Positions 1 to 64,000 of a DNA stretch of 64,000 bases are shown piece by piece; position 1 is the stretch's first letter, and each line of letters starts with the position of its first letter. Origin of the DNA: Anaerolineae bacterium (GTDB lineage: Bacteria > Chloroflexota > Anaerolineae > 4572-78 > J111); assembly GCA_023382535.1 (NCBI GenBank), contig JAHDWA010000018.1:115618-179617 (forward strand), given 5' to 3'. The notes under the pieces are model-generated. The model searched no databases, was not told the origin of the DNA, and worked only from the letters and a program-made list of their open reading frames with translations. The translations under genes and the position numbers were made by a program.

Positions 1-330
1 ACCGGCAAACAGCTCTCCTTTGTTTACGATATTGCCGACCTGTACAAAGCCGAAATCACCGTGCCGGTCGCTTTTTGGGCTGTTTCCAGCGGCACGCAAA
101 ACCTGGATAAACGCGTCCGGCAGGGCTGCCGCGAAGCCTTCAAAGCCCAGCGCCTGCTCGACCGCATCCTGCCCGATATTGATCGCATCCTGGAGATTAC
201 GGCCACGCCTCCGGCCAATGAATCCGATCCTGATACCGATCCCGCCGCGCCAGGTGGATGGTGGGGACCCAACGGCGAGGTGGAGGGAGGAAGGCTGGTG
301 GAGGAAGAGGTGGAAGATGGAGAGGTCTAG
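1..330 (+). CDS. cas1: CRISPR-associated endonuclease Cas1, type I-E (5' end missing)
   Basis: This is the C-terminal 109 residues of Cas1, the integrase that with Cas2 inserts new spacers; the gene starts outside the window. Residues 7-17 of the visible part (FVYDIADLYKA) match the Cas1e segment carrying two of the acidic metal-binding residues, here Asp10 and Asp13. Positions around VPVAFWAV and the following helices also fit type I-E Cas1. The last 25 or so residues (from codons near 250) are Gly/Glu-rich and come from a purine-rich repetitive stretch at 277-330 like the heptamer arrays elsewhere in this window, so this tail is probably not part of the fold. cas2 follows 69 bases downstream, and the array lies beyond it, which supports the assignment strongly. 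Confidence 0.9.
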   Translation, partial: TGKQLSFVYDIADLYKAEITVPVAFWAVSSGTQNLDKRVRQGCREAFKAQRLLDRILPDIDRILEITATPPANESDPDTDPAAPGGWWGPNGEVEGGRLVEEEVEDGEV

Positions 331-399
331 GTTACAAGTTGTGGGCTGCAAAAATCTGATGACTGGCTACTGATTACTGTTGTACGAGGAGATTACTCA

Positions 400-729
400 A
401 TGCTCGTCATGGTCCTGGAAAACGTCCCCCCTTCCTTACGGGGCGAACTTACCCGCTGGTTGATCGAACCCCGTCCCGGCGTCTTTGTCGGCCACGTCTC
501 CGCCCTGGTCCGCGACCGTCTGTGGGAAAAGTGCATCAAGCAGCGTAAAAATGGCGGTCTCATTCAAATCTGGACCACCAATACCGAACAGCGCTTTGAC
601 CTGCGCACCTGGGGCAACACTGACCGGGAAATGGTTGATTTTGAAGGCCTGTGGCTGGTGCGCCAGAAGAAGACCTCTCCCCCGGTCACGCCGCCTGCTA
701 CCGCCAAAAACCTCATGGATCCGGGATAA
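400..729 (+). CDS. cas2: CRISPR-associated endoribonuclease-like Cas2, type I-E
   Basis: Cas2e forms the central dimer of the Cas1-Cas2 spacer-integration complex. The 109-residue protein begins [20 protein letters not shown], closely matching the start of Cas2e proteins (first beta strand, then the ENVPPxLRG segment), and continues with [19 protein letters not shown], the second family signature. Length is slightly above the usual 94-100 because of a Pro-rich C-terminal extension of about 15 residues. The start is set by an AGGAG site about nine bases upstream of ATG 400. It lies between cas1 and the array leader, the normal order in type I-E loci. Identification from these motifs is secure. 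Confidence 0.93.
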
Positions 730-840
730 ACTGCCGAAACTTAAGCGTTTGCGTGAGGGTCTTACCATAGAATAAAATTAAAAGATAAAAGCTGATTGCT
801 TTCAAAAATTAAACAGCCGGCCACGTCCCAGGCCGCAAGT
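730..840 (+). promoter_or_regulatory. CRISPR leader
   Basis: The 111 bases between the cas2 stop and the first repeat contain an AT-rich core (about 765-815, runs such as AAAATTAAAAGATAAAA) in otherwise GC-rich DNA. Degenerate repeats are confined to the opposite end of the array, so this cas-proximal side is the leader where transcription starts and new spacers are inserted. I could not fix a -35/-10 pair. Confidence 0.75.
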
Positions 841-2342
841 GTATTCCCCACAGGCGTGGGGGTGAACCGTACCGCACGCCACCTTCACCCAGCCGTTCAT
901 CGTATTCCCCACAGGCGTGGGGGTGAACCGATACTGCGCAAGTTTCAGGATTTGCTCAAACCGTATTCCCCACAGGCGTGGGGGTGAACCGGTGTCATCG
1001 ATGACACTATTAACGAGGATAAAGTATTCCCCACAGGCGTGGGGGTGAACCGGTAGCACGGCGAATCTGTTCAGCTCGACATTCGTATTCCCCACAGGCG
1101 TGGGGGTGAACCGACCCCCTTTGCCATTATCACCGAGGAGGCCAGCGTATTCCCCACAGGCGTGGGGGTGAACCGGTGACGATTGAGCCGAGCCGGGACA
1201 GCAAAACGTATTCCCCACAGGCGTGGGGGTGAACCGGTAATGTTGGATGACCAGGTGCCAATCAGCAAGTATTCCCCACAGGCGTGGGGGTGAACCGGCC
1301 CAGCAGCGCAAGCGTAAAAAGCTGCTCAAGTATTCCCCACAGGCGTGGGGGTGAACCGCCGTCCTGAATCAGAGTCACCGTACCCGTGATAGTATTCCCC
1401 ACAGGCGTGGGGGTGAACCGAACAATAGGCGCAACAGTTGAAATAATTGGGGCGTATTCCCCACAGGCGTGGGGGTGAACCGTTCGTGACGTGGCTCGAT
1501 TCCCGCGCCCATCATCGTATTCCCCACAGGCGTGGGGGTGAACCGATTAGACCCCTTGACATTTCCCCTGTTTGGGTAGTATTCCCCACAGGCGTGGGGG
1601 TGAACCGCCAGCAAGGGCAGGCCGGAGAGAATCAGGAAAAGTATTCCCCACAGGCGTGGGGGTGAACCGATAAGCAGCCGGTCACGAACACGACCCATTT
1701 TGTATTCCCCACAGGCGTGGGGGTGAACCGTAAACTCATTGAAACTTTACTCACCCAATATTGTATTCCCCACAGGCGTGGGGGTGAACCAGTGGTCACG
1801 CTTAACACTGGTAATCCTGGCAACCGTATTCCCCACAGGCGTGGGGGTGAACCGTACCGGGATGATGTTTTGACCTGATTGAAACCGTATTCCCCACAGG
1901 CGTGGGGGTGAACCGGCTTCCTCAAGGTTGAAGTCGGCGCACCGTTCGTATTCCCCACAGGCGTGGGGGTGAACCGGTGAAATCGCTCGGCTAACCTGAC
2001 CGCCGGGAGTATTCCCCACAGGCGTGGGGGTGAACCTCACTTTGTTTCAGGCAAAAACCGGCATAGGCCGTATTCCCCACAGGCGTGGGGGTGAACCGAG
2101 GCGGGCAAGTGATGGCCGGGACAACCTCTAGTATTCCCCACAGGCGTGGGGGTGAACCGTATCAACCGAGGAAGTGCCGGTTGTCGAGGAAGTATTCCCC
2201 ACAGGCGTGGGGTGAACGCATTGTAAGGTGGTTGAGTCTCCCTCTCAAGTCAAGTATTCCCCACAGGCGTGGGGTGAACCGTTCGCAGCGCGGTCAATCG
2301 CTGGCGCATTTATGTATTCCCCACATGCGTGGGGGTGAACCG
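841..2342 (+). CRISPR. Type I-E CRISPR array, 25 repeats and 24 spacers
   Basis: A 29-base repeat, beginning GTATTCCCCACAGG and ending GTGGGGGTGAACCG with one C between, recurs at 841, 902, 963, 1024, 1085, 1147, 1208, 1269, 1330, 1392, 1454, 1517, 1579, 1641, 1702, 1763, 1826, 1887, 1948, 2009, 2070, 2131, 2192, 2254 and 2314. CCCCAC/GTGGGG forms the Cas6e-type hairpin, and GTGAACCG would be the 5' crRNA handle, so transcription is on the plus strand. Spacers are mostly 32 bases, with 33, 34 and one of about 35. Repeats 23 and 24 (2192, 2254) have lost one G of the stem, repeat 23 also a C, and the last (2314) has G to T, marking the leader-distal end. The 29th base is A at 1791 and T at 2037. 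No two spacers are identical. Only cas1/cas2 are visible; interference genes must lie to the left. Confidence 0.98.
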
Positions 2343-2421
2343 CTACTGCTCCCCCGGAAGGGTACAGTAATTCCCATTTGTTAACCGAGTTTGCAGATCT
2401 GAGCCAATTTCGCGGAGTAGG

Positions 2422-2469
2422 GCACGCTTCGCGTCAGATGCCGAACGCCGCCTCTGACGCGAAGCGTGC
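2422..2469. terminator. Perfect 17-bp hairpin after the CRISPR array
   Basis: Arms at 2422-2438 and 2453-2469 (GCACGCTTCGCGTCAGA and its exact complement) enclose a 14-base loop. There is no U-tract on either strand, so it may be a factor-dependent terminator, an RNA 3' end or a repeat element rather than an intrinsic terminator. It ends the array transcript region before the redox operon. Confidence 0.6.
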
Positions 2470-2595
2470 GGGCCCCTCATATTTGGAATTGTCAGGGGGG
2501 TAAGAGTTGATGGATTCTCGTTTATGAGTATCATAACCTACGTTAAGATAAGATATGATGGCCCAGGAACAGAGGGCGATATTTGGGGGAAGTCT

Positions 2596-3750
2596 ATGAG
2601 ACGTGAAGTCGTCAAGGCGACAGGCTGGGGTCTTCTGGTGACACTGCTGCTGGGCGGTCTCATTATTGTTGGCTCGCGCAACCTGTCCCATTTTGATGCT
2701 GCCCTGGTAGCCTATACCTTTTCTATCCTGTTTGCTACTTTTGGCCTGACCTACCGCTACAGCATGTGGCTGCAGCGGCCCCCCACGGCTATGTATTGGC
2801 GGCGCGGCTGGCAGGTTTTCTTTAAGCGGGGCTACCGCCTGCTCAACCTGGGCCACTGGTTTAAGTGGGTGGTTGACGATATTGCCCTGAACCGTTTCAT
2901 CTGGTCGCGCGATTGGCTGCGCGGGCTGGCCCACGGGTTGATTATGTGGGGCTGCGCCCTGGCCGTGGCGATCACCTTTCCCCTGGTTTTCGGCTGGCTT
3001 CACTTCGCCTCGATCCCCGGCCAGCTCGAATGGTATCAGGCGGTCGTCTTTGGCTTTCCGGCTTTTTCCTTCCCCATCGAGTCCTTTATGGGCTTTGCCC
3101 TGTTTCACGGCCTGGTCTGGTCGGCGTTTCTGGTGATTGCCGGGGTGATGCTGGCCATGCGCCGGCGCATGCGCGATGAAGGCGCGGCGGCCCTGCAGTT
3201 GTTCTCCGAAGATTTCTTGCCCCTGATCTTGCTGTTTGCGGTCAGCCTGACCGGCCTGATGCTGACCGCCAGTTACACCTGGATGAAGGGCTATGCCTAC
3301 GATTTCCTGGCGATCCTGCACGCGATCACCGTGATTTTTACCTTCCTGTGGCTGCCGTTCGGTAAATTTTTCCACATCTTTCAGCGCCCGGCCCAGATTG
3401 GGGTCCGTTTTTACAAGGATGTGGGCGAGCGCGAAACGGCAGCCTTCTGCCGGCGCTGCGGCCAGCCCTTCACCTCCCAGTTGCACGTCCAGGATTTGAT
3501 CCAGGTGGAACGCGAGCTGGGTTACCAGTACGACCTGCCGGGCAGCGAGCTGGAGCATTACCAGTGGATTTGCCCACCCTGCCGCCGGGCCATGGTCGCT
3601 TTGGCCCAAAGCCAGTTGTGGCAGGTCCAGCGGGGCGGGGCGCCGCTCGACGGCGCGGGCCGTTCATTCCGTTCGGTCCCGGCCTACGTCAACCCGGCCC
3701 CGAGCCAGGGGCCGCTGGGGGAAGAAGATGCCCGGAATTTTCATCCGTGA
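2596..3750 (+). CDS. NarI/HdrE-like heme b membrane protein with C-terminal Cys-rich domain
   Basis: Probable quinol-oxidising membrane subunit of the redox operon. The 384-residue protein has about six hydrophobic helices (roughly 11-28, 36-58, 110-140, 155-190, 212-235, 238-262). Histidines within them, particularly LHAITVIF and FGKFFHIFQ (around residue 260), resemble the heme b ligands of NarI/HdrE/DsrM-type proteins. The C-terminal soluble part has two CxxC pairs (Cys285/288 and Cys326/329), suitable for a zinc ribbon or a cluster; this is unusual for NarI. An upstream in-frame ATG at 2524 exists, but ATG 2596 has the clear GGGGGAAG ribosome site. It is separated from the reductase gene by 343 bases holding two repeat elements. 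The heme role is inferred, not proven. Confidence 0.65.
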
Positions 3751-3930
3751 GAGCATTCGGTAATTCCTAAATTACCTAAGCCACACTGCCCGCCGAGCGT
3801 TAAAACGCCCGGCTACCAGAGGTGGAAGCCCGCTGAAGCAGGCTGGTGAACCGCTTTGAAGCGGTTTTCAGCTATCGTAGCCGGGGGCTTCCAGCCCTCG
3901 GCGGGCGGCGATGAATTACCGAATACTCTC
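3749..3930. repeat. 182-base multi-hairpin element with terminal inverted repeats (REP/RAYT-like)
   Basis: The ends 3749-3766 and 3913-3930 are inverted copies of each other with one mismatch (GAGAGCATTCGGTAATTC). Inside lie nested stems: GCCCGCCGAG near 3788 pairs with CTCGGCGGGC near 3896, CCGGCTA pairs with TAGCCGG, plus the small hairpins AGCCCGCT/AGCAGGCT and AACCGCTTT/AAGCGGTT. A related element is at 10652-10829, sharing GGCGATGAAT and flanking ACTC. No transposase gene is present. The architecture is that of a non-autonomous palindromic element. Confidence 0.7.
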
Positions 3931-3963
3931 TGTAATAGACTCTATCGGAAATAAGAAAGAACC

Positions 3964-4048
3964 AGGTGACAGGCACTTTTAAACGCTAAATAGAGGCAGG
4001 TTTTGTTCAAATAAGCCCAATGAGTAGCCCGATAAGTGCCTGTCACCT
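3964..4048. repeat. 85-base hairpin repeat, GTGACAGGCAC family, copy 1
   Basis: AGGTGACAGGCACTT at 3964-3978 is exactly complementary to 4034-4048. The intervening 55 bases are AT-rich. The sequence TTAATCCCGA follows directly, as it does in the copy at 22629. It lies between the NarI-like gene and the reductase gene and could also end or stabilise the upstream transcript. Confidence 0.75.
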
Positions 4049-4093
4049 TAATCCCGATAATGTTTTTTAAAAAACTCAAAATGAAAGGATGCT

Positions 4094-6339
<2,246 letters not shown>

Positions 6340-6340
<1 letters not shown>

Positions 6341-6567
6341 TGAAAGTAGATCAATCCAACCCGGCTCAAAAAGAAGAAGCTGGTTTAGCGGAGCAGCGCC
6401 GCCTGGCCGAAGCGGTCCGAGCGGCTTGTATTCGCGCCGCCCTGGCCGGCTATGAAGACGCCAGCCTGAGCGGTCTGTGCCACGAAGGCGTTTGGGAACG
6501 GGTCATTGATGCGATGCGTGAGCTGAAGTTGGAAGAGATTATTCAACGGGTAAGGAGTAGGGAGTAA
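6340..6567 (+). CDS. Small conserved protein of the reductase operon, function unknown
   Basis: A 75-residue soluble protein whose ATG overlaps the reductase stop codon (TAATG), so it is translationally coupled. It is charged and mainly helical, with a core AAVRAACIRAALAGYEDASLSGLCHEG-like pattern in which two Cys (CIRAA and GLCHEG) are notable. I do not recognise a named family; the position immediately after a molybdoenzyme subunit suggests an assembly or accessory role, but that is inference. Its last codons (RSRE, stop) lie inside a GTAAGGA heptamer array that begins at 6550, so the natural C-terminus may have been replaced by repeat sequence. Confidence 0.7.
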
Positions 6568-6624
6568 GGAGTACGGAGTAGGGAAGAAATTGTCCTTACT
6601 TCCTACTCCCTACTTCCTACTCCT
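6550..6624. repeat. Inverted heptamer array (GTAAGGA/TCCTTAC units)
   Basis: Five degenerate GTARGGA-type 7-base units run from 6550 to about 6584, followed after a short spacer by four complementary TCCYTAC units to 6624. The array can fold as one long imperfect hairpin. It overlaps the last six codons of the upstream gene and ends just before the ribosome site of the ferredoxin gene. Confidence 0.8.
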
Positions 6625-6639
6625 TCTTGCAGGGGGACT

Positions 6640-7284
<645 letters not shown>

Positions 7285-7299
<15 letters not shown>

Positions 7300-7400
7300 G
7301 CAGTGATCAGTAAGCAGTAACCAGTAAACAGTGATCAGTAAGCAGTGATCAGTGCACAGTAAACTGATAACTGACAACTGATGACTGATTACTGATAACT
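7285..7400. repeat. Inverted heptamer array (CAGTA / ACTGATA units)
   Basis: Eleven consecutive 7-base units of form NNCAGTR run from 7285 to about 7361, followed by five complementary units of form RNACTGA. The phase is exact over more than 100 bases. It contains the stop codon of the ferredoxin gene and fills the gap to the Rieske gene. Confidence 0.85.
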
Positions 7401-7420
7401 ATTCTCAGAGGGATGAGACA

Positions 7421-7969
7421 ATGAACAGGCAGGATACAGAGCAGTTGACCAGCCCGCCCGACGGCCGGCCGGAAGCCGAGCAGCCGCGCTGGCGGCGCGA
7501 TTTTCCCATTGATTGGCCCCAGGATGATTACGTGACCCGGCGTGATTTCACCAGGTTTATGGTCCTGGTCAGCCTTGCCTTTGCGGTCGGGCAGGTCTGG
7601 ATTCTGGCCCAGAACTTCCTCCGCCAGCGGCGGGGGGAGCTGCCGCTTCAGGAAATTGCCCGATTGGACGAACTGCCGGTCGGTGGAGCGCGGGTCTTCA
7701 CCTACCCCGAGGCGCACAATCCGCGCCTCCTGGTGCGGTTGGGCGACCGGTCCTTTGTGGCTTATGACCAGTTATGTACCCACCTGAGCTGCCCGGTCAT
7801 TCCCCAGGTGGAGGTGGGCCACCTGCACTGTCCCTGCCACGAGGGCCTTTTTGATTTGGTCACCGGGCAGCCCCTGGCCGGCCCGCCCCCTCGCCCTCTG
7901 CCGCGGGTCAAATTAGAAATTCGCGGCGATAAAATTTACGCCGCCGGCGTGGAGGAGGTTCTAGCATGA
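7421..7969 (+). CDS. Rieske 2Fe-2S protein with Tat-type membrane anchor
   Basis: A 182-residue Rieske iron-sulfur protein. The cluster motifs are CTHLSC (Cys119, His121) and CPCHEG about 17 residues later; in both the two Cys and two His ligands are intact. A twin-arginine segment, [11 protein letters not shown], about 45 residues from the N-terminus, precedes a hydrophobic helix, so the cluster domain should sit on the outer face of the membrane, anchored by the uncleaved signal. Such a protein normally exchanges electrons with quinol or cytochrome; here it accompanies a cytoplasmic reductase and a NarI-like subunit, an unusual combination. Start ATG 7421 follows GAGGGATGAGACA. It overlaps the next gene by four bases (ATGA). 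Confidence 0.9.
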
Positions 7970-8193
7970 ACCGAGGTTCCCGTTTTGCCCGCAAACAGCG
8001 CATGACCATTGTGCTGGGGATTTTGACCATCGTCCTGATTATTGTTATCCTGCAATTGTGGCTGTTAACGGCCACGATGAACGCCTACCTGGGCGGCGAC
8101 CCCACCGTTTTATGGCCGGCGGCGCTGGCCAGCCTCGTTTGCCTGGCCTTGAATGCGGGCCTGCTGTGGTACCTCTACGGCCTGGAGCGATAA
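7966..8193 (+). CDS. Small two-helix membrane protein of the redox operon
   Basis: A 75-residue protein with a basic N-terminus ([13 protein letters not shown]) and two hydrophobic helices at about 13-37 and 45-70. The ATG overlaps the Rieske stop codon, indicating translational coupling and suggesting it is a small structural or assembly subunit of the same complex. It resembles small uncharacterised membrane proteins found next to Rieske proteins in Chloroflexota, but I cannot assign a function. Confidence 0.78.
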
Positions 8194-8197
8194 ATTT

Positions 8198-9250
8198 TTG
8201 AGTAACTACTTCAAGGAGGCCGCCGCTAACCTGTTTCCCGGCTATTTCGCTCTGGTCATGGCAACCGGGATTATCTCCATTGCCGCCTACCTGCTGGAGA
8301 TGCGGCCCATTGCCTGGGCGCTGCTGGTTATCAATCTCATCGCCTATGGCGTGTTATGGCTGCTCACCTTCATTCGTTTGTTTGGTTACTTTCCTCGCCT
8401 GCTGGCCGATTTGAACAGCCACGCCCGCGGGCCGGGTTTTTTTACGCTGATTGCCGGGACGTGTGTGCTGGGGACCCAATTCGTCGTGGTGGTCGGCCAC
8501 TACCCCATTGCCACCGGCCTGTGGTTTCTGGGCCTGGGCTTGTGGCTGCTGGTGATGTATACTTTTTTTACCGCCGTGATTATCCGGGAAAACAAACCTT
8601 CACTGCAAGAGGGCATCAACGGGGCCTGGCTGATTGCCACCGTCGCCACCCAATCTGTTTCGGTGCTGGGAACGCTGATTTCAGCCCAATACCCGGCCTG
8701 GCAGGAGCTTTTGCTCTTCTTTACCTTGAGCATGTACCTGCTTGGCTGCATGCTTTACCTGAGCATTATCACCCTGATTTTTTACCGCTTTACTTTTATC
8801 GAGTTGACGACCGCCGCGCTCACGCCCCCCTACTGGATCAATATGGGCGCGGTAGCAATTACCACCCTGGCCGGCGCCCGGCTCATTTTAGCCGCCAACC
8901 AATGGGCCTTGCTGGCCGAACTCTCCCCTTTTCTAAAAGGCTTCACCATGTTCTTCTGGGTTACCGGCACCTGGTGGATCCCCTTGCTCTTCATTCTGGG
9001 CGTCTGGCGGCATGTGTACCGGCGCTTTCCCTTGGTTTATGACCCCCAGTACTGGGGCATGGTTTTCCCTCTGGGCATGTATACCACCTGTACCTTCCAG
9101 TTAGCCCAGGCGATGGGATTGTCGTTCTTGCTGGCTATTCCCCGTTATTTTATCTACATCGCTCTTTTAGCCTGGCTGGCCACATTTTTCGGTCTGGTGC
9201 GCCACCTGGCCCGGAGTATAGCTTTGCCTGTAAAAGCTGAGCACCCTTAG
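8198..9250 (+). CDS. TDT-family transporter (TehA/C4-dicarboxylate type)
   Basis: A roughly 350-residue protein with about ten hydrophobic helices. The opening NLFPGYFALVMATGIISIA and the later GAWLIATVATQSVSVLGT and WWIPLLFILGVWRH segments are typical of the tellurite-resistance/dicarboxylate transporter (TDT) family, whose members include TehA, Mae1 and SLAC-like anion channels. In this operon it might move nitrite, nitrate or another anion, but this is inference. I favour TTG 8198, which has GGAG about ten bases upstream, over ATG 8153, which would overlap the preceding gene by 41 bases. Its end overlaps the convergent gene at 9247 by four bases. Confidence 0.8.
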   Translation: MSNYFKEAAANLFPGYFALVMATGIISIAAYLLEMRPIAWALLVINLIAYGVLWLLTFIRLFGYFPRLLADLNSHARGPGFFTLIAGTCVLGTQFVVVVGHYPIATGLWFLGLGLWLLVMYTFFTAVIIRENKPSLQEGINGAWLIATVATQSVSVLGTLISAQYPAWQELLLFFTLSMYLLGCMLYLSIITLIFYRFTFIELTTAALTPPYWINMGAVAITTLAGARLILAANQWALLAELSPFLKGFTMFFWVTGTWWIPLLFILGVWRHVYRRFPLVYDPQYWGMVFPLGMYTTCTFQLAQAMGLSFLLAIPRYFIYIALLAWLATFFGLVRHLARSIALPVKAEHP

Positions 9251-9930
9251 AGAAGGCGATCCTCAATCTCCCAGACATGATCGAGCACGTGCCAGGCTTC
9301 CCGGCGGACAAAGTAACGCGGCGTCCAGCGGACGCCGCCCCGGGGTCCTCGCTCAGGTATCTCCCCATGCGCCGCCGCAGCCAGGGCATCCAGAACTGCC
9401 TGCCGGGTTCGAGCCAGCTCCTCGCTCAGCTCGTCCGCTTCACCCTGCTTAAGCTTCCAGCCAAGCGCCGACAGATAACCCGCCTCGGCTCCCAGCACAT
9501 GCCGGGCGATCCCTTCCACGTCTCGCCCCCCGCCCCGGGGTCCCTTACGCAATTCCTTCCCCGAGGCCGTTTGCACCGCCGCATCAAACGCCTGCCAGCA
9601 CGCCTTGAGGAGCTTTTGCAGGTGTTCAAGCTCGGCGTCGTCAACCGGCTGCGCGTCGCTCGACGGGGCGATGCTGGGTGCGCCGAAATCGGTCGTTGAG
9701 TCACCTTCAAGCCGCTCGATTACGGTGAACGCGGATTCATCAGTGGGCGCTTGGAAGCCGAGCCGGGCCGAGCGGAGAATGCGAGCATATCGCGGCCCGG
9801 AGTCCAGGAGCGCTTGCAGCGCCGCGGCCTCATCACGGCCACTCCGGCACCAGCCTGGCCAATCAACCGCCCCGGCGAATGTTCGTTTCTGCCCGATCTC
9901 AAGGTATACACTAATCTTAGGTTGCGCCAT
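9247..9930 (-). CDS. DinB-like protein with N-terminal HicB-like segment
   Basis: A 227-residue protein. The first 80 residues (ISVYLEIGQKRTFAGAVDWPGW, then DEAAALQALL) resemble the short beta-rich HicB/UPF0150 fold. The rest is a DinB-type helical bundle with spaced His residues (ARHVLGAEAGYL, and WHVLDHVWEIEDRL near the C-terminus) that could bind a metal. The function is unknown; such proteins are often predicted thiol-dependent metalloenzymes. It is the last gene of a leftward group and overlaps the TDT gene tail-to-tail by four bases. The start ATG 9930 has AGGAGGAAC upstream. Confidence 0.7.
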   Translation of the reverse strand: MAQPKISVYLEIGQKRTFAGAVDWPGWCRSGRDEAAALQALLDSGPRYARILRSARLGFQAPTDESAFTVIERLEGDSTTDFGAPSIAPSSDAQPVDDAELEHLQKLLKACWQAFDAAVQTASGKELRKGPRGGGRDVEGIARHVLGAEAGYLSALGWKLKQGEADELSEELARTRQAVLDALAAAAHGEIPERGPRGGVRWTPRYFVRREAWHVLDHVWEIEDRLL

Positions 9931-9948
9931 CTGTTGTTCCTCCTAAAA

Positions 9949-10028
9949 AATAGTAGACGGTAGACAGTAAACAGTAGACAGGGAATTAATGGACTCTGCT
10001 ACCTCACCCCTTCGGGTGCGCCGAAGGG
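9949..10028. repeat. Heptamer run and short hairpin in the 197-base gap
   Basis: GTAGACG, GTAGACA, GTAAACA and GTAGACA follow each other at about 9952-9980. An 8-bp stem (CCCTTCGG at 10008-10015, CCGAAGGG at 10021-10028) with a five-base loop lies just downstream and may help end the leftward transcript from 10622. Nothing else is visible in 9931-10127. Confidence 0.55.
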
Positions 10029-10127
10029 CGTGCTACCTGCTACCTTTTCATAATTGGTGGCGTCCGTTTGGCTCGTGACAACTCCTTCGATTTTGCCAGT
10101 ATCACCCCCAAGGACTTGGCCAAAGCC

Positions 10128-10622
10128 CTACTTACGGCGGCGGGCCATGAGGTAGGTATCCACATACTGCCCATCTCGAAAGGCAAAATCAACCATGGTC
10201 CCCTCGATGCTAAAGCCAAATTTTTCATACAGCCGGATGGCCGGCTCATTATCAACATAGACGTCAAGCTCAAGCCGGGTCAGGTTCAGCCACTTATCGG
10301 CCAGATCAACGGCTGCCTGCATGAGGGCCGTCCCGACCCCCTGGCCCTGCCAATCATCGCGCACCGCCATGCCAATTTGCCCCGCATGGCGGCGGCGAGG
10401 CCGGTGGGGGAAGGTCTGCAGGCTGAGCTGGCCGATCACTTCTTGCTCCACACAAGCGACTAAACTGAATAAACCCTCCGGCGGCTCGGCCAGGCGTTTG
10501 CGCCATTGTTCGGCGGAAGGAAACGGCGCCTGCAATGTACCCCGGATGGCTTTGGGGCCGTTAAAGATCTGCTGCACGGCTTCATAATCACCTGGTTCTG
10601 TGCGTCGAATCGTAATGGCCAT
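10128..10622 (-). CDS. GNAT acetyltransferase, YhhY/AaaT-like
   Basis: A 164-residue GNAT N-acetyltransferase. From memory of E. coli YhhY (AaaT, an L-amino acid N-acetyltransferase), the order of motifs agrees along the whole length: IRRTEPGDYEAVQQIF at the start, then PFPSAEQWRKRLA, the acetyl-CoA loop DDWQGQGVGTALM (motif A, Q/RxxGxG/A type), LELDVYVDNEPAIRLYEKFGF (motif B) and FRDGQYVDTYLMAR at the end. The length is the same as the family. The substrate may therefore be a free amino acid such as Phe or Met, though that is inference from similarity. It is a single gene with about 250 bases upstream containing a palindromic element. Confidence 0.85.
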   Translation of the reverse strand: MAITIRRTEPGDYEAVQQIFNGPKAIRGTLQAPFPSAEQWRKRLAEPPEGLFSLVACVEQEVIGQLSLQTFPHRPRRRHAGQIGMAVRDDWQGQGVGTALMQAAVDLADKWLNLTRLELDVYVDNEPAIRLYEKFGFSIEGTMVDFAFRDGQYVDTYLMARRRK

Positions 10623-10651
10623 AAGCGTAGCCTCATCCTTCTCTTAAAGTG

Positions 10652-10829
10652 GGAGTACTTATTCAGCCTGGTCTCAGCCCCGAACTGAAGTTCAGGGCTA
10701 AAGAGGTAAAAGTACGCTGAAGCGCACTGGTTTGAGCCGTAAGGAGTCGGTTTTTAACCGACTTTTACCGGAGTTAGCCTGGGATTGAAATCCCAGGCGG
10801 GGGCGATGAATGGTTACTCCTGCTGAATG
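10652..10829. repeat. Multi-hairpin palindromic element, second copy of the 3749 type
   Basis: The ends are inverted (GGAGTA and ATTCAGC at 10652-10667 against TACTCC and GCTGAAT at 10815-10828). Internal hairpins include AGCCCCGAACT/AGTTCAGGGCT, AGTCGGTT/AACCGACT and CCTGGGATT/AATCCCAGG. The right part, GGCGGGGGCGATGAATGGTTACTC, parallels the right end of the 3749-3930 element. Confidence 0.6.
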
Positions 10830-10875
10830 AATACCCTGGCGAACCGATTCTGGCTAGGCAGTCCCCCGGCGCCGC

Positions 10876-11385
10876 TTACCACTCCCCTGCATAACGAACT
10901 CCATAGGGCGCGGCAAGCTGCACCACCCTGGCCCGTCTCAATTCCACCAGTTGGCGCAGGTGCAACTGGTCGTGCGCCACCCACGACCCCAGAATGTCGC
11001 CCGCCTTCATCACCCCAAAAGGAGCGGCGTATTCGGTTTCCCAATTCGGGGCGGCTAACCCCGCCAGCCAGGCCAGCGACTTCTTCCGTTCCGCCAGAAA
11101 GTTGGCTAACATGGCAGCCAGATCACGCTCATTGTACTGGCGGGCGGCCACCCAGCCGGCGGGATCAATCGGCGGCCATTTTTCAGTGGGGCGGTGGAGC
11201 ATAATATCCAGGCGCTGCCGGAAGTCTTCCCGTTCTTCGTCGTAGAGGTGGCAGACCACCTCGAGGACAGACCAGGAGTCGGGCTGCGGCTTAAAGCGCG
11301 CTTCGGTTGGGGTTATTCCCGCCACCAACTGGCTTACCATTTCGGCCCCGTTGGCCAGTTCCTGAAATAAGATGTTAGACTCCAT
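10876..11385 (-). CDS. DinB family protein (DinB_2 type)
   Basis: A 169-residue four-helix-bundle protein. His positions typical of the DinB/YfiT metal site are visible in VVCHLYDEEREDF (about residue 45) and WVAHDQLHLRQLVEL (about residue 140), so a divalent metal site is likely. The catalytic activity of this family is mostly unknown; some members are bacillithiol or mycothiol S-transferases. The ATG lies directly beside the stop codon of the upstream gene, and its GAGGAGAAAT ribosome site is within that gene's end, so the two genes form an operon. Confidence 0.82.
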   Translation of the reverse strand: MESNILFQELANGAEMVSQLVAGITPTEARFKPQPDSWSVLEVVCHLYDEEREDFRQRLDIMLHRPTEKWPPIDPAGWVAARQYNERDLAAMLANFLAERKKSLAWLAGLAAPNWETEYAAPFGVMKAGDILGSWVAHDQLHLRQLVELRRARVVQLAAPYGVRYAGEW

Positions 11386-11907
11386 TTATTTCTCCTCAAC
11401 TTCTTTTGGCGGCTGCCACGGCGTCGGGCGAGGAATCCAGCGGGGGACATTTTGCTTGTACAGCCTATAGTCTGCTCCAAAACGCTGCTCCAGGCCAGGC
11501 TCCTCAAACAGGGGAATGTAGATCCCATTGATTACCACGACCATAATAAACCAGGCCAGTAAGATCGTCGAACCAAATATTAAGGCTTCTCCCAACAGGA
11601 TACAAAAAACACCGCTGATCATGGGATTGCGCACATGTTGGTAGATGCCTTGCACCACGAGGTTGCGGGTGGCAAACCAGGGAGCGAGTGTTCCCTGGCC
11701 AACTGTAGCAAACAGGGAAATTGTCCTGAGCAGCAGGATAAGACCGGCGCCGGCAAACAGTACGCCCCCGACCAGTGCCAGCCAGTTGAGGGGCAGGGGG
11801 AATGACCAGCGGTCCCTGCCGGGTTCAGCCGTCCAGATGAGGATACCGGGAATGACGACCGTAACCATAACGGGTAGGGTCAGGATGGCCTGAATATGCT
11901 TAAACAT
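11386..11907 (-). CDS. ICMT-like membrane methyltransferase
   Basis: A 173-residue integral membrane protein with about four to five helices. The segment LVVQGIYQHVRNPMISGVF is the conserved SAM-binding signature of the isoprenylcysteine carboxyl methyltransferase/phospholipid methyltransferase (ICMT/PEMT) group, and EEPGLEQRFGADYRLYKQNVPRWIP is the matching C-terminal motif. The substrate is unknown; bacterial relatives include lipid and isoprenoid methyltransferases. I place the start at ATG 11907; an in-frame ATG at 11937 adds ten Arg/Ser-rich residues. A 21-codon ORF with a strong AAGGAGG site (GTG at 11977, stop at 11912) immediately precedes it and may be a leader or remnant. Confidence 0.75.
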   Translation of the reverse strand: MFKHIQAILTLPVMVTVVIPGILIWTAEPGRDRWSFPLPLNWLALVGGVLFAGAGLILLLRTISLFATVGQGTLAPWFATRNLVVQGIYQHVRNPMISGVFCILLGEALIFGSTILLAWFIMVVVINGIYIPLFEEPGLEQRFGADYRLYKQNVPRWIPRPTPWQPPKEVEEK

Positions 11908-12136
11908 TTCCCTAGAGCGTGCGGACCTCGACCTCATCAGACAAAAATGCGTCTTGCGCTCGAATTGGTGGGTTCACAATTACGTCCTCCTTACTGAGCA
12001 ATGGCAGGAATCTTAGAACGGGCGTTCGGATTTGTCAAACAGCCTGGCCGGGCTAAACGAGGAGCAGCAGAACGGTGGGCGGAGTAGGTCAAAATGGCCA
12101 TCAGCCATCCGGAACTTCGCCTGTACCCATGTTTAT

Positions 12137-12144
12137 GATATACT
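12137..12144 (+). promoter_or_regulatory. Extended -10 promoter for rho
   Basis: GATATACT, preceded by T to make TGATATACT, fits an extended -10 (TGnTATAAT), 48 bases before the rho start. No good -35 is seen. The same octamer occurs before the SDR gene at 22727. The rest of 11908-12136 holds only the short ORF noted under the ICMT entry. Confidence 0.55.
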
Positions 12145-12191
12145 TTTCGAAAAATTAGGTTTCGCCAAGAGCAAAGGAAAAATTAATCACC

Positions 12192-13283
12192 ATGACAACT
12201 ATGGGGAGTGGTATTCTACAACTGACCAAAAATGGGGGCGGCGCCCTGCTCAACCCGGCCAAATTGACCGAGCGAGTAGCCGTACCGGCCAGGCTTATTC
12301 GTGATTACCGGCTCCCTCAAGGGGCAACTGTTGTCGGCAGCAAAGAAGGTTCTCAACTGGCGACTGTTGAGACGGTCTGCGGCCTGCCGCCGGAGGTGTT
12401 CCAGCAGCGCACGCCTTTTAAACAACTGGTCGCTATTGACCCGACGGAACGGTTTAACCTGGCTGTCACCGGCCAGACAAGCACGCGGCTGATTGACCTG
12501 ATCGCTCCGGTCGGTAAGGGAACCCGCGGCCTGATTGTCGCGCCCCCCAAGGCGGGCAAAACGACGCTGCTGGAGCATATTGCCCAGGCCATCCACACCG
12601 GCGATCCTGAAACCCGCCTTGTCATCCTGCTCATTGACGAGCGGCCCGAAGAAGTGACCCACTTCCGCCGGACTATTGCCGGCGCCGAGGTCTTCGCCAG
12701 TTCCAGCGATCAGCCGCTCGCGGAGCATATTGAGTTGTCCGAACTGATGTTGGCCCACATCCGTACCGAACTTGAGTGCGGCCAGCATGTGGTGGTGATG
12801 TTAGACAGCCTGACCCGGCTCGTCCGCGCCTTCAACCTTAAAGGACCCCAGGCCAACCGTAGCCGGACCCTCTCGGGGGGGGTGGAGGCCGAAGCGCTGC
12901 AAATTCCGCGCCGCTTCTTTGGTCTGGCCCGCAATATCGAGCACGGTGGGTCTGTTACTATCCTGGCCACAGTTTTAATTGATACCGGCTCGCGCATGGA
13001 TCAGTTTATTTATGAGGAGTTCAAGGGAACAGGCAACAGCGAGATCGTTCTCGATCGCTCCCTGGCTGAAGCCTACATCTTCCCGGCGCTCAATCTGCCG
13101 GCCAGCAGCACCCGCAAAGAGGAGCGGCTGTACAATCCCACAGACAGCCTGCGGCTGACCCACCTGCGCCGGGAGTTAGTGGCTCGTTCCCCGCAAGAGG
13201 CTATGGCCTACCTGCTAAACCTGTTGGCCCGTTACCCGACCAATGAGGAACTGCTGCAAAGTATCAATCCAGAAAGCAGCTAA
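12192..13283 (+). CDS. rho: Transcription termination factor Rho (short form)
   Basis: RNA-dependent hexameric ATPase that releases RNA polymerase at factor-dependent terminators. Walker A (GLIVAPPKAGKTTLL, about residues 115-130), LLIDERPEEVT, Walker B (VVVMLDSLTRLVRAF), and the Q/R loop region with RRFFGLARNIEHGGSVTI and GTGNSEIVLDRSLAE are near identical to Rho. With 363 residues it is about 55 shorter than the common form: the N-terminal helical domain is absent and the cold-shock RNA-binding domain begins almost at once (LLNPAKLTERVAVPARLIRDY). ATG 12192 is preceded by AAAGGAAAAATTAATCACC. The extended -10 at 12137 implies a short leader and no room for a longer N-terminus. Confidence 0.92.
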   Translation: MTTMGSGILQLTKNGGGALLNPAKLTERVAVPARLIRDYRLPQGATVVGSKEGSQLATVETVCGLPPEVFQQRTPFKQLVAIDPTERFNLAVTGQTSTRLIDLIAPVGKGTRGLIVAPPKAGKTTLLEHIAQAIHTGDPETRLVILLIDERPEEVTHFRRTIAGAEVFASSSDQPLAEHIELSELMLAHIRTELECGQHVVVMLDSLTRLVRAFNLKGPQANRSRTLSGGVEAEALQIPRRFFGLARNIEHGGSVTILATVLIDTGSRMDQFIYEEFKGTGNSEIVLDRSLAEAYIFPALNLPASSTRKEERLYNPTDSLRLTHLRRELVARSPQEAMAYLLNLLARYPTNEELLQSINPESS

Positions 13284-13294
13284 TAAAACCACAA

Positions 13295-13399
13295 AAATTG
13301 TTCTCCAAATCGAGTGACTCCCTTGGGCGAGATCGTGGCCGTGCCGGGGCGTGGCACGTTGAATGGCGCCCGGCCATTACACGACCAGGAGGTAATATG
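13295..13399 (+). pseudogene. Probable remnant of a conserved gene (NRVTPxGEI...RGTLxG family)
   Basis: Eleven bases after the rho stop, an open frame without a start codon reads SPNRVTPLGEIVAVPGRG, continues TLNGARPLHD and stops at 13399. This resembles an internal segment of a conserved bacterial hypothetical family with the pattern NRVTPFGEI..P.RGTLMGNRG.LHD. Neither the start nor the rest of the protein is present, so it looks like a deletion remnant. The recognition is from memory of the motif and needs a search. Confidence 0.4.
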
Positions 13400-13433
13400 A
13401 AATTCATCTTCTATCCGTTCAGGAGAATATAGG

Positions 13434-15101
13434 ATGCAAAATGATCTTGTGATCGGCGTTGATTTTGGGAGTGACTCGGTCAGAGCTGTCGTGGTCAACC
13501 CCCGGAACAATGAGCTATTAGGTGAAGACTCGTGTTACTACCCCCGCTGGCGGGACGGACAGTATTGTGAACCGAAGAATAATCAGTTCCGGCAGCACCC
13601 TCGTGATTATATAGAGGGGCTTGAGGCTTGTGTCAGCGGGGCCGTAAAAAATGCCGGGGGAAGCGCTGGGAAATATGTCAAAGGCATCGCGGTTGATACG
13701 ACCGGGTCAACCCCATGCCCGGTGAATCAGGACGGTGTTCCCCTGGCCTTATTGGCGGGGTTTGAAGACAATCCCAATGCGATGTTCCAGCTCTGGAAAG
13801 ACCATACGGCTATTCAGGAAGCCGAAGAAATCAATCATGTCGCCGCCACATGGGGCGGGGAAGATTATACAAAATTTCAGGGGAAGTATTCTTCAGAGTG
13901 GTTCTGGGCCAAAATCCTGCATACGATCCGCACCGATGGGAAGGTCAAACAGGCTGCCTGGTCATGGGTCGAGCATTGTGATTGGATTCCGGCGTTATTA
14001 ACCGGGCAGACGGCCCCGCTAACCATGTACCGGTCAGCCTGTGCCGCCGGTCATAAAGCTTTATGGCACAGCGAGTTTGGCGGCTTACCTTCTCAGGAAT
14101 TTCTCGCCCAACTCGACCCGTACCTGGCCACTGTGAGCGAACATTATGGCGGGCCGCCGCAAACAGCGGAGGCCAGGGTGGGCCAGATGACCGCAGAGTG
14201 GGCAGCCAGATTGGGACTATCCCCGCAGGTTATGGTTGGCGGAAGTTCTTTTGATGCTCACGCCGGCGCTGTCGGGGTAGGCATTGAACCCCATGTCCTG
14301 GTGAAGGTGGTGGGGACCTCAACCGTTGACATGCTGATTGAGCATTATGAAAACCTGAAAGGGAAGGATCTGAAAGAAGTCTGTGGGCAGGCCGAAAACT
14401 CGATTATGCCCGGCTTCGTGGGGATAGAAGCCGGCCAGGCCGCGTTTGGCGATGTCTACGCCTGGTTGAAAGAGATCTTGATGTGGCCGCTGAAGCATTT
14501 ATTGCCGTCGTCCGATCTGTTAACCGCAGAACAGAAAAAGGCCCTTGCCGCAGAATTCTCCGCGAAAATCCTCCCGGAAATCACAAGGCACTGTCAAAAT
14601 ATGTCTGAAGATGAAGCTGGTCTGACTGCCCTGGACTGGTTTAATGGGCGTCGTTACCCCATGGTGAATGAACATGTGACCGGCGCTGTTTCTGGCCTGC
14701 AGTTAGGCACAACCGTGCCCCACCTCTATAAAGCGCTGGTGCTGGCGACAGCCTTTGGGTCGCGTAGAATTTTGGAAAGTTTTCTGGCTGAAGGCTTAAG
14801 CATTGATCGGATTATCGCCGTTGGCGGAATTGCCCAGAAATCATCGTTTGTCATGCAGAGCCTGGCCGATGTCCTAAACAGGCCAATTTCAGTCTCCACA
14901 TCAACCCAGGCCTGCGCCAAGGGAGCGGCGATGTATGCGGCTGTCGCGGCAGGGGTATACGCTACCCTTCAAGACGCTCAAGCAGCTATGCGTGAAGGGG
15001 TTCTGTCGGTATATCTTCCAGAAAAAGAACGGGTAGAAAAGTATAATGAGCAGTATAAAAAGTATCTGCAGTTGGGCGAGTTTGTCGAGCACAGGCAGTA
15101 A
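13434..15101 (+). CDS. araB: L-ribulokinase (FGGY family)
   Basis: Phosphorylates L-ribulose to L-ribulose 5-phosphate in L-arabinose use. The 555 residues match the length of AraB. The FGGY N-terminal phosphate loop VIGVDFGSDSVRAVVVN, the substrate region (VDTTGSTPCPVNQDGVPLAL, then NPNAMFQLWKDHTA) and the C-terminal nucleotide-binding segment RIIAVGGIAQKSSFVMQSLADVLNRP are ribulokinase-like; the LWKDHTA motif is characteristic. No araA, araD or regulator is next to it, so it may serve a scattered pathway. The ribosome site AGGAG at 13421 lies inside a 12-codon ORF (13397-13432, MKFIFYPFRRI) that has its own strong AGGAGG site and ends one base before araB. Confidence 0.9.
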   Translation: MQNDLVIGVDFGSDSVRAVVVNPRNNELLGEDSCYYPRWRDGQYCEPKNNQFRQHPRDYIEGLEACVSGAVKNAGGSAGKYVKGIAVDTTGSTPCPVNQDGVPLALLAGFEDNPNAMFQLWKDHTAIQEAEEINHVAATWGGEDYTKFQGKYSSEWFWAKILHTIRTDGKVKQAAWSWVEHCDWIPALLTGQTAPLTMYRSACAAGHKALWHSEFGGLPSQEFLAQLDPYLATVSEHYGGPPQTAEARVGQMTAEWAARLGLSPQVMVGGSSFDAHAGAVGVGIEPHVLVKVVGTSTVDMLIEHYENLKGKDLKEVCGQAENSIMPGFVGIEAGQAAFGDVYAWLKEILMWPLKHLLPSSDLLTAEQKKALAAEFSAKILPEITRHCQNMSEDEAGLTALDWFNGRRYPMVNEHVTGAVSGLQLGTTVPHLYKALVLATAFGSRRILESFLAEGLSIDRIIAVGGIAQKSSFVMQSLADVLNRPISVSTSTQACAKGAAMYAAVAAGVYATLQDAQAAMREGVLSVYLPEKERVEKYNEQYKKYLQLGEFVEHRQ

Positions 15102-15106
15102 AGCAG

Positions 15107-15142
15107 ATTACAAATGTCACTCCAAAAAGGGACATCTGACAC
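15107..15142. promoter_or_regulatory. Tandem operator-like pair, TGACA-N2-TGTCA type, copy A
   Basis: ATTACAAATGTCAC (15107-15120) and GGGACATCTGACAC (15129-15142) are two imperfect copies of GTGACATTTGTCAT, starts 22 bases apart. A GATAAT/TATAAA -10-like stretch at 15167-15181 follows, placing the pair near the -35 of a promoter for the gene at 15358. Apart from this, 15143-15357 shows no clear feature. Confidence 0.5.
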
Positions 15143-15357
15143 TTCTACATTTCAAGCTAACCCGACGATAATAGGTATAAAAGGGTTAAAATCCCCCAAA
15201 GGTGGCGGATGAACCTCCCAAAGTTACCTCTTAAAGCAGCAGTTTACGACGAAGAGCCAGGTATCCTCTGCTAAGTGATCTCCATTCCGGCCACCTGAGC
15301 GGTCCAGACCCAGGATTTTCAAAGTTCAGCTCACAGGATAGGCAAGGAGATGCATCC

Positions 15358-15936
15358 ATGGAAACAGCAATTTATACTTTGGTTGGCCTGATCATACTCG
15401 GAGTACTATATTTTGCCTGGCGGATGGTGTTCAAACCCTATCGGAAATTCCGGGGCCAGATGTTGGTAACATGCCCTGAAACCCATCAGCCGGCCGGAGT
15501 GGCCGTAGACGCCAGGCATGTCGCCTTCACTGGTGTCCAGGGGGAGCCGGATTTTCGCTTAAAAGAGTGCACCCGCTGGCCGGAGCGTCAAAATTGCGAC
15601 CAGGCATGTTTGGCCCAAATTGAATCGTCGCCGCAGAATTGCCTGGTGCGGACGATGTTGAGCGATTGGTACAAAGGCAGGTCTTGCGTTTTTTGTGGAA
15701 AGGCCTTCCCCCAGGTTGACTCTTATGATCACCGGGCAGTTTTTTGGTATGAACAAAAACCGGCCTTCGTCAATCCGGAGGGTCAGCTCGTCGAATGGCA
15801 TGAAGTGCCTGTAGAAACGCTGCCCCAGGTGTTAGCCACCCACCAGCCGGTTTGCTGGAACTGCCTGATTGCGCTGACGTTTCGGCGTGACCATCCGGAG
15901 TTGGTTTTAGACCGCCCCGGAAAGCGAAGTCGTTAA
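15358..15936 (+). CDS. Membrane-anchored Cys-rich protein of unknown function
   Basis: A 192-residue protein with one N-terminal helix (about 4-22) followed by a soluble domain with many Cys: CPETHQPAG, KECTRWPERQNCDQACLAQIE, CLVRTMLSDWYKGRSCVFCGK and HQPVCWNCLIAL. The CxxC pairs suggest metal, heme or redox chemistry. I have the impression of a widespread conserved hypothetical family (the KxCTRWPE..C.QxCLxQIE.. pattern), but no function is known to me. The MBL-fold gene starts five bases after its stop, so the two are probably co-transcribed. A tandem operator-like pair lies about 215 bases upstream. Confidence 0.7.
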   Translation: METAIYTLVGLIILGVLYFAWRMVFKPYRKFRGQMLVTCPETHQPAGVAVDARHVAFTGVQGEPDFRLKECTRWPERQNCDQACLAQIESSPQNCLVRTMLSDWYKGRSCVFCGKAFPQVDSYDHRAVFWYEQKPAFVNPEGQLVEWHEVPVETLPQVLATHQPVCWNCLIALTFRRDHPELVLDRPGKRSR

Positions 15937-15940
15937 ACCT

Positions 15941-16636
15941 ATGCAACTTCTCCCAAATATTTATCTGCTCGATGGATTTGCCTACGCCCAGCACGCCAAT
16001 TTCTATCTGCTTCACAGCGAGCAGGGCAATATAATCGTTGATGCCGGTACGGTCGGCGCCGACCTGGAACGGGCGGAACGGCATGTCAGCCGGTGGGGTA
16101 TTTCTCTGGACAAAGTGGATTATCTGCTTCTGACCCACAGCCATTATGATCACGTGGGCAATGCGGCTGCATTACGGGAACGAGGCGCTACCGTCATCGC
16201 CGGGCCAGGGGACGCCGAAGGCATTGCCCTGGCGGACTGGCGGACTGCCCCTTACGCGGCTGGTTTTCGGACGCCGGCCTGCCCGGTTGATCGGGTGGTT
16301 TACGACGGCGATGTGATTGACGCCTGCAGCTTCCGGTTCGAGGTTATTCACGCCCCCGGCCACACCGACGGCTCGGTTATTTACCAGCTCCGCCACGCCG
16401 GGCGGATTATCTGGTTTGTCGGCGATGTCTTGATGATTAACAATACCCACTTTGAGCCGGAGTTGGGCTGGCAGGGCGGCGAGGATTTTGACAAACCGAC
16501 CTATCTCCAGAGTTTGCGGCGGCTGGCCGAACTGCCGGTTGACTGCATTCTGGCCGGTCATTATTTCCCCTACTTGAGCGAGGGGCAGCGGTTGGTTGGC
16601 CGGGCGTATGTCAAGGCGTTGGTGGAGTGGCGTTGA
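15941..16636 (+). CDS. MBL-fold metallo-hydrolase
   Basis: A 231-residue metallo-beta-lactamase-fold enzyme. The zinc motif THSHYDHVG (HxHxDH, about residues 65-73), the later His in HAPGHTDGSV (about 145) and the Asp in WFVGDVLMI (about 168) plus the final AGHYFPY His (about 206) are all present, so it should bind two metals. The overall order is that of glyoxalase II-like and quinolinase-like hydrolases. The substrate cannot be read from sequence. It follows the Cys-rich membrane protein with a five-base gap and converges with the large propeller gene. Confidence 0.85.
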   Translation: MQLLPNIYLLDGFAYAQHANFYLLHSEQGNIIVDAGTVGADLERAERHVSRWGISLDKVDYLLLTHSHYDHVGNAAALRERGATVIAGPGDAEGIALADWRTAPYAAGFRTPACPVDRVVYDGDVIDACSFRFEVIHAPGHTDGSVIYQLRHAGRIIWFVGDVLMINNTHFEPELGWQGGEDFDKPTYLQSLRRLAELPVDCILAGHYFPYLSEGQRLVGRAYVKALVEWR

Positions 16637-16697
16637 GCGGGAACAATCCGCAATCTTCTGCCCCGCCTCGATATTGATAGGCCGTCTCCCCTGGCAG

Positions 16698-19475
16698 TTA
16701 CGGCTGCAGCCGGCTGATACCGTGGGTGGTGCCGGCCCAAACGGAGCCATCCGGGCCGACGGCAATGGCCCAGATCCCCGCGTCAACCAAACCATCGGTC
16801 ACCGTGTAAGTATGCCAGGCGCCGTTAACCAGCCTGGCCAGGCCGCGATCCGTCACCCCAACCCAGGGCCGGCCGGATGGGTCAAGGGCGACGGCATAGA
16901 TCGTATTTCCGGGTAGGCCGTCGGCTTGGGTATAGGCCGTCCACTGCCGGCCGTCAAAGCGGCTCAGCCCGGATTGGGTGGCAAACCAGACCGGTCCCGC
17001 CGGGTCAACGGCGATGTCAAGCGCGCCCGTATCAACCGGACCGTCGGCCCGGCGGTAGTGCTGCCACTGTTGGCCGTCAAAGCGATCCAGTTGGCCGCGC
17101 CAGGTACCCACCCAGACCGAGCCATCGGCGGCAACGGCGATCGAGCGGGTATCGTTGCTGCTCAACCCGTTGGCCGTGGTGTAGGCGGTCCAGGTCTGGC
17201 CGTCAAACATGCTCACCCCAAACATCAACGTGGCCGCCCAAACCCGGCCAGACGGGTCAACGGCCACATCCTTCACATTGTCAGCCACCAGGCCGTCAGC
17301 CTTTTTGTAGCTGGCCCACTGCTGCCCATCATAATGGCTCAGCCCGCCGCTGGTGGCCAGCCACACGCTGCCGGCCGGGTCAAAAGCGATGGCGTGGACC
17401 TCGTTGCCGGCCAGACCGTCGGCCGTGATATAACTGCGCCAGGCTGTCCCATCAAATACACTCGCGCCGCGCAGCGTGCCGGCCCAAACCCGGCCGGCCG
17501 GGTCAATGGCCAGGTCATAAACCAGGTCGTCGGCCAGGCCATCGGTCACAGTGTAGGTGGTAAAGGTACCCGGACCGGCGGCATCTTCCGCGTCGTCCGG
17601 CCCAGAGGCCAGCGGCTGGCCCAGGATGCTGAGGCCGTGCTCGGTGCCTAGCCAGACCCGCCCGGCCGGATCAAAGGTAATTGCGGTCACTTGATTATCG
17701 GCCAGGCCGTCGGCGACGGTGTAGGTGGTAAAGCTTGTCCCATCAAACACGCTGACCCCGCCGGCCGTACCAATCCAAAGCTGGCCCGCAGCGTCAACGG
17801 CCAGAGTGTTAACCTGGCTGTCGGCCAGGCCATCGGCCGGGCTGTAGGTGCGCCAGGCGGTCCCATCCCAAACGCTCAGGCCGTTACTGCTGATGCCGCC
17901 CATCTGCGGCGGCCGGCCGCTGCCGGCCCAAATCCGGCCGGCGTGGTCCACCGCCAGGGCGTTGATGTAATAACCGGCCAGGCCGTCGGCAGGGGTGTAA
18001 GTAGTCCAAACCGCGCCATCAAACATACTTAAGCCCTGGGGCGTACCCAGCCAAGCTCGCCCCTGCTGATCTACGGCTGCGGCCAGAATCGTATTCTGAG
18101 GCAGGCCGTTGCCGGTGGTATAAGTAACCCACTGCTGGCCGTCAAAGTAAGCCGCGCCGTCATTGGTGCCGGCCCAGATTCCCCCTGTCGCATTGGCGGC
18201 CAGGGCCAGCACATTGTCATCCAGGAAACCGGTCTCGCGAGTATAGGTGACCCACTGGCTGCCGTCAAACCGGCTCAACCCGCCCAGGTCGCTGCCGACC
18301 CAAAGTTGTCCGGCTGGGTCGGTGACGATGGCCGAAATGTAATTGGCAAGTGACGGGCCATCGGCGGAGGTAAAGGGGGTCCACTGACCGTTTTCCAGGC
18401 GGGCCAGCCTGGCCGGGCCGGCGCCCACCCAGGTTTCTCCGGCCGGGCCGATGGCTAAGGCAGTGATGTCATTGTGGGGCAGATCGTCGGCAGTAAGATA
18501 AGCTGTCCACTGCTGGCCGTTGAGCCGGTGCAGGCCGCGCCGGGTCCCCACCCACACCTGTCCCGCCGGGTCGGGAACCAGGGCAGTTACGTCATCCAGC
18601 GTGGAGTCATTTTCCAGCCCGGCCACGTCCATCGTCACAGGCAGCCAGTCCCGGCCATCAAAACGCTCCAAGCCGCCCTCGCTCCCAACCCAGACCTGGT
18701 TGGCAGCGATGGCTACCAGACGGTAGCCGCAGCCCGATTTTTGTCTAAGCCACTCCTGCCCGTTAAACACGCTGATGCCGCCGCCGCAGTGGGGCCAACT
18801 TGACCAGTTAAAGGCCACCCAAACAGGACCGGTCGGATCAATGGCAATACCGGCCACGGTGCTATATCCGTAACCCTCTGGCTGGTAAGAGGTCCATGTT
18901 TGCCCGTCAAAGCGGCTTAAGCCGATGGGGGTGCCCAGCCAGGCGGTCCCGGCCGGGTCAAAAGCAATGGCCTGAACCCGGTTATCAAGCAGGCCGTTGT
19001 TGGTTGTGTAAGCCAGCCACTGCTGGCCGTCAAAGACATTGACCCCGCCGCCGGTACCGACCCACAGGCGGCCGCCTGGGTCCAGGGCCAGGGCATACAC
19101 CTGATTATCGGCCAGGCCCTCCTGGCGAGTAAAGGTGGTCCAGGTTTGACCATCAAACCGGCTTAGCCCATAGGAGGTACCGGCCCAGACCAAGCCAGCC
19201 GAGTCAACCACTACCGCCCGGACCTCATTGCCGGCCAGGCCGTCTACCGTTGTATATTTGACATAGCCGCTCCCGGCCCGGTCCCAGCGGACCAGTCCGC
19301 CACTGGTGCCGGCCCACAGCGCCTGCGGGGAGAGGGCCAGGCTGATAATGTCGTTGCCGTTGGTGTAAACCTGCCAGGTTGATTCCGGCGGCGAGGGAGT
19401 TTGAGCGACGGCCAGACCGGCCGGCCAACTCGCCAGAAGTAAGAGCAAGCAAAAAAACGGGATAAAGCGTTTCAT
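16698..19475 (-). CDS. Secreted 21-repeat beta-propeller protein (two-component regulator propeller type)
   Basis: A 925-residue protein with a cleavable signal peptide (MKRFIPFFCLLLLLASWPAG, then LAVAQT). The rest is a continuous series of about 41-residue repeats of the pattern WxGTxxGLSRFDGQxWTxYTxADGLxxNxVxAIAxDPAGxV. I count 21 WxGT-type units; units 5, 12 and 14 carry insertions. The repeat is that of the sensor propellers (Reg_prop) of hybrid two-component systems, yet no transmembrane helix, kinase or GGDEF domain follows: the protein ends within the last unit (THGISRLQP). Twenty-one units would build three seven-bladed propellers. It is probably an exported ligand-binding or surface protein; no partner kinase is adjacent. 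Confidence 0.88.
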   Translation of the reverse strand: MKRFIPFFCLLLLLASWPAGLAVAQTPSPPESTWQVYTNGNDIISLALSPQALWAGTSGGLVRWDRAGSGYVKYTTVDGLAGNEVRAVVVDSAGLVWAGTSYGLSRFDGQTWTTFTRQEGLADNQVYALALDPGGRLWVGTGGGVNVFDGQQWLAYTTNNGLLDNRVQAIAFDPAGTAWLGTPIGLSRFDGQTWTSYQPEGYGYSTVAGIAIDPTGPVWVAFNWSSWPHCGGGISVFNGQEWLRQKSGCGYRLVAIAANQVWVGSEGGLERFDGRDWLPVTMDVAGLENDSTLDDVTALVPDPAGQVWVGTRRGLHRLNGQQWTAYLTADDLPHNDITALAIGPAGETWVGAGPARLARLENGQWTPFTSADGPSLANYISAIVTDPAGQLWVGSDLGGLSRFDGSQWVTYTRETGFLDDNVLALAANATGGIWAGTNDGAAYFDGQQWVTYTTGNGLPQNTILAAAVDQQGRAWLGTPQGLSMFDGAVWTTYTPADGLAGYYINALAVDHAGRIWAGSGRPPQMGGISSNGLSVWDGTAWRTYSPADGLADSQVNTLAVDAAGQLWIGTAGGVSVFDGTSFTTYTVADGLADNQVTAITFDPAGRVWLGTEHGLSILGQPLASGPDDAEDAAGPGTFTTYTVTDGLADDLVYDLAIDPAGRVWAGTLRGASVFDGTAWRSYITADGLAGNEVHAIAFDPAGSVWLATSGGLSHYDGQQWASYKKADGLVADNVKDVAVDPSGRVWAATLMFGVSMFDGQTWTAYTTANGLSSNDTRSIAVAADGSVWVGTWRGQLDRFDGQQWQHYRRADGPVDTGALDIAVDPAGPVWFATQSGLSRFDGRQWTAYTQADGLPGNTIYAVALDPSGRPWVGVTDRGLARLVNGAWHTYTVTDGLVDAGIWAIAVGPDGSVWAGTTHGISRLQP

Positions 19476-19507
19476 TTATGGACTCATACTGCAACTGCCC
19501 AGGCTAA

Positions 19508-19553
19508 AGGTGACTGGCGCTTGGTTAGTCCAAGAGAAAAGTGCCAGTCACCT
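19508..19553. repeat. 46-base hairpin repeat, GTGACAGGCAC family, copy 2 (diverged)
   Basis: AGGTGACTGGCGCTT at 19508-19522 is inverted at 19539-19553 (AAGTGCCAGTCACCT) with one mismatch. The loop is shorter (16 bases) than in the copies at 3964 and 22629. It sits upstream of the propeller gene, between it and the acyltransferase gene. Confidence 0.6.
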
Positions 19554-19635
19554 GAATATTACCGGATGATTGTCTTTTTAACGTTACGATGAACGTTACC
19601 AATTCGACCCAGTTGCATCTAATGAGCAAACGTGA

Positions 19636-20763
19636 TTAAGCAAAGGCCCGTTGGAGGAGCGGCGTCCTGGTCAGGATCAGCGCACTGACCGCCCAGGAAA
19701 GGAGCAGCCCTAAGATAATAACCAGCGGCGCTTTGAGCAAGAGCGGCAGTGAGATGGGCACAAATATGTAGGCCAACGGGTACAAAATCAAGGGATGAAT
19801 GAAGTAAATCCCGTAAGAGCTGAGCGCCAGGCTACTCCAGAAGGGGCTGGCCTGGTTAACTTTTTGCTGAAAGAAGGCCGCTCCGGTCAGGAAGGCCGAC
19901 AGGCAGAAGGCGTTAAAGAGAACGGCATAGCCTGCCTGAATGAGAAGCGCCGGTTGGGGGACAGCCGGCATCACAAACAGGCGATATCCCAGGTATAACA
20001 GCCCTGACGCGATGGCTATCGCCGCCCACAACGCCAGGCGGGGCCGGTAGCCTTCTTTGGTAAACCAGCCGTGCAGATAAGCGTAGAGGCCCAGGCCGAA
20101 GTAGCCAATATACAGCGGGACCCGCAGCGGCTGAAACACCAGGATATACCAGTCCCTAAACCAGGTGTCAGCTTCGGGAAAAATCCGGTTCATCACAAGC
20201 ATGGCCAGGGTCATCACGGCCCAAAAGCCGGCAAACAGTTTCCACGAGGGCGGCGTCAGGTGTCGTTGGCTTGACCGCAATCGGTCACTGAGTGTGTAGA
20301 CCAGGCTTAGCACCAAAAAGAACAAAAAGAGCACCCCCAGAAACCAATAAACAGATTGCTGATAGCCTTCGCCCCAAAACTCGGTCGCCCAAAACTGGAG
20401 AAAGGTGATCGGGACCGCCCGGGTGTAGTAAATCAGATAGGCAGTGGGTGGGGCCAGCAATAAAGCCCCCACCAGCCAGGGGATGCCCACCCGGACGAAT
20501 TTGTCTTTAATGAATTCTTGGGGGCCGCGCTTGCGCAGGGAGGGTAAGGCGAAATAACCGGCAATGAAAAACATGACCAGCATAATCGGGATATCAATAA
20601 GCAGAACCAAAAGGGTAAAAAAGAGACTGTTCTGGGGGTCAAGCACGTACCACCAGGAGGGCGCGTAAGCCATATAGGTCATCGAGCCGTGCAGGACCAC
20701 GACCAGCAGAATGACAAAAGCGCGCAGGTTATCCAGGAAGTAAATGCGGCTGGGTGAGTTCAT
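19636..20763 (-). CDS. Membrane acyltransferase, acyltransferase-3 family
   Basis: A 375-residue polytopic protein. The first helix segment RIYFLDNLRAFVILLVVVLHG, with Arg and His in the FLDxLRAxxxxxVVxxH pattern, is the signature of acyltransferase-3 (OafA/NodX/OpgC-like) enzymes that acylate sugars or glycans using cytoplasmic acyl donors. About ten helices follow, ending ILTRTPLLQRAF. The length fits the family. The start is ATG 20763, with GGAGAAAACA upstream; the in-frame codon at 20781 has no ribosome site. A TATAAT at 20813-20818 (minus strand) and a tandem operator-like pair at 20842-20875 lie upstream. The acceptor is unknown. Confidence 0.8.
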   Translation of the reverse strand: MNSPSRIYFLDNLRAFVILLVVVLHGSMTYMAYAPSWWYVLDPQNSLFFTLLVLLIDIPIMLVMFFIAGYFALPSLRKRGPQEFIKDKFVRVGIPWLVGALLLAPPTAYLIYYTRAVPITFLQFWATEFWGEGYQQSVYWFLGVLFLFFLVLSLVYTLSDRLRSSQRHLTPPSWKLFAGFWAVMTLAMLVMNRIFPEADTWFRDWYILVFQPLRVPLYIGYFGLGLYAYLHGWFTKEGYRPRLALWAAIAIASGLLYLGYRLFVMPAVPQPALLIQAGYAVLFNAFCLSAFLTGAAFFQQKVNQASPFWSSLALSSYGIYFIHPLILYPLAYIFVPISLPLLLKAPLVIILGLLLSWAVSALILTRTPLLQRAFA

Positions 20764-20841
20764 TGTTTTCTCCTTTGACAACGATGATAGGTATACTCTG
20801 AAAGCTCAGCACATTATATACCTGGCTGCCGCCAAAAGCTA

Positions 20842-20875
20842 GTGAAAAATATCACTAAAAGGTGACATTTGTCAT
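20842..20875. promoter_or_regulatory. Tandem operator-like pair, TGACA-N2-TGTCA type, copy B
   Basis: GTGAAAAATATCAC (20842-20855) and GTGACATTTGTCAT (20862-20875) lie 20 bases apart in the gap between divergent genes (20763 minus, 20991 plus). The pair starts about 24 bases upstream of the minus-strand TATAAT at 20813-20818, i.e. at its -35 region. Confidence 0.5.
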
Positions 20876-20990
20876 TGGTTTCCGGGTAAAAGCTCACTTG
20901 CGTGGACTGGCCTGACCCGCCTACCATGAAGGGTGCAGTTGAATTGTAAGCTGTTGGTGCTGAAACCTATGATGGTTAGTAGATAAGCGG

Positions 20991-21296
20991 ATGAAGATTT
21001 TGGCCCTGGAGCAAGAAAATCCAGGTGAGACCGCCGAGGCATTTAGGCCCCACCTGAAAGCGGAAGCGGCCCAGGTATGGGAGCTTTATCAGGCCGGTAT
21101 TGTGCGGGAGATATACTTCCGCCAGGATCGTCCCGAGGCTGTCCTGGTGCTCGAATGTAAAGATATTGAAGAGGCTAACAAGATCCTCGGCGCTCTACCC
21201 CTCGTCCAGGCGGGACTGATCGTTTTTGACCTCATCCCCCTGGTTCCTTACCCTGGTTTTGCCCGGCTCTTCGCCAGAGATAGCACACAAGCTTGA
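20991..21296 (+). CDS. Small YciI/muconolactone-isomerase-like protein
   Basis: A 101-residue protein predicted to be a dimeric alpha-beta (ferredoxin-like) barrel: MKILALEQENPG at the start, a helix with FRPHLKAEAAQVWELYQAG, then IVREIYFRQDRPEAVLVLEC and the closing IEEANKILGALPLVQAGLIVFDLIPLVPYPGF. This order is typical of small YciI/muconolactone delta-isomerase-like and stress-responsive proteins. No catalytic residue can be named with certainty. It is preceded by a promoter region with operator-like sites and followed by a 60-residue gene, both on the plus strand. Confidence 0.65.
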   Translation: MKILALEQENPGETAEAFRPHLKAEAAQVWELYQAGIVREIYFRQDRPEAVLVLECKDIEEANKILGALPLVQAGLIVFDLIPLVPYPGFARLFARDSTQA

Positions 21297-21334
21297 TTGA
21301 TGTAATCAATATCCCATCAAAAGGAGAATGAACG

Positions 21335-21517
21335 ATGCAAACGAAAGAGAAATCAGCAGCGGAGAAAGTGTATCCCTGCGAAACCTGTACGATGCGGATA
21401 AAAGCAGAGGCGAATCCCAAATCGTTTTGGTCACGCGTGTGGCGCTGGCATACCACCTGGTGTCCGGGCTGGAAAGCTTATCAGGCCCATCTGGCGCAAC
21501 AGAAGCAGGCTCATTAA
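21335..21517 (+). CDS. Small Cys/Trp-rich protein
   Basis: A 60-residue basic protein supported by a good AAGGAG ribosome site eight bases before ATG 21335. The sequence has CETC near residue 15 and a Trp-rich end, FWSRVWRWHTTWCPGWKAYQ, in which a third Cys follows the Trp cluster. The CxxC plus Cys pattern suggests a small metal-binding fold. I do not recognise a named family. It follows the YciI-like gene by 38 bases and may share its transcript. Confidence 0.55.
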   Translation: MQTKEKSAAEKVYPCETCTMRIKAEANPKSFWSRVWRWHTTWCPGWKAYQAHLAQQKQAH

Positions 21518-21533
21518 ACTGACAATCCCCCAG

Positions 21534-22499
21534 TTAAGACCGATTTATATCAACAGGCTTTAACCCGGCTTCGATCTGCGCCCGGCGCGGCTCCAGAAAG
21601 GGCGGGAGCGCCAGCCGCTCGCCCAGGTGTTCGGCCGGTTCATCGGTGGCGAAACCCGGCCCATCGGTCGCAATCTCAAAGAGAATGCCGCCAGGGATGC
21701 GGAAGTAGAGCGACTGGAAATAGTAGCGGTCCACCAGCCCCGAAGTGCGCAGGCCAACCGCGTGGAGCCGATTCATCCACTCCGTTTGTTCCTGGCCGTC
21801 GGGGGTGCGAAAAGCGATGTGATGCACTCCGCCGATGCCAAGCTGCCCGTAAGGCCGGTTGGGCTGCTCAACCACATAAAGTTCTTTTCCCGCCCCACCC
21901 TGGCCCAGGGCAAAGACGACGGTCCGTTCACCAGGGTTATCGGCTGAAGGGTATTCGCCGGCCAGTTGATAGCCCATCACCTGCGTCAGCACCAAGGCGG
22001 TTGGCTCCAATTGACGCACAATCAGGGTGGAGGCAAACAGCCCGCGAATACCATACTCCACCGGCACCGGACTCTTGGGCCACGGCGTTCCGCCCGGAGC
22101 GCCCCCATCGTCAACCAAGGCCAGTTGCTGCCCTTCCGGATCAGCGAAATTGATTAAGGCGTGGCCGTGAAATTCGCTCAAGCCCTCGTGCTTGACACCG
22201 CGCTCATCCAATCGCTGCGCCCACCAGGCCAGGGCTTCCCGGTTCGGCACGCGCAATGCGGTCTGGGCAATACTGCCCGGCCCATTGTGATTAGGCCCCA
22301 TCTGCGGCCACTCAAAAAAGGTCAATTCGGTGCCGGGATTGCCTACCTCATCGCCGTAGAAGAGGTGGTAGGCCGAGACGTCATCCTGGTTAACGGTCTT
22401 TTTGACCAGGCGCATGCCCAGCACCTGGGTGTAAAAATCTACGTTTGCCTGTGCCCTGCCGGTGACGGCAGTGACGTGGTGTAAACCATGCAGTTCCAT
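21534..22499 (-). CDS. Ring-cleaving extradiol dioxygenase, MhqO-like
   Basis: A 321-residue protein with two vicinal-oxygen-chelate (VOC) modules, of the type that opens hydroquinone or catechol rings (MhqO/MhqA, CatE-like). Metal ligands appear as His in MELHGLHHVTAVTG (about residue 8), His in GIGGVHHIAFRTPD (about 225) and Glu in PGGILFEIATDGPGF (about 274). WPQMGPNHNGPGSIAQTALRVPN and TSGLVDRYYFQSLYFRIPGG are typical family segments. The actual substrate is uncertain; members are linked to quinone and thiol stress. It converges with the small gene at 21335. Confidence 0.82.
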   Translation of the reverse strand: MELHGLHHVTAVTGRAQANVDFYTQVLGMRLVKKTVNQDDVSAYHLFYGDEVGNPGTELTFFEWPQMGPNHNGPGSIAQTALRVPNREALAWWAQRLDERGVKHEGLSEFHGHALINFADPEGQQLALVDDGGAPGGTPWPKSPVPVEYGIRGLFASTLIVRQLEPTALVLTQVMGYQLAGEYPSADNPGERTVVFALGQGGAGKELYVVEQPNRPYGQLGIGGVHHIAFRTPDGQEQTEWMNRLHAVGLRTSGLVDRYYFQSLYFRIPGGILFEIATDGPGFATDEPAEHLGERLALPPFLEPRRAQIEAGLKPVDINRS

Positions 22500-22628
22500 C
22501 GGTATACTCTCCTGTCCTTGAGTTTAAAGTCCATAGGATTATACTCAAATCGTGTCCTTTGCCACATCCCCGCTTGCGTTCCAACGATTACCGGACTCAG
22601 CCTGGGTATTCAGTTAATTGAAAAAACC

Positions 22629-22690
22629 AGATGACAGGCACTTTTTGTTCGAACAAGCCCAATTTTTAGCCTGATAAGTACCTGTCACCT
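22629..22690. repeat. 62-base hairpin repeat, GTGACAGGCAC family, copy 3
   Basis: AGATGACAGGCACTT (22629-22643) faces AAGTACCTGTCACCT (22676-22690), two mismatches. The loop shares AACAAGCCCAAT and TAGCC-GATAAGT with the copy at 3964, and TTAATCCCGA follows in both, showing common descent. It ends about 40 bases before the SDR promoter. Confidence 0.7.
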
Positions 22691-22726
22691 TAATCCCGAG
22701 AGTGTCTTTTTTTTCACACCTGGCTG

Positions 22727-22735
22727 TGATATACT
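22727..22735 (+). promoter_or_regulatory. Extended -10 promoter for the SDR gene
   Basis: TGATATACT (TG at 22727-22728, TATACT at 22730-22735) fits an extended -10 and lies 65 bases before the SDR start. The same sequence is before rho. Confidence 0.5.
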
Positions 22736-22800
22736 TGATGCTGGTTTTTTAAGTTATTGTGCCATACTTTCTTCCTGCTTTGATTTTAAGGATGTAGTTC

Positions 22801-23616
22801 ATGGTTCTAACAGAAAATATTGAGCCTCGGATTGTCCTCGTCACCGGCGCAACCGGCGCGATTGGCCGCGCTATCGCCCGGCAGATTGCGGCTATACCGG
22901 GGTATGAAGTCGTGCTGGCCTGCCGGAACGAGGAGAAGGCCAGGCAAGCGGTCCGCGAGATCAGCCAGGCCACCGGCAGCCAACAGGTGCGCTACGAAAT
23001 CGTGGATGTCTCGCGGCAGGTGTCCATCTCGGCGCTGGTACGGCGCTGGCAGGGGTCGCTCCATGTGCTGGTCAACAATGCGGCTATTTCGCCGCGCAGC
23101 CGCCAGGAAACGCCGGAGGGGATCGAGATGCAGTTCGCCACCAATGTGCTGGGCTATTTTTGGTTGACCCAGGCTTTCAGCGAAATCCTCCAGCAATCGG
23201 CGCCAGCCCGGGTGGTCAATGTGGCCAGCTATTATGCCGGCGACCTGGACTTGCGCGACCTGGAATTCAAGCGCCGGCGCTATCACAACGGCACGGCCTA
23301 TCGCCAGTCCAAACAGGCCAATCGCATGCTAACCGTGGCCTGGGCGGAACGCCTGCAGCCCTGCGGTATTTCGGTCAACGCTTGCCATCCCGGCGATGTC
23401 AACTCGGCCTTGAGCAACAGTTTGGGCTTTGGGGGAAGCCAATCGCCGGACGAGGGAGCCAGAACGCCGGTCTGGCTGGCTACCGATTCCATCGGCCAGC
23501 AGCGGACCGGGAAATATTTTGCGGACCGGCGTGAAGTTCGCTGCCATTTTGGCGAGGACAGGGTGGGAGTCGAGGCGCTGTATCAAGCCTGCCTGCGCTA
23601 CTCAAATGAGGCGTGA
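22801..23616 (+). CDS. Short-chain dehydrogenase/reductase, retinol dehydrogenase-like
   Basis: A 271-residue NAD(P)-dependent oxidoreductase with Rossmann fold. The cofactor loop TGATGAIG (TGxxxGxG variant, about residue 16), ACRNEEKARQA (Arg suggesting NADPH), the NNAA motif (about 97), VNVASYY and the catalytic pair in GTAYRQSKQANRM (YxxxK, about residue 168) are intact. The order and the DLEFKRRRYHNGTAYRQSKQAN segment are typical of the retinol dehydrogenase/WW-oxidoreductase-like branch. The natural substrate cannot be read. The gene is single, with its own promoter, and ends at a hairpin terminator shared with the convergent mttB gene. Confidence 0.88.
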   Translation: MVLTENIEPRIVLVTGATGAIGRAIARQIAAIPGYEVVLACRNEEKARQAVREISQATGSQQVRYEIVDVSRQVSISALVRRWQGSLHVLVNNAAISPRSRQETPEGIEMQFATNVLGYFWLTQAFSEILQQSAPARVVNVASYYAGDLDLRDLEFKRRRYHNGTAYRQSKQANRMLTVAWAERLQPCGISVNACHPGDVNSALSNSLGFGGSQSPDEGARTPVWLATDSIGQQRTGKYFADRREVRCHFGEDRVGVEALYQACLRYSNEA

Positions 23617-23676
23617 GTTCTCTTGTTGCGGCAACAGCGCCAAGGAGAATCATTCTGATCTTCTTGATGAGTGATC

Positions 23677-23709
23677 GGGGCAGGTTTCAAACCTGCCCCT
23701 TCGGTTTGT
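23677..23709. terminator. Hairpin terminator between convergent genes
   Basis: GGGGCAGGTTT at 23677-23687 pairs with AAACCTGCCCC ending at 23699, followed on the plus strand by a T-rich TTCGGTTTGTTTT. It would end the SDR transcript. The same GGGGCAGGT stem is found at 37761. Confidence 0.75.
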
Positions 23710-23710
23710 T

Positions 23711-25168
23711 TTAATCAAGCTCCGGCAAATGTTCCATCCCGGCCTCGCGCGCCAAGCGGGTCACCATGTCGCCCAGTTCGCGCTCGGCTTCAGCGGGTAG
23801 GGGGGGACGTTGGTAGGCAGCCAACAGCTCGGCCACACGCGCTTTGGCCCGGGCAAACGTATCCAGGCTGCCCCCTGCCTGCCAGGCTCGGATGGAACCC
23901 CGGTCAATCACCCCCGACGGCAAATACTGTTCCTTGGCAAACAACTGGCGGGTGATTTTCTGTTTGAGGAAGTCGGCCTTGAAATCTAACCCGGCAAACA
24001 TGGTCGTGGCCAGGGTTTCGGTCCGGACTTGCACTCCGTCCAGAAGCCGCTGGGCCATCGCAATCCCTTCGGCGTCAACCACCAGCTTTTCGGCGCTTTG
24101 ACAGGCCAGAAAATCCAGCATGCCTGCCCCGGAAATCATATTAATCCCGGCCAAAGCGCCGATCATGGCCGTGACGCCGCTTTCCAGCCCGGCCTGGGCG
24201 TCTACGAGCTTGGCGTCACTGGCGCCCAGGTAAGTGTGGGTCGGCAGGTCCAATGATTTGCCCACCTGGGCATAAGCGGCGTCAATCATCGCCGTCTCGA
24301 CCGCTCCCATCGGTGTGGTGCCGGAGCGCATATCCACGATGGCCGGCGCACCGCCCCAGACGATTGGAGCGCCGGGCTGAGCCAGTTGGTGGATGGTGAT
24401 CCCGCTGAGGCATTCGGCGGCGTGCTGGGTGACTGCACCCAGCAGAGTGACCGGAGCCGTGGCCCCGGCCAGGGGCATCGAGACAATCTCGGCGGGCACG
24501 CCGGCTCGGGCCAGGTCAATCAGGTTTTGCGCCCCAAACTGGCTCCAAATTAATGGGGGCGACGGGCAGACATCGAAGACGGCCAGCGGCTTTTGGGCCA
24601 GGGCGGCCCGTCCCCCGGCCAGCACCGCCAGCATGTCGAACATAACCGGAGCAGTCCCAATAGAAAAAGCGCCCGTGACGACAGGCTTGGCCGAGTGCAG
24701 CAGCACCAGGTATAAACGGTAGAGGTCGCCAATCTCCTGGGGAACTTCGTTACAGACGACGGCGGTAGATTGGGCGGCGTATTGCGGCAGCATTTCGGCC
24801 ACTTTGACCAGGCGAATCAGGTCAGGGGTTTGGGCCGGGCGATGTTCCAGCGTGTCCGGGTCAAGGACGTGCACGCCGGCCGAACCGGGGTCGAAGTGAA
24901 CCGCATCGCCGCCGTAGTGAATCGCCGGGTCTCCAGCACGGTTGTACAAGAAAAACTCGCGGGGCGTAGTTTCCAGGGCTGCTCGGACGAGCGTCTCTGG
25001 GATACGGACCACCTCGACAGTTTCGTCTACGGTTGCGCCGGCCTCGGCCAGCAGCCAGCGAGCTTCCGGCGCCTGCACTTTAACCCCGGGCGACAGCAGC
25101 AACTGAAAGGCTTCGTCCAGGATGCGCTGTACCAATTCGGGCGAGAGGAATTCCAGCTTGGTTTGCAT
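23711..25168 (-). CDS. MttB-family (non-pyrrolysine) methyltransferase, second copy
   Basis: A 485-residue member of the trimethylamine methyltransferase (MttB) superfamily, read through without an in-frame UAG, so it lacks pyrrolysine and is an MtgB-like enzyme acting on a quaternary amine or related methyl donor. Characteristic segments are VHFDPGSAGVHVLDPDTLEHR near the first third, AGATAPVTLLGAVTQHAAECLSG in the middle and the Gly-rich barrel strand MISGAGMLDFLACQSAEKLV. It follows the first mttB gene with a five-base gap in the order corrinoid protein, MttB, MttB. Sequence differs widely from the neighbour, so the two probably use different substrates or form a heteromer. Confidence 0.85.
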   Translation of the reverse strand: MQTKLEFLSPELVQRILDEAFQLLLSPGVKVQAPEARWLLAEAGATVDETVEVVRIPETLVRAALETTPREFFLYNRAGDPAIHYGGDAVHFDPGSAGVHVLDPDTLEHRPAQTPDLIRLVKVAEMLPQYAAQSTAVVCNEVPQEIGDLYRLYLVLLHSAKPVVTGAFSIGTAPVMFDMLAVLAGGRAALAQKPLAVFDVCPSPPLIWSQFGAQNLIDLARAGVPAEIVSMPLAGATAPVTLLGAVTQHAAECLSGITIHQLAQPGAPIVWGGAPAIVDMRSGTTPMGAVETAMIDAAYAQVGKSLDLPTHTYLGASDAKLVDAQAGLESGVTAMIGALAGINMISGAGMLDFLACQSAEKLVVDAEGIAMAQRLLDGVQVRTETLATTMFAGLDFKADFLKQKITRQLFAKEQYLPSGVIDRGSIRAWQAGGSLDTFARAKARVAELLAAYQRPPLPAEAERELGDMVTRLAREAGMEHLPELD

Positions 25169-25173
25169 AAGAT

Positions 25174-26625
25174 TTACCTGCTTTCAACCGAGGCAATGAT
25201 CCGCCGAAGCTCTTTAGCCAGCTCGGGCGCAAGCGGGTCGGGCTGGTGGGTCGAGAGGATGCGCCGGGCTTCCTCGCGCGCCCAATCGGGAGCGCCATCG
25301 CCCTGTTCTTCCCAAATGTTATACGGGCGGCGATCCAGGTATTTGGCCGGCCAGAGGCTGCGCATATGCTTTTTGGTGTGCTTTTGGCTCAAAAAGTTGC
25401 CGCCCGGCCCCACGGAACGAATGGCGTCGAGGGCCAGTGTGTCGTCGTCCACAACAATGCCAGCCATCATCTGGCGAATAAGGCCAAAAATCTCGCAGTC
25501 GAGCAGCATTTGCTCAAAGGACCAGATCCGGCTGCCGTGCAGCAGCCCTACCCCCAGCAGCATGTCAGACATGACCACCGAGGCCATAAAGGTGGACAGG
25601 CCGTTTTCCAGGCCGGCCTGCCAGTTGGGTGCTTTAGCGCCGGTGGCAAACGATCCCATCGAAAGGGGAACCTTGTAAAAATCGGCCAGAACATTGCTGG
25701 CTGCGCCAAACAGAAAATCCTCCGGGCCGCCGCCGGTGTACGCGCCTGTGCGTAAATCCATCACGGTTTGGGCGGCGGCGTAAAAGACCGGCGCGCCGGG
25801 GTGGGCCAGTTGGATTAAGGCCAGCCCGCTAATGACCTCGGCGTTGCCGACCACCAGGTTGCCGGCCATCGTCGCCGGGCCAGTGGAGGCAGCCGAAGCC
25901 ATGGTCATAAAGCCGGTCGGCAGCCCATTCTCGGCAGCGACCAGCGCCGCCTCAACGCTGCCGCCGTCGTGGCCCAGCGGCGGCATAGCGCACTGCATGA
26001 TGGACAGGAGCGGGCGCTGTCGCAGCGCCGCCCTTCCCCCGGCAATGGCCGCCGCCATTTCTACGGCCGCGCAGGCCTCGCGCTCGGAGTAGATACTCTC
26101 GGTTTGGACGTGCTTGGTCGAGTTTTCCCAGATAACCCGTATTTCATGCAGGCTGCGGGTTTCGGGCGAGTAATCCTGGGCCGAGACCGGCACCCAGTGA
26201 AAGGCCACCTCGGGCAGACAGTCGGCCAAGCGGGCGATGTCGGCCACATCTTGCAGGCAGGAGCGGCGGCGCTCGCCCGTGGCCAGGTCGAGCACTTCCA
26301 CACCGCAGCCGTCGGTACCGACAAAGACGTGGTTGCCGTCCAGGGGCAAATCCTGGCCTGGGTCGCGGGCGGCCAAATCGTAGGTGGACGGCGCTTTTTT
26401 GAGAGCTTCTTCGATGAGATGGCCGGGGGCTTTGACCACGGCTGTCTCTCGATCCACAACGGCCCCATGTTCTTCCCAGATAGCCAGCGCTTTGGCCGAA
26501 GGAAATTTAACCCCGACCGACTCGATAACATCCAGGGTAGCAGTATGAATCCGCTGAACGTCGGCCGGGCTGAGAATATGCAAGCTGAGGCGGGGATTAG
26601 TAATAGATTTGATTTGACCAGACAT
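25174..26625 (-). CDS. MttB-family (non-pyrrolysine) methyltransferase, first copy
   Basis: A 483-residue MttB-superfamily methyltransferase. Visible segments are LSPADVQRIHTATLDVIESVGV at the start, HVFVGTDGCGVEVLDLATGER, TMASAASTGPATMAGNLVVGN and the C-terminal GPGGNFLSQKHTKKHMRSLW with KYLDRRPYNIWEEQG. No UAG interrupts it, so pyrrolysine is not used. I place the start at ATG 26625 (MSGQIKS), 17 bases after the corrinoid gene and with AAGGAG about 12 bases upstream; the longer in-frame reading would overlap the corrinoid gene by 110 bases. With the corrinoid protein it should demethylate a methylated amine or betaine and load Co(I). Confidence 0.87.
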   Translation of the reverse strand: MSGQIKSITNPRLSLHILSPADVQRIHTATLDVIESVGVKFPSAKALAIWEEHGAVVDRETAVVKAPGHLIEEALKKAPSTYDLAARDPGQDLPLDGNHVFVGTDGCGVEVLDLATGERRRSCLQDVADIARLADCLPEVAFHWVPVSAQDYSPETRSLHEIRVIWENSTKHVQTESIYSEREACAAVEMAAAIAGGRAALRQRPLLSIMQCAMPPLGHDGGSVEAALVAAENGLPTGFMTMASAASTGPATMAGNLVVGNAEVISGLALIQLAHPGAPVFYAAAQTVMDLRTGAYTGGGPEDFLFGAASNVLADFYKVPLSMGSFATGAKAPNWQAGLENGLSTFMASVVMSDMLLGVGLLHGSRIWSFEQMLLDCEIFGLIRQMMAGIVVDDDTLALDAIRSVGPGGNFLSQKHTKKHMRSLWPAKYLDRRPYNIWEEQGDGAPDWAREEARRILSTHQPDPLAPELAKELRRIIASVESR

Positions 26626-26641
26626 AGTGGTATTTTGCTCC

Positions 26642-27289
26642 TTACGCGCCCACAAGCTGTTTGGCCACGGCAACCGCGCCCATCGCATCTTCGCTGTAGC
26701 CATCGGCCCCAATCTCGTCGGCCCAGCCGCGGGTGACCGGCGCGCCACCAACCATCACTTTGACTTTGGGGCGCAGGCCCGCCTTGGCTAAATCCTCGAT
26801 AACTTTCCTTTGTTTGACCATCGTCGTGGTCAAGAGCGCGCTCAAGCCAACGATGTCGGCTCCGACCTCGCCGGCTTTGTCAATAAATTTCTGGAGCGGG
26901 ACGCTGACACCCAGATCGTAGACCTCAAAGCCGCTGGCGGAGAGCATCGTTGCCACCAGGGTTTTGCCGATGTCGTGAATGTCGCCCTCGACCGTGCCAA
27001 TGACTACTTTGCCCAGGATGTTCCGGCTGGAGCCGCGCCGGGCCATCTCCGGCTCAAGGACGGCGACGGCGGCTTTCATTGCTTCAGCCGCCTGCACCAG
27101 GTCGGGCAGGAACATCTCGCCGCAGCCAAATTGCTGCCCCACTTCGTCCAGCCCGGCCACGTAGCCTTTATTGATCGCTTCCACCGGCTCGATACCTTGC
27201 TCGACGGCCTGCCGGGCCAGCCGTTCGGCCTCTTCTGCTTCGCCCTCGATGATGCTCTGGGCCATTGCTTGAAATAGATCTTCTTTCAT
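26642..27289 (-). CDS. Corrinoid protein (MttC/MtbC type)
   Basis: A 215-residue cobalamin-binding protein that carries the methyl group taken by MttB to a second methyltransferase. The N-terminal helical cap (about 1-90) is followed by a Rossmann-like B12 domain. EGDIHDIGK (about residue 105) is the DxHxxG motif whose His ligates cobalt; SALLTTTM and VGGAPVTRGWADEIGADGYSEDAMGA are the other conserved loops. The length is normal for the family. It is the first gene of a three-gene operon with the two MttB genes. AAGGAGCAACC precedes ATG 27289, and TATACT at 27310-27315 (minus) could be the -10. Confidence 0.92.
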   Translation of the reverse strand: MKEDLFQAMAQSIIEGEAEEAERLARQAVEQGIEPVEAINKGYVAGLDEVGQQFGCGEMFLPDLVQAAEAMKAAVAVLEPEMARRGSSRNILGKVVIGTVEGDIHDIGKTLVATMLSASGFEVYDLGVSVPLQKFIDKAGEVGADIVGLSALLTTTMVKQRKVIEDLAKAGLRPKVKVMVGGAPVTRGWADEIGADGYSEDAMGAVAVAKQLVGA

Positions 27290-27343
27290 GGTTGCTCCTT
27301 TGTGTGGTAAGTATAACTATCCAGGTAAGTTTTTCCTCCGCTA

Positions 27344-27392
27344 TCGTGTTGCGTGTTCCGTAATAGTTACGGAATACGCACCACGCAAGACA
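27344..27392. repeat. Heptamer palindrome (CGTGTTG/CACGCAA units)
   Basis: CGTGTTG and CGTGTTC units followed by CGTAATA lead into the hairpin TTCCGTAA-TAG-TTACGGAA and complementary CGCACCACGCAA. It is a short relative of the other inverted heptamer arrays, located in the 380-base gap between the corrinoid operon and the 27670 gene. Confidence 0.55.
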
Positions 27393-27485
27393 GGTATCAT
27401 GAGGTGCAAACTCTTCTGGAGAACTAAGATAAGTTTTTCTGGGGCTAGTTCACTATATGGTACGATATTTCAAATACTGACAAAA

Positions 27486-27522
27486 GTAACGTTTGTCACT
27501 GTTGCCGGGTGACATTTGTCAT
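27486..27522. promoter_or_regulatory. Tandem operator-like pair, TGACA-N2-TGTCA type, copy C
   Basis: GTAACGTTTGTCAC (27486-27499) and GTGACATTTGTCAT (about 27509-27522) are 23 bases apart. The second site is identical over 14 bases to the site at 20862. It lies upstream of the gene at 27670 and about 200 bases from the divergent corrinoid gene. Confidence 0.5.
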
Positions 27523-27568
27523 CCACAAAACAACTTAACTTTGGTTAGGTGCAATCCCGGAGCAATTG

Positions 27569-27577
27569 TGCTACACT
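27569..27577 (+). promoter_or_regulatory. Extended -10 promoter for the 27670 gene
   Basis: TGCTACACT (TG then TACACT at 27572-27577) fits an extended -10, giving a leader of about 85 bases. No matching -35 is seen, which would suit activator dependence on the sites upstream. Confidence 0.4.
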
Positions 27578-27669
27578 AAGGCCGTACCATCACAACAGTT
27601 CTACTTCTGTTGCTGTATTCAGCTTCAATTCTAATTCGTTAAGTTACTCATCCAAGGAGACCGCCCGTA

Positions 27670-30267
27670 ATGACCGAGACCCCGCTCCCCCCTGGCGATA
27701 CCGCACCTCAGCCGGCTGCCGAGCCGTCCCTGGCCAACCTGTTGAACAGCCTGACCCAGCCAGAGATGGCTACCCGCCTGGAGGCAGTCCAACAGCTTGG
27801 TCGCCTGAAGGTCGGCGAACGATCCGCCGTACACGCGCTGGAAAAAACCGCCGCTCAGGATGAGGCGCCCACCGTGCGTGAAGCGGCGCTGTTGGCCCTG
27901 GCCGCGCCGCCCTACCGGGCGTTCCAGCAGCAAGACAACCGGCTGCCCCTGGCGCTCCGACGCTCTATCCTGGTCGAAATTAACCGCTGGGTGGCGGACG
28001 GGCTGCTCCCCGCTCAAACCGCCCAACTACTACGGCAGCGCTACGATTTTGACCAGCCGGCCCCCGCGGCTGCGTCTGCTCCGACTCCTGTCCCTGCTAC
28101 GCCGCGTCCCACCCTGACCCAGCTTCTCCTGAGCGAAACGACCATCAAAGTGGCCCTCTACCTGGGAGCCTTCTTTGTGGTCGCCGCCGCTTTTATCCTG
28201 GCCGCTATCTTTGATGTACTGCGGCTGCCCATCCTGGGATTGGCTACCGTAGGTTTTTTAGGCGCGGCCCTGGCTTTGAAGCGGCGGCTGCCGACGGCCA
28301 GTTTTGTATTGTTCACCGTTTTTTCTTTCCTGCTGCCGATTGACGCGGCCGCCCTGCTGGATTTGTTTGACCCAGGCTCGACGGTGACCTGGCTCTACTG
28401 GATTGCCGTTGCGGCGCTGCTGAGTGCAGTTTGGGCAGGCGGCACGTTCTTCTACCGCTCGCGCCTGTTCAGTTTGCTGGCTCTGGCCGCCGCCAGCCTG
28501 GCGATGCTCCTGGTGGGGCGCTGGCTGGACCGCACCTCCCACCTGGACCTGCTGTTGATTGAACTGCCCACTCTGGCCGCTTTAGGCGGGACCCTCATGC
28601 TGGAACGCTGGCAGGACCGGCGCTTCTCGCTGCCCCTGTTTATCCTGGCCCAGGTGCAGCAGGTCGCTTTGCTGGGCTGGTCGGCGATCATGGTGCTGTT
28701 TACCCTGGCGGACCAGGGATTGTCCAGTCCTGGCTGGTGGCCGGCCATTGCCCTTACCTGGCTGCTGGCCGCTCTCTTTTATGGCCTCAGCCAGCGCCTG
28801 ATGGCTTTTGTCCTGTTCGCGCCCTTGGCTGTGGCCGCGCTCGCACCAGTACCGTTGTTTTTCAGCGGGGTCTTTTCGCCGGGTTGGCAGGCAGTGATGG
28901 CCCTGGCCTGGCTGTGGGGCACCCTCCTGGCCCTGGGCGGCGAAGGTCTGAGCCGGATCAAACGGCCAGGTTTATCTATTTACAGTGTCTGGCTGGTGAT
29001 CGCTTCGGCCGGGCTGTACCTGTTGGCCGCCGGGGGTGGGCTGGCCGACCGGGTTGCCTTTGGGCTGGCCTATCTGATCGGTACGGCGGTGGTCTACCTG
29101 GCACTGACCCTGTACCGGCCACGCGTCTGGCTGTGGAGCGGCAGCCTGCTCGCCGCAACGGCAGCTTATTTTGCCGCCTTCTTCTTGCCTGCCCTGGAGA
29201 CTTACGATTTCTACCCTGGGTTCATCCTGCTCTGGCCGGCGCTGGCCCTGCTTGGCCTCAGTCTGGCGCTCAGGCGCGGCTGGCGGGTTGACCGGCGCTG
29301 GCACTTGCCGCCGTTAGTTTTGGGCGGCCTCGTCGGGGCGGCTGCTCTTTTAGCTCTGCTGTCCACCGGCTTCGACGAACCGGGCCGGGCGACTTTAGCC
29401 CTGGTCATTGTGGCGGGTTTTCTGGCCCTGTTTGCCTGGCTGGACCGCCAACCGCTGCTGGGCTATGGTGCGACGGCCAGCCTGGCCCTGGCGCTCGGCT
29501 TCGGACTGGTCTGGGGGGAACAAGAGCAGTGGGTGCTGCCGCTGGTTGGGCTGGCTTCGCTCTACTATTTGAGTGGACTGGCCGCAACCTGGCTGGGCCG
29601 GTTCGGTGCTTGGGCCGGGGTGCTGCGGTTGAGCGGGCTGGGATTGGGAACACTGGTGGCGTTGAGTGCGCCCCTTCAGGGAGGAGCCGGCGGGGTGATT
29701 GGCGCAGCTTTAGTAGCGACTTACTTCGCGATTGAAGCTTTTCGTCTGCGCCAGGTCTGGCTGGGACTGCCGGCCAATCTGCTCTATTTGGTGGCTTATT
29801 TCACCCTGCTGGTCGAGCTAGACGTTGATCAGCCCCAATTTTACTCGATTGGGGCGGCCTTGCTGGGCTTCGTCATGCATTACTTCCTGGTGCGGAGCGA
29901 CAGCAAGTGGGCGGCTTTCTTCACCGGCCTGCTGTCGCAGGTTATTTTGCTCGGCACCAGCTACATCCAGATGTTTTCCACTGAACAGCTCATTTACTTC
30001 GTCGTCCTCTTCCTGCAGGCGCTGGTGGTGCTGGTCTATGGATTAGTGGTGCGCTCGCGCAGTCTGGTGCTGGCCCCGATTCTTTTTGTGGTGCTGGGGG
30101 TAATTACTGTCGCCCTGAGCGTGCTGGCCGGCATCCCGGCGTTGATCCTGATCGGCTGCACCGGGCTGCTGTTGCTGCTGCTGGGGATTGCGGCCCTGGT
30201 GATGCGGGAAAAACTTTTGGCGGCAACCAGCCGGCTGGGCGAACGCTTGAGCGGGTGGCAGGCGTAA
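27670..30267 (+). CDS. Large polytopic membrane protein with N-terminal HEAT-like and DUF2157-like segments
   Basis: An 865-residue protein. Residues about 20-85 look like a pair of HEAT-type helices (ATRLEAVQQLGRLKVGERSAV then APTVREAALLALAA). Residues about 95-125 (LRRSILVEINRWVADGLLPA, then QTAQLLRQRYD) resemble the short domain at the start of DUF2157-type membrane proteins. A Pro/Ala linker follows, then about 20 or more hydrophobic helices up to the C-terminus. No catalytic motif is seen. I do not recognise a function; a transport or sensory role is possible. Its promoter region has the tandem operator pair, and a purine-rich heptamer array starts immediately after the stop codon. Confidence 0.7.
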   Translation: MTETPLPPGDTAPQPAAEPSLANLLNSLTQPEMATRLEAVQQLGRLKVGERSAVHALEKTAAQDEAPTVREAALLALAAPPYRAFQQQDNRLPLALRRSILVEINRWVADGLLPAQTAQLLRQRYDFDQPAPAAASAPTPVPATPRPTLTQLLLSETTIKVALYLGAFFVVAAAFILAAIFDVLRLPILGLATVGFLGAALALKRRLPTASFVLFTVFSFLLPIDAAALLDLFDPGSTVTWLYWIAVAALLSAVWAGGTFFYRSRLFSLLALAAASLAMLLVGRWLDRTSHLDLLLIELPTLAALGGTLMLERWQDRRFSLPLFILAQVQQVALLGWSAIMVLFTLADQGLSSPGWWPAIALTWLLAALFYGLSQRLMAFVLFAPLAVAALAPVPLFFSGVFSPGWQAVMALAWLWGTLLALGGEGLSRIKRPGLSIYSVWLVIASAGLYLLAAGGGLADRVAFGLAYLIGTAVVYLALTLYRPRVWLWSGSLLAATAAYFAAFFLPALETYDFYPGFILLWPALALLGLSLALRRGWRVDRRWHLPPLVLGGLVGAAALLALLSTGFDEPGRATLALVIVAGFLALFAWLDRQPLLGYGATASLALALGFGLVWGEQEQWVLPLVGLASLYYLSGLAATWLGRFGAWAGVLRLSGLGLGTLVALSAPLQGGAGGVIGAALVATYFAIEAFRLRQVWLGLPANLLYLVAYFTLLVELDVDQPQFYSIGAALLGFVMHYFLVRSDSKWAAFFTGLLSQVILLGTSYIQMFSTEQLIYFVVLFLQALVVLVYGLVVRSRSLVLAPILFVVLGVITVALSVLAGIPALILIGCTGLLLLLLGIAALVMREKLLAATSRLGERLSGWQA

Positions 30268-30336
30268 TGAGGCTGGAAGGCTGGAGGACTGGGTCGAGCA
30301 ATATTCCATCTTCCAATCTCCCAGCCTTCCAATTGT
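30268..30336. repeat. Inverted heptamer-like array (GGCTGGA/TCCAGCC units)
   Basis: AGGCTGGAAGGCTGGAGG-type units right after the stop codon at 30267 are mirrored by CATCTTCC, AATCTCCC and AGCCTTCC near 30309-30335. It lies between convergent genes and could act as a terminator. Confidence 0.6.
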
Positions 30337-30378
30337 GTTACCGAGTTTGCTCATCAAAAGCTGTAAGGGTTGTGGCAA

Positions 30379-30858
30379 TTACCCGGTCAAAACAAGCGGC
30401 TGAGGAGGCGGGCCGTTCTGGAGCAAAGCCTGGAGCAGCTTGCTTAACCCTCTGGGGGCAAAGGCTTCCGGGGTCTGCTCGATGTCGGCTGCTCGCCACC
30501 AGCGGAAGCCGCCAAAGGCCATGCGCTCGACTTCATCGGGTAAGTGCTGGAGCGTCGGCTCAAAGCGGGCGACCCTGACCAGGTAATACCTTTCCTTTTG
30601 CAGAATGGCTTTGCCATCCCAGGTAAACAGGTGCTCTCTGCGCCAGACCTCCGGACCGATCTCAAAGTCGGCCAGGCCGGTCTCCTCAAAAATCTCGCGT
30701 CTCAGGCTGGCGGCGGGGGACTCGCCGGGGTCCATGCCGCCGCCGGGCGTCAGCCAGAAAGCGCGTTGCGATTGGGGATCTACAATCTTGATCAGCAGCA
30801 GTTCTTCTTCCGGGCTGACGAGTAAGGCGCGCACGGCCTGGCGTTCAATCACTGGCAA
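30379..30858 (-). CDS. NUDIX hydrolase
   Basis: A 159-residue NUDIX-fold enzyme. The Nudix box is complete: GGGMDPGESPAASLRREIFE continues ETGL, matching GX5EX7REUXEEXGU (about residues 38-61), and would bind Mg2+ and hydrolyse a nucleoside diphosphate-linked compound. The preceding FWLTPGGG and the N-terminal ERQAVRALLVSPEEELLLIK are typical of the general 8-oxo-dGTP/ADP-ribose pyrophosphatase-like group. The substrate is not evident. It lies downstream of the RmlD-like gene on the same strand, 25 bases away, and may be co-transcribed. Confidence 0.88.
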   Translation of the reverse strand: MPVIERQAVRALLVSPEEELLLIKIVDPQSQRAFWLTPGGGMDPGESPAASLRREIFEETGLADFEIGPEVWRREHLFTWDGKAILQKERYYLVRVARFEPTLQHLPDEVERMAFGGFRWWRAADIEQTPEAFAPRGLSKLLQALLQNGPPPQPLVLTG

Positions 30859-30883
30859 TTCTCCACCTGGGAATTAAAAGAAT

Positions 30884-31741
30884 TTACGTGGCAAAATACG
30901 CTTTTAATGCCTCTTGCCAGGGCCTCAACTCGATGCCCAATTCCGCGCCCCTGGTGTTAGCCAGAGGTGTGAAGGGGGGCACGGTCGAAGGGCGGGGATA
31001 ATCGGCCAGGGTGATCGGCTCGACGGGAATCTGCCCGCGGCCGCTGAGGCGGAGGATTTCTTTGGCGAAATCATAGCGGGAGCAGTAACCGGCGTTGGTA
31101 AAATGGTAAATCCCATAGATGCGCGTTTTGATCAGTTTGGCAATGGCCTCGGCCAGATCGGGAGCGTAGGTAGGATTGCTCACTTCATCGGTCACAATGC
31201 GCAGCGGCCTGCCGGCATCCGCCGCGGCCATGATTTTCGACGGGAAATTACGGCCTCCCGGCGAAAAGACCCAGGCCGTCCGCACAATATACAACCCGGT
31301 TTTGAGGTAGCGAGCGGCCATCTGTTCGCCGGTGCGCTTGGAGCTGGCGTAGGGGTTGATCGGGTTGGGCCGGTCATCTTCCCGGTAGGGCCGGTCGCTC
31401 CGGCCATCGAACACTTCATTGGTGGAGATGTAAACCATCTCGGCATTGCAGCGCAGGCAGGCATGAGCTACATTCTGCGTGCCAAAAGCATTGATCTTAT
31501 AAGCGGCATCGGGATCGGCGGCGCACCCGTCTACATTAGTCATGGCGGCGCAGTGAATGATCAATTCCGGTCTGAGCGCGGATAACTGCTGGACGATGGC
31601 GTGATCGGCCACATCAAATTTAGAAGTTAGATCGGTTCCATCAAAATCAGGGATTTGGAGGATCGGCAAACCCTGGTCAGTCAAAACCTTTTGCAGCGCC
31701 TGGCCTAGCTGGCCCGACGCGCCGGTAATAATAATCCGCAT
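30884..31741 (-). CDS. dTDP-4-dehydrorhamnose reductase-like protein (RmlD family)
   Basis: A 285-residue extended SDR. MRIIITGASGQLGQAL is the NAD(P)-binding start (GxxGxxG), followed by IIHCAAMTNVDGCAADPDAA, YISTNEVFDGR and the catalytic Tyr/Lys in NPYASSKRTGEQ (YxxxK, about residue 128). The WVFSPGGRNF and HFTNAGYCSRYDFAKEI segments are typical of RmlD, which makes dTDP-L-rhamnose for cell-surface glycans. No rmlA, B or C gene is adjacent, so another dTDP- or UDP-sugar could be used. ATG 31741 is preceded by GAGGTGTTT; an in-frame earlier codon adds residues of heptamer-repeat origin and is unlikely. Confidence 0.83.
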   Translation of the reverse strand: MRIIITGASGQLGQALQKVLTDQGLPILQIPDFDGTDLTSKFDVADHAIVQQLSALRPELIIHCAAMTNVDGCAADPDAAYKINAFGTQNVAHACLRCNAEMVYISTNEVFDGRSDRPYREDDRPNPINPYASSKRTGEQMAARYLKTGLYIVRTAWVFSPGGRNFPSKIMAAADAGRPLRIVTDEVSNPTYAPDLAEAIAKLIKTRIYGIYHFTNAGYCSRYDFAKEILRLSGRGQIPVEPITLADYPRPSTVPPFTPLANTRGAELGIELRPWQEALKAYFAT

Positions 31742-31768
31742 AAACACCTCAGAATTGTAAAAATGTAA

Positions 31769-31876
31769 CCCGCATGACCGCTGACGGCAGAGTGCGTAGC
31801 CTCCCCTTGGGACCGCCAACTATCTCTAACTGCATTGTAAATATCTCTTTTCGGTGGTCATCGGTCAGCGGTCGTT
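31769..31876. repeat. Inverted repeat with heptamer units (GACCGCTGAC / GGTCAGCGGTC)
   Basis: ATGACCGCTGACGG at about 31773 is mirrored by GGTCATC-GGTCAGC-GGTCG at about 31856-31876. The units match the in-gene island at 49021 (GGTCAGT, GGTCCGG, GGTCGGC, GGTCACT). It fills the gap between the phosphatase-like gene and the RmlD-like gene. Confidence 0.6.
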
Positions 31877-31877
31877 T

Positions 31878-33653
31878 TTATAAATGCAAGCCCGGCAAAG
31901 CATCCGATTTGGCGCGGGCGCGACTTTCATCCAGACGGCGGCGAGTCAGATTGACAAACAAGTTCAAGGTCATGATCGGCCAGGGAAGAAGTATGCCCAA
32001 AATGGCGGCAATCATCGTCTCAAGCAGGGCGGTGATCTGCCAGAAGGCAGGCAGAATGGCCGGCAAATACCAGGTGACGGTCAAGCCGTTTTGCCAGAAA
32101 GCCCAAAAGAGCGGCAGGGCAAAAATAAAAGTGACCAGCAGGCCGAAGCCGTAGCCGGTACTTAACAGGGTCAGCCAGTCCTCTTCGCGAGCCAGCATCA
32201 GCATGATCAGCATCAACCCGCCCCCGGCCAGCAGGCTGACGGCCGTGCGGCGGGCAATGTCGAAGGGCCATGCCGAAAAATCTCTCAGCGCGCTGACCGA
32301 GTAGCTGTGTCCCTGGAGTTGGTACAGCACATGATATAAACCCACCGTCAGCAGAGCGGCAATTAGAATGGAGCCGGCCTGCATTCCCCGCCGCCGCCAC
32401 ATTACCGTGAACCAAACCAGCAGAATAATCAGAGCGACGATGAGCCGCAACCACTGCCCCGCCGCAACCCGGCGATGCCGGGCGGCCAGCATAAAGGCAT
32501 CAGCCTCTTGTTGGGTCAATAAAGCCAACTGAAAAGCCCCGCTGATGTTACCGGCAGCCAGGGCTGACCGGGCGCGCTCCAAACCGGCCGGGATAGTTTC
32601 CGGCAGGGCTGCCGGCAGGCCCTCAATCTGGCTGACGTATGCTTGAGCCAGAGGCAGGCGCTGCTGGGCCAGGGCAAGTTGAGCCAGGGCCTGACCCCGT
32701 TCATCCAGGCGCAGCAGTTCAAACAAAATTCGGCCCTGACTGGCCTTGGGTATCCCCAAACCGAGCAGAGCGGCCACCGTGGGGGCAATATCCGTTTGGT
32801 GAATATCGCTGTAGCTGCCGGGAACAACACCCTGACCAATGACTACCAGCGGCTGCCAGATCACCTCAACTTCGTTGCCGCCATGACCACCATCGGGAAT
32901 ATGGCCGTGATCGGCCAGGACGATGAGCGTGGAACGGCTAAGGTCCATGGCCTGGCTGATTTGCCCCAGGTAGGCGTCAACCTGCCGGGCGGCCTGGAGG
33001 TAAGCTTCGCTCCCAGCGCCAGGATTTTGGCCGGCCCGGTCTACCTGGGTAAAATGGACAAGCGCCAATTGGATCTCGTCATTGGTTACAACGGGCAGGG
33101 CAGCTTCTATGATCGCCGCATCGGCTTCGGGGCCAGCTTGGGCGGCAAAATAGGCGTAATCGAGCTGATTGCGCGGGACTAATCGCCGCCACGTGGCGGC
33201 ACCCAGGAGCGCCGTTTGCAATCCGGCGTCGTGAGCGCGAGCGAAAATTGTATCAACCGTCAGGAGGCGCAAATCTTCTATGGGCAGGTCTACCGGAGGG
33301 GCATCGTTGGTTTCTGGCGGAGCGCCGGTAAGCAGTGTAGCCCAGGCTGTTTGCGAGTACGTCGGCGGTGTGCTTTCTACGGCCATGTCCGCCCCCGCTT
33401 GCCGCAGTTGTTCAAGGGCGGGCAGCCCTAAGGTCAGCGAGGCATCGTAACCTAAGCCGCTGATCAGTACAACCACCACCTTGGCGCTCTGAGGGGCCAA
33501 AGTAGTTTGGGGAGATAGGGCGGCCTCTCTTAGCGGAGACCGATAATTTTGGATCGAAGTAAAAAAGGCTTTGCCCCACCAGGCTGTCCCAATAATAACT
33601 CCAGCCAAAACGAGCAGGCTCAGGCCAATAGAAATATATTTTTTCTGCGTCAT
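31878..33653 (-). CDS. Membrane-bound alkaline phosphatase/phosphodiesterase family protein
   Basis: A 591-residue protein. One N-terminal helix (about 7-27) exports an alkaline-phosphatase-superfamily domain: VVVVLISGLGYDASL with the first metal Asp position changed to Ser/Gly surroundings, TPPTYSQTAWATLLTG with a likely nucleophile Thr/Ser, LVHFTQVDRAGQNPG, LIVLADHGHIPDGGHGG (DHG metal site, about residue 250) and DIHQTDIAPTVAALLGL. Thus a type I phosphodiesterase/nucleotide pyrophosphatase-like or phosphoglycerol transferase-like hydrolase is likely. About four helices follow near 405-570. The substrate is unknown. The DNA has TGGTATAAT just upstream of ATG 33653, which suggests a leader of only a few bases. 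Confidence 0.78.
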   Translation of the reverse strand: MTQKKYISIGLSLLVLAGVIIGTAWWGKAFFTSIQNYRSPLREAALSPQTTLAPQSAKVVVVLISGLGYDASLTLGLPALEQLRQAGADMAVESTPPTYSQTAWATLLTGAPPETNDAPPVDLPIEDLRLLTVDTIFARAHDAGLQTALLGAATWRRLVPRNQLDYAYFAAQAGPEADAAIIEAALPVVTNDEIQLALVHFTQVDRAGQNPGAGSEAYLQAARQVDAYLGQISQAMDLSRSTLIVLADHGHIPDGGHGGNEVEVIWQPLVVIGQGVVPGSYSDIHQTDIAPTVAALLGLGIPKASQGRILFELLRLDERGQALAQLALAQQRLPLAQAYVSQIEGLPAALPETIPAGLERARSALAAGNISGAFQLALLTQQEADAFMLAARHRRVAAGQWLRLIVALIILLVWFTVMWRRRGMQAGSILIAALLTVGLYHVLYQLQGHSYSVSALRDFSAWPFDIARRTAVSLLAGGGLMLIMLMLAREEDWLTLLSTGYGFGLLVTFIFALPLFWAFWQNGLTVTWYLPAILPAFWQITALLETMIAAILGILLPWPIMTLNLFVNLTRRRLDESRARAKSDALPGLHL

Positions 33654-33661
33654 CGAGGCAG

Positions 33662-33669
33662 ATTATACC
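33662..33669 (-). promoter_or_regulatory. Extended -10 for the 33653 gene, near-leaderless
   Basis: On the minus strand, GGTATAAT preceded by T (TGGTATAAT, an extended -10) ends at 33662, only eight bases before ATG 33653. A start site 6-8 bases downstream would give a leader of zero to two bases. Confidence 0.5.
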
Positions 33670-33902
33670 AGCTTTTTGAAAAAAGGATAACCGTTACGAG
33701 TCAGGTTTATATTTTTGTGGATTCTTTGAAAAACGTGTAACATATGATCTTTAGCGCAGTCGTCAGGCTGGTTATTGTAAAAATGGGAACTTTTACAAAG
33801 CCGCCCGATTTTGTATCTACCCCGACTGTGCAAGGGAAAGAAGGAGAGATGTATTGGGTTGAGAGGAGTTTTCCTCTGCAACCAAGGATGATGGGAACAT
33901 TT

Positions 33903-36900
33903 ATGAACAATATAGCAGAATTAGAAAATCGCTATCAACGTTTGTATGGCGACTTTCAAGCCGGCAAAATTGATGAAGCAGTGTTCATTGCCGAGGTGGA
34001 CAAGCTGCAATTTCAAGATGGCCGGGGTCGCTACTGGATGATGGGCGCGCAGAGTGGCGCGTGGCATTATTATGATGGCCAGACCTGGCACCAGGCTGAC
34101 CCCCGAGACGCCGACAACCTACCCTTTGTAGATGAGCAGGGCCGCTATTGGCAGCGGGGCGCTAAGAGTGGCGACTGGTATTACTATAACCCCGAAACCA
34201 AAGAGTGGGTCAAACCCAGCCCTACCGGCGACTCCCGCCCCACCCCGATTGTGGGCCGGGGAGAAGGCCAGAACAGATGGGCCGATACCGGCTCGATACC
34301 AGCCCAATCACAACCTTATCAATCTCACCTGTACCCTCAAAGTGCCGATAATGGACCTCAATTTGACGGCGAACTATTCCAGGATGATGAGGGCCGTTAC
34401 TGGGCCATCGGGACCAAAACCGGCCAGTGGTATTTCTATGATCATGCAGGCTGGCATCCAGCGCAGGAATTCCAGCCGGGCGGCACACAGTATCAGCAAC
34501 AATCTCAATCCTATCAGCCTTACTATTCTCAATCGCCACAGACGCCGTATCAAGCGCAGCAGCCATGGGGGGCATCTGCTTATGGAGCTCCTCCTTATCA
34601 AGCGCAAGGACCACAAGCTTATGCTTACCCGCCGCAACAACCGGCTTATCAACAGCCCGCCCCTGGACCAACCTATAACCCCCCGCCCGGGCAGGAAGCT
34701 CAGTCCGGCCAGCCAGCTCAGGGATATGCCGGTCCATTTCAATCGCAGCCAGCACCTGCTCCTACCGGCGACGCCGGCCCAACCCCAATGCCAGCGCCTC
34801 CCGGTGGTGGGTCTCAATCCGGCTCCTGGTTTTACTTTGATGGTAAGCAGTGGCTGAAATATGCGTCGGGCGAACCTGCCGAAACGCCGCCGCCCGATCC
34901 CAAAATGGTGATAGACCAGGAATCAAAAGCTGCATCGGAACCAAAAGCGGCTGCAGCCGAACCAAAAGCTAAAGATGAGCCAAAAGGCCAAGCAGTTGTA
35001 GCTGAACTTTTTGAAAGTGACGAGCCACCGGTAGAAGTGGTTGATGTTGAAGTCATCACCGTTCTCGAGGCCGAGCCGGACGAGGATGAGGAACCGGCAG
35101 CCAAGCCGGTCAAGGCTGCCAGCAAGGCCAAAGAGCCGGTTTCAGCTCCGCCGTTAGCCGATGTTGACGATATCAAACCCCGGCGACCCCGGCAGCCTTC
35201 GGACTCTATGCGGGCCCGCCCTGCGCCAGGTGAGCCTCAACAACAGTTCAGAGATCGAATTCCTACCGACCCCGGCCGGCCGGTTGCCCCGCGGCGGCGC
35301 GAGTCGGCTTACGAGCCGACCATCATTATCCCGACCGGAGCCGCTGCTTCTCCAAGGGCCAGCCGTCCGGTTCCGGTGCAGCAACAGCAGCCCCGCCGTG
35401 CTCGTGAAAATACCCTACCCATGGAGCCTGTTCCGGCTCAATCCGGCGCTGCCAGACCAACCCCTGACCGCCAAGCTGTCACCCAACCTCTGCCCGTAGC
35501 CAGCCGTGTCCAGCGGGCTGAAACGGGACCGATGAGAGCGCCGGCAGTCGCCAAAGAGCCTACCCAGCCAAATCCGCTAGCCGCTCCAATCCCGGCCAGC
35601 CAAGCGGCCGCATCTGCCCAGCCCAAAACATCTGGTCACACCTTTGGCGACGTTTTACGCGCTTTTCCCAGCACTGTCTGGACTTTTACCGGAGGATTAA
35701 TCGTCCTGGTTATCTTTGCGGCGGTGATTATCGGCGCTTATCTGCTGCTTAACGGCAATAATCCGAGTGTGGGCGGCGTAGCGGTTGTTCAAAGCCCGAC
35801 GCCTACCCTGGATGCCGGCCCACCTGACGCCACGCCAACTCTTGGCCCCACCCCAACGACCTCACCGGAACCCGTCACTACCCCAACTCCGGCGGAGATG
35901 ACAACCTTCAGTAGTTCTGCCCTGGGCTTTACGCTGGATTATCCGGAAGACTGGCAGAAAAAAGAGGCCGATGAACAGGTTGTCTTCTCGCCCTCGAAAG
36001 ATGGCCTTGACCCGGCTAACCTTAAAGATACGGCCCTATGGATTGGCATCCCAACCAGCAACAAGTCGGCTATTGCCGACCTGCTGACCGACGCCTTATC
36101 CGGTTTTCCTGGCGATGCTGAAACTTTGAATGAAGGAACCATTAGTATTGCCTCACAAACCTGGACCTCGACCCAAATCAGATATAAAGATGATAATCTG
36201 GGCGGTCAGGGTATTGCGACCATAGCGGTTACCAGCAAAGATGATACCGGTTATTATCTGGTAGCGGCGGCTCCGGCTGAAAAGTGGAATTCGACCCAAC
36301 CTGTATTTCAGGAAATGATCAACAGCTTCCGCTTCTCCAAAAAAGGGACAGCGTTGGCGCAAGCGCCGGCCGACAAAACACCTTCGAGCAGCAGCGCTAT
36401 TACGGCCACTGCAGAGATAACTGGCACCGTGACAGCAGCCAAAGCGACAACCCCGGCTGCCACGACCTCGGCAGGGGGAGCCAAAGCAACAGCCGTGCCC
36501 AAGTCAACCCCTACCCCCAAAGCGACGGCGACGCCGCTGGTTTACGCTGTTCAATCGGGTGATACGCTGCTGGAGATCTCGCTCAAATTTGGCGTTAATG
36601 TGGATGAACTAGCGGCTAAAAATGATATCACCGATCCCGGAAAATTGAGCCTGGGCCAGGAATTAATTATTCCTTTTACGGCGGAACAATTGGAGGCATA
36701 TAATAGCGGCGGTAATCCTGCGCCGGCGGCAAACTCTTCAGCGTCTGCTCAAAGCGAGTCCGCTGCCGCCTCTGCAGCTATTACTACTACGACGACGGTT
36801 ACCAATACGTCTACCCAAGCCGAGGCTGCCGCCCCTCCGGCGGCCCAAGCAACCAAACCCGCCTCATCTGGCGCTGCTGCTGCGGTGAGTGGGCGGATCG

Positions 36901-37721
36901 TTTATGCTGCGTTCAATCCCGGCACCAACACTTTTGATCTGTGGCTGGCAGATGTAGCCACGGGCGAACAAACAGGCATTGCCAGCAGCGCCAGCCAACC
37001 GGCCTTCAATAAGGATGGCAGCCTCTTGGCTTATCGTTCCTGGCAGATTGATACCCGAGGTATTTTCTTTAGAGATTTTATCGGGGGACGCGGTGGACAG
37101 GTGACTCGCTTTGTGGAGGATGGCTTGCCGACCTGGGCCCCCGACGGCATCTCATTCGCCTTCGCCACACGGCGTGAGGGAGACCGAGTACCCCGCATCT
37201 ATCGGGGCGACCAATTAGGCAAAGGGGACTTCTCTATCGGTTTCCAGGGCGAATACCCGGCGACGCTGCCTGATGGCCGCCTGGTGGTACGTGGCTGCCT
37301 GCCTTCGGGAGATTGTGGCATATTCATTGTTGGCCCCAATGGCGGCGGTGAAACCAAGATCAGCAGTGAACGGAGTGACACGGCCCCGTCCCCCTCGCCT
37401 GACGGTAGTAAAATTGCCTTTATGTCTTCAGGCCGAGGTGGGACCAACTGGGAAATTTGGGTCATGGATGCAAGTGGGAGCAACCCGCGCCGCCTGACCG
37501 ATAATGGCAACAACGACGGTCTGCCTACCTGGTCACCTGACGGTAAAAGTATTGCCTATGTTTCGGATGCCGGGGGCGCCTGGGCGATTTGGGTGATGAA
37601 TGCAGATGGCAGCAACCAACGCAAGCTGTTTGATATGAAAGGTACGCCGGATGGTTATGTTCTGCTTGACAAGGATAATTCCAAGGGCTGGTTAGAAGAG
37701 CGCATCTCCTGGGCGCCTTAA
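33903..37721 (+). CDS. Giant transmembrane protein: WW-like repeats, PsbP-like, LysM and TolB-like propeller
   Basis: A 1272-residue protein of unknown function. Cytoplasmic part: four aromatic repeats of about 30 residues (GRGRYWMMGAQSGAWHYYDG; EQGRYWQRGAKSGDWYYYNP; DEGRYWAIGTKTGQWYFYDH; GSQSGSWFYFDGKQWLKYAS) separated by Pro/Gln/Tyr-rich linkers. Then a long Pro/Ala/Glu-rich stretch and one helix at about 591-617 (TVWTFTGGLIVLVIFAAVII). Outside: a PsbP-like domain (about 668-814, LGFTLDYPEDWQKK), a Thr/Ala linker, LysM (about 880-925, YAVQSGDTLLEISLKFGVNV) and a TolB-like propeller to the end (SPDGSKIAFMS, SPDGKSIAYVSD). It ends WLEERISWAP, like the kinase downstream (WTEERMSWGQ). The start is uncertain; in-frame ATGs at 33849 and 33889 have no well-spaced ribosome site. 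Confidence 0.8.
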   Translation: MNNIAELENRYQRLYGDFQAGKIDEAVFIAEVDKLQFQDGRGRYWMMGAQSGAWHYYDGQTWHQADPRDADNLPFVDEQGRYWQRGAKSGDWYYYNPETKEWVKPSPTGDSRPTPIVGRGEGQNRWADTGSIPAQSQPYQSHLYPQSADNGPQFDGELFQDDEGRYWAIGTKTGQWYFYDHAGWHPAQEFQPGGTQYQQQSQSYQPYYSQSPQTPYQAQQPWGASAYGAPPYQAQGPQAYAYPPQQPAYQQPAPGPTYNPPPGQEAQSGQPAQGYAGPFQSQPAPAPTGDAGPTPMPAPPGGGSQSGSWFYFDGKQWLKYASGEPAETPPPDPKMVIDQESKAASEPKAAAAEPKAKDEPKGQAVVAELFESDEPPVEVVDVEVITVLEAEPDEDEEPAAKPVKAASKAKEPVSAPPLADVDDIKPRRPRQPSDSMRARPAPGEPQQQFRDRIPTDPGRPVAPRRRESAYEPTIIIPTGAAASPRASRPVPVQQQQPRRARENTLPMEPVPAQSGAARPTPDRQAVTQPLPVASRVQRAETGPMRAPAVAKEPTQPNPLAAPIPASQAAASAQPKTSGHTFGDVLRAFPSTVWTFTGGLIVLVIFAAVIIGAYLLLNGNNPSVGGVAVVQSPTPTLDAGPPDATPTLGPTPTTSPEPVTTPTPAEMTTFSSSALGFTLDYPEDWQKKEADEQVVFSPSKDGLDPANLKDTALWIGIPTSNKSAIADLLTDALSGFPGDAETLNEGTISIASQTWTSTQIRYKDDNLGGQGIATIAVTSKDDTGYYLVAAAPAEKWNSTQPVFQEMINSFRFSKKGTALAQAPADKTPSSSSAITATAEITGTVTAAKATTPAATTSAGGAKATAVPKSTPTPKATATPLVYAVQSGDTLLEISLKFGVNVDELAAKNDITDPGKLSLGQELIIPFTAEQLEAYNSGGNPAPAANSSASAQSESAAASAAITTTTTVTNTSTQAEAAAPPAAQATKPASSGAAAAVSGRIVYAAFNPGTNTFDLWLADVATGEQTGIASSASQPAFNKDGSLLAYRSWQIDTRGIFFRDFIGGRGGQVTRFVEDGLPTWAPDGISFAFATRREGDRVPRIYRGDQLGKGDFSIGFQGEYPATLPDGRLVVRGCLPSGDCGIFIVGPNGGGETKISSERSDTAPSPSPDGSKIAFMSSGRGGTNWEIWVMDASGSNPRRLTDNGNNDGLPTWSPDGKSIAYVSDAGGAWAIWVMNADGSNQRKLFDMKGTPDGYVLLDKDNSKGWLEERISWAP

Positions 37722-37760
37722 GCTTGAATTCAGTAAGCTTCAATGAGGGCAGTATAAAAT

Positions 37761-37789
37761 GTAGGGGCAGGTCTTAGACCTGCCCCTAC
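37761..37789 (+). terminator. Hairpin after the giant transmembrane protein gene
   Basis: GTAGGGGCAGGTC at 37761-37773 pairs with GACCTGCCCCTAC at 37777-37789 (13 bp, three-base loop). No U-tract follows. The GGGGCAGGT/ACCTGCCCC stem is shared with the terminator at 23677. Confidence 0.6.
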
Positions 37790-37811
37790 TGCGTCCCTCC
37801 CAATTGTCTTA

Positions 37812-37840
37812 TTGACGCATCCCTGGCGGAATGTTATAAT
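37812..37840 (+). promoter_or_regulatory. Consensus sigma-70-type promoter for the kinase gene at 37874
   Basis: TTGACG (37812-37817), a 17-base spacer and TATAAT (37835-37840) form the best promoter match in the window. A start near 37847 gives a leader of about 27 bases. It means this kinase is transcribed separately from the gene before it. Confidence 0.8.
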
Positions 37841-37873
37841 GCGCGTATCCTTTGTTAAACTCGCAGGTAACGC

Positions 37874-40414
37874 ATGGCGGATTTAGTCGGCAAGACTGTA
37901 GGTAAATATCGCATCGTAGCCAGGTTGGGTCGAGGAGGCATGGCCGAAGTTTATAAAGCCTACCAGCCTGGCCTGGATCGCTACGTCGGCATCAAAGTTC
38001 TGCATGCCCACCTTGTTGACGACACCGATTTTATCGGCAGGTTTGAGCGAGAGGCCCTGGCCGTCGGAAAACTGCGCCATCCCAACATTGTCCAAGCCGT
38101 TGATTTTGACCGTGAAGGCGATATGTACTTCATGGCCATGGAATTTATTGACGGTCCCACCCTTAAAGATGAATTAAAAGCCCGCCGCGCTGAAAATAAA
38201 CCCTTTACCTTGAAAGAAATCGCCCGCATTTTTACGGCACTGTGCAGTGCGATAGATTACGCGCACTCGCGCAAGATGGTTCACCGGGATTTGAAGCCAG
38301 CCAACGTGATGATCAACCAGGAGGGCGAGGTTGTCCTGACCGATTTTGGTATTGCCCGGATTCTGGGTGCGACCCAATATACCCAAACCGGCGCTTTATC
38401 GGGCACACCCGCGTATATGTCGCCGGAGCAGGGGCAGGGCGAGCGCGGCGACGAGCGCAGCGATATCTACTCTTTAGGTGTTATGCTTTATGAAATGGTC
38501 ACCGGCGTAGTTCCCTACGACGGCGATACTCCCTTTGCCGTTATCATGAAGCATATTAGCGAACCGTTGCCGCTGCCAACGCGGGTTAATCCCAATATCC
38601 CCGAAAGTATTGAGCGGGTCATCCTCAAGGCGATGAGCAAAAATCCGGAAGATCGCTACCAAACCGCCGGCGAGATGGCCAAGGCCTTGCGCGATGCTAT
38701 TGGCCTGGTTCCTGGCGAGGAAAACTTGCCGCTTCCCGTCGTGGCCCCCAAGCCGCAAATTCAGCAAATTGATCATACCACCGGCTTTGTCACCGCGGCT
38801 GAAAAGGCCGCGATGATGACCGCCGCTGATGGCGGCGGAGTTACAGTGGTAACACCCAATACTACAACCGGCACCCTCATCACCCCCGCAAAAGGTGGAT
38901 TATCTCTGCCACTTATTATTGGGGGTTCAGTTGTTCTGCTGGTCTTGATTGGCATTATTGGCTTTTTTGCCTTTGTCGCTGGAGGTGGGTCGGGCCGAGC
39001 GACCGAAACGGCTATTGCCATGTTGAATGCGACTCAAACGGCAGTAGTAATCGTCAATGTAACTGAGACGGCTGAGGCTGCGGTTCAGGCGACAGAAGTG
39101 GCCCAGGTGAACGCTCAGGCCACAGCCGATGCGGAAAGCGCTGCTCCTACCCAAACGGCGGCAGCGGCCATCGCTCAAGCCGAAGCGACTGCCGCGATGC
39201 AAACCGCAGTGGCTCAGGCTGCTGAGGGTGTTATTTCGGCTCAAAATGCAACAGCGACGGCCGGCGCCCTTGCGCTTGCCGCTACTAACGACGCCGTTAC
39301 GGCGGAGGCTCTGGCTAATGCGACTCCCACTCCGGCAGTGACAGATACTCCCGCCGCCACCGAAACTCCCACTGCTGTCCCGGCGACAGAAGCCCCTACC
39401 CTGGCCCCGCCTACCGAAACCCCTACTCTTGGTCCTCCGACCAATACACCCACTCCGGCGCCCCCTACTGATACTCCTACTCCTGAGAGACCGGCTATAT
39501 CCGGCAAGCTGGCTTTTCCTGTTGATAATGGTTCCGGCAGGTATGATGTTTTTATTTACTCTGTCCCCGATGGGGGGCAATTGGGCAAAATTGAAGGTGC
39601 TCGCCAGCCCAACTTCCGGCTCGATGGAGTCAAACTGCTTGTTAACGGCCAGGGGAGTGGTTTTGGCGAGAACGTAGCGCAAGCTAATCCGAACGGTAGT
39701 ATTGACGGGCAAGTCAGCGGGGCGCCGCAGGACTCTTTTCCATTCTACAAACCCGATGGCTCGACCCTGACCTACAGCAATCCGGAATTAGCCGTGGGGA
39801 GCGACGGTAACCGGCATGACTACTTGTTTGTGCAGTGTAGTCTCAGGCCGCCCAGCCAGGAGAGCGATAAGTGCGTAGAAATGAGTCAATGGAACCTGAT
39901 TGTACCGGCAGGACAGGTCGGTGAGGTTCAGGGGCGTAAACCAGTCTGGACGGCGGGTGATCGGCTTGTTTATAGTGGTTGTAATAGTTGGGCTGGCGGG
40001 GGGTCTTGTGGCATCTTTGGCGTTGGTTCATGGGCAACCAAACGAACCAGCGGGGGAGAGACGCCCGTCAAGCTGGTGGACGGAGCCAGCGCCTTCCCGA
40101 CTGATACCAAAAATGGGTTGGTTGCTTTCCAATCGAGCGAGAGCGGCAACTGGGAAGCTTACGTTATGGCCGAAAATGGCGCGGGCTTGGTTAACATCTC
40201 GAACAGCCCTAACTCCAGTGACGGCCTGCCAACCCTATCGCCGGATGGCCAATGGGTTGCTTTTGTCTCAGACCGTGAAGGGACCTGGGCTATTTTTGTG
40301 GCTCCCATAGGCGGTGGTCCGGCCCAAAAGTTGTTTGACTTTCCAAAGCCTAACCCCTGGGGCGCGGGTGGAGGTCGGGATTGGACCGAGGAACGCATGT
40401 CATGGGGCCAGTAA
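37874..40414 (+). CDS. Receptor Ser/Thr protein kinase with extracellular TolB-like propeller
   Basis: An 846-residue transmembrane kinase of the PknB type. The kinase domain occupies about 11-275: Gly loop RLGRGGMAEVYKA, VGIKVL (Lys), HRDLKPANVM (catalytic loop), DFGIARI, and TPAYMSPEQ (activation segment), all intact. A helix at about 342-370 is followed by an Ala/Thr-rich region with repeated NATQTA/NVTETA-type units, a Pro/Thr linker and then, instead of PASTA domains, a TolB-like propeller (about 545-846; SPDGQWVAFVSDREGTWAIFV). The C-terminal WTEERMSWGQ matches WLEERISWAP of the preceding protein. A strong promoter is 34 bases upstream and a bidirectional terminator follows. Confidence 0.92.
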   Translation: MADLVGKTVGKYRIVARLGRGGMAEVYKAYQPGLDRYVGIKVLHAHLVDDTDFIGRFEREALAVGKLRHPNIVQAVDFDREGDMYFMAMEFIDGPTLKDELKARRAENKPFTLKEIARIFTALCSAIDYAHSRKMVHRDLKPANVMINQEGEVVLTDFGIARILGATQYTQTGALSGTPAYMSPEQGQGERGDERSDIYSLGVMLYEMVTGVVPYDGDTPFAVIMKHISEPLPLPTRVNPNIPESIERVILKAMSKNPEDRYQTAGEMAKALRDAIGLVPGEENLPLPVVAPKPQIQQIDHTTGFVTAAEKAAMMTAADGGGVTVVTPNTTTGTLITPAKGGLSLPLIIGGSVVLLVLIGIIGFFAFVAGGGSGRATETAIAMLNATQTAVVIVNVTETAEAAVQATEVAQVNAQATADAESAAPTQTAAAAIAQAEATAAMQTAVAQAAEGVISAQNATATAGALALAATNDAVTAEALANATPTPAVTDTPAATETPTAVPATEAPTLAPPTETPTLGPPTNTPTPAPPTDTPTPERPAISGKLAFPVDNGSGRYDVFIYSVPDGGQLGKIEGARQPNFRLDGVKLLVNGQGSGFGENVAQANPNGSIDGQVSGAPQDSFPFYKPDGSTLTYSNPELAVGSDGNRHDYLFVQCSLRPPSQESDKCVEMSQWNLIVPAGQVGEVQGRKPVWTAGDRLVYSGCNSWAGGGSCGIFGVGSWATKRTSGGETPVKLVDGASAFPTDTKNGLVAFQSSESGNWEAYVMAENGAGLVNISNSPNSSDGLPTLSPDGQWVAFVSDREGTWAIFVAPIGGGPAQKLFDFPKPNPWGAGGGRDWTEERMSWGQ

Positions 40415-40434
40415 TCAGTTTCATCTTCTAAACG

Positions 40435-40475
40435 AAAAAGAGCCACCTCAGCAATTAGTTGAGATGGCTCTTTTT
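40435..40475. terminator. Bidirectional terminator between kinase gene and roadblock operon
   Basis: AAAAAGAGCCACCTCA (40435-40450) pairs with TGAGATGGCTCTTTTT (40460-40475) with one mismatch. The A/T tails give a U-tract in both directions, so it serves both convergent genes. Confidence 0.9.
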
Positions 40476-40489
40476 GATTTAACACACCT

Positions 40490-40882
40490 TCAATCAAAAA
40501 TAGAAGCAATGGTGTTGGCCGCCTGACGCATTGACAGAGTGACCAGACCCAATTTAGCATCCGCAGGAATTAAGACGGCCAGAACGGTATGAGTCCCGGC
40601 GTTGACCACCACCGTTGTGCGATTTTCTCCTTCAAGCAGGATACGATTGAGCCGGCCCTGCTCTAAACGACCACTAAACTCTTCGGCCATATCAATCAGA
40701 TCGGAAGCAACCAGCGCCACCGTGTCATCATCTTCATGGGGAATCCCAGAAGCCACATTCAAACCATCATCGCTTACAACCAAAGCACTGAGGATGTCAG
40801 GGTTGTGTGAAACCAGCTCATCCAGAACTTCCCGCAAAAGCTGGTTGTTATCTTTTGGTTTTACCTCATCTGCTCCGGTCAT
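40490..40882 (-). CDS. Roadblock/LC7 domain protein, second of pair
   Basis: A 130-residue roadblock/LC7 (MglB-like) protein, which usually dimerises and acts on a small Ras-like GTPase or a kinase pathway. The family order is clear: helix LLREVLDELVSHNPDIL, strand SALVVSDDGLNVASGIP, the helix VALVASDLIDMAEEFSGRL, then RILLEGENRTTVVVNAG, THTVLAVLIPADAKLGLV and the final helix MRQAANTIASIF. No GTPase is encoded nearby. It overlaps the first roadblock gene start-stop (ATGA-type) and so is translationally coupled. A bidirectional terminator ends the operon. Confidence 0.88.
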   Translation of the reverse strand: MTGADEVKPKDNNQLLREVLDELVSHNPDILSALVVSDDGLNVASGIPHEDDDTVALVASDLIDMAEEFSGRLEQGRLNRILLEGENRTTVVVNAGTHTVLAVLIPADAKLGLVTLSMRQAANTIASIFD

Positions 40883-41295
40883 CAGTTACCACTGCCCTCT
40901 AAAATACTGCTGATTTTTCCAGCACTTTGCTGCAAAGCGTAAAGGACCAGGCCCATTTTTGCCTCTCGTCCGACCATCACGGCCACGGAAGCGCGGCGGT
41001 TAGCCGGCACAACCAACATTCCCCCATCGTTCCCTTCTACCAGCAGGCGGATCATCTCCCCCTGAGCTAAACGGGAGAGAGTCCGTTCACCGAGGGCAAT
41101 AAGCGTTGCGGCCATCGCTGCTACCTGCGGGCTGCTGGTCGGCCCTTCTTCGTCCATCTCGCTCTCATGGGGGGTGTAAGCGGCTACTACAAAACCTTCG
41201 ATACTGACGATCACTGCTCCTTGCACCCCTTCTAACCTAGAACATAATTCTTTGAGTGCTTCTTCAAGAAGATCAGTTTTGTAGACTTGAACCAT
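40882..41295 (-). CDS. Roadblock/LC7 domain protein, first of pair
   Basis: A 137-residue roadblock/LC7 protein. The pattern LLEEALKELCSRLEGVQGAVIVS, then EGFVVAAYTPHE, MAATLIALGERTLSRLAQGEM and RLLVEGNDGGMLVVPANRRAS and VMVGREAKMGLVLYALQQSAGKISSIL fits the fold. It shares only the fold pattern with the second copy, which suggests a heteromeric pair. The ATG abuts the stop of the preceding small gene. Surrounded on both sides by receptor Ser/Thr kinases, it may act in the same signalling pathway; this is inference from position. Confidence 0.88.
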   Translation of the reverse strand: MVQVYKTDLLEEALKELCSRLEGVQGAVIVSIEGFVVAAYTPHESEMDEEGPTSSPQVAAMAATLIALGERTLSRLAQGEMIRLLVEGNDGGMLVVPANRRASVAVMVGREAKMGLVLYALQQSAGKISSILEGSGN

Positions 41296-41583
41296 TCAAT
41301 CTTCCATTTCTTGTTCAATAATGTGCCGGAGTGCCGCCAATTGAGCCTCTACCTCCGCCAGAGATTGGTGTTGAGTGTGGCTGCGAATTAAATCTAGAAT
41401 ACCGTTCAATTCTTTTTCCAGATTTTTAAAGATTTCTTCGCGTTCGGTCTGAAACTCTTTATAATCTGAAACGGGCAATATCGTCGCTAAGGCATGCCCT
41501 TTAAACTCAACAGTAAAGGGGTGGTTGTCAAGCAGTATTTTAGAAATCTCGTTAATTATATTCTGCTTAACCTGACTATCCAT
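41296..41583 (-). CDS. Small helical protein leading the roadblock operon
   Basis: A 95-residue acidic protein of unknown function. The first half (QNIINEISKILLDNHPFTVE, then FKGHALATILPVSDY) has a beta-strand pattern vaguely like Phd/YefM antitoxins, and the second half is a likely coiled coil (REEIFKNLEKELNGILDLIR ... EAQLAALRHIIEQEME). No toxin gene is adjacent, so I do not call it an antitoxin. It is the first gene in a three-gene unit with two roadblock genes, abutting the next. A promoter (-10 at 41786) lies about 200 bases upstream, leaving a long untranslated leader. Confidence 0.7.
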   Translation of the reverse strand: MDSQVKQNIINEISKILLDNHPFTVEFKGHALATILPVSDYKEFQTEREEIFKNLEKELNGILDLIRSHTQHQSLAEVEAQLAALRHIIEQEMED

Positions 41584-41785
41584 GACTATTTTTGATCTCG
41601 AGGAGCAGGGTTGGTTTGCTGAGTTTTTATTTAAACCCTAAAACGGACCCTGGCAGGCACAATGAGTTCTTGTCCCAGATAGTAGAACTTACAACCCGGT
41701 TACGAAATGCAGTTCTAAACCTCAATACCAAGCAAGGTTTGTTTGTACAGCGGAATTTTTTAAGGAGGCCTGACTTGATAATCTG

Positions 41786-41814
41786 ATTATATCTCACAAG
41801 CTGGATGAGGGCAA
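41786..41814 (-). promoter_or_regulatory. Probable promoter of the roadblock operon
   Basis: On the minus strand TTGCCC (41814-41809), a 17-base spacer and TATAAT (41791-41786). The implied leader before ATG 41583 is nearly 200 bases with no ORF that I can support. This, the terminator at 41857, and unassigned sequence fill the 332-base gap 41584-41915. Confidence 0.55.
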
Positions 41815-41856
41815 TAGGATGGTGTAACTAATATCAGTTTTTTGAGACAAAACTAT

Positions 41857-41896
41857 AAAAACGGTATGTCTATCAGGTCGTAGACACACCGTTTTT
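41857..41896 (-). terminator. Intrinsic terminator of the 44747 kinase gene
   Basis: AAAAACGGTATGTCTA (from 41857) pairs with TAGACACACCGTTTTT (to 41896), with one or two mismatches and an 8-base loop. Both strands have a U-tract. It lies 20 bases after the stop codon of the minus-strand kinase. Confidence 0.82.
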
Positions 41897-41915
41897 TAAA
41901 TAAGAAGTAGTAACC

Positions 41916-44747
41916 CTAAGGAACCCAGACAAATGTTCTGATCTTGCTCTGCAAGCTAACAGGCAAATCAATGTTGTTATTAGAGAAAGCAGTCGTATTC
42001 GCTTTTCTAACCGTCACATACCAGCGAAAACGATCACCTCCTGCCCGTCCCACTCCTATATCGGGTGGGATTTGGATCCGTGTTTCGGTGGTGGCTGTGC
42101 CCCAGTAAACAAAATCATTACCGAAAATGTACTGGATCGTCAGATCATAATACTCATCTGACGCTAATTGCCCCACAGGTTCCCACTCCAAGAAAACTTT
42201 GGTCAATTCTCCGGCAAAAAAGGCATCATCCGCAGGTTCCACCAGCTCAGGCTCTCCGTATTTGAGGGCGACTGCTTCAGGGGTTCTGCTCGGTGTTGGC
42301 TCAGGGGTTGGTGTAGATTCCACCTGACTCCCAACATTTTCCTCCGTTTCAACAGGTTGCGGCGTCGGTTGCGGGGGCTGCTGGCTAAATGAGAGCAGCA
42401 ATTCAGCTCGACGAGTTTGAGCCGCACTCGGATCGTCAACATTTAAGCCTAAAGCCGCTTCGTAATCGCTTAATGCACCAACGATTTCGGTAGATTCGCG
42501 CCGGGTATCCCCCCGTTTCAAATAGGCAGTATATAATAAGTCTTTGGCATCACCTCCCGCGTAATCAGGCTCTACTGCTACGACCGGGGTCAAAATACGG
42601 ATGAGGGCCTCAGGATCACTCGGTGGGGTATCAAGAGCTTGAAGGTAAGCCGTAGCTCGCTCGGTCTGATCCCGCAAATCGGTTCGACGGGGGCAGGCTT
42701 TGGCTCCCGCTTCAAAATCAGCCAGGGCAGTTTTTAGCTCTGTTTGTTTGTCTTTTGAATCAATATTGCTCAAGGTATCCAAACCTCTGGCAGCATAAGC
42801 ATCACATAGAAGCGAGGCAACCTGAGCTTTTTGGTAAGCGCCATCACGCGAACTGAGCGTGGTCAAAATCTCAATCGCCTTAGACCAATCCAGCCCATCT
42901 ACGGCAGCTTGAGCTTCATTTAACATGAGCGCCAAGGCGTCAGCGGTAGGAGTTGGTGTGGGGGCTAGCGTTGGGGTCGAGGTAGGAGCAGGTGTGGCTG
43001 TCGGGCTGGCAGTGGGGCTGGCGGTCGGGGTGGCGACAAGTTCCCGTCTAAGACTGGCAGCATCGGCGTAATCTGGATCCTCCTTCAGAATTTGATCCAG
43101 CAGGGCAACGGCCTGCTTTTGATTCCCATTAGCAATTGCCTGTTGAGCTTCTTCATAAAACAACTTTAATTGATCCCGGCCAATCTGATTATCTTCGGCA
43201 GCCGAAGGAACTAAATTGCCAAGCGCCGCCAGGACCAGAACAAAAATAGCCACAAGACCCACGGCAATTAAACCCCAGCGCCAGACCATGTTCTGGGCCA
43301 TGGTTTGGGTCAACTTCTGGCCTAATGTTGGATTGTTGAAGCGTTCGGCCTGGGCTAAGAGCTGGTCAACCCGCTGGTAGCCGGGCGAGAGATTTTTAAC
43401 ATCCTGAAAAGCTTCAATGGCGCTGCTCCAACGCCGAGCTTCAAAAAAAGCCATCCCTTCATTGTAACGAGTAATGACCAACTGCCGGCCATTTTCTATT
43501 TCCAGGGCGCGGCGAGCTTCGACCAACAATTTGCCGGTATCTTCAAAGTTTGGTTCAATTTCAATAATGCCGGTGAGATTATTAATCGCCTCTTCCCACT
43601 GGTTCTTTTTCATCGCTCGCTTGGCGGCATTATAAAGGGAAATTAAAAAGGCTTCTTGTTCGGCTTGAGCCAATTTTTGGCGAGCTTCAGGATGGGCCGG
43701 ATCAAGCGTGAGGGTTTGGTTCAATAAATCAGCGGCGCGGGCCCATTCTGCTACCTTCATCGCATCCAATGCCCGCTGAAAAAGACTCTCAGCCAGCAGG
43801 GCCGGATCAAAAGGAACAACGGGCTGGGTATCAAAGGAATGATCCGGGACAGGTTTGCCGGCCAAAACAGCGGCGATAGCCTGGCGCAGCATGGTCGGCG
43901 TTTGGAAACGATCGCGCGGCCGCTTGGCAACCATACGTTTGAGCAGCTCACCGACATTGGCTGGAATGTCGCCCTCAGGTAGCTCGATGGGGGGTGGTTC
44001 ATTGGCAATGTGTTTACTGATAATAGACCAGGGGCTTTTGGCATCAAAGGGAATGCTGCCGCTCAATAGTTCGTACAGCACAATCCCGGAGGAATAAATA
44101 TCGGAGCGAATATCCACTTCTTCGCCCATAGCTTGCTCAGGCGAAACGTAATAAGGCGAACCAATAAAGCCGGATTGGGTGAGTGAGGGCAGGGTGGGAA
44201 TACGGGCGATGCCAAAATCAAGCACTTTGAGCAGTCCATCATCATTCAACATCATATTCTGCGGCTTGATGTCGCGATGGACTACCCCGTGCCGGTGGGC
44301 ATGTTCCAGGGCTGTAGCCAACTGGTCAATGACTTCGAGAGCCTCTTTCCAGGGAAACGGACCTTTGATATTGAGGGTTGTCCGCAAATCCTGGCCCTCG
44401 ATATATTCCATGATCAGGTAGTAAATATCGCGGTCAGCACCATAATCCAGAACCCGCACAATGTGCGGGTCGGTCATGGAACTGGCTAATTTAGCTTCGC
44501 GGTTAAACCGTTGGATGTAAGCTAAATCTTCGCCGAATTGCGGATATAAAATTTTGGCGGCAACAAGTTGGTTATCTTTGTTATCTTCGGCCAAATATAC
44601 CCAAGCCATACCCCCGCTGCCAATTTCGCGGAGAACTCGATAACGATTGCCCAGGATTTTGCCGATCAAGGTGCGCTCCTGCACTACACGGTAGGATAAT
44701 TTTTCGTCAGTTGAACGAGTGACCAGATCAAGAGAAGAGGCACGCAT
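41916..44747 (-). CDS. Receptor Ser/Thr protein kinase with TPR-like repeats on both sides of the membrane
   Basis: A 943-residue PknB-type kinase. Kinase domain about 33-295: EIGSGGMAWVYLAED, AAKIL (Lys), HRDIKPQNMM, DFGIARI and SPYYVSPEQ are intact. TPR-like helical pairs follow (about 315-470; EWARAADLLNQTLTLDPAHP, QWEEAINNLTGIIEIEPNF, RWSSAIEAFQDVKNLSPGY). One helix lies at about 486-512. The outer part has another TPR-like unit (KQAVALLDQILKEDPDYADA), a Thr/Pro/Ala linker, more helical repeats and a C-terminal beta domain starting near 840 (GEPELVEPADDAFFAGELTKV) ending RTFVWVP. TATAAT ends six bases before the ATG, suggesting a leaderless message. Its build differs from the 37874 kinase, so the two sense different signals. 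Confidence 0.9.
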   Translation of the reverse strand: MRASSLDLVTRSTDEKLSYRVVQERTLIGKILGNRYRVLREIGSGGMAWVYLAEDNKDNQLVAAKILYPQFGEDLAYIQRFNREAKLASSMTDPHIVRVLDYGADRDIYYLIMEYIEGQDLRTTLNIKGPFPWKEALEVIDQLATALEHAHRHGVVHRDIKPQNMMLNDDGLLKVLDFGIARIPTLPSLTQSGFIGSPYYVSPEQAMGEEVDIRSDIYSSGIVLYELLSGSIPFDAKSPWSIISKHIANEPPPIELPEGDIPANVGELLKRMVAKRPRDRFQTPTMLRQAIAAVLAGKPVPDHSFDTQPVVPFDPALLAESLFQRALDAMKVAEWARAADLLNQTLTLDPAHPEARQKLAQAEQEAFLISLYNAAKRAMKKNQWEEAINNLTGIIEIEPNFEDTGKLLVEARRALEIENGRQLVITRYNEGMAFFEARRWSSAIEAFQDVKNLSPGYQRVDQLLAQAERFNNPTLGQKLTQTMAQNMVWRWGLIAVGLVAIFVLVLAALGNLVPSAAEDNQIGRDQLKLFYEEAQQAIANGNQKQAVALLDQILKEDPDYADAASLRRELVATPTASPTASPTATPAPTSTPTLAPTPTPTADALALMLNEAQAAVDGLDWSKAIEILTTLSSRDGAYQKAQVASLLCDAYAARGLDTLSNIDSKDKQTELKTALADFEAGAKACPRRTDLRDQTERATAYLQALDTPPSDPEALIRILTPVVAVEPDYAGGDAKDLLYTAYLKRGDTRRESTEIVGALSDYEAALGLNVDDPSAAQTRRAELLLSFSQQPPQPTPQPVETEENVGSQVESTPTPEPTPSRTPEAVALKYGEPELVEPADDAFFAGELTKVFLEWEPVGQLASDEYYDLTIQYIFGNDFVYWGTATTETRIQIPPDIGVGRAGGDRFRWYVTVRKANTTAFSNNNIDLPVSLQSKIRTFVWVP

Positions 44748-44752
44748 GGGTG

Positions 44753-44781
44753 ATTATACTCCACATAGAATAGATAGCCAA
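44753..44781 (-). promoter_or_regulatory. Promoter of the 44747 kinase gene, probably leaderless
   Basis: On the minus strand TTGGCT (44781-44776), a 17-base spacer and TATAAT (44758-44753), with ATG beginning at 44747, only five bases later. A transcript starting six or seven bases after the -10 would begin at the start codon. Confidence 0.55.
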
Positions 44782-44917
44782 GCCTAAAAATAATAAATTG
44801 CCCCCCTTTAGACGAGCCAAAGGTACCGGATTTCTTGCTACTATTCAATTGCATCACCTTTATCTTAACACGGCAAGATTTGAATCTGGTTTGAGATATA
44901 TATCACAAAGATGCGGA

Positions 44918-45937
44918 TTACTCTTGGCGGAATTGCCAGTACAATTCGGGCTGGCTGGCTAAACGAGCCAAACGCCACTGCCAACCGGCCGGGTAGCCTA
45001 GCATTTTAGCAAGATCGCCCGTAATCCTGATGATGGGAATCCAGACAACGGCCTGGAGTTTTTCCATGAAGGAGAGATTTTGCCACAAGCGAGGCAAGCG
45101 GCGATAGGGAGTGTAAAACATACCGAGCGCACCCAAAATACCTCCCCCTACCCCCCACCAGGGCGAGACGCCTATCATCAAAATAAGCAAGAGAGGCAGC
45201 GCCGCCAGGTATGTGAGATAGCGGATGGCATGCCGTTTGCGCCATAAATCGGCCTTGCCGTCGCCGCGAGCATACTGGTAGTACTGTCTAAAGAAGGCCC
45301 GTAAACTGCCACGGGGCCGAAAATAAACCACGGCCTGGGGAGCAAAAGCGAAAGGTCCCACTTCCTCCCGTAAGCGAAAATCAAAAATCAGATCTTCACA
45401 GTAATCCAACCATTCCGGGTAGCGACCGGCTGCTTGCCAGCCTGACTTGAGAAAAGCAATGGAGCGGCTGCTGGGCAAAAAAGTGGCCGGGTTAATATCT
45501 GACAGGGCTGGCAGAACTGTAGCGCCCATCGCCACCTCAAAAGCTGTCTGCGGGTCGGGCACAAAAAAGCCGGATACTACGGTCACTCCGGGGTTAGCCC
45601 GGAACGGCTTGAGCAGTTCCTCCAGCCAGCGCGGGTCTAAACGGACTCCAGCATCAGTGCTGGCGATAATCGGCCCGGCTGCGGCCTCAATGGCGACGTT
45701 GCGGCCCCGGCTGATATTTGCCCCTGGTTCGATGATGACCCGCAGCGACATCCGCTGCGCCGAATACCGCTGCAAAACAGCAACCGTGTCATCGCTGGAG
45801 CCACCATCAACAAAGATGATTTCATCGGGGGGATGGGTTTGCTCGGCCAGGGAGTCGAGCAGCTTTTGGATAGCTGGCCCTTCGTTCAGGACCGTGCAAA
45901 TAACGGAAACTTTGACCACGGTGAAAATTTGAGGCAA
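44918..45937 (-). CDS. Glycosyltransferase family 2
   Basis: A 339-residue inverting glycosyltransferase with the GT-A fold. VSVICTVLNEGPAIQKLLDS, DEIIFVDGGSSDDT (nucleotide-sugar binding Asp pair), GANISRGRNVAIEAA and ASTDAGVRLDP (DxD-like metal site) are in order, with the acceptor region LDYCEDLIFDFRLRE (ED motif). Two hydrophobic helices at about 245-285 anchor it. It probably adds a sugar to an envelope glycan or lipid. The start is uncertain: TTG 45937 is used here, but GTG 45919 would remove six residues; neither has a good ribosome site. Divergent from the SH3 protein gene. Confidence 0.85.
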   Translation of the reverse strand: MPQIFTVVKVSVICTVLNEGPAIQKLLDSLAEQTHPPDEIIFVDGGSSDDTVAVLQRYSAQRMSLRVIIEPGANISRGRNVAIEAAAGPIIASTDAGVRLDPRWLEELLKPFRANPGVTVVSGFFVPDPQTAFEVAMGATVLPALSDINPATFLPSSRSIAFLKSGWQAAGRYPEWLDYCEDLIFDFRLREEVGPFAFAPQAVVYFRPRGSLRAFFRQYYQYARGDGKADLWRKRHAIRYLTYLAALPLLLILMIGVSPWWGVGGGILGALGMFYTPYRRLPRLWQNLSFMEKLQAVVWIPIIRITGDLAKMLGYPAGWQWRLARLASQPELYWQFRQE

Positions 45938-45964
45938 CTCAGATTATGTCTACATAAAATTATG

Positions 45965-45973
45965 TGGTATAAT
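45965..45973 (+). promoter_or_regulatory. Extended -10 promoter for the SH3 protein gene
   Basis: TGGTATAAT (TG at 45965-45966, TATAAT at 45968-45973) is a perfect extended -10, 46 bases before ATG 46019. Confidence 0.65.
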
Positions 45974-46018
45974 GATTATGGTAAGTGAGGTTCTTCAAGT
46001 AGCGGAGGTGGCTAACCA

Positions 46019-46981
46019 ATGAAGGCTCGATATTGGAGTTTAGCCATAATTTTAATTTTAGTCAATTATTTGATTTTTGCTGCCCTCTTCAGCCAACTGG
46101 TTGGCTCAGATTTTGGGGGGAAACGTTCGACACGCACACCCGCGCCTACCTTTACCCCGGCTCCCGCACAACCTCCGGCCATCATTATTCCAACGCTCAC
46201 CCCCGTGCCTCCCGTGCCAACACCCACGGCCACTCGCGTTTTAGCTCCCGATAATGCCAGCGCTCAGCCGGAAAGCGTCTCGCCGGATAGTGTTGCGGCC
46301 CAGCCGGATATTGAGCCGCAATTGGTGGCGCCGGGCACGGTTAATATTCGTTCCGGCCCTGGCACCAATTATCAAGTTATCGGCGCTTTGAACGCCAATG
46401 CTCCGGTCCTGGTGACTGGCCGCAATCAAGATGCCTCGTGGTGGCAAATCGAGATTAACAACGGCGCGATCGGTTGGGTAGCCAGCAGCGTGGTCAGCGC
46501 CAGCAACACCGAAAATGTCCCCGCCGTCGAAGCGCCTCCGCCGCCTGTGGCAGCCGCGGTCGCCGTTCAACCCGCGGCTGACGCGCCGCCGCCCGCACCC
46601 GAAAAGCCAAAGTATCAATTCGAGCCGACCGGCTGGTACGACGATGGCAACGCCGGTCTGACCCGCTTTTTGGGAGATATCAAGGATGTCAACGGCAATC
46701 CGGTCAATGGCGTCTTTGTGCAGGCCAAGTGCGGTAATTTTTCGGCTATCTCCTTTCCCTCCGGCCCGGTTGGCTGGGGGCCGTTCCAGGAGGGCGCTGA
46801 TTGGCCGGCCGGTTTTTATGACTTAACGGTTGATACCAAGCCCGTCCCCTGTATCTGGACCTTGACCGTCGTTGATACGGATGACCGCCAGACCATTAAG
46901 GCGGTCTTGTCGGAGTCTGTCCCCGTCGAAATTACAGCAGAAAAGTCAATCGTCACTGCCAATTGGCGGAAGAACTGGTAG
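46019..46981 (+). CDS. Membrane-anchored SH3-domain protein
   Basis: A 320-residue exported protein with an N-terminal helix (about 7-27), a Pro/Thr-rich linker, a bacterial SH3 (SH3_3) domain at about 100-160 (VNIRSGPGTNYQVIGALNAN ... WWQIEINNGAIGWVASSVV) and an Ala/Pro linker. The C-terminal domain of about 110 residues (FEPTGWYDDGNAGLTRFLGD) looks like an Ig-like/carboxypeptidase-regulatory fold with two Cys (CGNF and CIWTL) that may be paired. SH3_3 domains commonly bind cell-wall peptides, so a cell-wall or surface role is likely. GGAGG lies 10 bases before the ATG. A heptamer-like array follows the stop codon. Confidence 0.85.
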   Translation: MKARYWSLAIILILVNYLIFAALFSQLVGSDFGGKRSTRTPAPTFTPAPAQPPAIIIPTLTPVPPVPTPTATRVLAPDNASAQPESVSPDSVAAQPDIEPQLVAPGTVNIRSGPGTNYQVIGALNANAPVLVTGRNQDASWWQIEINNGAIGWVASSVVSASNTENVPAVEAPPPPVAAAVAVQPAADAPPPAPEKPKYQFEPTGWYDDGNAGLTRFLGDIKDVNGNPVNGVFVQAKCGNFSAISFPSGPVGWGPFQEGADWPAGFYDLTVDTKPVPCIWTLTVVDTDDRQTIKAVLSESVPVEITAEKSIVTANWRKNW

Positions 46982-47040
46982 ATGGTTTTTTTGCTATCTT
47001 CTATCTTCCATTCACTATCTTCAGTCTTCTACTCCTCCAC
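46982..47040. repeat. Heptamer-like array overlapping the end of the GT39 gene
   Basis: On the minus strand, units of GAAGATA and similar purine-rich repeats follow GTGGAGGAGTAG. The array supplies the last codons (RVEE, stop) of the gene at 47029-49527. Confidence 0.55.
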
Positions 47041-49527
47041 TCTAAACGGTTTAGTCAGCGCCGTCACTTGCCCCGACGAACTCTCTTGCCCGCTCAGGGT
47101 CAAGGCCAGCCGATAGGTTCCCGGCGGTAAATTCTCCAAAAAGAAGTTGTACTGTGCCCGGATAATCTCGTCCTCTTGCCACTCTGGCAACGGATAATCC
47201 GTGCCGGCCGGCTGGCGGGTCACAAAAATTGGGGTAGCCTCGCCGCTGTTCGTCACAACCTGGATAAAAAGCTGGTCTTGCAGCCGGCGGACCGGCTCGC
47301 GTGCCTGCCAGTAGCCCACCAACTGCACCGGATCGCCGGGGTGGAGCGGTGTCTCAGGGGTGGAACGATGGCCCAGCTTGTAAAAATCATAGCCTAACAG
47401 GGTTACGTCGAGCATGGGCTGGTTTAAGGTGACTTGCATCTTGAAGGCATCAGGCGGAAAAGGTATGACCGGACGGATAATCTCCACCTGAGCCAGTTCA
47501 ACAAAATCCTGCCCTCCTGTTAAAGGCAGGCGTTGGCCGGTCTGGCTGTTGTATAGACCCAGAATCAGCCGGTGCGGGCCGGGAGGCGTGCCTGGTTCGA
47601 TAAAAATGCCGTGTGCATCGGCCACTGGCTGATGCGCCGGCCACTCGGACATGGGATTAAGCGGTGGGGCATCCCGCTGGCCGACCAGGTGATCGGCTTG
47701 ATCCAGCACCTGGACAAAAACCGTGTAATTTTCATCGAGCTGCAGCGGCACGTCAGTTTTCCACGAGAGGGCCAATTGCAGGATGTCACCGGGCGTTATC
47801 CGGGAGGCGGACAGAGCATAGCCGGCTAGCTGGATATGCGCTCCGAACTGGTAGTTGACCGGCGTTAAGGGTAACTTGGCGCTGGTAAAGGGGCTGGCAT
47901 AGCTGACCAGGCGGACATTACCGTACCATTGGTCGGTGGCTTTGAACAGATGCTTATCCAGCCACCCCTCGATCAAACCGTTCGGGTCGGCCTGCTGGGT
48001 GGCCCAATAAACAGCATAGACTGTATTGGCCCTGGCCGTAATCTCTTGAAGTTCGGCCAGGGTGGTGGCTTCGTCCAGCGGGCGCTGGCGCGGCAGCGGA
48101 TAGACCGGCGCTTTGGGGGCGGCGCTGTCGGTGTAATAGTAGTTAAAGATATCTTGCTGGCCTTCGGCATCCAAAATAACTGCATCGTCCGGCCCGCCGA
48201 CTGCTTTGATAAAATTGGCGATACCTCGATAGTTATCCCGCGCGTAGGCAGGATCGTAGTAATAATAGTAGAGTGACAATATCGAGGGGCCGACGAAGGT
48301 GGACAAGAGAACAGCCCCAGGCAGATACTTTAACCAGGCAGAGGTAAGGCGGGAAACGTAAAACGTGAGGCTTTCAATAGCCACAGCCAGTAATAACGCC
48401 AGAGCAGGTGCGGCGACGATTAAAAATTTGAGAAAGGCCGGGCTGAAAATGACGAGGGTGAGCCCAACCGGCAGCAGGAGCCAGAGCCAAAGAAGGGTGA
48501 GACGGGAAATGCCCACAGGGTGCCTTTGGCTCTGAAACTTCCCACGGGGAGGCTTCGCCCTGAAACGTGAAACGTAAAACATTGTAACAACTAGCATCAA
48601 GGCCAGCCCAAAGACGGTGAACAAGCTGAAGTCAAAAGGCCAGGAAAGACCAAAGAGGAGCGTGGTCGAGATAGTCTCCACCATTGCCAGGAATGAGCTG
48701 GTTTGCCGCTCGGAGGGCCAGGTGGTGATTTGCCGCCAAGCAACAGGCAGCCAGGGGAGGTAGAGGAGGATAGGGATGAGTTGGAGGCTGAGCCAGTTTT
48801 GAGTGGCGAATGGTGAATGGCGAATAGTGAATGGTGGATGGGAGGAAGATGCAGCCTTCCAGCCTTCCAACCCTCCATTTCCCCGGTACAACTGCCAGAA
48901 CCAGATCAGGGCCGCCAAGTTGACAGCTAGTAGGATGATGGGATAGGCATAATGCGTATACAGGCCAGCCGTAACAACCAAGACATAGATCAGCCCGGCA
49001 GGTGATGTAAGCCAGGAAAACCGGCGGTCAGTGGTCCGGGGTCGGCGGTCACTCTGCCAGATGAGCGCGGCGACCAGCACGGTCAGGCTGCTCAGCAGGG
49101 CCAGCAGCATATACATGCGCGCTTCCTGAGAGTAGTAAATCTGTAACGGGGAGAAAGCGGCCATGAAGGCAGCCATCAGGCCCACCCGTGGGCCAAACCA
49201 GCGCGTCCCTAGAACCCCGATGATATAAACCAGGCCGACGCCCAGCACCACCGACAGCGACCGCAGCCCGGCTTCGCTGCTGCCAAAGAAGAAGGTCCAG
49301 CATTTGAGCAGCCAGTAGTAAAAAGGCGGGTGAATATCAAAGGCGGTGCGCCGGGCAATCTCGACAAAACCCCGCCGCGCCAGGGCCGCGCTGTTGCCTT
49401 CGTCGGCCCAGAGGGATTGGCCGGATAAATTGTAAAAACGGAGCAGCGCCGCCAGGAGCAGGATCAGAGGGGCGGTCAGAGAACGGGCCGGTTGGGGTGA
49501 CTCTTTTGTCTCAGTTGGAGCACGCAA
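47029..49527 (-). CDS. Glycosyltransferase family 39-like mannosyl/aminoarabinosyl transferase
   Basis: An 832-residue polytopic membrane protein of the PMT/ArnT (GT-C, lipid-linked sugar donor) type. Typical opening: RFYNLSGQSLWADEGNSAAL with the acidic pair of the first outer loop, DIHPPFYYWLLK, and RSLSVVLGVGLVYIIG. About 12 helices lie between 15 and 420, followed by a soluble domain of about 400 residues with beta-rich repeats. Four short in-frame islands in loops are of heptamer-repeat origin (about 163-168, 219-245, 320-345 and 385). The start is TTG 49527, with AAAGG seven bases upstream and TATAAT at 49546-49551. It probably glycosylates envelope proteins or lipids. Confidence 0.82.
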   Translation of the reverse strand: MRAPTETKESPQPARSLTAPLILLLAALLRFYNLSGQSLWADEGNSAALARRGFVEIARRTAFDIHPPFYYWLLKCWTFFFGSSEAGLRSLSVVLGVGLVYIIGVLGTRWFGPRVGLMAAFMAAFSPLQIYYSQEARMYMLLALLSSLTVLVAALIWQSDRRPRTTDRRFSWLTSPAGLIYVLVVTAGLYTHYAYPIILLAVNLAALIWFWQLYRGNGGLEGWKAASSSHPPFTIRHSPFATQNWLSLQLIPILLYLPWLPVAWRQITTWPSERQTSSFLAMVETISTTLLFGLSWPFDFSLFTVFGLALMLVVTMFYVSRFRAKPPRGKFQSQRHPVGISRLTLLWLWLLLPVGLTLVIFSPAFLKFLIVAAPALALLLAVAIESLTFYVSRLTSAWLKYLPGAVLLSTFVGPSILSLYYYYYDPAYARDNYRGIANFIKAVGGPDDAVILDAEGQQDIFNYYYTDSAAPKAPVYPLPRQRPLDEATTLAELQEITARANTVYAVYWATQQADPNGLIEGWLDKHLFKATDQWYGNVRLVSYASPFTSAKLPLTPVNYQFGAHIQLAGYALSASRITPGDILQLALSWKTDVPLQLDENYTVFVQVLDQADHLVGQRDAPPLNPMSEWPAHQPVADAHGIFIEPGTPPGPHRLILGLYNSQTGQRLPLTGGQDFVELAQVEIIRPVIPFPPDAFKMQVTLNQPMLDVTLLGYDFYKLGHRSTPETPLHPGDPVQLVGYWQAREPVRRLQDQLFIQVVTNSGEATPIFVTRQPAGTDYPLPEWQEDEIIRAQYNFFLENLPPGTYRLALTLSGQESSSGQVTALTKPFRVEE
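48345..48590. repeat. In-gene heptamer islands 1 and 2 (GAAACGT/AAAACGT)
   Basis: GGGAAACGTAAAACGTGAGG at about 48348-48370 and CTGAAACGTGAAACGTAAAA near 48561-48585, with inverted relatives between 48505 and 48560, lie within the GT39 reading frame. They encode FYVSR-type peptides twice (about residues 320 and 385). The same units occur between 55566 and 55672. Confidence 0.7.
48800..48886. repeat. In-gene heptamer island 3 (GAATGGT / TCCAGCC units)
   Basis: GAGTGGC, GAATGGT, GAATGGC, GAATAGT, GAATGGT and GGATGGG are six consecutive heptamers on the plus strand, followed by AGCCTTCC units. They lie in a loop of the GT39 protein and are read in frame on the minus strand as about 28 residues (GGLEGWKAASSSHPPFTIRH...). 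Removal would restore a normal-length loop. Confidence 0.75.
49021..49052. repeat. In-gene heptamer island 4 (GGTCAGT units)
   Basis: GGTCAGT, GGTCCGG, GGTCGGC and GGTCACT are four consecutive heptamers in the GT39 gene, translated on the minus strand as SDRRPRTTDRR. The same units are in the gap at 31856-31876. Confidence 0.7.
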
Positions 49528-49545
49528 TTTGATACCTTTGCCCTG

Positions 49546-49551
49546 ATTATA
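49546..49551 (-). promoter_or_regulatory. -10 element for the GT39 gene
   Basis: TATAAT on the minus strand, 19 bases before TTG 49527, would give a very short leader that still holds the AAAGG ribosome site. No -35 is clear. Confidence 0.45.
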
Positions 49552-49728
49552 TGTTTTTCCGAAGGCGAGTCAACGTATCGGAGCGCTGCTGTAATGGAGG
49601 GCAAAATCTTCTGATTTTGTCCAATATCGGGGGATATTGGACTCCCTTGCTGGAATCAGGGCTTGTGTTTGACCAATTTGAACCAAGCGCCTAAACTATG
49701 ATAAAAAACTAGAAATTGAGAAACTAAT

Positions 49729-51375
49729 ATGACCGAACCCTTACGAATTGTGCCGCTGGGCGGTGTGGGCGAAGTGGGCCGCAACATGACCCTGATTGAA
49801 TATGGCGACGACGCTATTGCGATTGACTGCGGGTTGATGTTCCCGGAAAATGACATGTTGGGCATTGACCTGGTTATCCCTGATGTAACCTATCTGCTGG
49901 ATAATCCAGAGCTGCTCAAGGCCATTTTTTTAACCCACGGTCACGAAGATCACATCGGCGCGCTGCCCTATATTTTGCCCCAGGTCTCTGCCCCCCTCTA
50001 CGCGACCCAGCTCACCCGAGGGTTGATTGAAATTAAATTAAAAGAAGCCAAGCTGCTGTCCAAAACCGAGATTCACACCATTACCACCAACAGTGTGATC
50101 GAGATTGGTCCTTTTACCATTGAGCCGTTTCACGTCTGCCATTCCATCCCCGATGCGGTTGGCTTTGCGATCTACACCCCTACCGGCCTGGTCGTCCACA
50201 CCGGCGAGTACAAGTTTGACGAAAATCCGGCCGACGGCAAGCTGCCCGATTTTGAGCGCATGCGCCGCTACGGCGATGAAGGGGTGCTGGCGCTTCTCTC
50301 CGACAGCACCAACGCCGAGCGTCCCGGTCACACCCCTTCAGAGCAGATTGTCAGCGAGACATTCGACAAGATTTTCAGTGAGGCCAAGGGACGGGTGATT
50401 GTCTCCACCTTCGCCTCGAATATTTCGCGGGTGCAGCAGGTCATCAACACGGCCATGAACCATAACCGCAAACTGGCGGTGGTGGGCCGCAGTATGGTGG
50501 ATAACGTCAAAATGGCTCTCAGTTTGGGCTATCTGACTGCCCCCGAAGACATGATTGTCCATGTGGATGATTTGGAGGATTATCCCGACAACCAGATTGC
50601 GGTTGTTTGCACCGGCACCCAGGGCGAGCCGACCAGCGCCCTGGTCCGTATGGCTAATCAGGAACACCGCCAGGTCAGTCTGAAAAAGGGCGACACGGTT
50701 ATCCTCTCGGCGACGGCTATACCCGGCAACGAGGAACTTGTTCATCGCACCCTTAACAATCTATTCCGCCTGGGAGTCGATGTAATTTACCAGAGCCTGA
50801 TGCCGGTCCACGTCTCCGGCCACGCCTCGCAAGACGAGCAAAAGATGATGCTGGAACTCATCCGGCCCACCTACTTTATCCCTATTCAGGGTGAGTACCG
50901 TATGCTGGTCTTGCATGGCCGGCTGGGGGAATCCGCCGGTATCCCGCCAGAGAACGTCTTTGTGATTGAAAATGGCCAGGTGATTGAGTTTGAAGACGAC
51001 ATCGCCTACCTGGCCGAGCGTATCCCCAGCGGTCACGTTCTGGTGGATGGGCTGGGCGTGGGCGATGTGGGCAGTGTCGTGCTGCGGGATCGCCACCTGC
51101 TCTCACGAGACGGTTTTGTGGTGGTGGTGATGGCCCTGGACGACACAACCGGCCAACTGGTTGACGGCCCCGACATTATCTCGCGCGGCTTTGTCTACGT
51201 GCGTGACTCCGAAGATTTAATTGAAGAGGCCAAAGAGCGAGTCATCGAACTGCTGGAGAGCGGCAAAGTCCATCGCGACACCGCCGCTACAGCCATTCGC
51301 GACAGCCTGAGTGAGTTTCTCTACCAACGCACCCGCCGGACCCCGATGATTTTCCCCATGGTGCTGGAAGTGTAG
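49729..51375 (+). CDS. rnj: Ribonuclease J
   Basis: A 548-residue beta-CASP metallo-hydrolase with 5'-3' exo- and endonuclease activity in mRNA turnover and rRNA maturation. Opening LRIVPLGGVGEVGRNMTLIE and DCGLMFPENDMLGIDLVIPD are diagnostic of RNase J. The zinc motif LTHGHEDHIGALPY (HxHxDH, about residues 69-77), FHVCHSIPDAVGF, LLSDSTNAERPG, and PVHVSGHAS for the last His ligand are intact, as is the C-terminal domain with FVYVRDSEDLIEEAKERV. Its length matches the family (550-560). It is a single-gene unit; a heptamer array begins at the stop codon. Confidence 0.95.
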   Translation: MTEPLRIVPLGGVGEVGRNMTLIEYGDDAIAIDCGLMFPENDMLGIDLVIPDVTYLLDNPELLKAIFLTHGHEDHIGALPYILPQVSAPLYATQLTRGLIEIKLKEAKLLSKTEIHTITTNSVIEIGPFTIEPFHVCHSIPDAVGFAIYTPTGLVVHTGEYKFDENPADGKLPDFERMRRYGDEGVLALLSDSTNAERPGHTPSEQIVSETFDKIFSEAKGRVIVSTFASNISRVQQVINTAMNHNRKLAVVGRSMVDNVKMALSLGYLTAPEDMIVHVDDLEDYPDNQIAVVCTGTQGEPTSALVRMANQEHRQVSLKKGDTVILSATAIPGNEELVHRTLNNLFRLGVDVIYQSLMPVHVSGHASQDEQKMMLELIRPTYFIPIQGEYRMLVLHGRLGESAGIPPENVFVIENGQVIEFEDDIAYLAERIPSGHVLVDGLGVGDVGSVVLRDRHLLSRDGFVVVVMALDDTTGQLVDGPDIISRGFVYVRDSEDLIEEAKERVIELLESGKVHRDTAATAIRDSLSEFLYQRTRRTPMIFPMVLEV

Positions 51376-51540
51376 GAGTGGAGGATTGGAAGGCTGGAAG
51401 GTTGGAAAAAGGCTATTTTCCAGTCTTCCAGCCTTCCCTCTTCCACAGTCAACCTTCTATTCTCAATCCTCCCTTGCTCCCCTGCTCCTCCGCTCCCCTG
51501 CTTTCCCCCTGCTCCCTGGTCCGCAGCCACAGCACCCCAC
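51374..51540. repeat. Heptamer-like array between rnj and the flippase-like gene
   Basis: GGATTGGAAGGCTGGAAGGT-type units after the rnj stop are mirrored by CAGTCTTCC and AGCCTTCCC near 51422-51440. TGCTCCC and CTGCTCC units continue to about 51520, where they are read in reverse as the tail REQGESRGAEEQGSKGG of the minus-strand gene. Confidence 0.65.
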
Positions 51541-52492
51541 CCGGCAGACTACCGAGATAAACGACAGCCTGCTTAACCAGCGACAGGGCAAATGCCAGCG
51601 GTTCCGCTACGCCCACCAAACCATAAAAATAGACATACAGTACCGAACCGGTCCCCAGCCCGCCGATACTGATCGGTGCGATTAAGGCAACAGCAATAAT
51701 TGGGTTCAACAGAAAAATATAGATCGGCGCGATTTCCCCGTGCAGCCCGGCCACGATGGCCAGATCCACCAATCCGGTCAGCAGGACGGTAATAACTCCC
51801 ACCACAAACGCAGCCAACAGCGCTCTATACTGGTAGCGATACGCTCCAAAAGCATCAGAAACACGCCGGTACAGGGGGGCGAGCGGACTCAAGAATTTGA
51901 AGGCGAATATCCGGCTCAGCAGCCGCCGCAACCGGTGGCTAACCATAATTACAAATGCCCCTGAAATTATCGCTAGCCCCATGACGGCCACTATTTCGAC
52001 TTGGGTCAGATTTTCGGCCAGCTTATCGCCGGTTTGACCCGCCGGCGCCACGTTCACTGCAATGAGTGCCGCCACCATGGCTGTAAACATAAAAGCCATG
52101 AGGCCAATGATCCGGTCTACGATGACAGAGACTGCTGCCTCGGCGCTGCGGGCCGTATAGCGGGCCAGGCCAAAGCCGCGCATGACATCTCCGCCCACAT
52201 TGGCTGGCAAAAAGTTATTAAAAAAGAAGCCGACAAAGGTGTAGTTGGTCAACGCGCTCAGCGGTACCAGGATACCCTGCGCTCGCAGCAAAATATACCA
52301 CTTGATTGCATTGGTAATAACAGCCAGGACAAATAAGGCCAGGGCTAAAAGGAGATAAACGTAGTTAGCGGTAGTCAGGGTGGTCAGCAGAACAGCACGA
52401 TCCTGGGGGTTGGATAAAAAGCGGTAAAACAGGTAGGCCATCAACCCCAGGCTGATGATGACCTTGAGGGTCGTAATTAATTTAGCTTTCAA
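51449..52492 (-). CDS. Flippase-like/lysylphosphatidylglycerol synthase transmembrane family protein
   Basis: A 347-residue integral membrane protein with about eight helices, of the YbhN/AglD/LPG_synthase_TM family. Diagnostic segments are KWYILLRAQGILVPLSALTN, FFFNNFLPANVGGDVMRGFG (NNFLPxxxGGDxxR) and ISIGGLGTGSVLYVYFYGLVGV. These proteins flip or channel polyprenyl- or lipid-linked substrates, which fits the glycosyltransferases upstream. The start is TTG 52492 with GGAGAAGG upstream; the in-frame reading from 52564 adds 24 unrelated residues. The last 20 or so residues (EQGESRGAEEQGSKGGLRIE) derive from the heptamer array and are probably not part of the fold. Confidence 0.82.
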   Translation of the reverse strand: MKAKLITTLKVIISLGLMAYLFYRFLSNPQDRAVLLTTLTTANYVYLLLALALFVLAVITNAIKWYILLRAQGILVPLSALTNYTFVGFFFNNFLPANVGGDVMRGFGLARYTARSAEAAVSVIVDRIIGLMAFMFTAMVAALIAVNVAPAGQTGDKLAENLTQVEIVAVMGLAIISGAFVIMVSHRLRRLLSRIFAFKFLSPLAPLYRRVSDAFGAYRYQYRALLAAFVVGVITVLLTGLVDLAIVAGLHGEIAPIYIFLLNPIIAVALIAPISIGGLGTGSVLYVYFYGLVGVAEPLAFALSLVKQAVVYLGSLPGGVLWLRTREQGESRGAEEQGSKGGLRIEG

Positions 52493-52575
52493 ACGAAATT
52501 CCTTCTCCGCTAAGATTGGATCGTGCTGATTATGCGGCAAAAGAAAGCGGGGCGCAAAAAGCACCGACCGGAGTA

Positions 52576-52752
52576 TCAGCCTGACTCCCTCTCATGGTCC
52601 TTGTCACTGCGCCGGTTAATCCAGCCCTCTCGCGCCGTCGAAACAACATCTCTCTCCCCGCTATTCAGGATGACGACGATGCCGACAATTAGCGCGGCCA
52701 GCATCACCGCAGTAAGTAGACAGCCCACGATCACTATTAAACTTATCGCCAT
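52576..52752 (-). CDS. Small single-pass membrane protein
   Basis: A 58-residue protein with a long hydrophobic helix (about 2-28, MAISLIVIVGCLLTAVMLAA...) and a charged C-terminus (SGERDVVSTAREGWINRRSD). GGAG nine bases before ATG 52752 supports the start. It is the first gene before the flippase-like gene, 84 bases away. I cannot assign a function; it may be a small partner of the membrane protein downstream. Confidence 0.6.
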   Translation of the reverse strand: MAISLIVIVGCLLTAVMLAALIVGIVVILNSGERDVVSTAREGWINRRSDKDHERESG

Positions 52753-52854
52753 GTTTTCGATCTCCACCACGCTGAAAGTAACGTAAGACAAGTTGCCTGC
52801 TAGAGTGCCCTGCAAATTCCTTAAATTGAGACTGACCCTCCATACCCTTTTAGT

Positions 52855-52883
52855 TTGACATCAACCCGAAAGAACGGTAGACT
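52855..52883 (+). promoter_or_regulatory. Probable promoter of ftsK
   Basis: TTGACA (52855-52860), a 17-base spacer and TAGACT (52878-52883) give a good sigma-70-type match. The leader to GTG 53023 would be about 135 bases. The remainder of 52753-53022 shows nothing else. Confidence 0.6.
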
Positions 52884-53022
52884 ATAAATGTTATGTTATG
52901 TAAAAAATTTCTCGTTGCTCCTTTCAGAAACCAGGCCAACAGATTTTGAAGCGCAATTTGTTAGTGATAACGCGTAAATTTTTAGGCGTTACGCGTTACT
53001 GAGTATATCACAGGAATGCCCC

Positions 53023-55323
53023 GTGCGCACAGCAGCCAGTAAACACAAGCCCAAACCGACGCCTTTGCCGGATCAAATTGCGTCTCGACTGCGGCCCTAT
53101 CGGCGGGAGATAACAGGCATCGCCATATTACTGCTGGCAGTGCTGACCCTGTTCAGCCTGTTTTCGTTTACCGAGGCCAGCCTTGGCCGGTGGTGGGCTG
53201 ACCTATTCAGCCAATTTTTTGGCTGGGGAGCCATCCCGGCGGCGATTTTTGTTGCCCTGTTGGGGCTGCTGCTCACCTTTGGCCGGTTAAAAGACGAACA
53301 TCACGCCCTGCCCCTGGACATCATCATTGGGTTGGAAGTGTTGTTTGTCGTCGGCTTAACCGTAACCCATCTTCTCGCCGCCGGCAGTGAGGATGCCCTG
53401 CGCCTGGCTCGCGCCGGGGGTGGGGGCGGCTTTGTCGGGTGGGGTATCAGCCGCTTCCTGGTAGACCTTTTCGGGCTGCCCTTCACCCTGCCCATCCTCT
53501 GCCTGATTAGCCTGGCGGCAGTGGCCCTCATCTTCCGCCTGACTATCGGCGATATTGCCCGCATCGGCGATTGGGCACAGGGCCGGCTGGAACAACTCCA
53601 CCGGCCTCAGCCTGAGTCAGCCTCGCCGCCGGCCCTCGAAGTCTACCCGCCCACCTCGGTTCCGCAACGACAGCGGCCAGTCAGAACTGCCCCTGCCCCG
53701 GCCGAGAAACCTCAGCCAGCACCAGCGCCCCGCTCAATCATCGAACCTGCCCCGGTAGCGATGCCCAAAACACGCCATGCCTTACCGCCCCTTGATTTAT
53801 TAGCGCCCCCGGCCAAAGACCCAACCCACAACGCCAATGCTCGTTATCAGGCCCAGATTATCGAAGAAACCCTCTTCGGCTTTGGCGTGCCGGTGGAAGT
53901 TGTCGAGATCAATCGCGGCCCGACCGTGACTCAGTTTGGGCTAAAGCTGGGTTCGACCGAGCGCAAGCTGCCCGATGGCACGGTTACCCAACAGCGGGTG
54001 CGGGTCAATAAAGTTGTTGCTTTGGCCAACGATTTAGCTCTGGCTCTCTCGGCAGCCCCCATTCGCATCGAAGCGCCGGTGCCGGGCCGGCCTCTGGTCG
54101 GCATCGAGGTGCCTAACAGCGACAAAACCATGGTTTCGCTGCGGGCCGTGGTTGACGACGAGAGTTTCAAAAAAGGCAAGGGCGCGCTGCGGGTGGCGCT
54201 GGGCAAAGGGGTAGCGGGCCAGGCTGTGTCGGCGGCGCTGGCAGAAATGCCGCACTTGCTGATTGCCGGGGCCACCGGCTCAGGCAAGTCAGTCTGTATC
54301 AATGCGATTATCTCGACCCTGCTCTTCACCCATGCCCCGGAGCAACTGCGCTTTTTGATGATTGACCCCAAAATGGTCGAGCTGACCAGCTTTAACGGTA
54401 TTCCTCATCTGCTCGCCCCCGTTGTGACCGATTTTGAGCAGGTCGTGGGCGCGTTAGCCTGGGTAACACGGGAGATGGAGCGCCGTTATAAATTGTTCGC
54501 TGCCAGTGGAGCGCGGAGCATCGGCGGGTACAATCACAAGGTCGGGGCCAAGGGCGAGCAGTTGCCCTACCTCGTCGTCGTGATTGACGAGCTGGCCGAT
54601 TTGATGATGATGGCCCCCGACGAAGTGGAGCGTTCTATTTGCCGGATTGCCCAGATGGCCCGCGCCACCGGCATCCACCTGGTCATCGCCACGCAGCGGC
54701 CCTCGGTAGATGTGGTAACTGGTCTGATTAAAGCCAACTTCCCTACCCGGATCGCGTTTGCCGTCACCAGCCAGATTGACTCGCGGGTCATTCTTGATAC
54801 GCCCGGCGCGGAGCGGCTGCTGGGCCGGGGCGACATGCTTTACATGGCCCCTGACTCGCCCAAACTGCTGCGCCTGCAAGGCTGCTTTGTCTCGGATGGG
54901 GAGATTCGAAATCTGGTCAACTACTGGAAAGGCGCTGGAGTGACGGTCGAGCCGCTGGCGACGACAGCCGACGGCCGGCAGCCGGCCGCTGAAACGGGCC
55001 TGACTCCGCCGGGGCAGTCCCATCAAGCCGAGACTCCATGGGCCAGCATCGTCGCCGAGGCGGATAAAGATGACATGCTGGAGGAAGCCATCAAATTAGT
55101 GACCGGGTCGGGCCGGGCCTCGACCAGCTTTTTGCAGCGGCGGCTAGGTATTGGCTACCCGCGCGCGGCGCGATTGATAGACTTACTGGAGCAGGAAGGG
55201 GTCATCGGACCGGCGGATGGCAGCAAGCCTCGCGAGGTCCTTTGGCGCGAAGAGCGCGACAAGGCGGATTACGATGAGTTCGAGGCGGACGTGGCAGGAA
55301 TAGATGGCAAACGAAAAAAATAA
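53023..55323 (+). CDS. ftsK: DNA translocase FtsK/SpoIIIE
   Basis: A 766-residue septal DNA pump that moves chromosomes at division. Four to five helices lie within residues 30-180, then a Pro-rich linker. The motor comprises an alpha domain (about 270-385, FGVPVEVVEINRGPTVTQFG) and the ATPase with Walker A LLIAGATGSGKSVCINAI (about 412-428), Walker B VVVIDELADLMMM and MPHLLIAG/RATGIHLVIATQRPSVDVVTGLIKAN. The C-terminal gamma DNA-reading domain (about 690-745, STSFLQRRLGIGYPRAARLI) is complete. The size suits SpoIIIE-type proteins. The start is GTG 53023; a promoter is at 52855. Confidence 0.95.
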   Translation: MRTAASKHKPKPTPLPDQIASRLRPYRREITGIAILLLAVLTLFSLFSFTEASLGRWWADLFSQFFGWGAIPAAIFVALLGLLLTFGRLKDEHHALPLDIIIGLEVLFVVGLTVTHLLAAGSEDALRLARAGGGGGFVGWGISRFLVDLFGLPFTLPILCLISLAAVALIFRLTIGDIARIGDWAQGRLEQLHRPQPESASPPALEVYPPTSVPQRQRPVRTAPAPAEKPQPAPAPRSIIEPAPVAMPKTRHALPPLDLLAPPAKDPTHNANARYQAQIIEETLFGFGVPVEVVEINRGPTVTQFGLKLGSTERKLPDGTVTQQRVRVNKVVALANDLALALSAAPIRIEAPVPGRPLVGIEVPNSDKTMVSLRAVVDDESFKKGKGALRVALGKGVAGQAVSAALAEMPHLLIAGATGSGKSVCINAIISTLLFTHAPEQLRFLMIDPKMVELTSFNGIPHLLAPVVTDFEQVVGALAWVTREMERRYKLFAASGARSIGGYNHKVGAKGEQLPYLVVVIDELADLMMMAPDEVERSICRIAQMARATGIHLVIATQRPSVDVVTGLIKANFPTRIAFAVTSQIDSRVILDTPGAERLLGRGDMLYMAPDSPKLLRLQGCFVSDGEIRNLVNYWKGAGVTVEPLATTADGRQPAAETGLTPPGQSHQAETPWASIVAEADKDDMLEEAIKLVTGSGRASTSFLQRRLGIGYPRAARLIDLLEQEGVIGPADGSKPREVLWREERDKADYDEFEADVAGIDGKRKK

Positions 55324-55356
55324 CCTGCGTAAGGCGTCCAGGATGTACTTTTGATT

Positions 55357-55378
55357 GTTACGGATTTGAATCCGTAAC
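55357..55378. repeat. Small hairpin, GTTACGGATT
   Basis: GTTACGGATT pairs with AATCCGTAAC around a two-base loop. ATCCGTAAC is repeated at about 55428-55436. It lies just after ftsK and may be part of a small palindromic element or a terminator without U-tract. Confidence 0.4.
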
Positions 55379-55458
55379 ATGTAATTGATGGACTTAAGTC
55401 CGCCGGCAAGTTGGCTAGGGATAAATATCCGTAACCAACAAATTTGGAACCGTCCAAA

Positions 55459-55483
55459 CCCGGTCAGAGCGACCGGGCTTTTT
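55459..55483 (+). terminator. Intrinsic terminator after ftsK
   Basis: CCCGGTC (55459-55465), loop AGAGC and GACCGGG (55471-55477), followed by CTTTTTG, is a standard intrinsic terminator on the plus strand. Confidence 0.82.
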
Positions 55484-55523
55484 GTTGGTTTGACTCAAAA
55501 CTCTGGCGAGATTCCCACCTTAG

Positions 55524-55532
55524 TGCTATAAT
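55524..55532 (+). promoter_or_regulatory. Extended -10 promoter for yebC-ruvC-ruvA
   Basis: TGCTATAAT (TG at 55524-55525, TATAAT at 55527-55532) is a perfect extended -10. The leader to ATG 55681 is about 140 bases and contains the heptamer array. Confidence 0.6.
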
Positions 55533-55565
55533 CCCCGGTAATTAATTCCAAAATCAAGTGATAAA

Positions 55566-55672
55566 ACGTAAAACGGAAAACGTGAATTGTAATGGCCTTA
55601 GATCCAATAGCTAAGGTTGTCGCGCTTCGCGTTTTACTTATCACGTTTCACGCATCACGTCATACGTATGAG
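55566..55672. repeat. Inverted heptamer array (AAAACGT / ATCACGT units)
   Basis: AAAACGT, AAAACGG and AAAACGT are followed after about 40 bases by ATCACGT, TTCACGC, ATCACGT and CATACGT. It sits in the leader of the yebC operon and could fold in the RNA. Confidence 0.7.
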
Positions 55673-55680
55673 GTGTTACC

Positions 55681-56430
55681 ATGTCTGGACATAGCAAATG
55701 GAGTACAATCAAGCGCAAAAAGGGCGCGGAAGACGCCAAACGGGGAAAAATTTTTACCCGTCTTGCCCGTGAAATTACGGTGGCGGCCCGTCACAGCGGC
55801 GACCCAAACGCCAACCCAACCCTGCGCATGGCAATTGAGCGCGCCCGCGCGGCGAACATGCCCAAAGACAACATCGAACGGGCGATCAAAAAAGGGACCG
55901 GCGAATTGGAGGGCGGCAACGAGGAAGAACTTCTTTACGAAGCCTACGCTCCCCATGGCATTCCCGTGCTCATTAAATGCGTCACCGACAACCGCAACCG
56001 CACCCTGGCCGATATTCGCAAAGTTTTCAACCGGCACGGCGGCAACATGGCCGAAGCCGGGGCAGTCAGTTGGATGTTCGAGACCAAGGGCTACATCGCC
56101 ATCGAACGCACCAACCAGGACCCTGATGAGATTTTTATGATGGCCGTGGATGCCGGGGCTGACGACGTGCAGATTAGCGACGAGTGGTTTGAAGTTTATA
56201 CCTCGGCGGATGAACTGCATGCGGTCAGCAGCGCGCTTATGCAAAACGGCTTGACTATCTCCGAGGCCCAACTGTCGGAGATTCCCAAAAACGAAATCGA
56301 ACTGGACTCTAAAGAGACGGTGCAGGTGATGGGCGTCATCGAAGCCCTGGAAGAACTGGACGATGTGGAGCAGGTCTATTCCGGCCTTAAAATCAGCGAT
56401 GAAGCCCTGGCCGCGCTTGAGGCAGCCTAA
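55681..56430 (+). CDS. yebC: YebC/PmpR family regulatory protein
   Basis: A 249-residue member of the universally conserved YebC/PmpR/TACO1 family, variously a transcription regulator and a ribosome-associated factor easing proline-rich translation. The signature start MSGHSKWSTIKRKKGAEDAK, RGKIFTRLAREITVAAR, and the segments GGNMAEAGAVSWMFETKGYI and IDEEDMQ-like VDAGADDVQISD are all present. The length is standard. It heads a yebC-ruvC-ruvA cluster, an arrangement seen in many bacteria; only six bases separate it from ruvC. Confidence 0.95.
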   Translation: MSGHSKWSTIKRKKGAEDAKRGKIFTRLAREITVAARHSGDPNANPTLRMAIERARAANMPKDNIERAIKKGTGELEGGNEEELLYEAYAPHGIPVLIKCVTDNRNRTLADIRKVFNRHGGNMAEAGAVSWMFETKGYIAIERTNQDPDEIFMMAVDAGADDVQISDEWFEVYTSADELHAVSSALMQNGLTISEAQLSEIPKNEIELDSKETVQVMGVIEALEELDDVEQVYSGLKISDEALAALEAA

Positions 56431-56436
56431 AGTATT

Positions 56437-56934
56437 GTGCGCGTTATTGGAGTTGATCCGGGTACAGCCATTACCGGTTGGGGTATTATCGAAGGCGATG
56501 GTAACGATTTAAAGATGGTCGCCGGGGGCGTCATTACCACCCTGGCGGGAACGCCGCTGCCGCAGCGATTGCAGATCATCTACCAGGAATTGACGGCGAT
56601 CATCGAGGAGTGGCAGCCGGAAACCGCTGCCCTGGAGGAGCTGTTTTTTAGCAAAAATGCCAAAACTGCCCTGGCGGTAGGCCACGGACGCGGCGCAGCG
56701 ATGCTGGCCCTGGCCAATGCTAATTTATCCATTGCCGAGTACAAACCGTTGGAAGTTAAGCAGGCCCTGACCGGGCACGGCGGCGCGGACAAGCGGCAAA
56801 TGCAGCAGATGGTCAAGCTGCTCCTTACCCTCGACGATATCCCTCGCCCCGACGACGCCGCCGATGCTCTGGCCGTAGCGATTTGCCATTTTCATTCCGC
56901 CCGGCTGCGGCTATTAGAAAGGAGTAGGGAGTAA
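56437..56934 (+). CDS. ruvC: Holliday junction resolvase RuvC
   Basis: A 165-residue endonuclease that cuts Holliday junctions in the RuvABC complex. MRVIGVDPGTAITGWGII carries the first catalytic Asp (residue 7), ALEELFFSKNAKTALAVGHGRG the Glu pair, and RPDDAADALAVAICH the final Asp pair; so all four acidic residues are present. The start is GTG 56437. The C-terminal RSRE and stop lie within a purine-rich heptamer array, as do the last codons of the unrelated gene ending at 6567, so this tail is probably repeat-derived. RuvB is not in the window. Confidence 0.94.
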   Translation: MRVIGVDPGTAITGWGIIEGDGNDLKMVAGGVITTLAGTPLPQRLQIIYQELTAIIEEWQPETAALEELFFSKNAKTALAVGHGRGAAMLALANANLSIAEYKPLEVKQALTGHGGADKRQMQQMVKLLLTLDDIPRPDDAADALAVAICHFHSARLRLLERSRE

Positions 56935-56988
56935 GGAGCAGGAAGTAGGGGGAAATCTCCTTGCTCCCTACTTTTTACTCCATACTCC
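56919..56988. repeat. Inverted heptamer array (AGGAGTA / TACTCC units)
   Basis: AGGAGTA, GGGAGTA, AGGAGCA and GGAAGTA are followed by CTCCTTG, CTCCCTA, CTTTTTA and CTCCATA. It bridges ruvC and ruvA, contains the ruvC stop, and is a close relative of the 6550 array. Confidence 0.8.
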
Positions 56989-56995
56989 ATCAAAT

Positions 56996-57580
56996 ATGAT
57001 CGGCTCACTGCGCGGCGAGATTATTGATAAAGAAGAAGGCGCATTGCTCATTGACGTGGCTGGGGTGGGTTACTATGTCCAGGGGCCGACCACGCTCATT
57101 GACGTGCTGGATGTGGGGGTCAAAACCCAGCTTTTTATTCACACGCACGTCCGCGAACAGGAACTGACCCTCTTTGGTTTCCCCGATAAAAACGAATTGG
57201 AGTTATTTCGGACTTTGCTCAAAGTGCAGGGTATCGGCCCTAAAGTTGCCCTGGCCATCCTTTCCTACATCCCCGCCGAAACGCTGCGCCAGGCCATCGC
57301 CCGCGAGGAAGCCGCCCTGCTGGCCCGCGTGCCCGGCATTGGCCCTAAAAAAGCCAAGCAGATCGTCTTCGCCCTCAAGGACAAAGTGGGCTATGAGGAT
57401 ATTTTTGTTTCCACCACCCCCATCACCGACAGCGACGGTGAAGTCATCGCCGCGCTGACAAGCCTGGGTTACAGCGTCGTCGAGGCCCAGGCTGCGCTGC
57501 AACAACTCCCCAAAGAGGCACGGGGTGAAAGTGTGGAGGAGAAGGTCCGGTTGGCGCTGAGTAGCCTAGCCCGGTTTTAA
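56996..57580 (+). CDS. ruvA: Holliday junction branch migration protein RuvA
   Basis: A 194-residue tetrameric protein that grips the four-way junction and recruits RuvB. Domain I (OB fold) is 1-60 (MIGSLRGEIIDKEEGALLID, YYVQGP, REQELTLFGF). The helix-hairpin-helix motifs VQGIGPKVALAIL (about 77-89) and VPGIGPKKAKQIV (about 113-125) are classic, and domain III is the C-terminal part (EVIAALTSLGYSVVEAQAAL). ATG 56996 lies 61 bases after ruvC across the heptamer array. It converges with mnmE at a gap of two bases. Confidence 0.95.
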   Translation: MIGSLRGEIIDKEEGALLIDVAGVGYYVQGPTTLIDVLDVGVKTQLFIHTHVREQELTLFGFPDKNELELFRTLLKVQGIGPKVALAILSYIPAETLRQAIAREEAALLARVPGIGPKKAKQIVFALKDKVGYEDIFVSTTPITDSDGEVIAALTSLGYSVVEAQAALQQLPKEARGESVEEKVRLALSSLARF

Positions 57581-57582
57581 CC

Positions 57583-58959
57583 TCACTTTCCAATGCAGAA
57601 CTTACTAAAAATCGTATCCAGCAAATCCTCCGTCACCGTCTCACCGGTGATTTCGCCCAGGGCGTCCACGGCGGCGCGGACATCAATGGAAACCAGATCG
57701 GGGGAAAGCGCGGCTTGCTGCGCGGCGATGGCGGCCTGGGTATGGCCCCAGGCGCGCTGAAGCAGGGCCTTGTGGCGGGGATTGCTGACCAGCGGCGTGT
57801 CGGCCAGCACCACGCTGCCGCCGGTGACAAGTTCAACAACCGCCTCTTCGAGCGCTTCGATGCCCTCATTCGCCAGGGCCGAAATATGCACGCGCCGGGC
57901 GGCAGGTAAGAAATCGGCCAGGTGGTCCTGATTTAGGGCCGGGGCCAGGTCATTTTTATTGATGACCAGGAGCGCGGCTTTATCTCCAACCAATCGCCCA
58001 ATGGCCCAATCGCCCTGCTCCAACGTCTGGCTGCCATCAACCACCATCAAAGCAAGGTCGGCCCGCTCCAGGGCCGTCCGGCTCCGTTCGACCCCGATGC
58101 GCTCCACCTCGTCGGCGGTTTCGGTGCGAATGCCGGCGGTATCTACCAGCACCAGGGGGATCCCGGCGATGTTAGCCGTCTCTTCCAGGGTGTCGCGGGT
58201 AGTGCCGGGAATGGCGGTCACAATCGCCCGGTCGCCGCGCAGCAGGGCGTTGAGCAGGCTGCTTTTACCCACGTTGGGCCGTCCGACAATAGCCGCCCGC
58301 ACCCCCTGGCGGTAAATCAAACCCTGGTCGGCGCTTTTTAACAGTTTTTCCAGTTGGCCACAAACCTCGGCCAACGGCCCCACCACATCCTGGGCCGGAA
58401 TCTCATCCTCGACAAAATCAATGCTGGCCTCCAAAAAGGCCAGGGTGTCAAGCAGGGCGCGGCGCACCCCCGCCACTTGCACCGACAGCCTGCCGCCCAA
58501 CTGTTCATTGGCCACGCGCAAAGCAGCCTCAGTTTTGGCCTCGATCACATCCAGCACCGCCTCCGCCTGGGTCAAATCCAGGCGCCCGTTAAGAAAGGCG
58601 CGAAGGGTCATCTCACCGGCTTCGGCCGGCCGGGCGCCCAGGCTCAGGGCGAGCTGCAGAATCCGGCGGAGGGGGACAATTCCTCCGTGCGCCTGTATCT
58701 CGATCACATCTTGCCGGGTATAGCTGTGCGGTTTGGGCATGTAAACTACCAGCGCCTCGTCCACCGGGGCTTCGGAGTCAGGTTCGACAATCCGGCCGTA
58801 GTGAGCATAACGAGGCCGGAAATCCGTTTGACCGGCGGCCGAACGGAAAAGCCGGCGGGCAATGGGGTAAGCTTCGGGGCCGCTAAGTTTAACCACGCCA
58901 ACGCCACTTTGGCCTATTGACGTAGCAATAGCAGCTATGGTATCATCTAAGCTGTACAT
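57583..58959 (-). CDS. mnmE: tRNA modification GTPase MnmE
   Basis: A 458-residue enzyme that with MnmG places the carboxymethylaminomethyl group on wobble uridines. The N-terminal tetrahydrofolate domain starts DDTIAAIATSIGQSGVGVVK; the GTPase inserted in the helical domain has VGRPNVGKSSLLNALL (G1, about 225-240), DTAG (G3) and NKND (G4). The C-terminal FCIGK contains the family's conserved Cys. All motifs are present and the length is normal. It is convergent with ruvA. The upstream region contains TATA-like AT-rich DNA, but no clear promoter could be fixed. Confidence 0.96.
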   Translation of the reverse strand: MYSLDDTIAAIATSIGQSGVGVVKLSGPEAYPIARRLFRSAAGQTDFRPRYAHYGRIVEPDSEAPVDEALVVYMPKPHSYTRQDVIEIQAHGGIVPLRRILQLALSLGARPAEAGEMTLRAFLNGRLDLTQAEAVLDVIEAKTEAALRVANEQLGGRLSVQVAGVRRALLDTLAFLEASIDFVEDEIPAQDVVGPLAEVCGQLEKLLKSADQGLIYRQGVRAAIVGRPNVGKSSLLNALLRGDRAIVTAIPGTTRDTLEETANIAGIPLVLVDTAGIRTETADEVERIGVERSRTALERADLALMVVDGSQTLEQGDWAIGRLVGDKAALLVINKNDLAPALNQDHLADFLPAARRVHISALANEGIEALEEAVVELVTGGSVVLADTPLVSNPRHKALLQRAWGHTQAAIAAQQAALSPDLVSIDVRAAVDALGEITGETVTEDLLDTIFSKFCIGK

Positions 58960-59030
58960 AAGTTAGGTTTTCTCCGACGGTCTATTATACCATAAGCTAG
59001 ACCGTGCAGAGAATTGAAGAGACAATGAGC

Positions 59031-59106
59031 GGTATGTCCCAATTTTAAAAAATGGGATCACAGAGGTTTTTAACCTCTGCGGTCTGTCGAAAATCTGGGA
59101 CAGACC
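59031..59106. repeat. Hairpin repeat, GGGACAGACC type, in the 340-base gap
   Basis: GGTATGTCCCAA (59031-59042) faces TCTGGGACAGACC (about 59094-59106) imperfectly, with an internal hairpin CAGAGGTT/AACCTCTG. Its overall plan is that of the GTGACAGGCAC hairpins, and a related CTTTTGTGGGACCAGACCCC lies at about 59213. Such ends are common among REP-type hairpins associated with RAYT transposases. The rest of 58960-59299 shows nothing I can support. Confidence 0.55.
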
Positions 59107-59299
59107 CGATAGCGAATTATTGAGCCATATCTTGTTCACGATTTTGCTTTCTACGCATCTTATCCAACTTGGTTTGCTTCTACCTTTATGGCATGGTATC
59201 AATAATGAACACACTTTTGTGGGACCAGACCCCAGCAAGGCGCCACGACTATTGGGTAGTTTTGTTGGTTTACCAGCCAAATAGTGGATTGCCTGGCTT

Positions 59300-61579
59300 A
59301 TGAAAAGCTCGACAGATTGGCTGCAAACTGGCCGGAACTACTTTTCGTCCAGCATTAGAAATAAAATTATCATCCCTTATGCCTTACTCACCCTGGTATT
59401 GGCTGTTTTAGGCGTATTTATTGTTACCCGCCTCGTTGCCGGCTCTTTTGAGGATCGTCTCAAAAACCAATTAATTGATACGGGACGGTTGGTCAGTGAT
59501 GAAGTGGTCAACCGAGAACGCGACCGGTTGGAGATCCAGCGGGCCGTAGCTAACACCGAAGGCGTAGCCGATGCCTTGATTAATCGCGATTTTACCCAAC
59601 TGGATCGCTTAATTTCTCCCATAATAGCCAATTATAAAAATATTGATAGCATTGTCTTGCTGGATACACAGGGCAAGGAAGTGCTGCGGCTGCAACGCGA
59701 GCTCGATGCGCCCAATACTCCGGCACAAACCTACCGGGGCAGCGGTGCGGATTTTTCTACCTGGCTATCGGTGGAACGCGTTTTAGCCAACGCCAATAAC
59801 GGGGCCAAAGAGGTGCAAATTGCCCAGGATCCCAAATCCAACGAGTTGATCATTTACACCATTGGCTCGGTCCAAACACCGCAGGGAATAATCGGGGCGG
59901 CCCTGGTGGGAACCTACCTGAAAAAGGAAGTAGACACGCTCAAAAGCCTGGCTCTGGCCGATGTTACCTTATTTGAAGACACCGGCGAGGTGATCTACTC
60001 GACCCTGGTGCCGGATGAGGCTGAAGCCCGGGAGGTCTTCAAGACATTTACCGCCGCCCGCTATCAACAAGTTCTCGCGAAGAACGACGTGACCTTGCTG
60101 GAGGAGGTCCAGGGGCCAGATGGGCTGGAAAATCAGGATATCCAGGCCCGCGGCCAGTCCTACCGGCTGGCCTATGGGCCTTTTATGCTGCGCGGCCGGA
60201 TTTACAGCGTCTATGCGGTTGCTTTGCCGACCAGTTTTATCACCGAAACAAACGACCAAAGCCGTAACCTGCTGGCTCTGATTTTCTCCGCCGGCGTGGT
60301 CCTGGTCCTGGTCATCGGCTACGTGGTTTCGCAGCGGATCATCCGGCCTATTATCCGGCTGGTGCAAACCTCGCAAGCGATTGCTCGCGGCGATCTGGAC
60401 CAACGCACCGGCCTGAAACAGGGCGATGAAATCGGTATTCTGGCTACCACCTTCGACGACATGACCAGCGAGTTACAACGCCTCTTGAAAATCCAGCGCG
60501 AAGAAGCCAGCAAGCTCAATGCCATCCTGAGCAGTATTGCCGATGGGGTAATTGTGCAGGATTTGGAGGGCCATACCGTTATTATGAATCCCGCTGCCGA
60601 GAATATTCTGGAAGCTGTCGGGAGTGATTTCAGGTATGCCCCGGTGGAAACTCCAAGCAAACCGGGATCGTCCTCTTTACTGGGAAATTTGACCGGCCTT
60701 GAATTTCACGAAACACGCCGTTTTGAAGTCGGTCAGCGGGTATTGAGTGCCCTCTCGGCCCCCGTGCTGACCGCCGATAAGGAACAGCTTGGTTCCGTGG
60801 TGGTCCTGCGTGACATTACCCGCGAGGTGGAGTCTGACCGGTTGAAAGATGACTTCATCACCAGTGTGTCGCACGAACTGCGCACGCCGCTGACGGCCAT
60901 CAAGGGGTATAATGAGTTGCTGCGCATGACCGGCGCTAACAAACTGGACCAGCGCCAGATGAGCTTTATTGAGATTGTGGATGAAAATGTAAATGATTTA
61001 CTGCAACTGATTCAAGAAATGCTCGACCTGTCTCAAATAACTGCCGGAACCCTCGGTATTGACCAGGAACCGGTGAATCTGTCAGAATTAATTGCCGCTG
61101 AAACCGAAAAGTGGGTAGAGAAAATGGCGGAACGCGAGTTGAAGTTTAGCGTTTACCTGCCGGAGGAGCCAATCTGGGTGGAAGGGGACTGGAACCGCCT
61201 CGGCCGGGTGGTCAACAACCTGGTTAAGAATGCCCACGATTACACCTTGCCCGGCGGCAGTGTGGAGGTCTGGTTAAAGCAGGAAAATGGCCGTGGCCAG
61301 GCCGATATTAAAGATACCGGCGTGGGCATTGCCGCAGAGCAGCAGCGCTTTTTGTTTACCCGTTTCTTCCGGGCGATTCATGCCGAAAGCACCTTTGAAG
61401 TGAGCGGCGCGGGTTTGGGGTTGTATATCAGCAAAGCCATTATTGAAGCTCACCAGGGGGCGATCTGGATGGAGAGCAAAATCAATGAAGGCAGCACGTT
61501 TAGTTTTGCCCTGCCGATCATCGAACCGGCCCTGGATGAGCAAGAAACGGAACCCATTGAATATATCAATACGGAATGA
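59300..61579 (+). CDS. Membrane sensor histidine kinase (dCache-HAMP-PAS-HisKA-HATPase)
   Basis: A 759-residue sensor kinase. First helix about 24-47, a double-Cache-like outer domain of about 270 residues (e.g. IIANYKNIDSIVLLDTQGKE), second helix about 322-345, HAMP (RIIRPIIRLVQTSQAIARGD), a PAS domain (LNAILSSIADGVIVQDLEGH), and HisKA with the phospho-acceptor SVSHELRTPLTAIKG (His about 524). The ATPase has NNLVKNAHDY (N box), DIKDTGVGI (G1) and GAGLGLYISKAI (G2), all intact. No response regulator is adjacent, so it is an orphan within this window. The outer domain suggests sensing of a small molecule. Confidence 0.93.
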   Translation: MKSSTDWLQTGRNYFSSSIRNKIIIPYALLTLVLAVLGVFIVTRLVAGSFEDRLKNQLIDTGRLVSDEVVNRERDRLEIQRAVANTEGVADALINRDFTQLDRLISPIIANYKNIDSIVLLDTQGKEVLRLQRELDAPNTPAQTYRGSGADFSTWLSVERVLANANNGAKEVQIAQDPKSNELIIYTIGSVQTPQGIIGAALVGTYLKKEVDTLKSLALADVTLFEDTGEVIYSTLVPDEAEAREVFKTFTAARYQQVLAKNDVTLLEEVQGPDGLENQDIQARGQSYRLAYGPFMLRGRIYSVYAVALPTSFITETNDQSRNLLALIFSAGVVLVLVIGYVVSQRIIRPIIRLVQTSQAIARGDLDQRTGLKQGDEIGILATTFDDMTSELQRLLKIQREEASKLNAILSSIADGVIVQDLEGHTVIMNPAAENILEAVGSDFRYAPVETPSKPGSSSLLGNLTGLEFHETRRFEVGQRVLSALSAPVLTADKEQLGSVVVLRDITREVESDRLKDDFITSVSHELRTPLTAIKGYNELLRMTGANKLDQRQMSFIEIVDENVNDLLQLIQEMLDLSQITAGTLGIDQEPVNLSELIAAETEKWVEKMAERELKFSVYLPEEPIWVEGDWNRLGRVVNNLVKNAHDYTLPGGSVEVWLKQENGRGQADIKDTGVGIAAEQQRFLFTRFFRAIHAESTFEVSGAGLGLYISKAIIEAHQGAIWMESKINEGSTFSFALPIIEPALDEQETEPIEYINTE

Positions 61580-61615
61580 TGTCCCGATTCAAACCGATTT
61601 CAAACCTAAATTAGC

Positions 61616-61621
61616 TATAAT
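61616..61621 (+). promoter_or_regulatory. -10-like element before the Calx-beta gene
   Basis: TATAAT in TTAGCTATAATAGAG, 75 bases before ATG 61696. No -35 is recognisable. Confidence 0.4.
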
Positions 61622-61695
61622 AGAGTTATGTTGGGCCTATTTGGCTCTTGAATTAAATGATAAGTTGGTGTAAGCTATGAGGGTAAACGTGCAGC

Positions 61696-63951
61696 ATGTT
61701 ACCAGGATTAGAACCCTCAGACCCGCAGGCACAAAAAGAAAGAGATGAGCGCGGCAAAAGAATTATTATTGCTCTGCTCTTTTTGTTGTTAAGTTTTAGT
61801 TGTATCTTCTGTTCCTCGCAAAGCGCTCTCTGGCTCATTAATCGCGACCGTGTCGAAACCAGTATGCGCTCCAGTCTAACGGCCGACTATGGCTTCGACC
61901 CGGCCCTGTCACTGGCCCCTTTATCCGAAAGTATCATTGCCGAAGCGGCGCAAGACGAAGCCGCTCTGCTGGCCGAACAGACGCCTATTGCGGTGGGTCT
62001 GGGCGTAGTTATTTTGCCTAATCCCGTACCCACTCCGGCCCCAACCCTTATCGCTCTGCTGCCCACGCCAACCCTAACGCCGACCGTCTCGGCTCCACCA
62101 AACCCAGCTCCAGCCACACCTATCGCCCCAACGGCGACATCTGTCCCACCCACTTCGGCGCCGCCGACCTCGCCGCCCGCTTCACCGCCGCCCACTTCGC
62201 TCCCCGCCACAGCGCTGCCAACAGTGTCACCGCCGACCCTGCCGCCCCCCACTGTCCCACCGACAGTGGTCCCACCCACGGTCCCGCCACCAACCGTGCC
62301 GCCGCCAACAGTGCCGCCCCCAACCGTTCCACCAACAGCAGTTCCGCCCACGGCGCCGCCTACCACCGCCCCACCGACGGCTACAGCCACCAATATTCCG
62401 CCAACGGCCACACCGATTCCACCGACGGTAGCTTTTAGCGCTGCTGCTTACAGTGTAAACGAAAATGGAGGCAACGCGGTTATTGCCGTCGTCCTTAGTG
62501 CTGCCTCATCGCAAACGGTTACCGTCACCTATGCTGCTGCGGACGGTACGGCTACGGCCGGCAGTGATTATAACCCTCCCGGCGGGATATTGACCTTTGC
62601 TCCGGGACAGACCAGCCAGACTTTCAACGTGGCGGTCATCAATGATACGATTGCCAGCGAGGGCAATGAAACGGTACTGCTTAGCCTTAGCAATCCCACC
62701 AATGCCACCCTGGGCTTAAGCAGCGCAACCTTAACCATTGCCGATGATGACGCCACCCCAACCGTCCAGTTTAGTCAGCCCGGTTATACGATAGGTGAAG
62801 CACTTAACCTTGCCTTGATTGATGTTACTCTCAGTACAGCCTCGGCGGTAACTGTCACTGTAAATTTTGCTACCACTGCCGGGTCAGCAACTTCCGGCGT
62901 TGATTATCAGGACAACAGCGGGACGCTTACTTTTGCTCCCGGACAGGTCAGCCAAACTTTCAACGTGACGATCAACGATGATGCTCTCGACGAGGCCGAT
63001 GAAACCGTTGACCTGTCCCTCAGCACTCCTGTGAATGCCACCCTAGGTACTCAGAATACCGCCGTGCTCACCATTGCCGATGATGACGCTTCCCCGACGG
63101 TCCAGTTTAGCACTAGCAATTACTCGGTCAATGAAAATGGTGGCTCGGCCTCGATTGATGTCACTCTTAGTACGGCATCAGGGGTAACGGTAACGGTGGA
63201 CTATGCCACCAGCGACCTTACGGCGACCACTGCCGATGGTGACTACAGTACAGCAACAGGACAGTTGACCTTTCCCCCAGGGAGTACCAGCCAAACTTTT
63301 TCCGTCACAATCAATGATGACACTCTTGACGAACCTAACGAGACTGTCAGGCTAACCCTGAGCAACCCGAACGGCGCAACCCCCGGTACACCCTTTGCTG
63401 CTACCCTGACTATTATTGATAATGATGTTGCTGGAGGACAATGTTCGGGTGTTTACCCAAATGGGGAACCAAATATTGGCTCGCCTAATGGAATCACAGC
63501 CAGGATTGGCTGTGATGTAGGCATAATCTTGGATCTGGGAACAGTAATCTCTACCGGCCATCCAGGTCCTGATCTTATCTATTATGAAATGCAGGGTAAT
63601 GGCCCACCACCACCGCCCTATTACGTTTTTATGGATTTGGTCACGGTTGAGGTAGGCCCGACTCCGGGCGGGCCGTGGTACCCGGTTTTTGTATGGGGTG
63701 ACGGTAACTCGGATACCAATACCAACGTGAGTGGTCTTGATACCGGTCCTGCATCTGACAATATGACGATTTCCAGCCCACCTCTTGTTGGGCCTGGAGA
63801 TCCATTTAACCTCGGAGTTGAGATTGATATAGATACCGCGCCGGGAGGGCCGCCAGCCGGTTCGTATCAATATGTGCGTATCTATTCTCCTCCAACTGGA
63901 GTAGGAGACAGTGATGGACCAGAGGTTGATGCAATTCAGATTGTACCTTAG
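61696..63951 (+). CDS. Surface protein with Pro-rich stalk and Calx-beta domains
   Basis: A 751-residue protein. After a charged N-terminus an inner-membrane helix (about 18-38) leads to a Thr/Ser/Pro stalk (about 110-245) made of repeated PPT/PPTV units. Three Calx-beta domains follow: each carries VNENGG or IGEALN, VTVTYAAADGTATAGSDY (or similar), a turn FAPGQTSQTFNV and TLTIADDDATP; the Asp-rich ends probably bind Ca2+. The C-terminal 175 residues (from GQCSGVYPNGEPNIG) form an unidentified domain with two Cys, and end DAIQIVP. It may be an adhesin. The stop codon coincides with the edge of what looks like an insertion sequence, so the true C-terminus could be longer. Confidence 0.82.
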   Translation: MLPGLEPSDPQAQKERDERGKRIIIALLFLLLSFSCIFCSSQSALWLINRDRVETSMRSSLTADYGFDPALSLAPLSESIIAEAAQDEAALLAEQTPIAVGLGVVILPNPVPTPAPTLIALLPTPTLTPTVSAPPNPAPATPIAPTATSVPPTSAPPTSPPASPPPTSLPATALPTVSPPTLPPPTVPPTVVPPTVPPPTVPPPTVPPPTVPPTAVPPTAPPTTAPPTATATNIPPTATPIPPTVAFSAAAYSVNENGGNAVIAVVLSAASSQTVTVTYAAADGTATAGSDYNPPGGILTFAPGQTSQTFNVAVINDTIASEGNETVLLSLSNPTNATLGLSSATLTIADDDATPTVQFSQPGYTIGEALNLALIDVTLSTASAVTVTVNFATTAGSATSGVDYQDNSGTLTFAPGQVSQTFNVTINDDALDEADETVDLSLSTPVNATLGTQNTAVLTIADDDASPTVQFSTSNYSVNENGGSASIDVTLSTASGVTVTVDYATSDLTATTADGDYSTATGQLTFPPGSTSQTFSVTINDDTLDEPNETVRLTLSNPNGATPGTPFAATLTIIDNDVAGGQCSGVYPNGEPNIGSPNGITARIGCDVGIILDLGTVISTGHPGPDLIYYEMQGNGPPPPPYYVFMDLVTVEVGPTPGGPWYPVFVWGDGNSDTNTNVSGLDTGPASDNMTISSPPLVGPGDPFNLGVEIDIDTAPGGPPAGSYQYVRIYSPPTGVGDSDGPEVDAIQIVP

Positions 63952-64000
63952 AGCCTGTCTGAAAAGGTCAGGTAGCGGCCAGACGACGGATCATCAAGCG
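63951..64000 (-). mobile_element. Possible insertion sequence end with partial transposase
   Basis: GAGCCTGTCTGAAAAGG starts immediately after CTTA at 63947-63950 and looks like a terminal inverted repeat of an IS5-group element. On the minus strand 64000-63968 encodes RLMIRRLAAT and a stop, which resembles the C-terminal end of IS5-type transposases (…IRLMLRRLA). The rest lies beyond the window. Confidence 0.4.

Follow-up and report, generated by a model that had tools for sequence, protein, structure and literature searches.

The 64,000-nucleotide stretch of Anaerolineae bacterium DNA analysed here, referred to as the window, carries a gene cluster that is probably a composite envelope signalling island of one Anaerolineae group, combining a receptor pair (A-B), an independent receptor kinase (D), and an orphan roadblock adaptor (C2-C1). 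The conserved island is wider than first described: aside from A, B, C1, C2, C3, and D, it includes genes for an RmlD-like reductase, a phosphodiesterase-like membrane protein (PDE), and a family 2 glycosyltransferase (GT2). Its gene content, homology, motifs, hydropathy-based topology, synteny, and constraint were observed directly, and it would carry an envelope signal. The parts are of known kinds (orphan roadblocks and PD40- or TPR-linked kinases have already been described), and it is the arrangement itself that is new. Among open-licence papers on the topics of roadblock/kinase/Chloroflexi and Anaerolineae Ser/Thr kinase signalling, none describing this gene arrangement was found.

The island begins with the gene for the RmlD-like dTDP-4-dehydrorhamnose reductase (30884–31819, minus strand; Pfam RmlD_sub_bind, 4e-77). 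The PDE gene (31878–33653, minus strand) encodes a type I phosphodiesterase-like membrane protein from the alkaline-phosphatase superfamily (Pfam Phosphodiest, 1.6e-16) and is divergent from A (33903–37721, plus strand), which encodes a kinase-less membrane protein of 1272 residues according to its ORF, Pfam matches, and hydropathy. B (37874–40414, plus strand) is a Ser/Thr kinase with a PD40 propeller ectodomain. The roadblock operon had been predicted to have three genes, and it holds C3, C2, and C1 only, all on the minus strand. Specifically, C3 (41296–41583) encodes 95 residues with a Phd/YefM-like N-terminal half and a predicted helical-looking tail; C2 (40882–41295) encodes a 137-residue roadblock/LC7 protein (Pfam Robl_LC7, 4.3e-12), and C1 (40490–40882) its diverged tandem paralogue of 130 residues (Robl_LC7, 2.7e-14). 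D (41916–44747, minus strand) is a Ser/Thr kinase with its transmembrane segment flanked by TPR, and GT2 (44918–45937, minus strand) matches Pfam Glycos_transf_2 at 5e-24. PMT_2 and SH3 genes, of envelope type like RmlD and GT2, are located at the island borders. All six ORFs from A to D lie where the original prediction had placed them, and Pfam agrees with its account of a kinase-less 1272-residue protein, a propeller kinase, roadblock genes, and a TPR kinase.

The claim that the locus comprises four separate transcription units is plausible, because hairpins or promoter-like sites occur between the units. The A/B intergenic region contains a terminator-like 13-bp perfect inverted repeat (37759–37791), the convergent ends of B and C1 are separated by a bidirectional terminator-like hairpin (40433–40477; z −8.1 and −7.2 on the two strands), and a terminator-like hairpin 3′ of D (41855–41898, minus strand) parts D from the C operon. 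These three elements, the second on both strands, fold 6.6–8.1 sd below shuffles. A promoter match at 11 of 12 positions is located 5′ of B. Across the region, 18 promoter matches were observed vs 8.8 expected, and 21 terminator matches vs 14.1. Known RNA elements were ruled out, the window having 0 Rfam matches at gathering score. The dN/dS ratios of the six genes from A to D range from 0.005 to 0.27 against G001 and G004, with dS against G004 being saturated, and indicate purifying selection.

The relatives G001–G004 (loci L001–L004) were found by a scan with B and are MAGs labelled Anaerolineales or Anaerolineae, the latter being a class of Chloroflexota. In all four, A, B, C1, C2, C3, and D have identical order and orientation, with an inositol-monophosphatase gene inserted between C2 and C3 in G002. 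G271 keeps the island order minus C3, leaving 194 bp from D to C2. In G214, A-B-C1-C2-inositol-monophosphatase-C3 runs up to a contig end and D-GT2 start another contig, which fits but does not prove A–D adjacency across the break. Collinearity extends over almost all of the window in G001 and from 30884 to 52564 in G004. On the 76.8-kb contig of G002, the kept run extends from RmlD at 30884 to GT2 at 44918; the genes of 46019 and 47029 are displaced, and the rest of the window otherwise has one 32% match. Since G002 keeps just that run, the island is a block preserved amid changed surroundings, with RmlD, PDE, and GT2 belonging to it. The proteins PDE, A, B, and D are 52–66% identical to those of G002 and G003. 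In the D and PDE trees, the island genomes are near each other, not firmly in one clade (support 49/71 for D; two changes for PDE). As this grouping is weak, break-up of an older island in G224 and G165 is still conceivable. Elsewhere in the window, an FGGY carbohydrate kinase gene (13434–15101) has no counterpart in the otherwise collinear stretch of G001.

Outside the island group, the genes form three units: RmlD-PDE(-A-B), C2(-C1), and GT2-D. RmlD adjoins PDE in 16 of the 16 fetched PDE loci (with a 107-aa ORF between them in G165) and PDE adjoins A in 11 of the 16; the loci for such adjacency counts were picked for strong matches, not at random. PDE was matched in 92 of 298 sampled class genomes. 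These 298 are a sample of the class, the genomes being perhaps incomplete and many contigs short, and some places from the class searches with D, PDE, A, and B are those among the matches listed. In G253, a single 5.35-Mb contig has RmlD-PDE at 1.88, A-B at 2.35, GT2-D at 3.01, and C2 at 4.29 Mb, and in G224 three contigs carry C1-C2, PDE-A-B, and D, each among different neighbours. G165, G243, G055, and G194 also exhibit unit separation. Because the units are separate gene sets elsewhere, the group looks like a neighbourhood built from known part types. As to whether the units are neighbours in related genomes, they are so in five relatives on one contig, and G214 is compatible with this across its contig break, but they lie apart in the wider relatives G253 and G224.

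Protein A consists, in order, of an N-terminal domain with WW-like repeats, a Pro/Gln-rich tail, a transmembrane segment (598–616), a PsbP-like region, LysM, and a PD40 propeller. Pfam finds PD40 in three stretches (E 2.4e-27), LysM (8e-10), and PsbP (26.5 bits, cut-off 23.5). The WW-like motifs start at residues 35, 73, 158, and 307; true WW domains were rejected, as PF00397 gives 20.3 bits, under its cut-off of 26.9. Neither A nor B is TolB of Tol-Pal, their scores against the NCBIfam equivalog TIGR02800 being 110 and 40 bits vs a cut-off of 343. The TolB-like propeller proposed for both is therefore a propeller likeness but not TolB proper, and from the earlier description of A as a WW-repeat/LysM/TolB protein, LysM stands while WW and TolB fall under their cut-offs. 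The ORF could be extended upstream to 33744; the start at 33903 was retained because similarity to the G001 copy begins there. A has 72 database matches, the window's own protein counted in. It is best kept at both ends, with 69–76% identity for residues 1–70 (G002, G003, G271, and G214) and 74–76% for the propeller, and least kept in the Pro/Gln-rich linker (43–49%). Residues 1–70 (window 33903–34112) make up a short domain with a WW-like motif, and the proteins matching it vary in length. Residues 1–199, used as the N-terminal query, were matched in 55 of the 298 genomes. Their best hit among solved structures is a 16-residue stretch of designed proteins (3e-4), and none is a convincing relative. 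A B-type kinase adjoins A in 0 of 17 fetched distant loci with the A N-terminal domain, several of which are on short contigs; one of the 17 (L208) has a different kinase ~3.5 kb from A. A also occurs without a neighbouring B in G055, G243, and G263. These loci indicate that A can function without an adjacent B.

B matches Pkinase and PD40 in Pfam and has a single transmembrane segment (347–365) by hydropathy. The Lys, HRDxKPxN, and DFG motifs are all kept in B and D. With its catalytic motifs, one transmembrane segment, and C-terminal propeller repeats, B is a propeller receptor Ser/Thr kinase, the topology being derived from hydropathy alone. Its propeller is homologous to that of A, as the window B and the G001 copy of A share 29% identity over 316 aa (8e-25). 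The B ectodomain was matched in 116 of the 298 class genomes, and of the 14 fetched loci that carry an orthologue of the B kinase, 11 have A beside it, the exceptions being G243, G128, and G055. The propeller and the W..ER(I/M)SW ending that A and B had been said to share are both real, but the ending is not specific to the locus: it is found in 46 of 57 related propeller proteins, and the remaining 11 comprise nine with variant endings, one cut by a contig end, and one without the motif. The ending was hence rejected as a special bond between A and B. A and B are the likeliest working unit, with homologous ectodomains, a kinase on one protein, and a scaffold tail on the other. The propeller of B would sense outside and its kinase would phosphorylate inside. 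Outside, A would present its homologous propeller and LysM, and inside, its long scaffold tail bearing WW-like repeats. Where the two are paired, A is a likely partner (co-receptor) or substrate of B that may contact B and be phosphorylated. PknD of Mycobacterium tuberculosis, as described in PMC2877116, resembles B in having a kinase inside, one transmembrane segment, and a propeller outside. B differs in its PD40 propeller, which is widespread in Anaerolineae, and in its adjoining kinase-less partner with a homologous propeller. That source also lists PD40 and TPR as being among the most frequent partner domains of prokaryotic Ser/Thr kinases.

D matches Pkinase and TPR in Pfam and has a single transmembrane segment (492–510) by hydropathy. 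Without its kinase part it was matched in 34 of the 298 class genomes. Of the 16 D loci fetched, 11 have GT2 next to D, a count that excludes the D fragment of G128 and includes G181, where D is split into two ORFs; the exceptions are G224, G165, G052, and G016, and in G263 one ORF lies between GT2 and D. D, the second receptor kinase and of TPR type, would act independently and be tied to the glycosyltransferase. Each relative genome has 32–70 PF00069 matches, which corresponds to 1.1–3.0 kinase pairs within 6 kb by chance. Two nearby kinases are unsurprising in themselves; the conservation of their arrangement is surprising. One locus of G214 (L218:1666-17211) has six kinase-like ORFs in ~15.5 kb with one other ORF among them.

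C1 and C2 score 53.1 and 46.0 bits against Robl_LC7, well over the cut-off of 23. Constraint within the island is strongest on C2, which is 82–99% identical in six relatives, with dN/dS of 0.027 against G001 and 0.005 against G004, where dS is saturated. C3 is the least constrained (37–87% identity in five relatives; dN/dS 0.18 and 0.27). The C1 and C2 genes overlap at nine loci of relatives and by one base in the window; the tenth C1-C2 locus, that of G055, has a C1-like ORF with an ambiguous start. This overlap suggests coupled synthesis and a heterodimer. Among solved structures, the C1/C2 profile fits a further roadblock protein best, 9jue (4.8e-26); MglB (2.4e-4 or weaker) and the conservon roadblock cvnB5 are also among the solved relatives. 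The N-terminal half of C3 resembles the profile of the Phd/YefM antitoxin family, which 10 of 16 C3 homologues match at E≤0.1; the G214 copy reaches 35.2 bits (cut-off 29.8), but the window copy remains under the cut-off (14.2 bits, E 0.038), C3 heads a roadblock operon, and no toxin gene was identified among its neighbours. The best match of C3 to a solved structure is weak (E 0.018).

C2 was matched at E≤1e-10 in 116 of the 298 class genomes, and its subfamily, with a boundary of E≤1.7e-18 drawn by eye, has 41 places in 40 of them. As far as contigs reach, six places are the island and 35 are outside it, with varied neighbours such as LysR, TrmD, urocanase, a response regulator, and a metallo-beta-lactamase (Pfam was run on ten C2 neighbours, including two at island-type or C1-C2 loci). 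Of the 35 non-island places, one has a partial kinase ORF according to BLAST with B and D, ~9 kb off (G023). At six loci from six genomes (L075, L076, and L078–L081), an orphan C2-type gene lies directly downstream of one gene family, whose L078 copy is TrmD-like (tRNA_m1G_MT) and whose other five copies are related by BLAST. An inositol-monophosphatase-family gene is directly upstream of C2-C1 at L002:14675-15475, L063:10327-11139, and L062:6368-7156; such a gene adjoins C2 in G002, G214, and G224, and the window has none.

The C2-type roadblock genes do not follow an mglA-like gene: none of the 41 places in the 40 genomes, some of whose contigs are short, has an Arf-family match on the C2 contig at a distance of up to 10 kb. 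The nearest match is ~15 kb away, in a 440-aa ORF of G272, the distances having been read by eye from match listings. Hence C2 lacks the gene linkage typical of MglA-MglB, a roadblock gene close to one for a Ras-like GTPase. The search can detect linkage, since G003 (L158) and G004 (L157) have other roadblock genes that adjoin a Ras-like GTPase. At L157:8561-11612, the Ras-like GTPase is accompanied by three roadblock-like proteins and a protoglobin gene, and at L158:9182-11900 by four roadblock-like proteins; both clusters contain a DUF4388-roadblock fusion, and some of these roadblock-like proteins score under the Pfam cut-off. The missing neighbour was rejected as remarkable per se, since orphan roadblocks are common: PMC4316618 counts 328 of 749 MglB homologues as orphans.

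A question separate from the other rivals is whether C2-C1 acts as a regular MglB-type GAP on a GTPase with its gene at another site in the genome; we regard this reading as possible but doubtful. In its favour, MglB and cvnB5 are among the solved relatives, and 11 of the 14 C2 genomes searched with a Roc profile, all six island genomes included, have a match scoring over the cut-off. Against it, the C1/C2 profile matches 9jue far better than MglB, and the three tested genomes without a Roc match over the cut-off (G055, G113, and G254) also lack the roadblock-associated GTPase type, although these genomes are perhaps incomplete. That type was traced with the roadblock-adjacent GTPase of G004 as query. 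It has clear relatives (E≤1e-51, 45–100% identity) in just eight of the 40 C2 genomes, namely G003, G004, G271, G224, G185, G227, G008, and G282; the next matches have E values of 3e-8 or weaker and are mostly in long ORFs. The type is absent in the other 32, including three of the six island genomes (G001, G002, and G214). As it is found in only eight of 40, C2 is independent of this GTPase type, and another Ras-like protein may possibly be its partner in the island genomes. Arf-family matches are present in all 40 C2 genomes and include small ones, but they are no proof of a Ras-like GTPase, because PF00025 is not specific to that type and finds matches in 12 of the 14 control genomes as well, E. 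coli and B. subtilis among them. In G055, G113, G264, and G298 the Arf-family matches are confined to ORFs >350 aa. C2-C1 would thus be an orphan roadblock pair, probably a heterodimer, and more likely a non-GAP adaptor, as reported for MglC of Myxococcus xanthus, than a GAP of a linked GTPase.

Orphan MglB and MglC, as covered in PMC4316618 and PMC11112851, are similar to C2-C1 in being roadblock/LC7 genes unlinked to a Ras-like GTPase; C2-C1 differs from them in its tandem form and in a lineage with 0 of 41 places having an Arf-family match within 10 kb. PMC11112851 recounts that an orphan roadblock paralogue can no longer act as a GAP but does bind the coupled paralogue, and states that orphan roadblock changes altered gut colonisation by Snodgrassella. 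Conservons (cvnABCD) of Actinomycetota, as described in PMC4316618 and PMC13343842, also have a sensor kinase adjoining a roadblock gene. In contrast to the island, with its Ser/Thr kinases and no linked GTPase, a conservon has a histidine-kinase-like protein and a linked GTPase. The C operon was rejected as a conservon, as it contains C3, C2, and C1 only.

The composite reading holds that three separable units, RmlD-PDE(-A-B), the roadblock genes C2(-C1), and GT2-D, would have been combined. We favour it because the order is kept in G001–G004 and G271, and compatible in G214, while the flanks are shuffled and the units are separate elsewhere. All units may possibly make up one joint module, judging from sequence. 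That the island is one functional module, with both kinases signalling via C2-C1 and being linked by it to an envelope output, appears unlikely: the cluster is kept at 52–66% identity while its flanks are lost, and the envelope-type genes RmlD, GT2, PMT_2, and SH3 lie at the borders, but C2 is outside the island at 35 of the 41 places and other genomes have A-B and D at separate sites. The module interpretation of the original prediction survives in part, with conservation in one Anaerolineae group and no mglA-like gene before C2, but not in wider relatives, where the units are split up, nor at those 35 places of C2.

The opposite extreme is that the neighbourhood reflects descent alone, having arisen by rearrangement and been retained through inertia or common regulation, the units having no direct functional link. 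The independence of the units in outgroups, the promoter-like sites and terminator-like hairpins of each unit, and the kinase pairs expected by chance would all agree with it. Inertia, however, does not easily account for the intact island of G002, around which the window genes have lost synteny, and we consider this explanation improbable too. In a more elaborate proposal, the highly conserved C2 lineage and its diverged copy C1 would have been recruited to form a heterodimeric hub that needs no GTPase. This hub would connect the two receptor kinases, one of which has a kinase-less co-receptor with a matching ectodomain, and would control envelope polysaccharide synthesis in one Anaerolineae lineage; the proposal is speculative and quite unlikely.

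With the composite island as the preferred reading, its stepwise splitting across relatives shows accretion of signalling neighbourhoods. If the A-B pairing is true, it would provide a bacterial receptor kinase together with a kinase-less co-receptor that has a matching ectodomain. The C2 lineage is a defined, strongly constrained set of roadblocks without a neighbouring GTPase gene, and offers material for the study of GTPase-independent roadblock roles.
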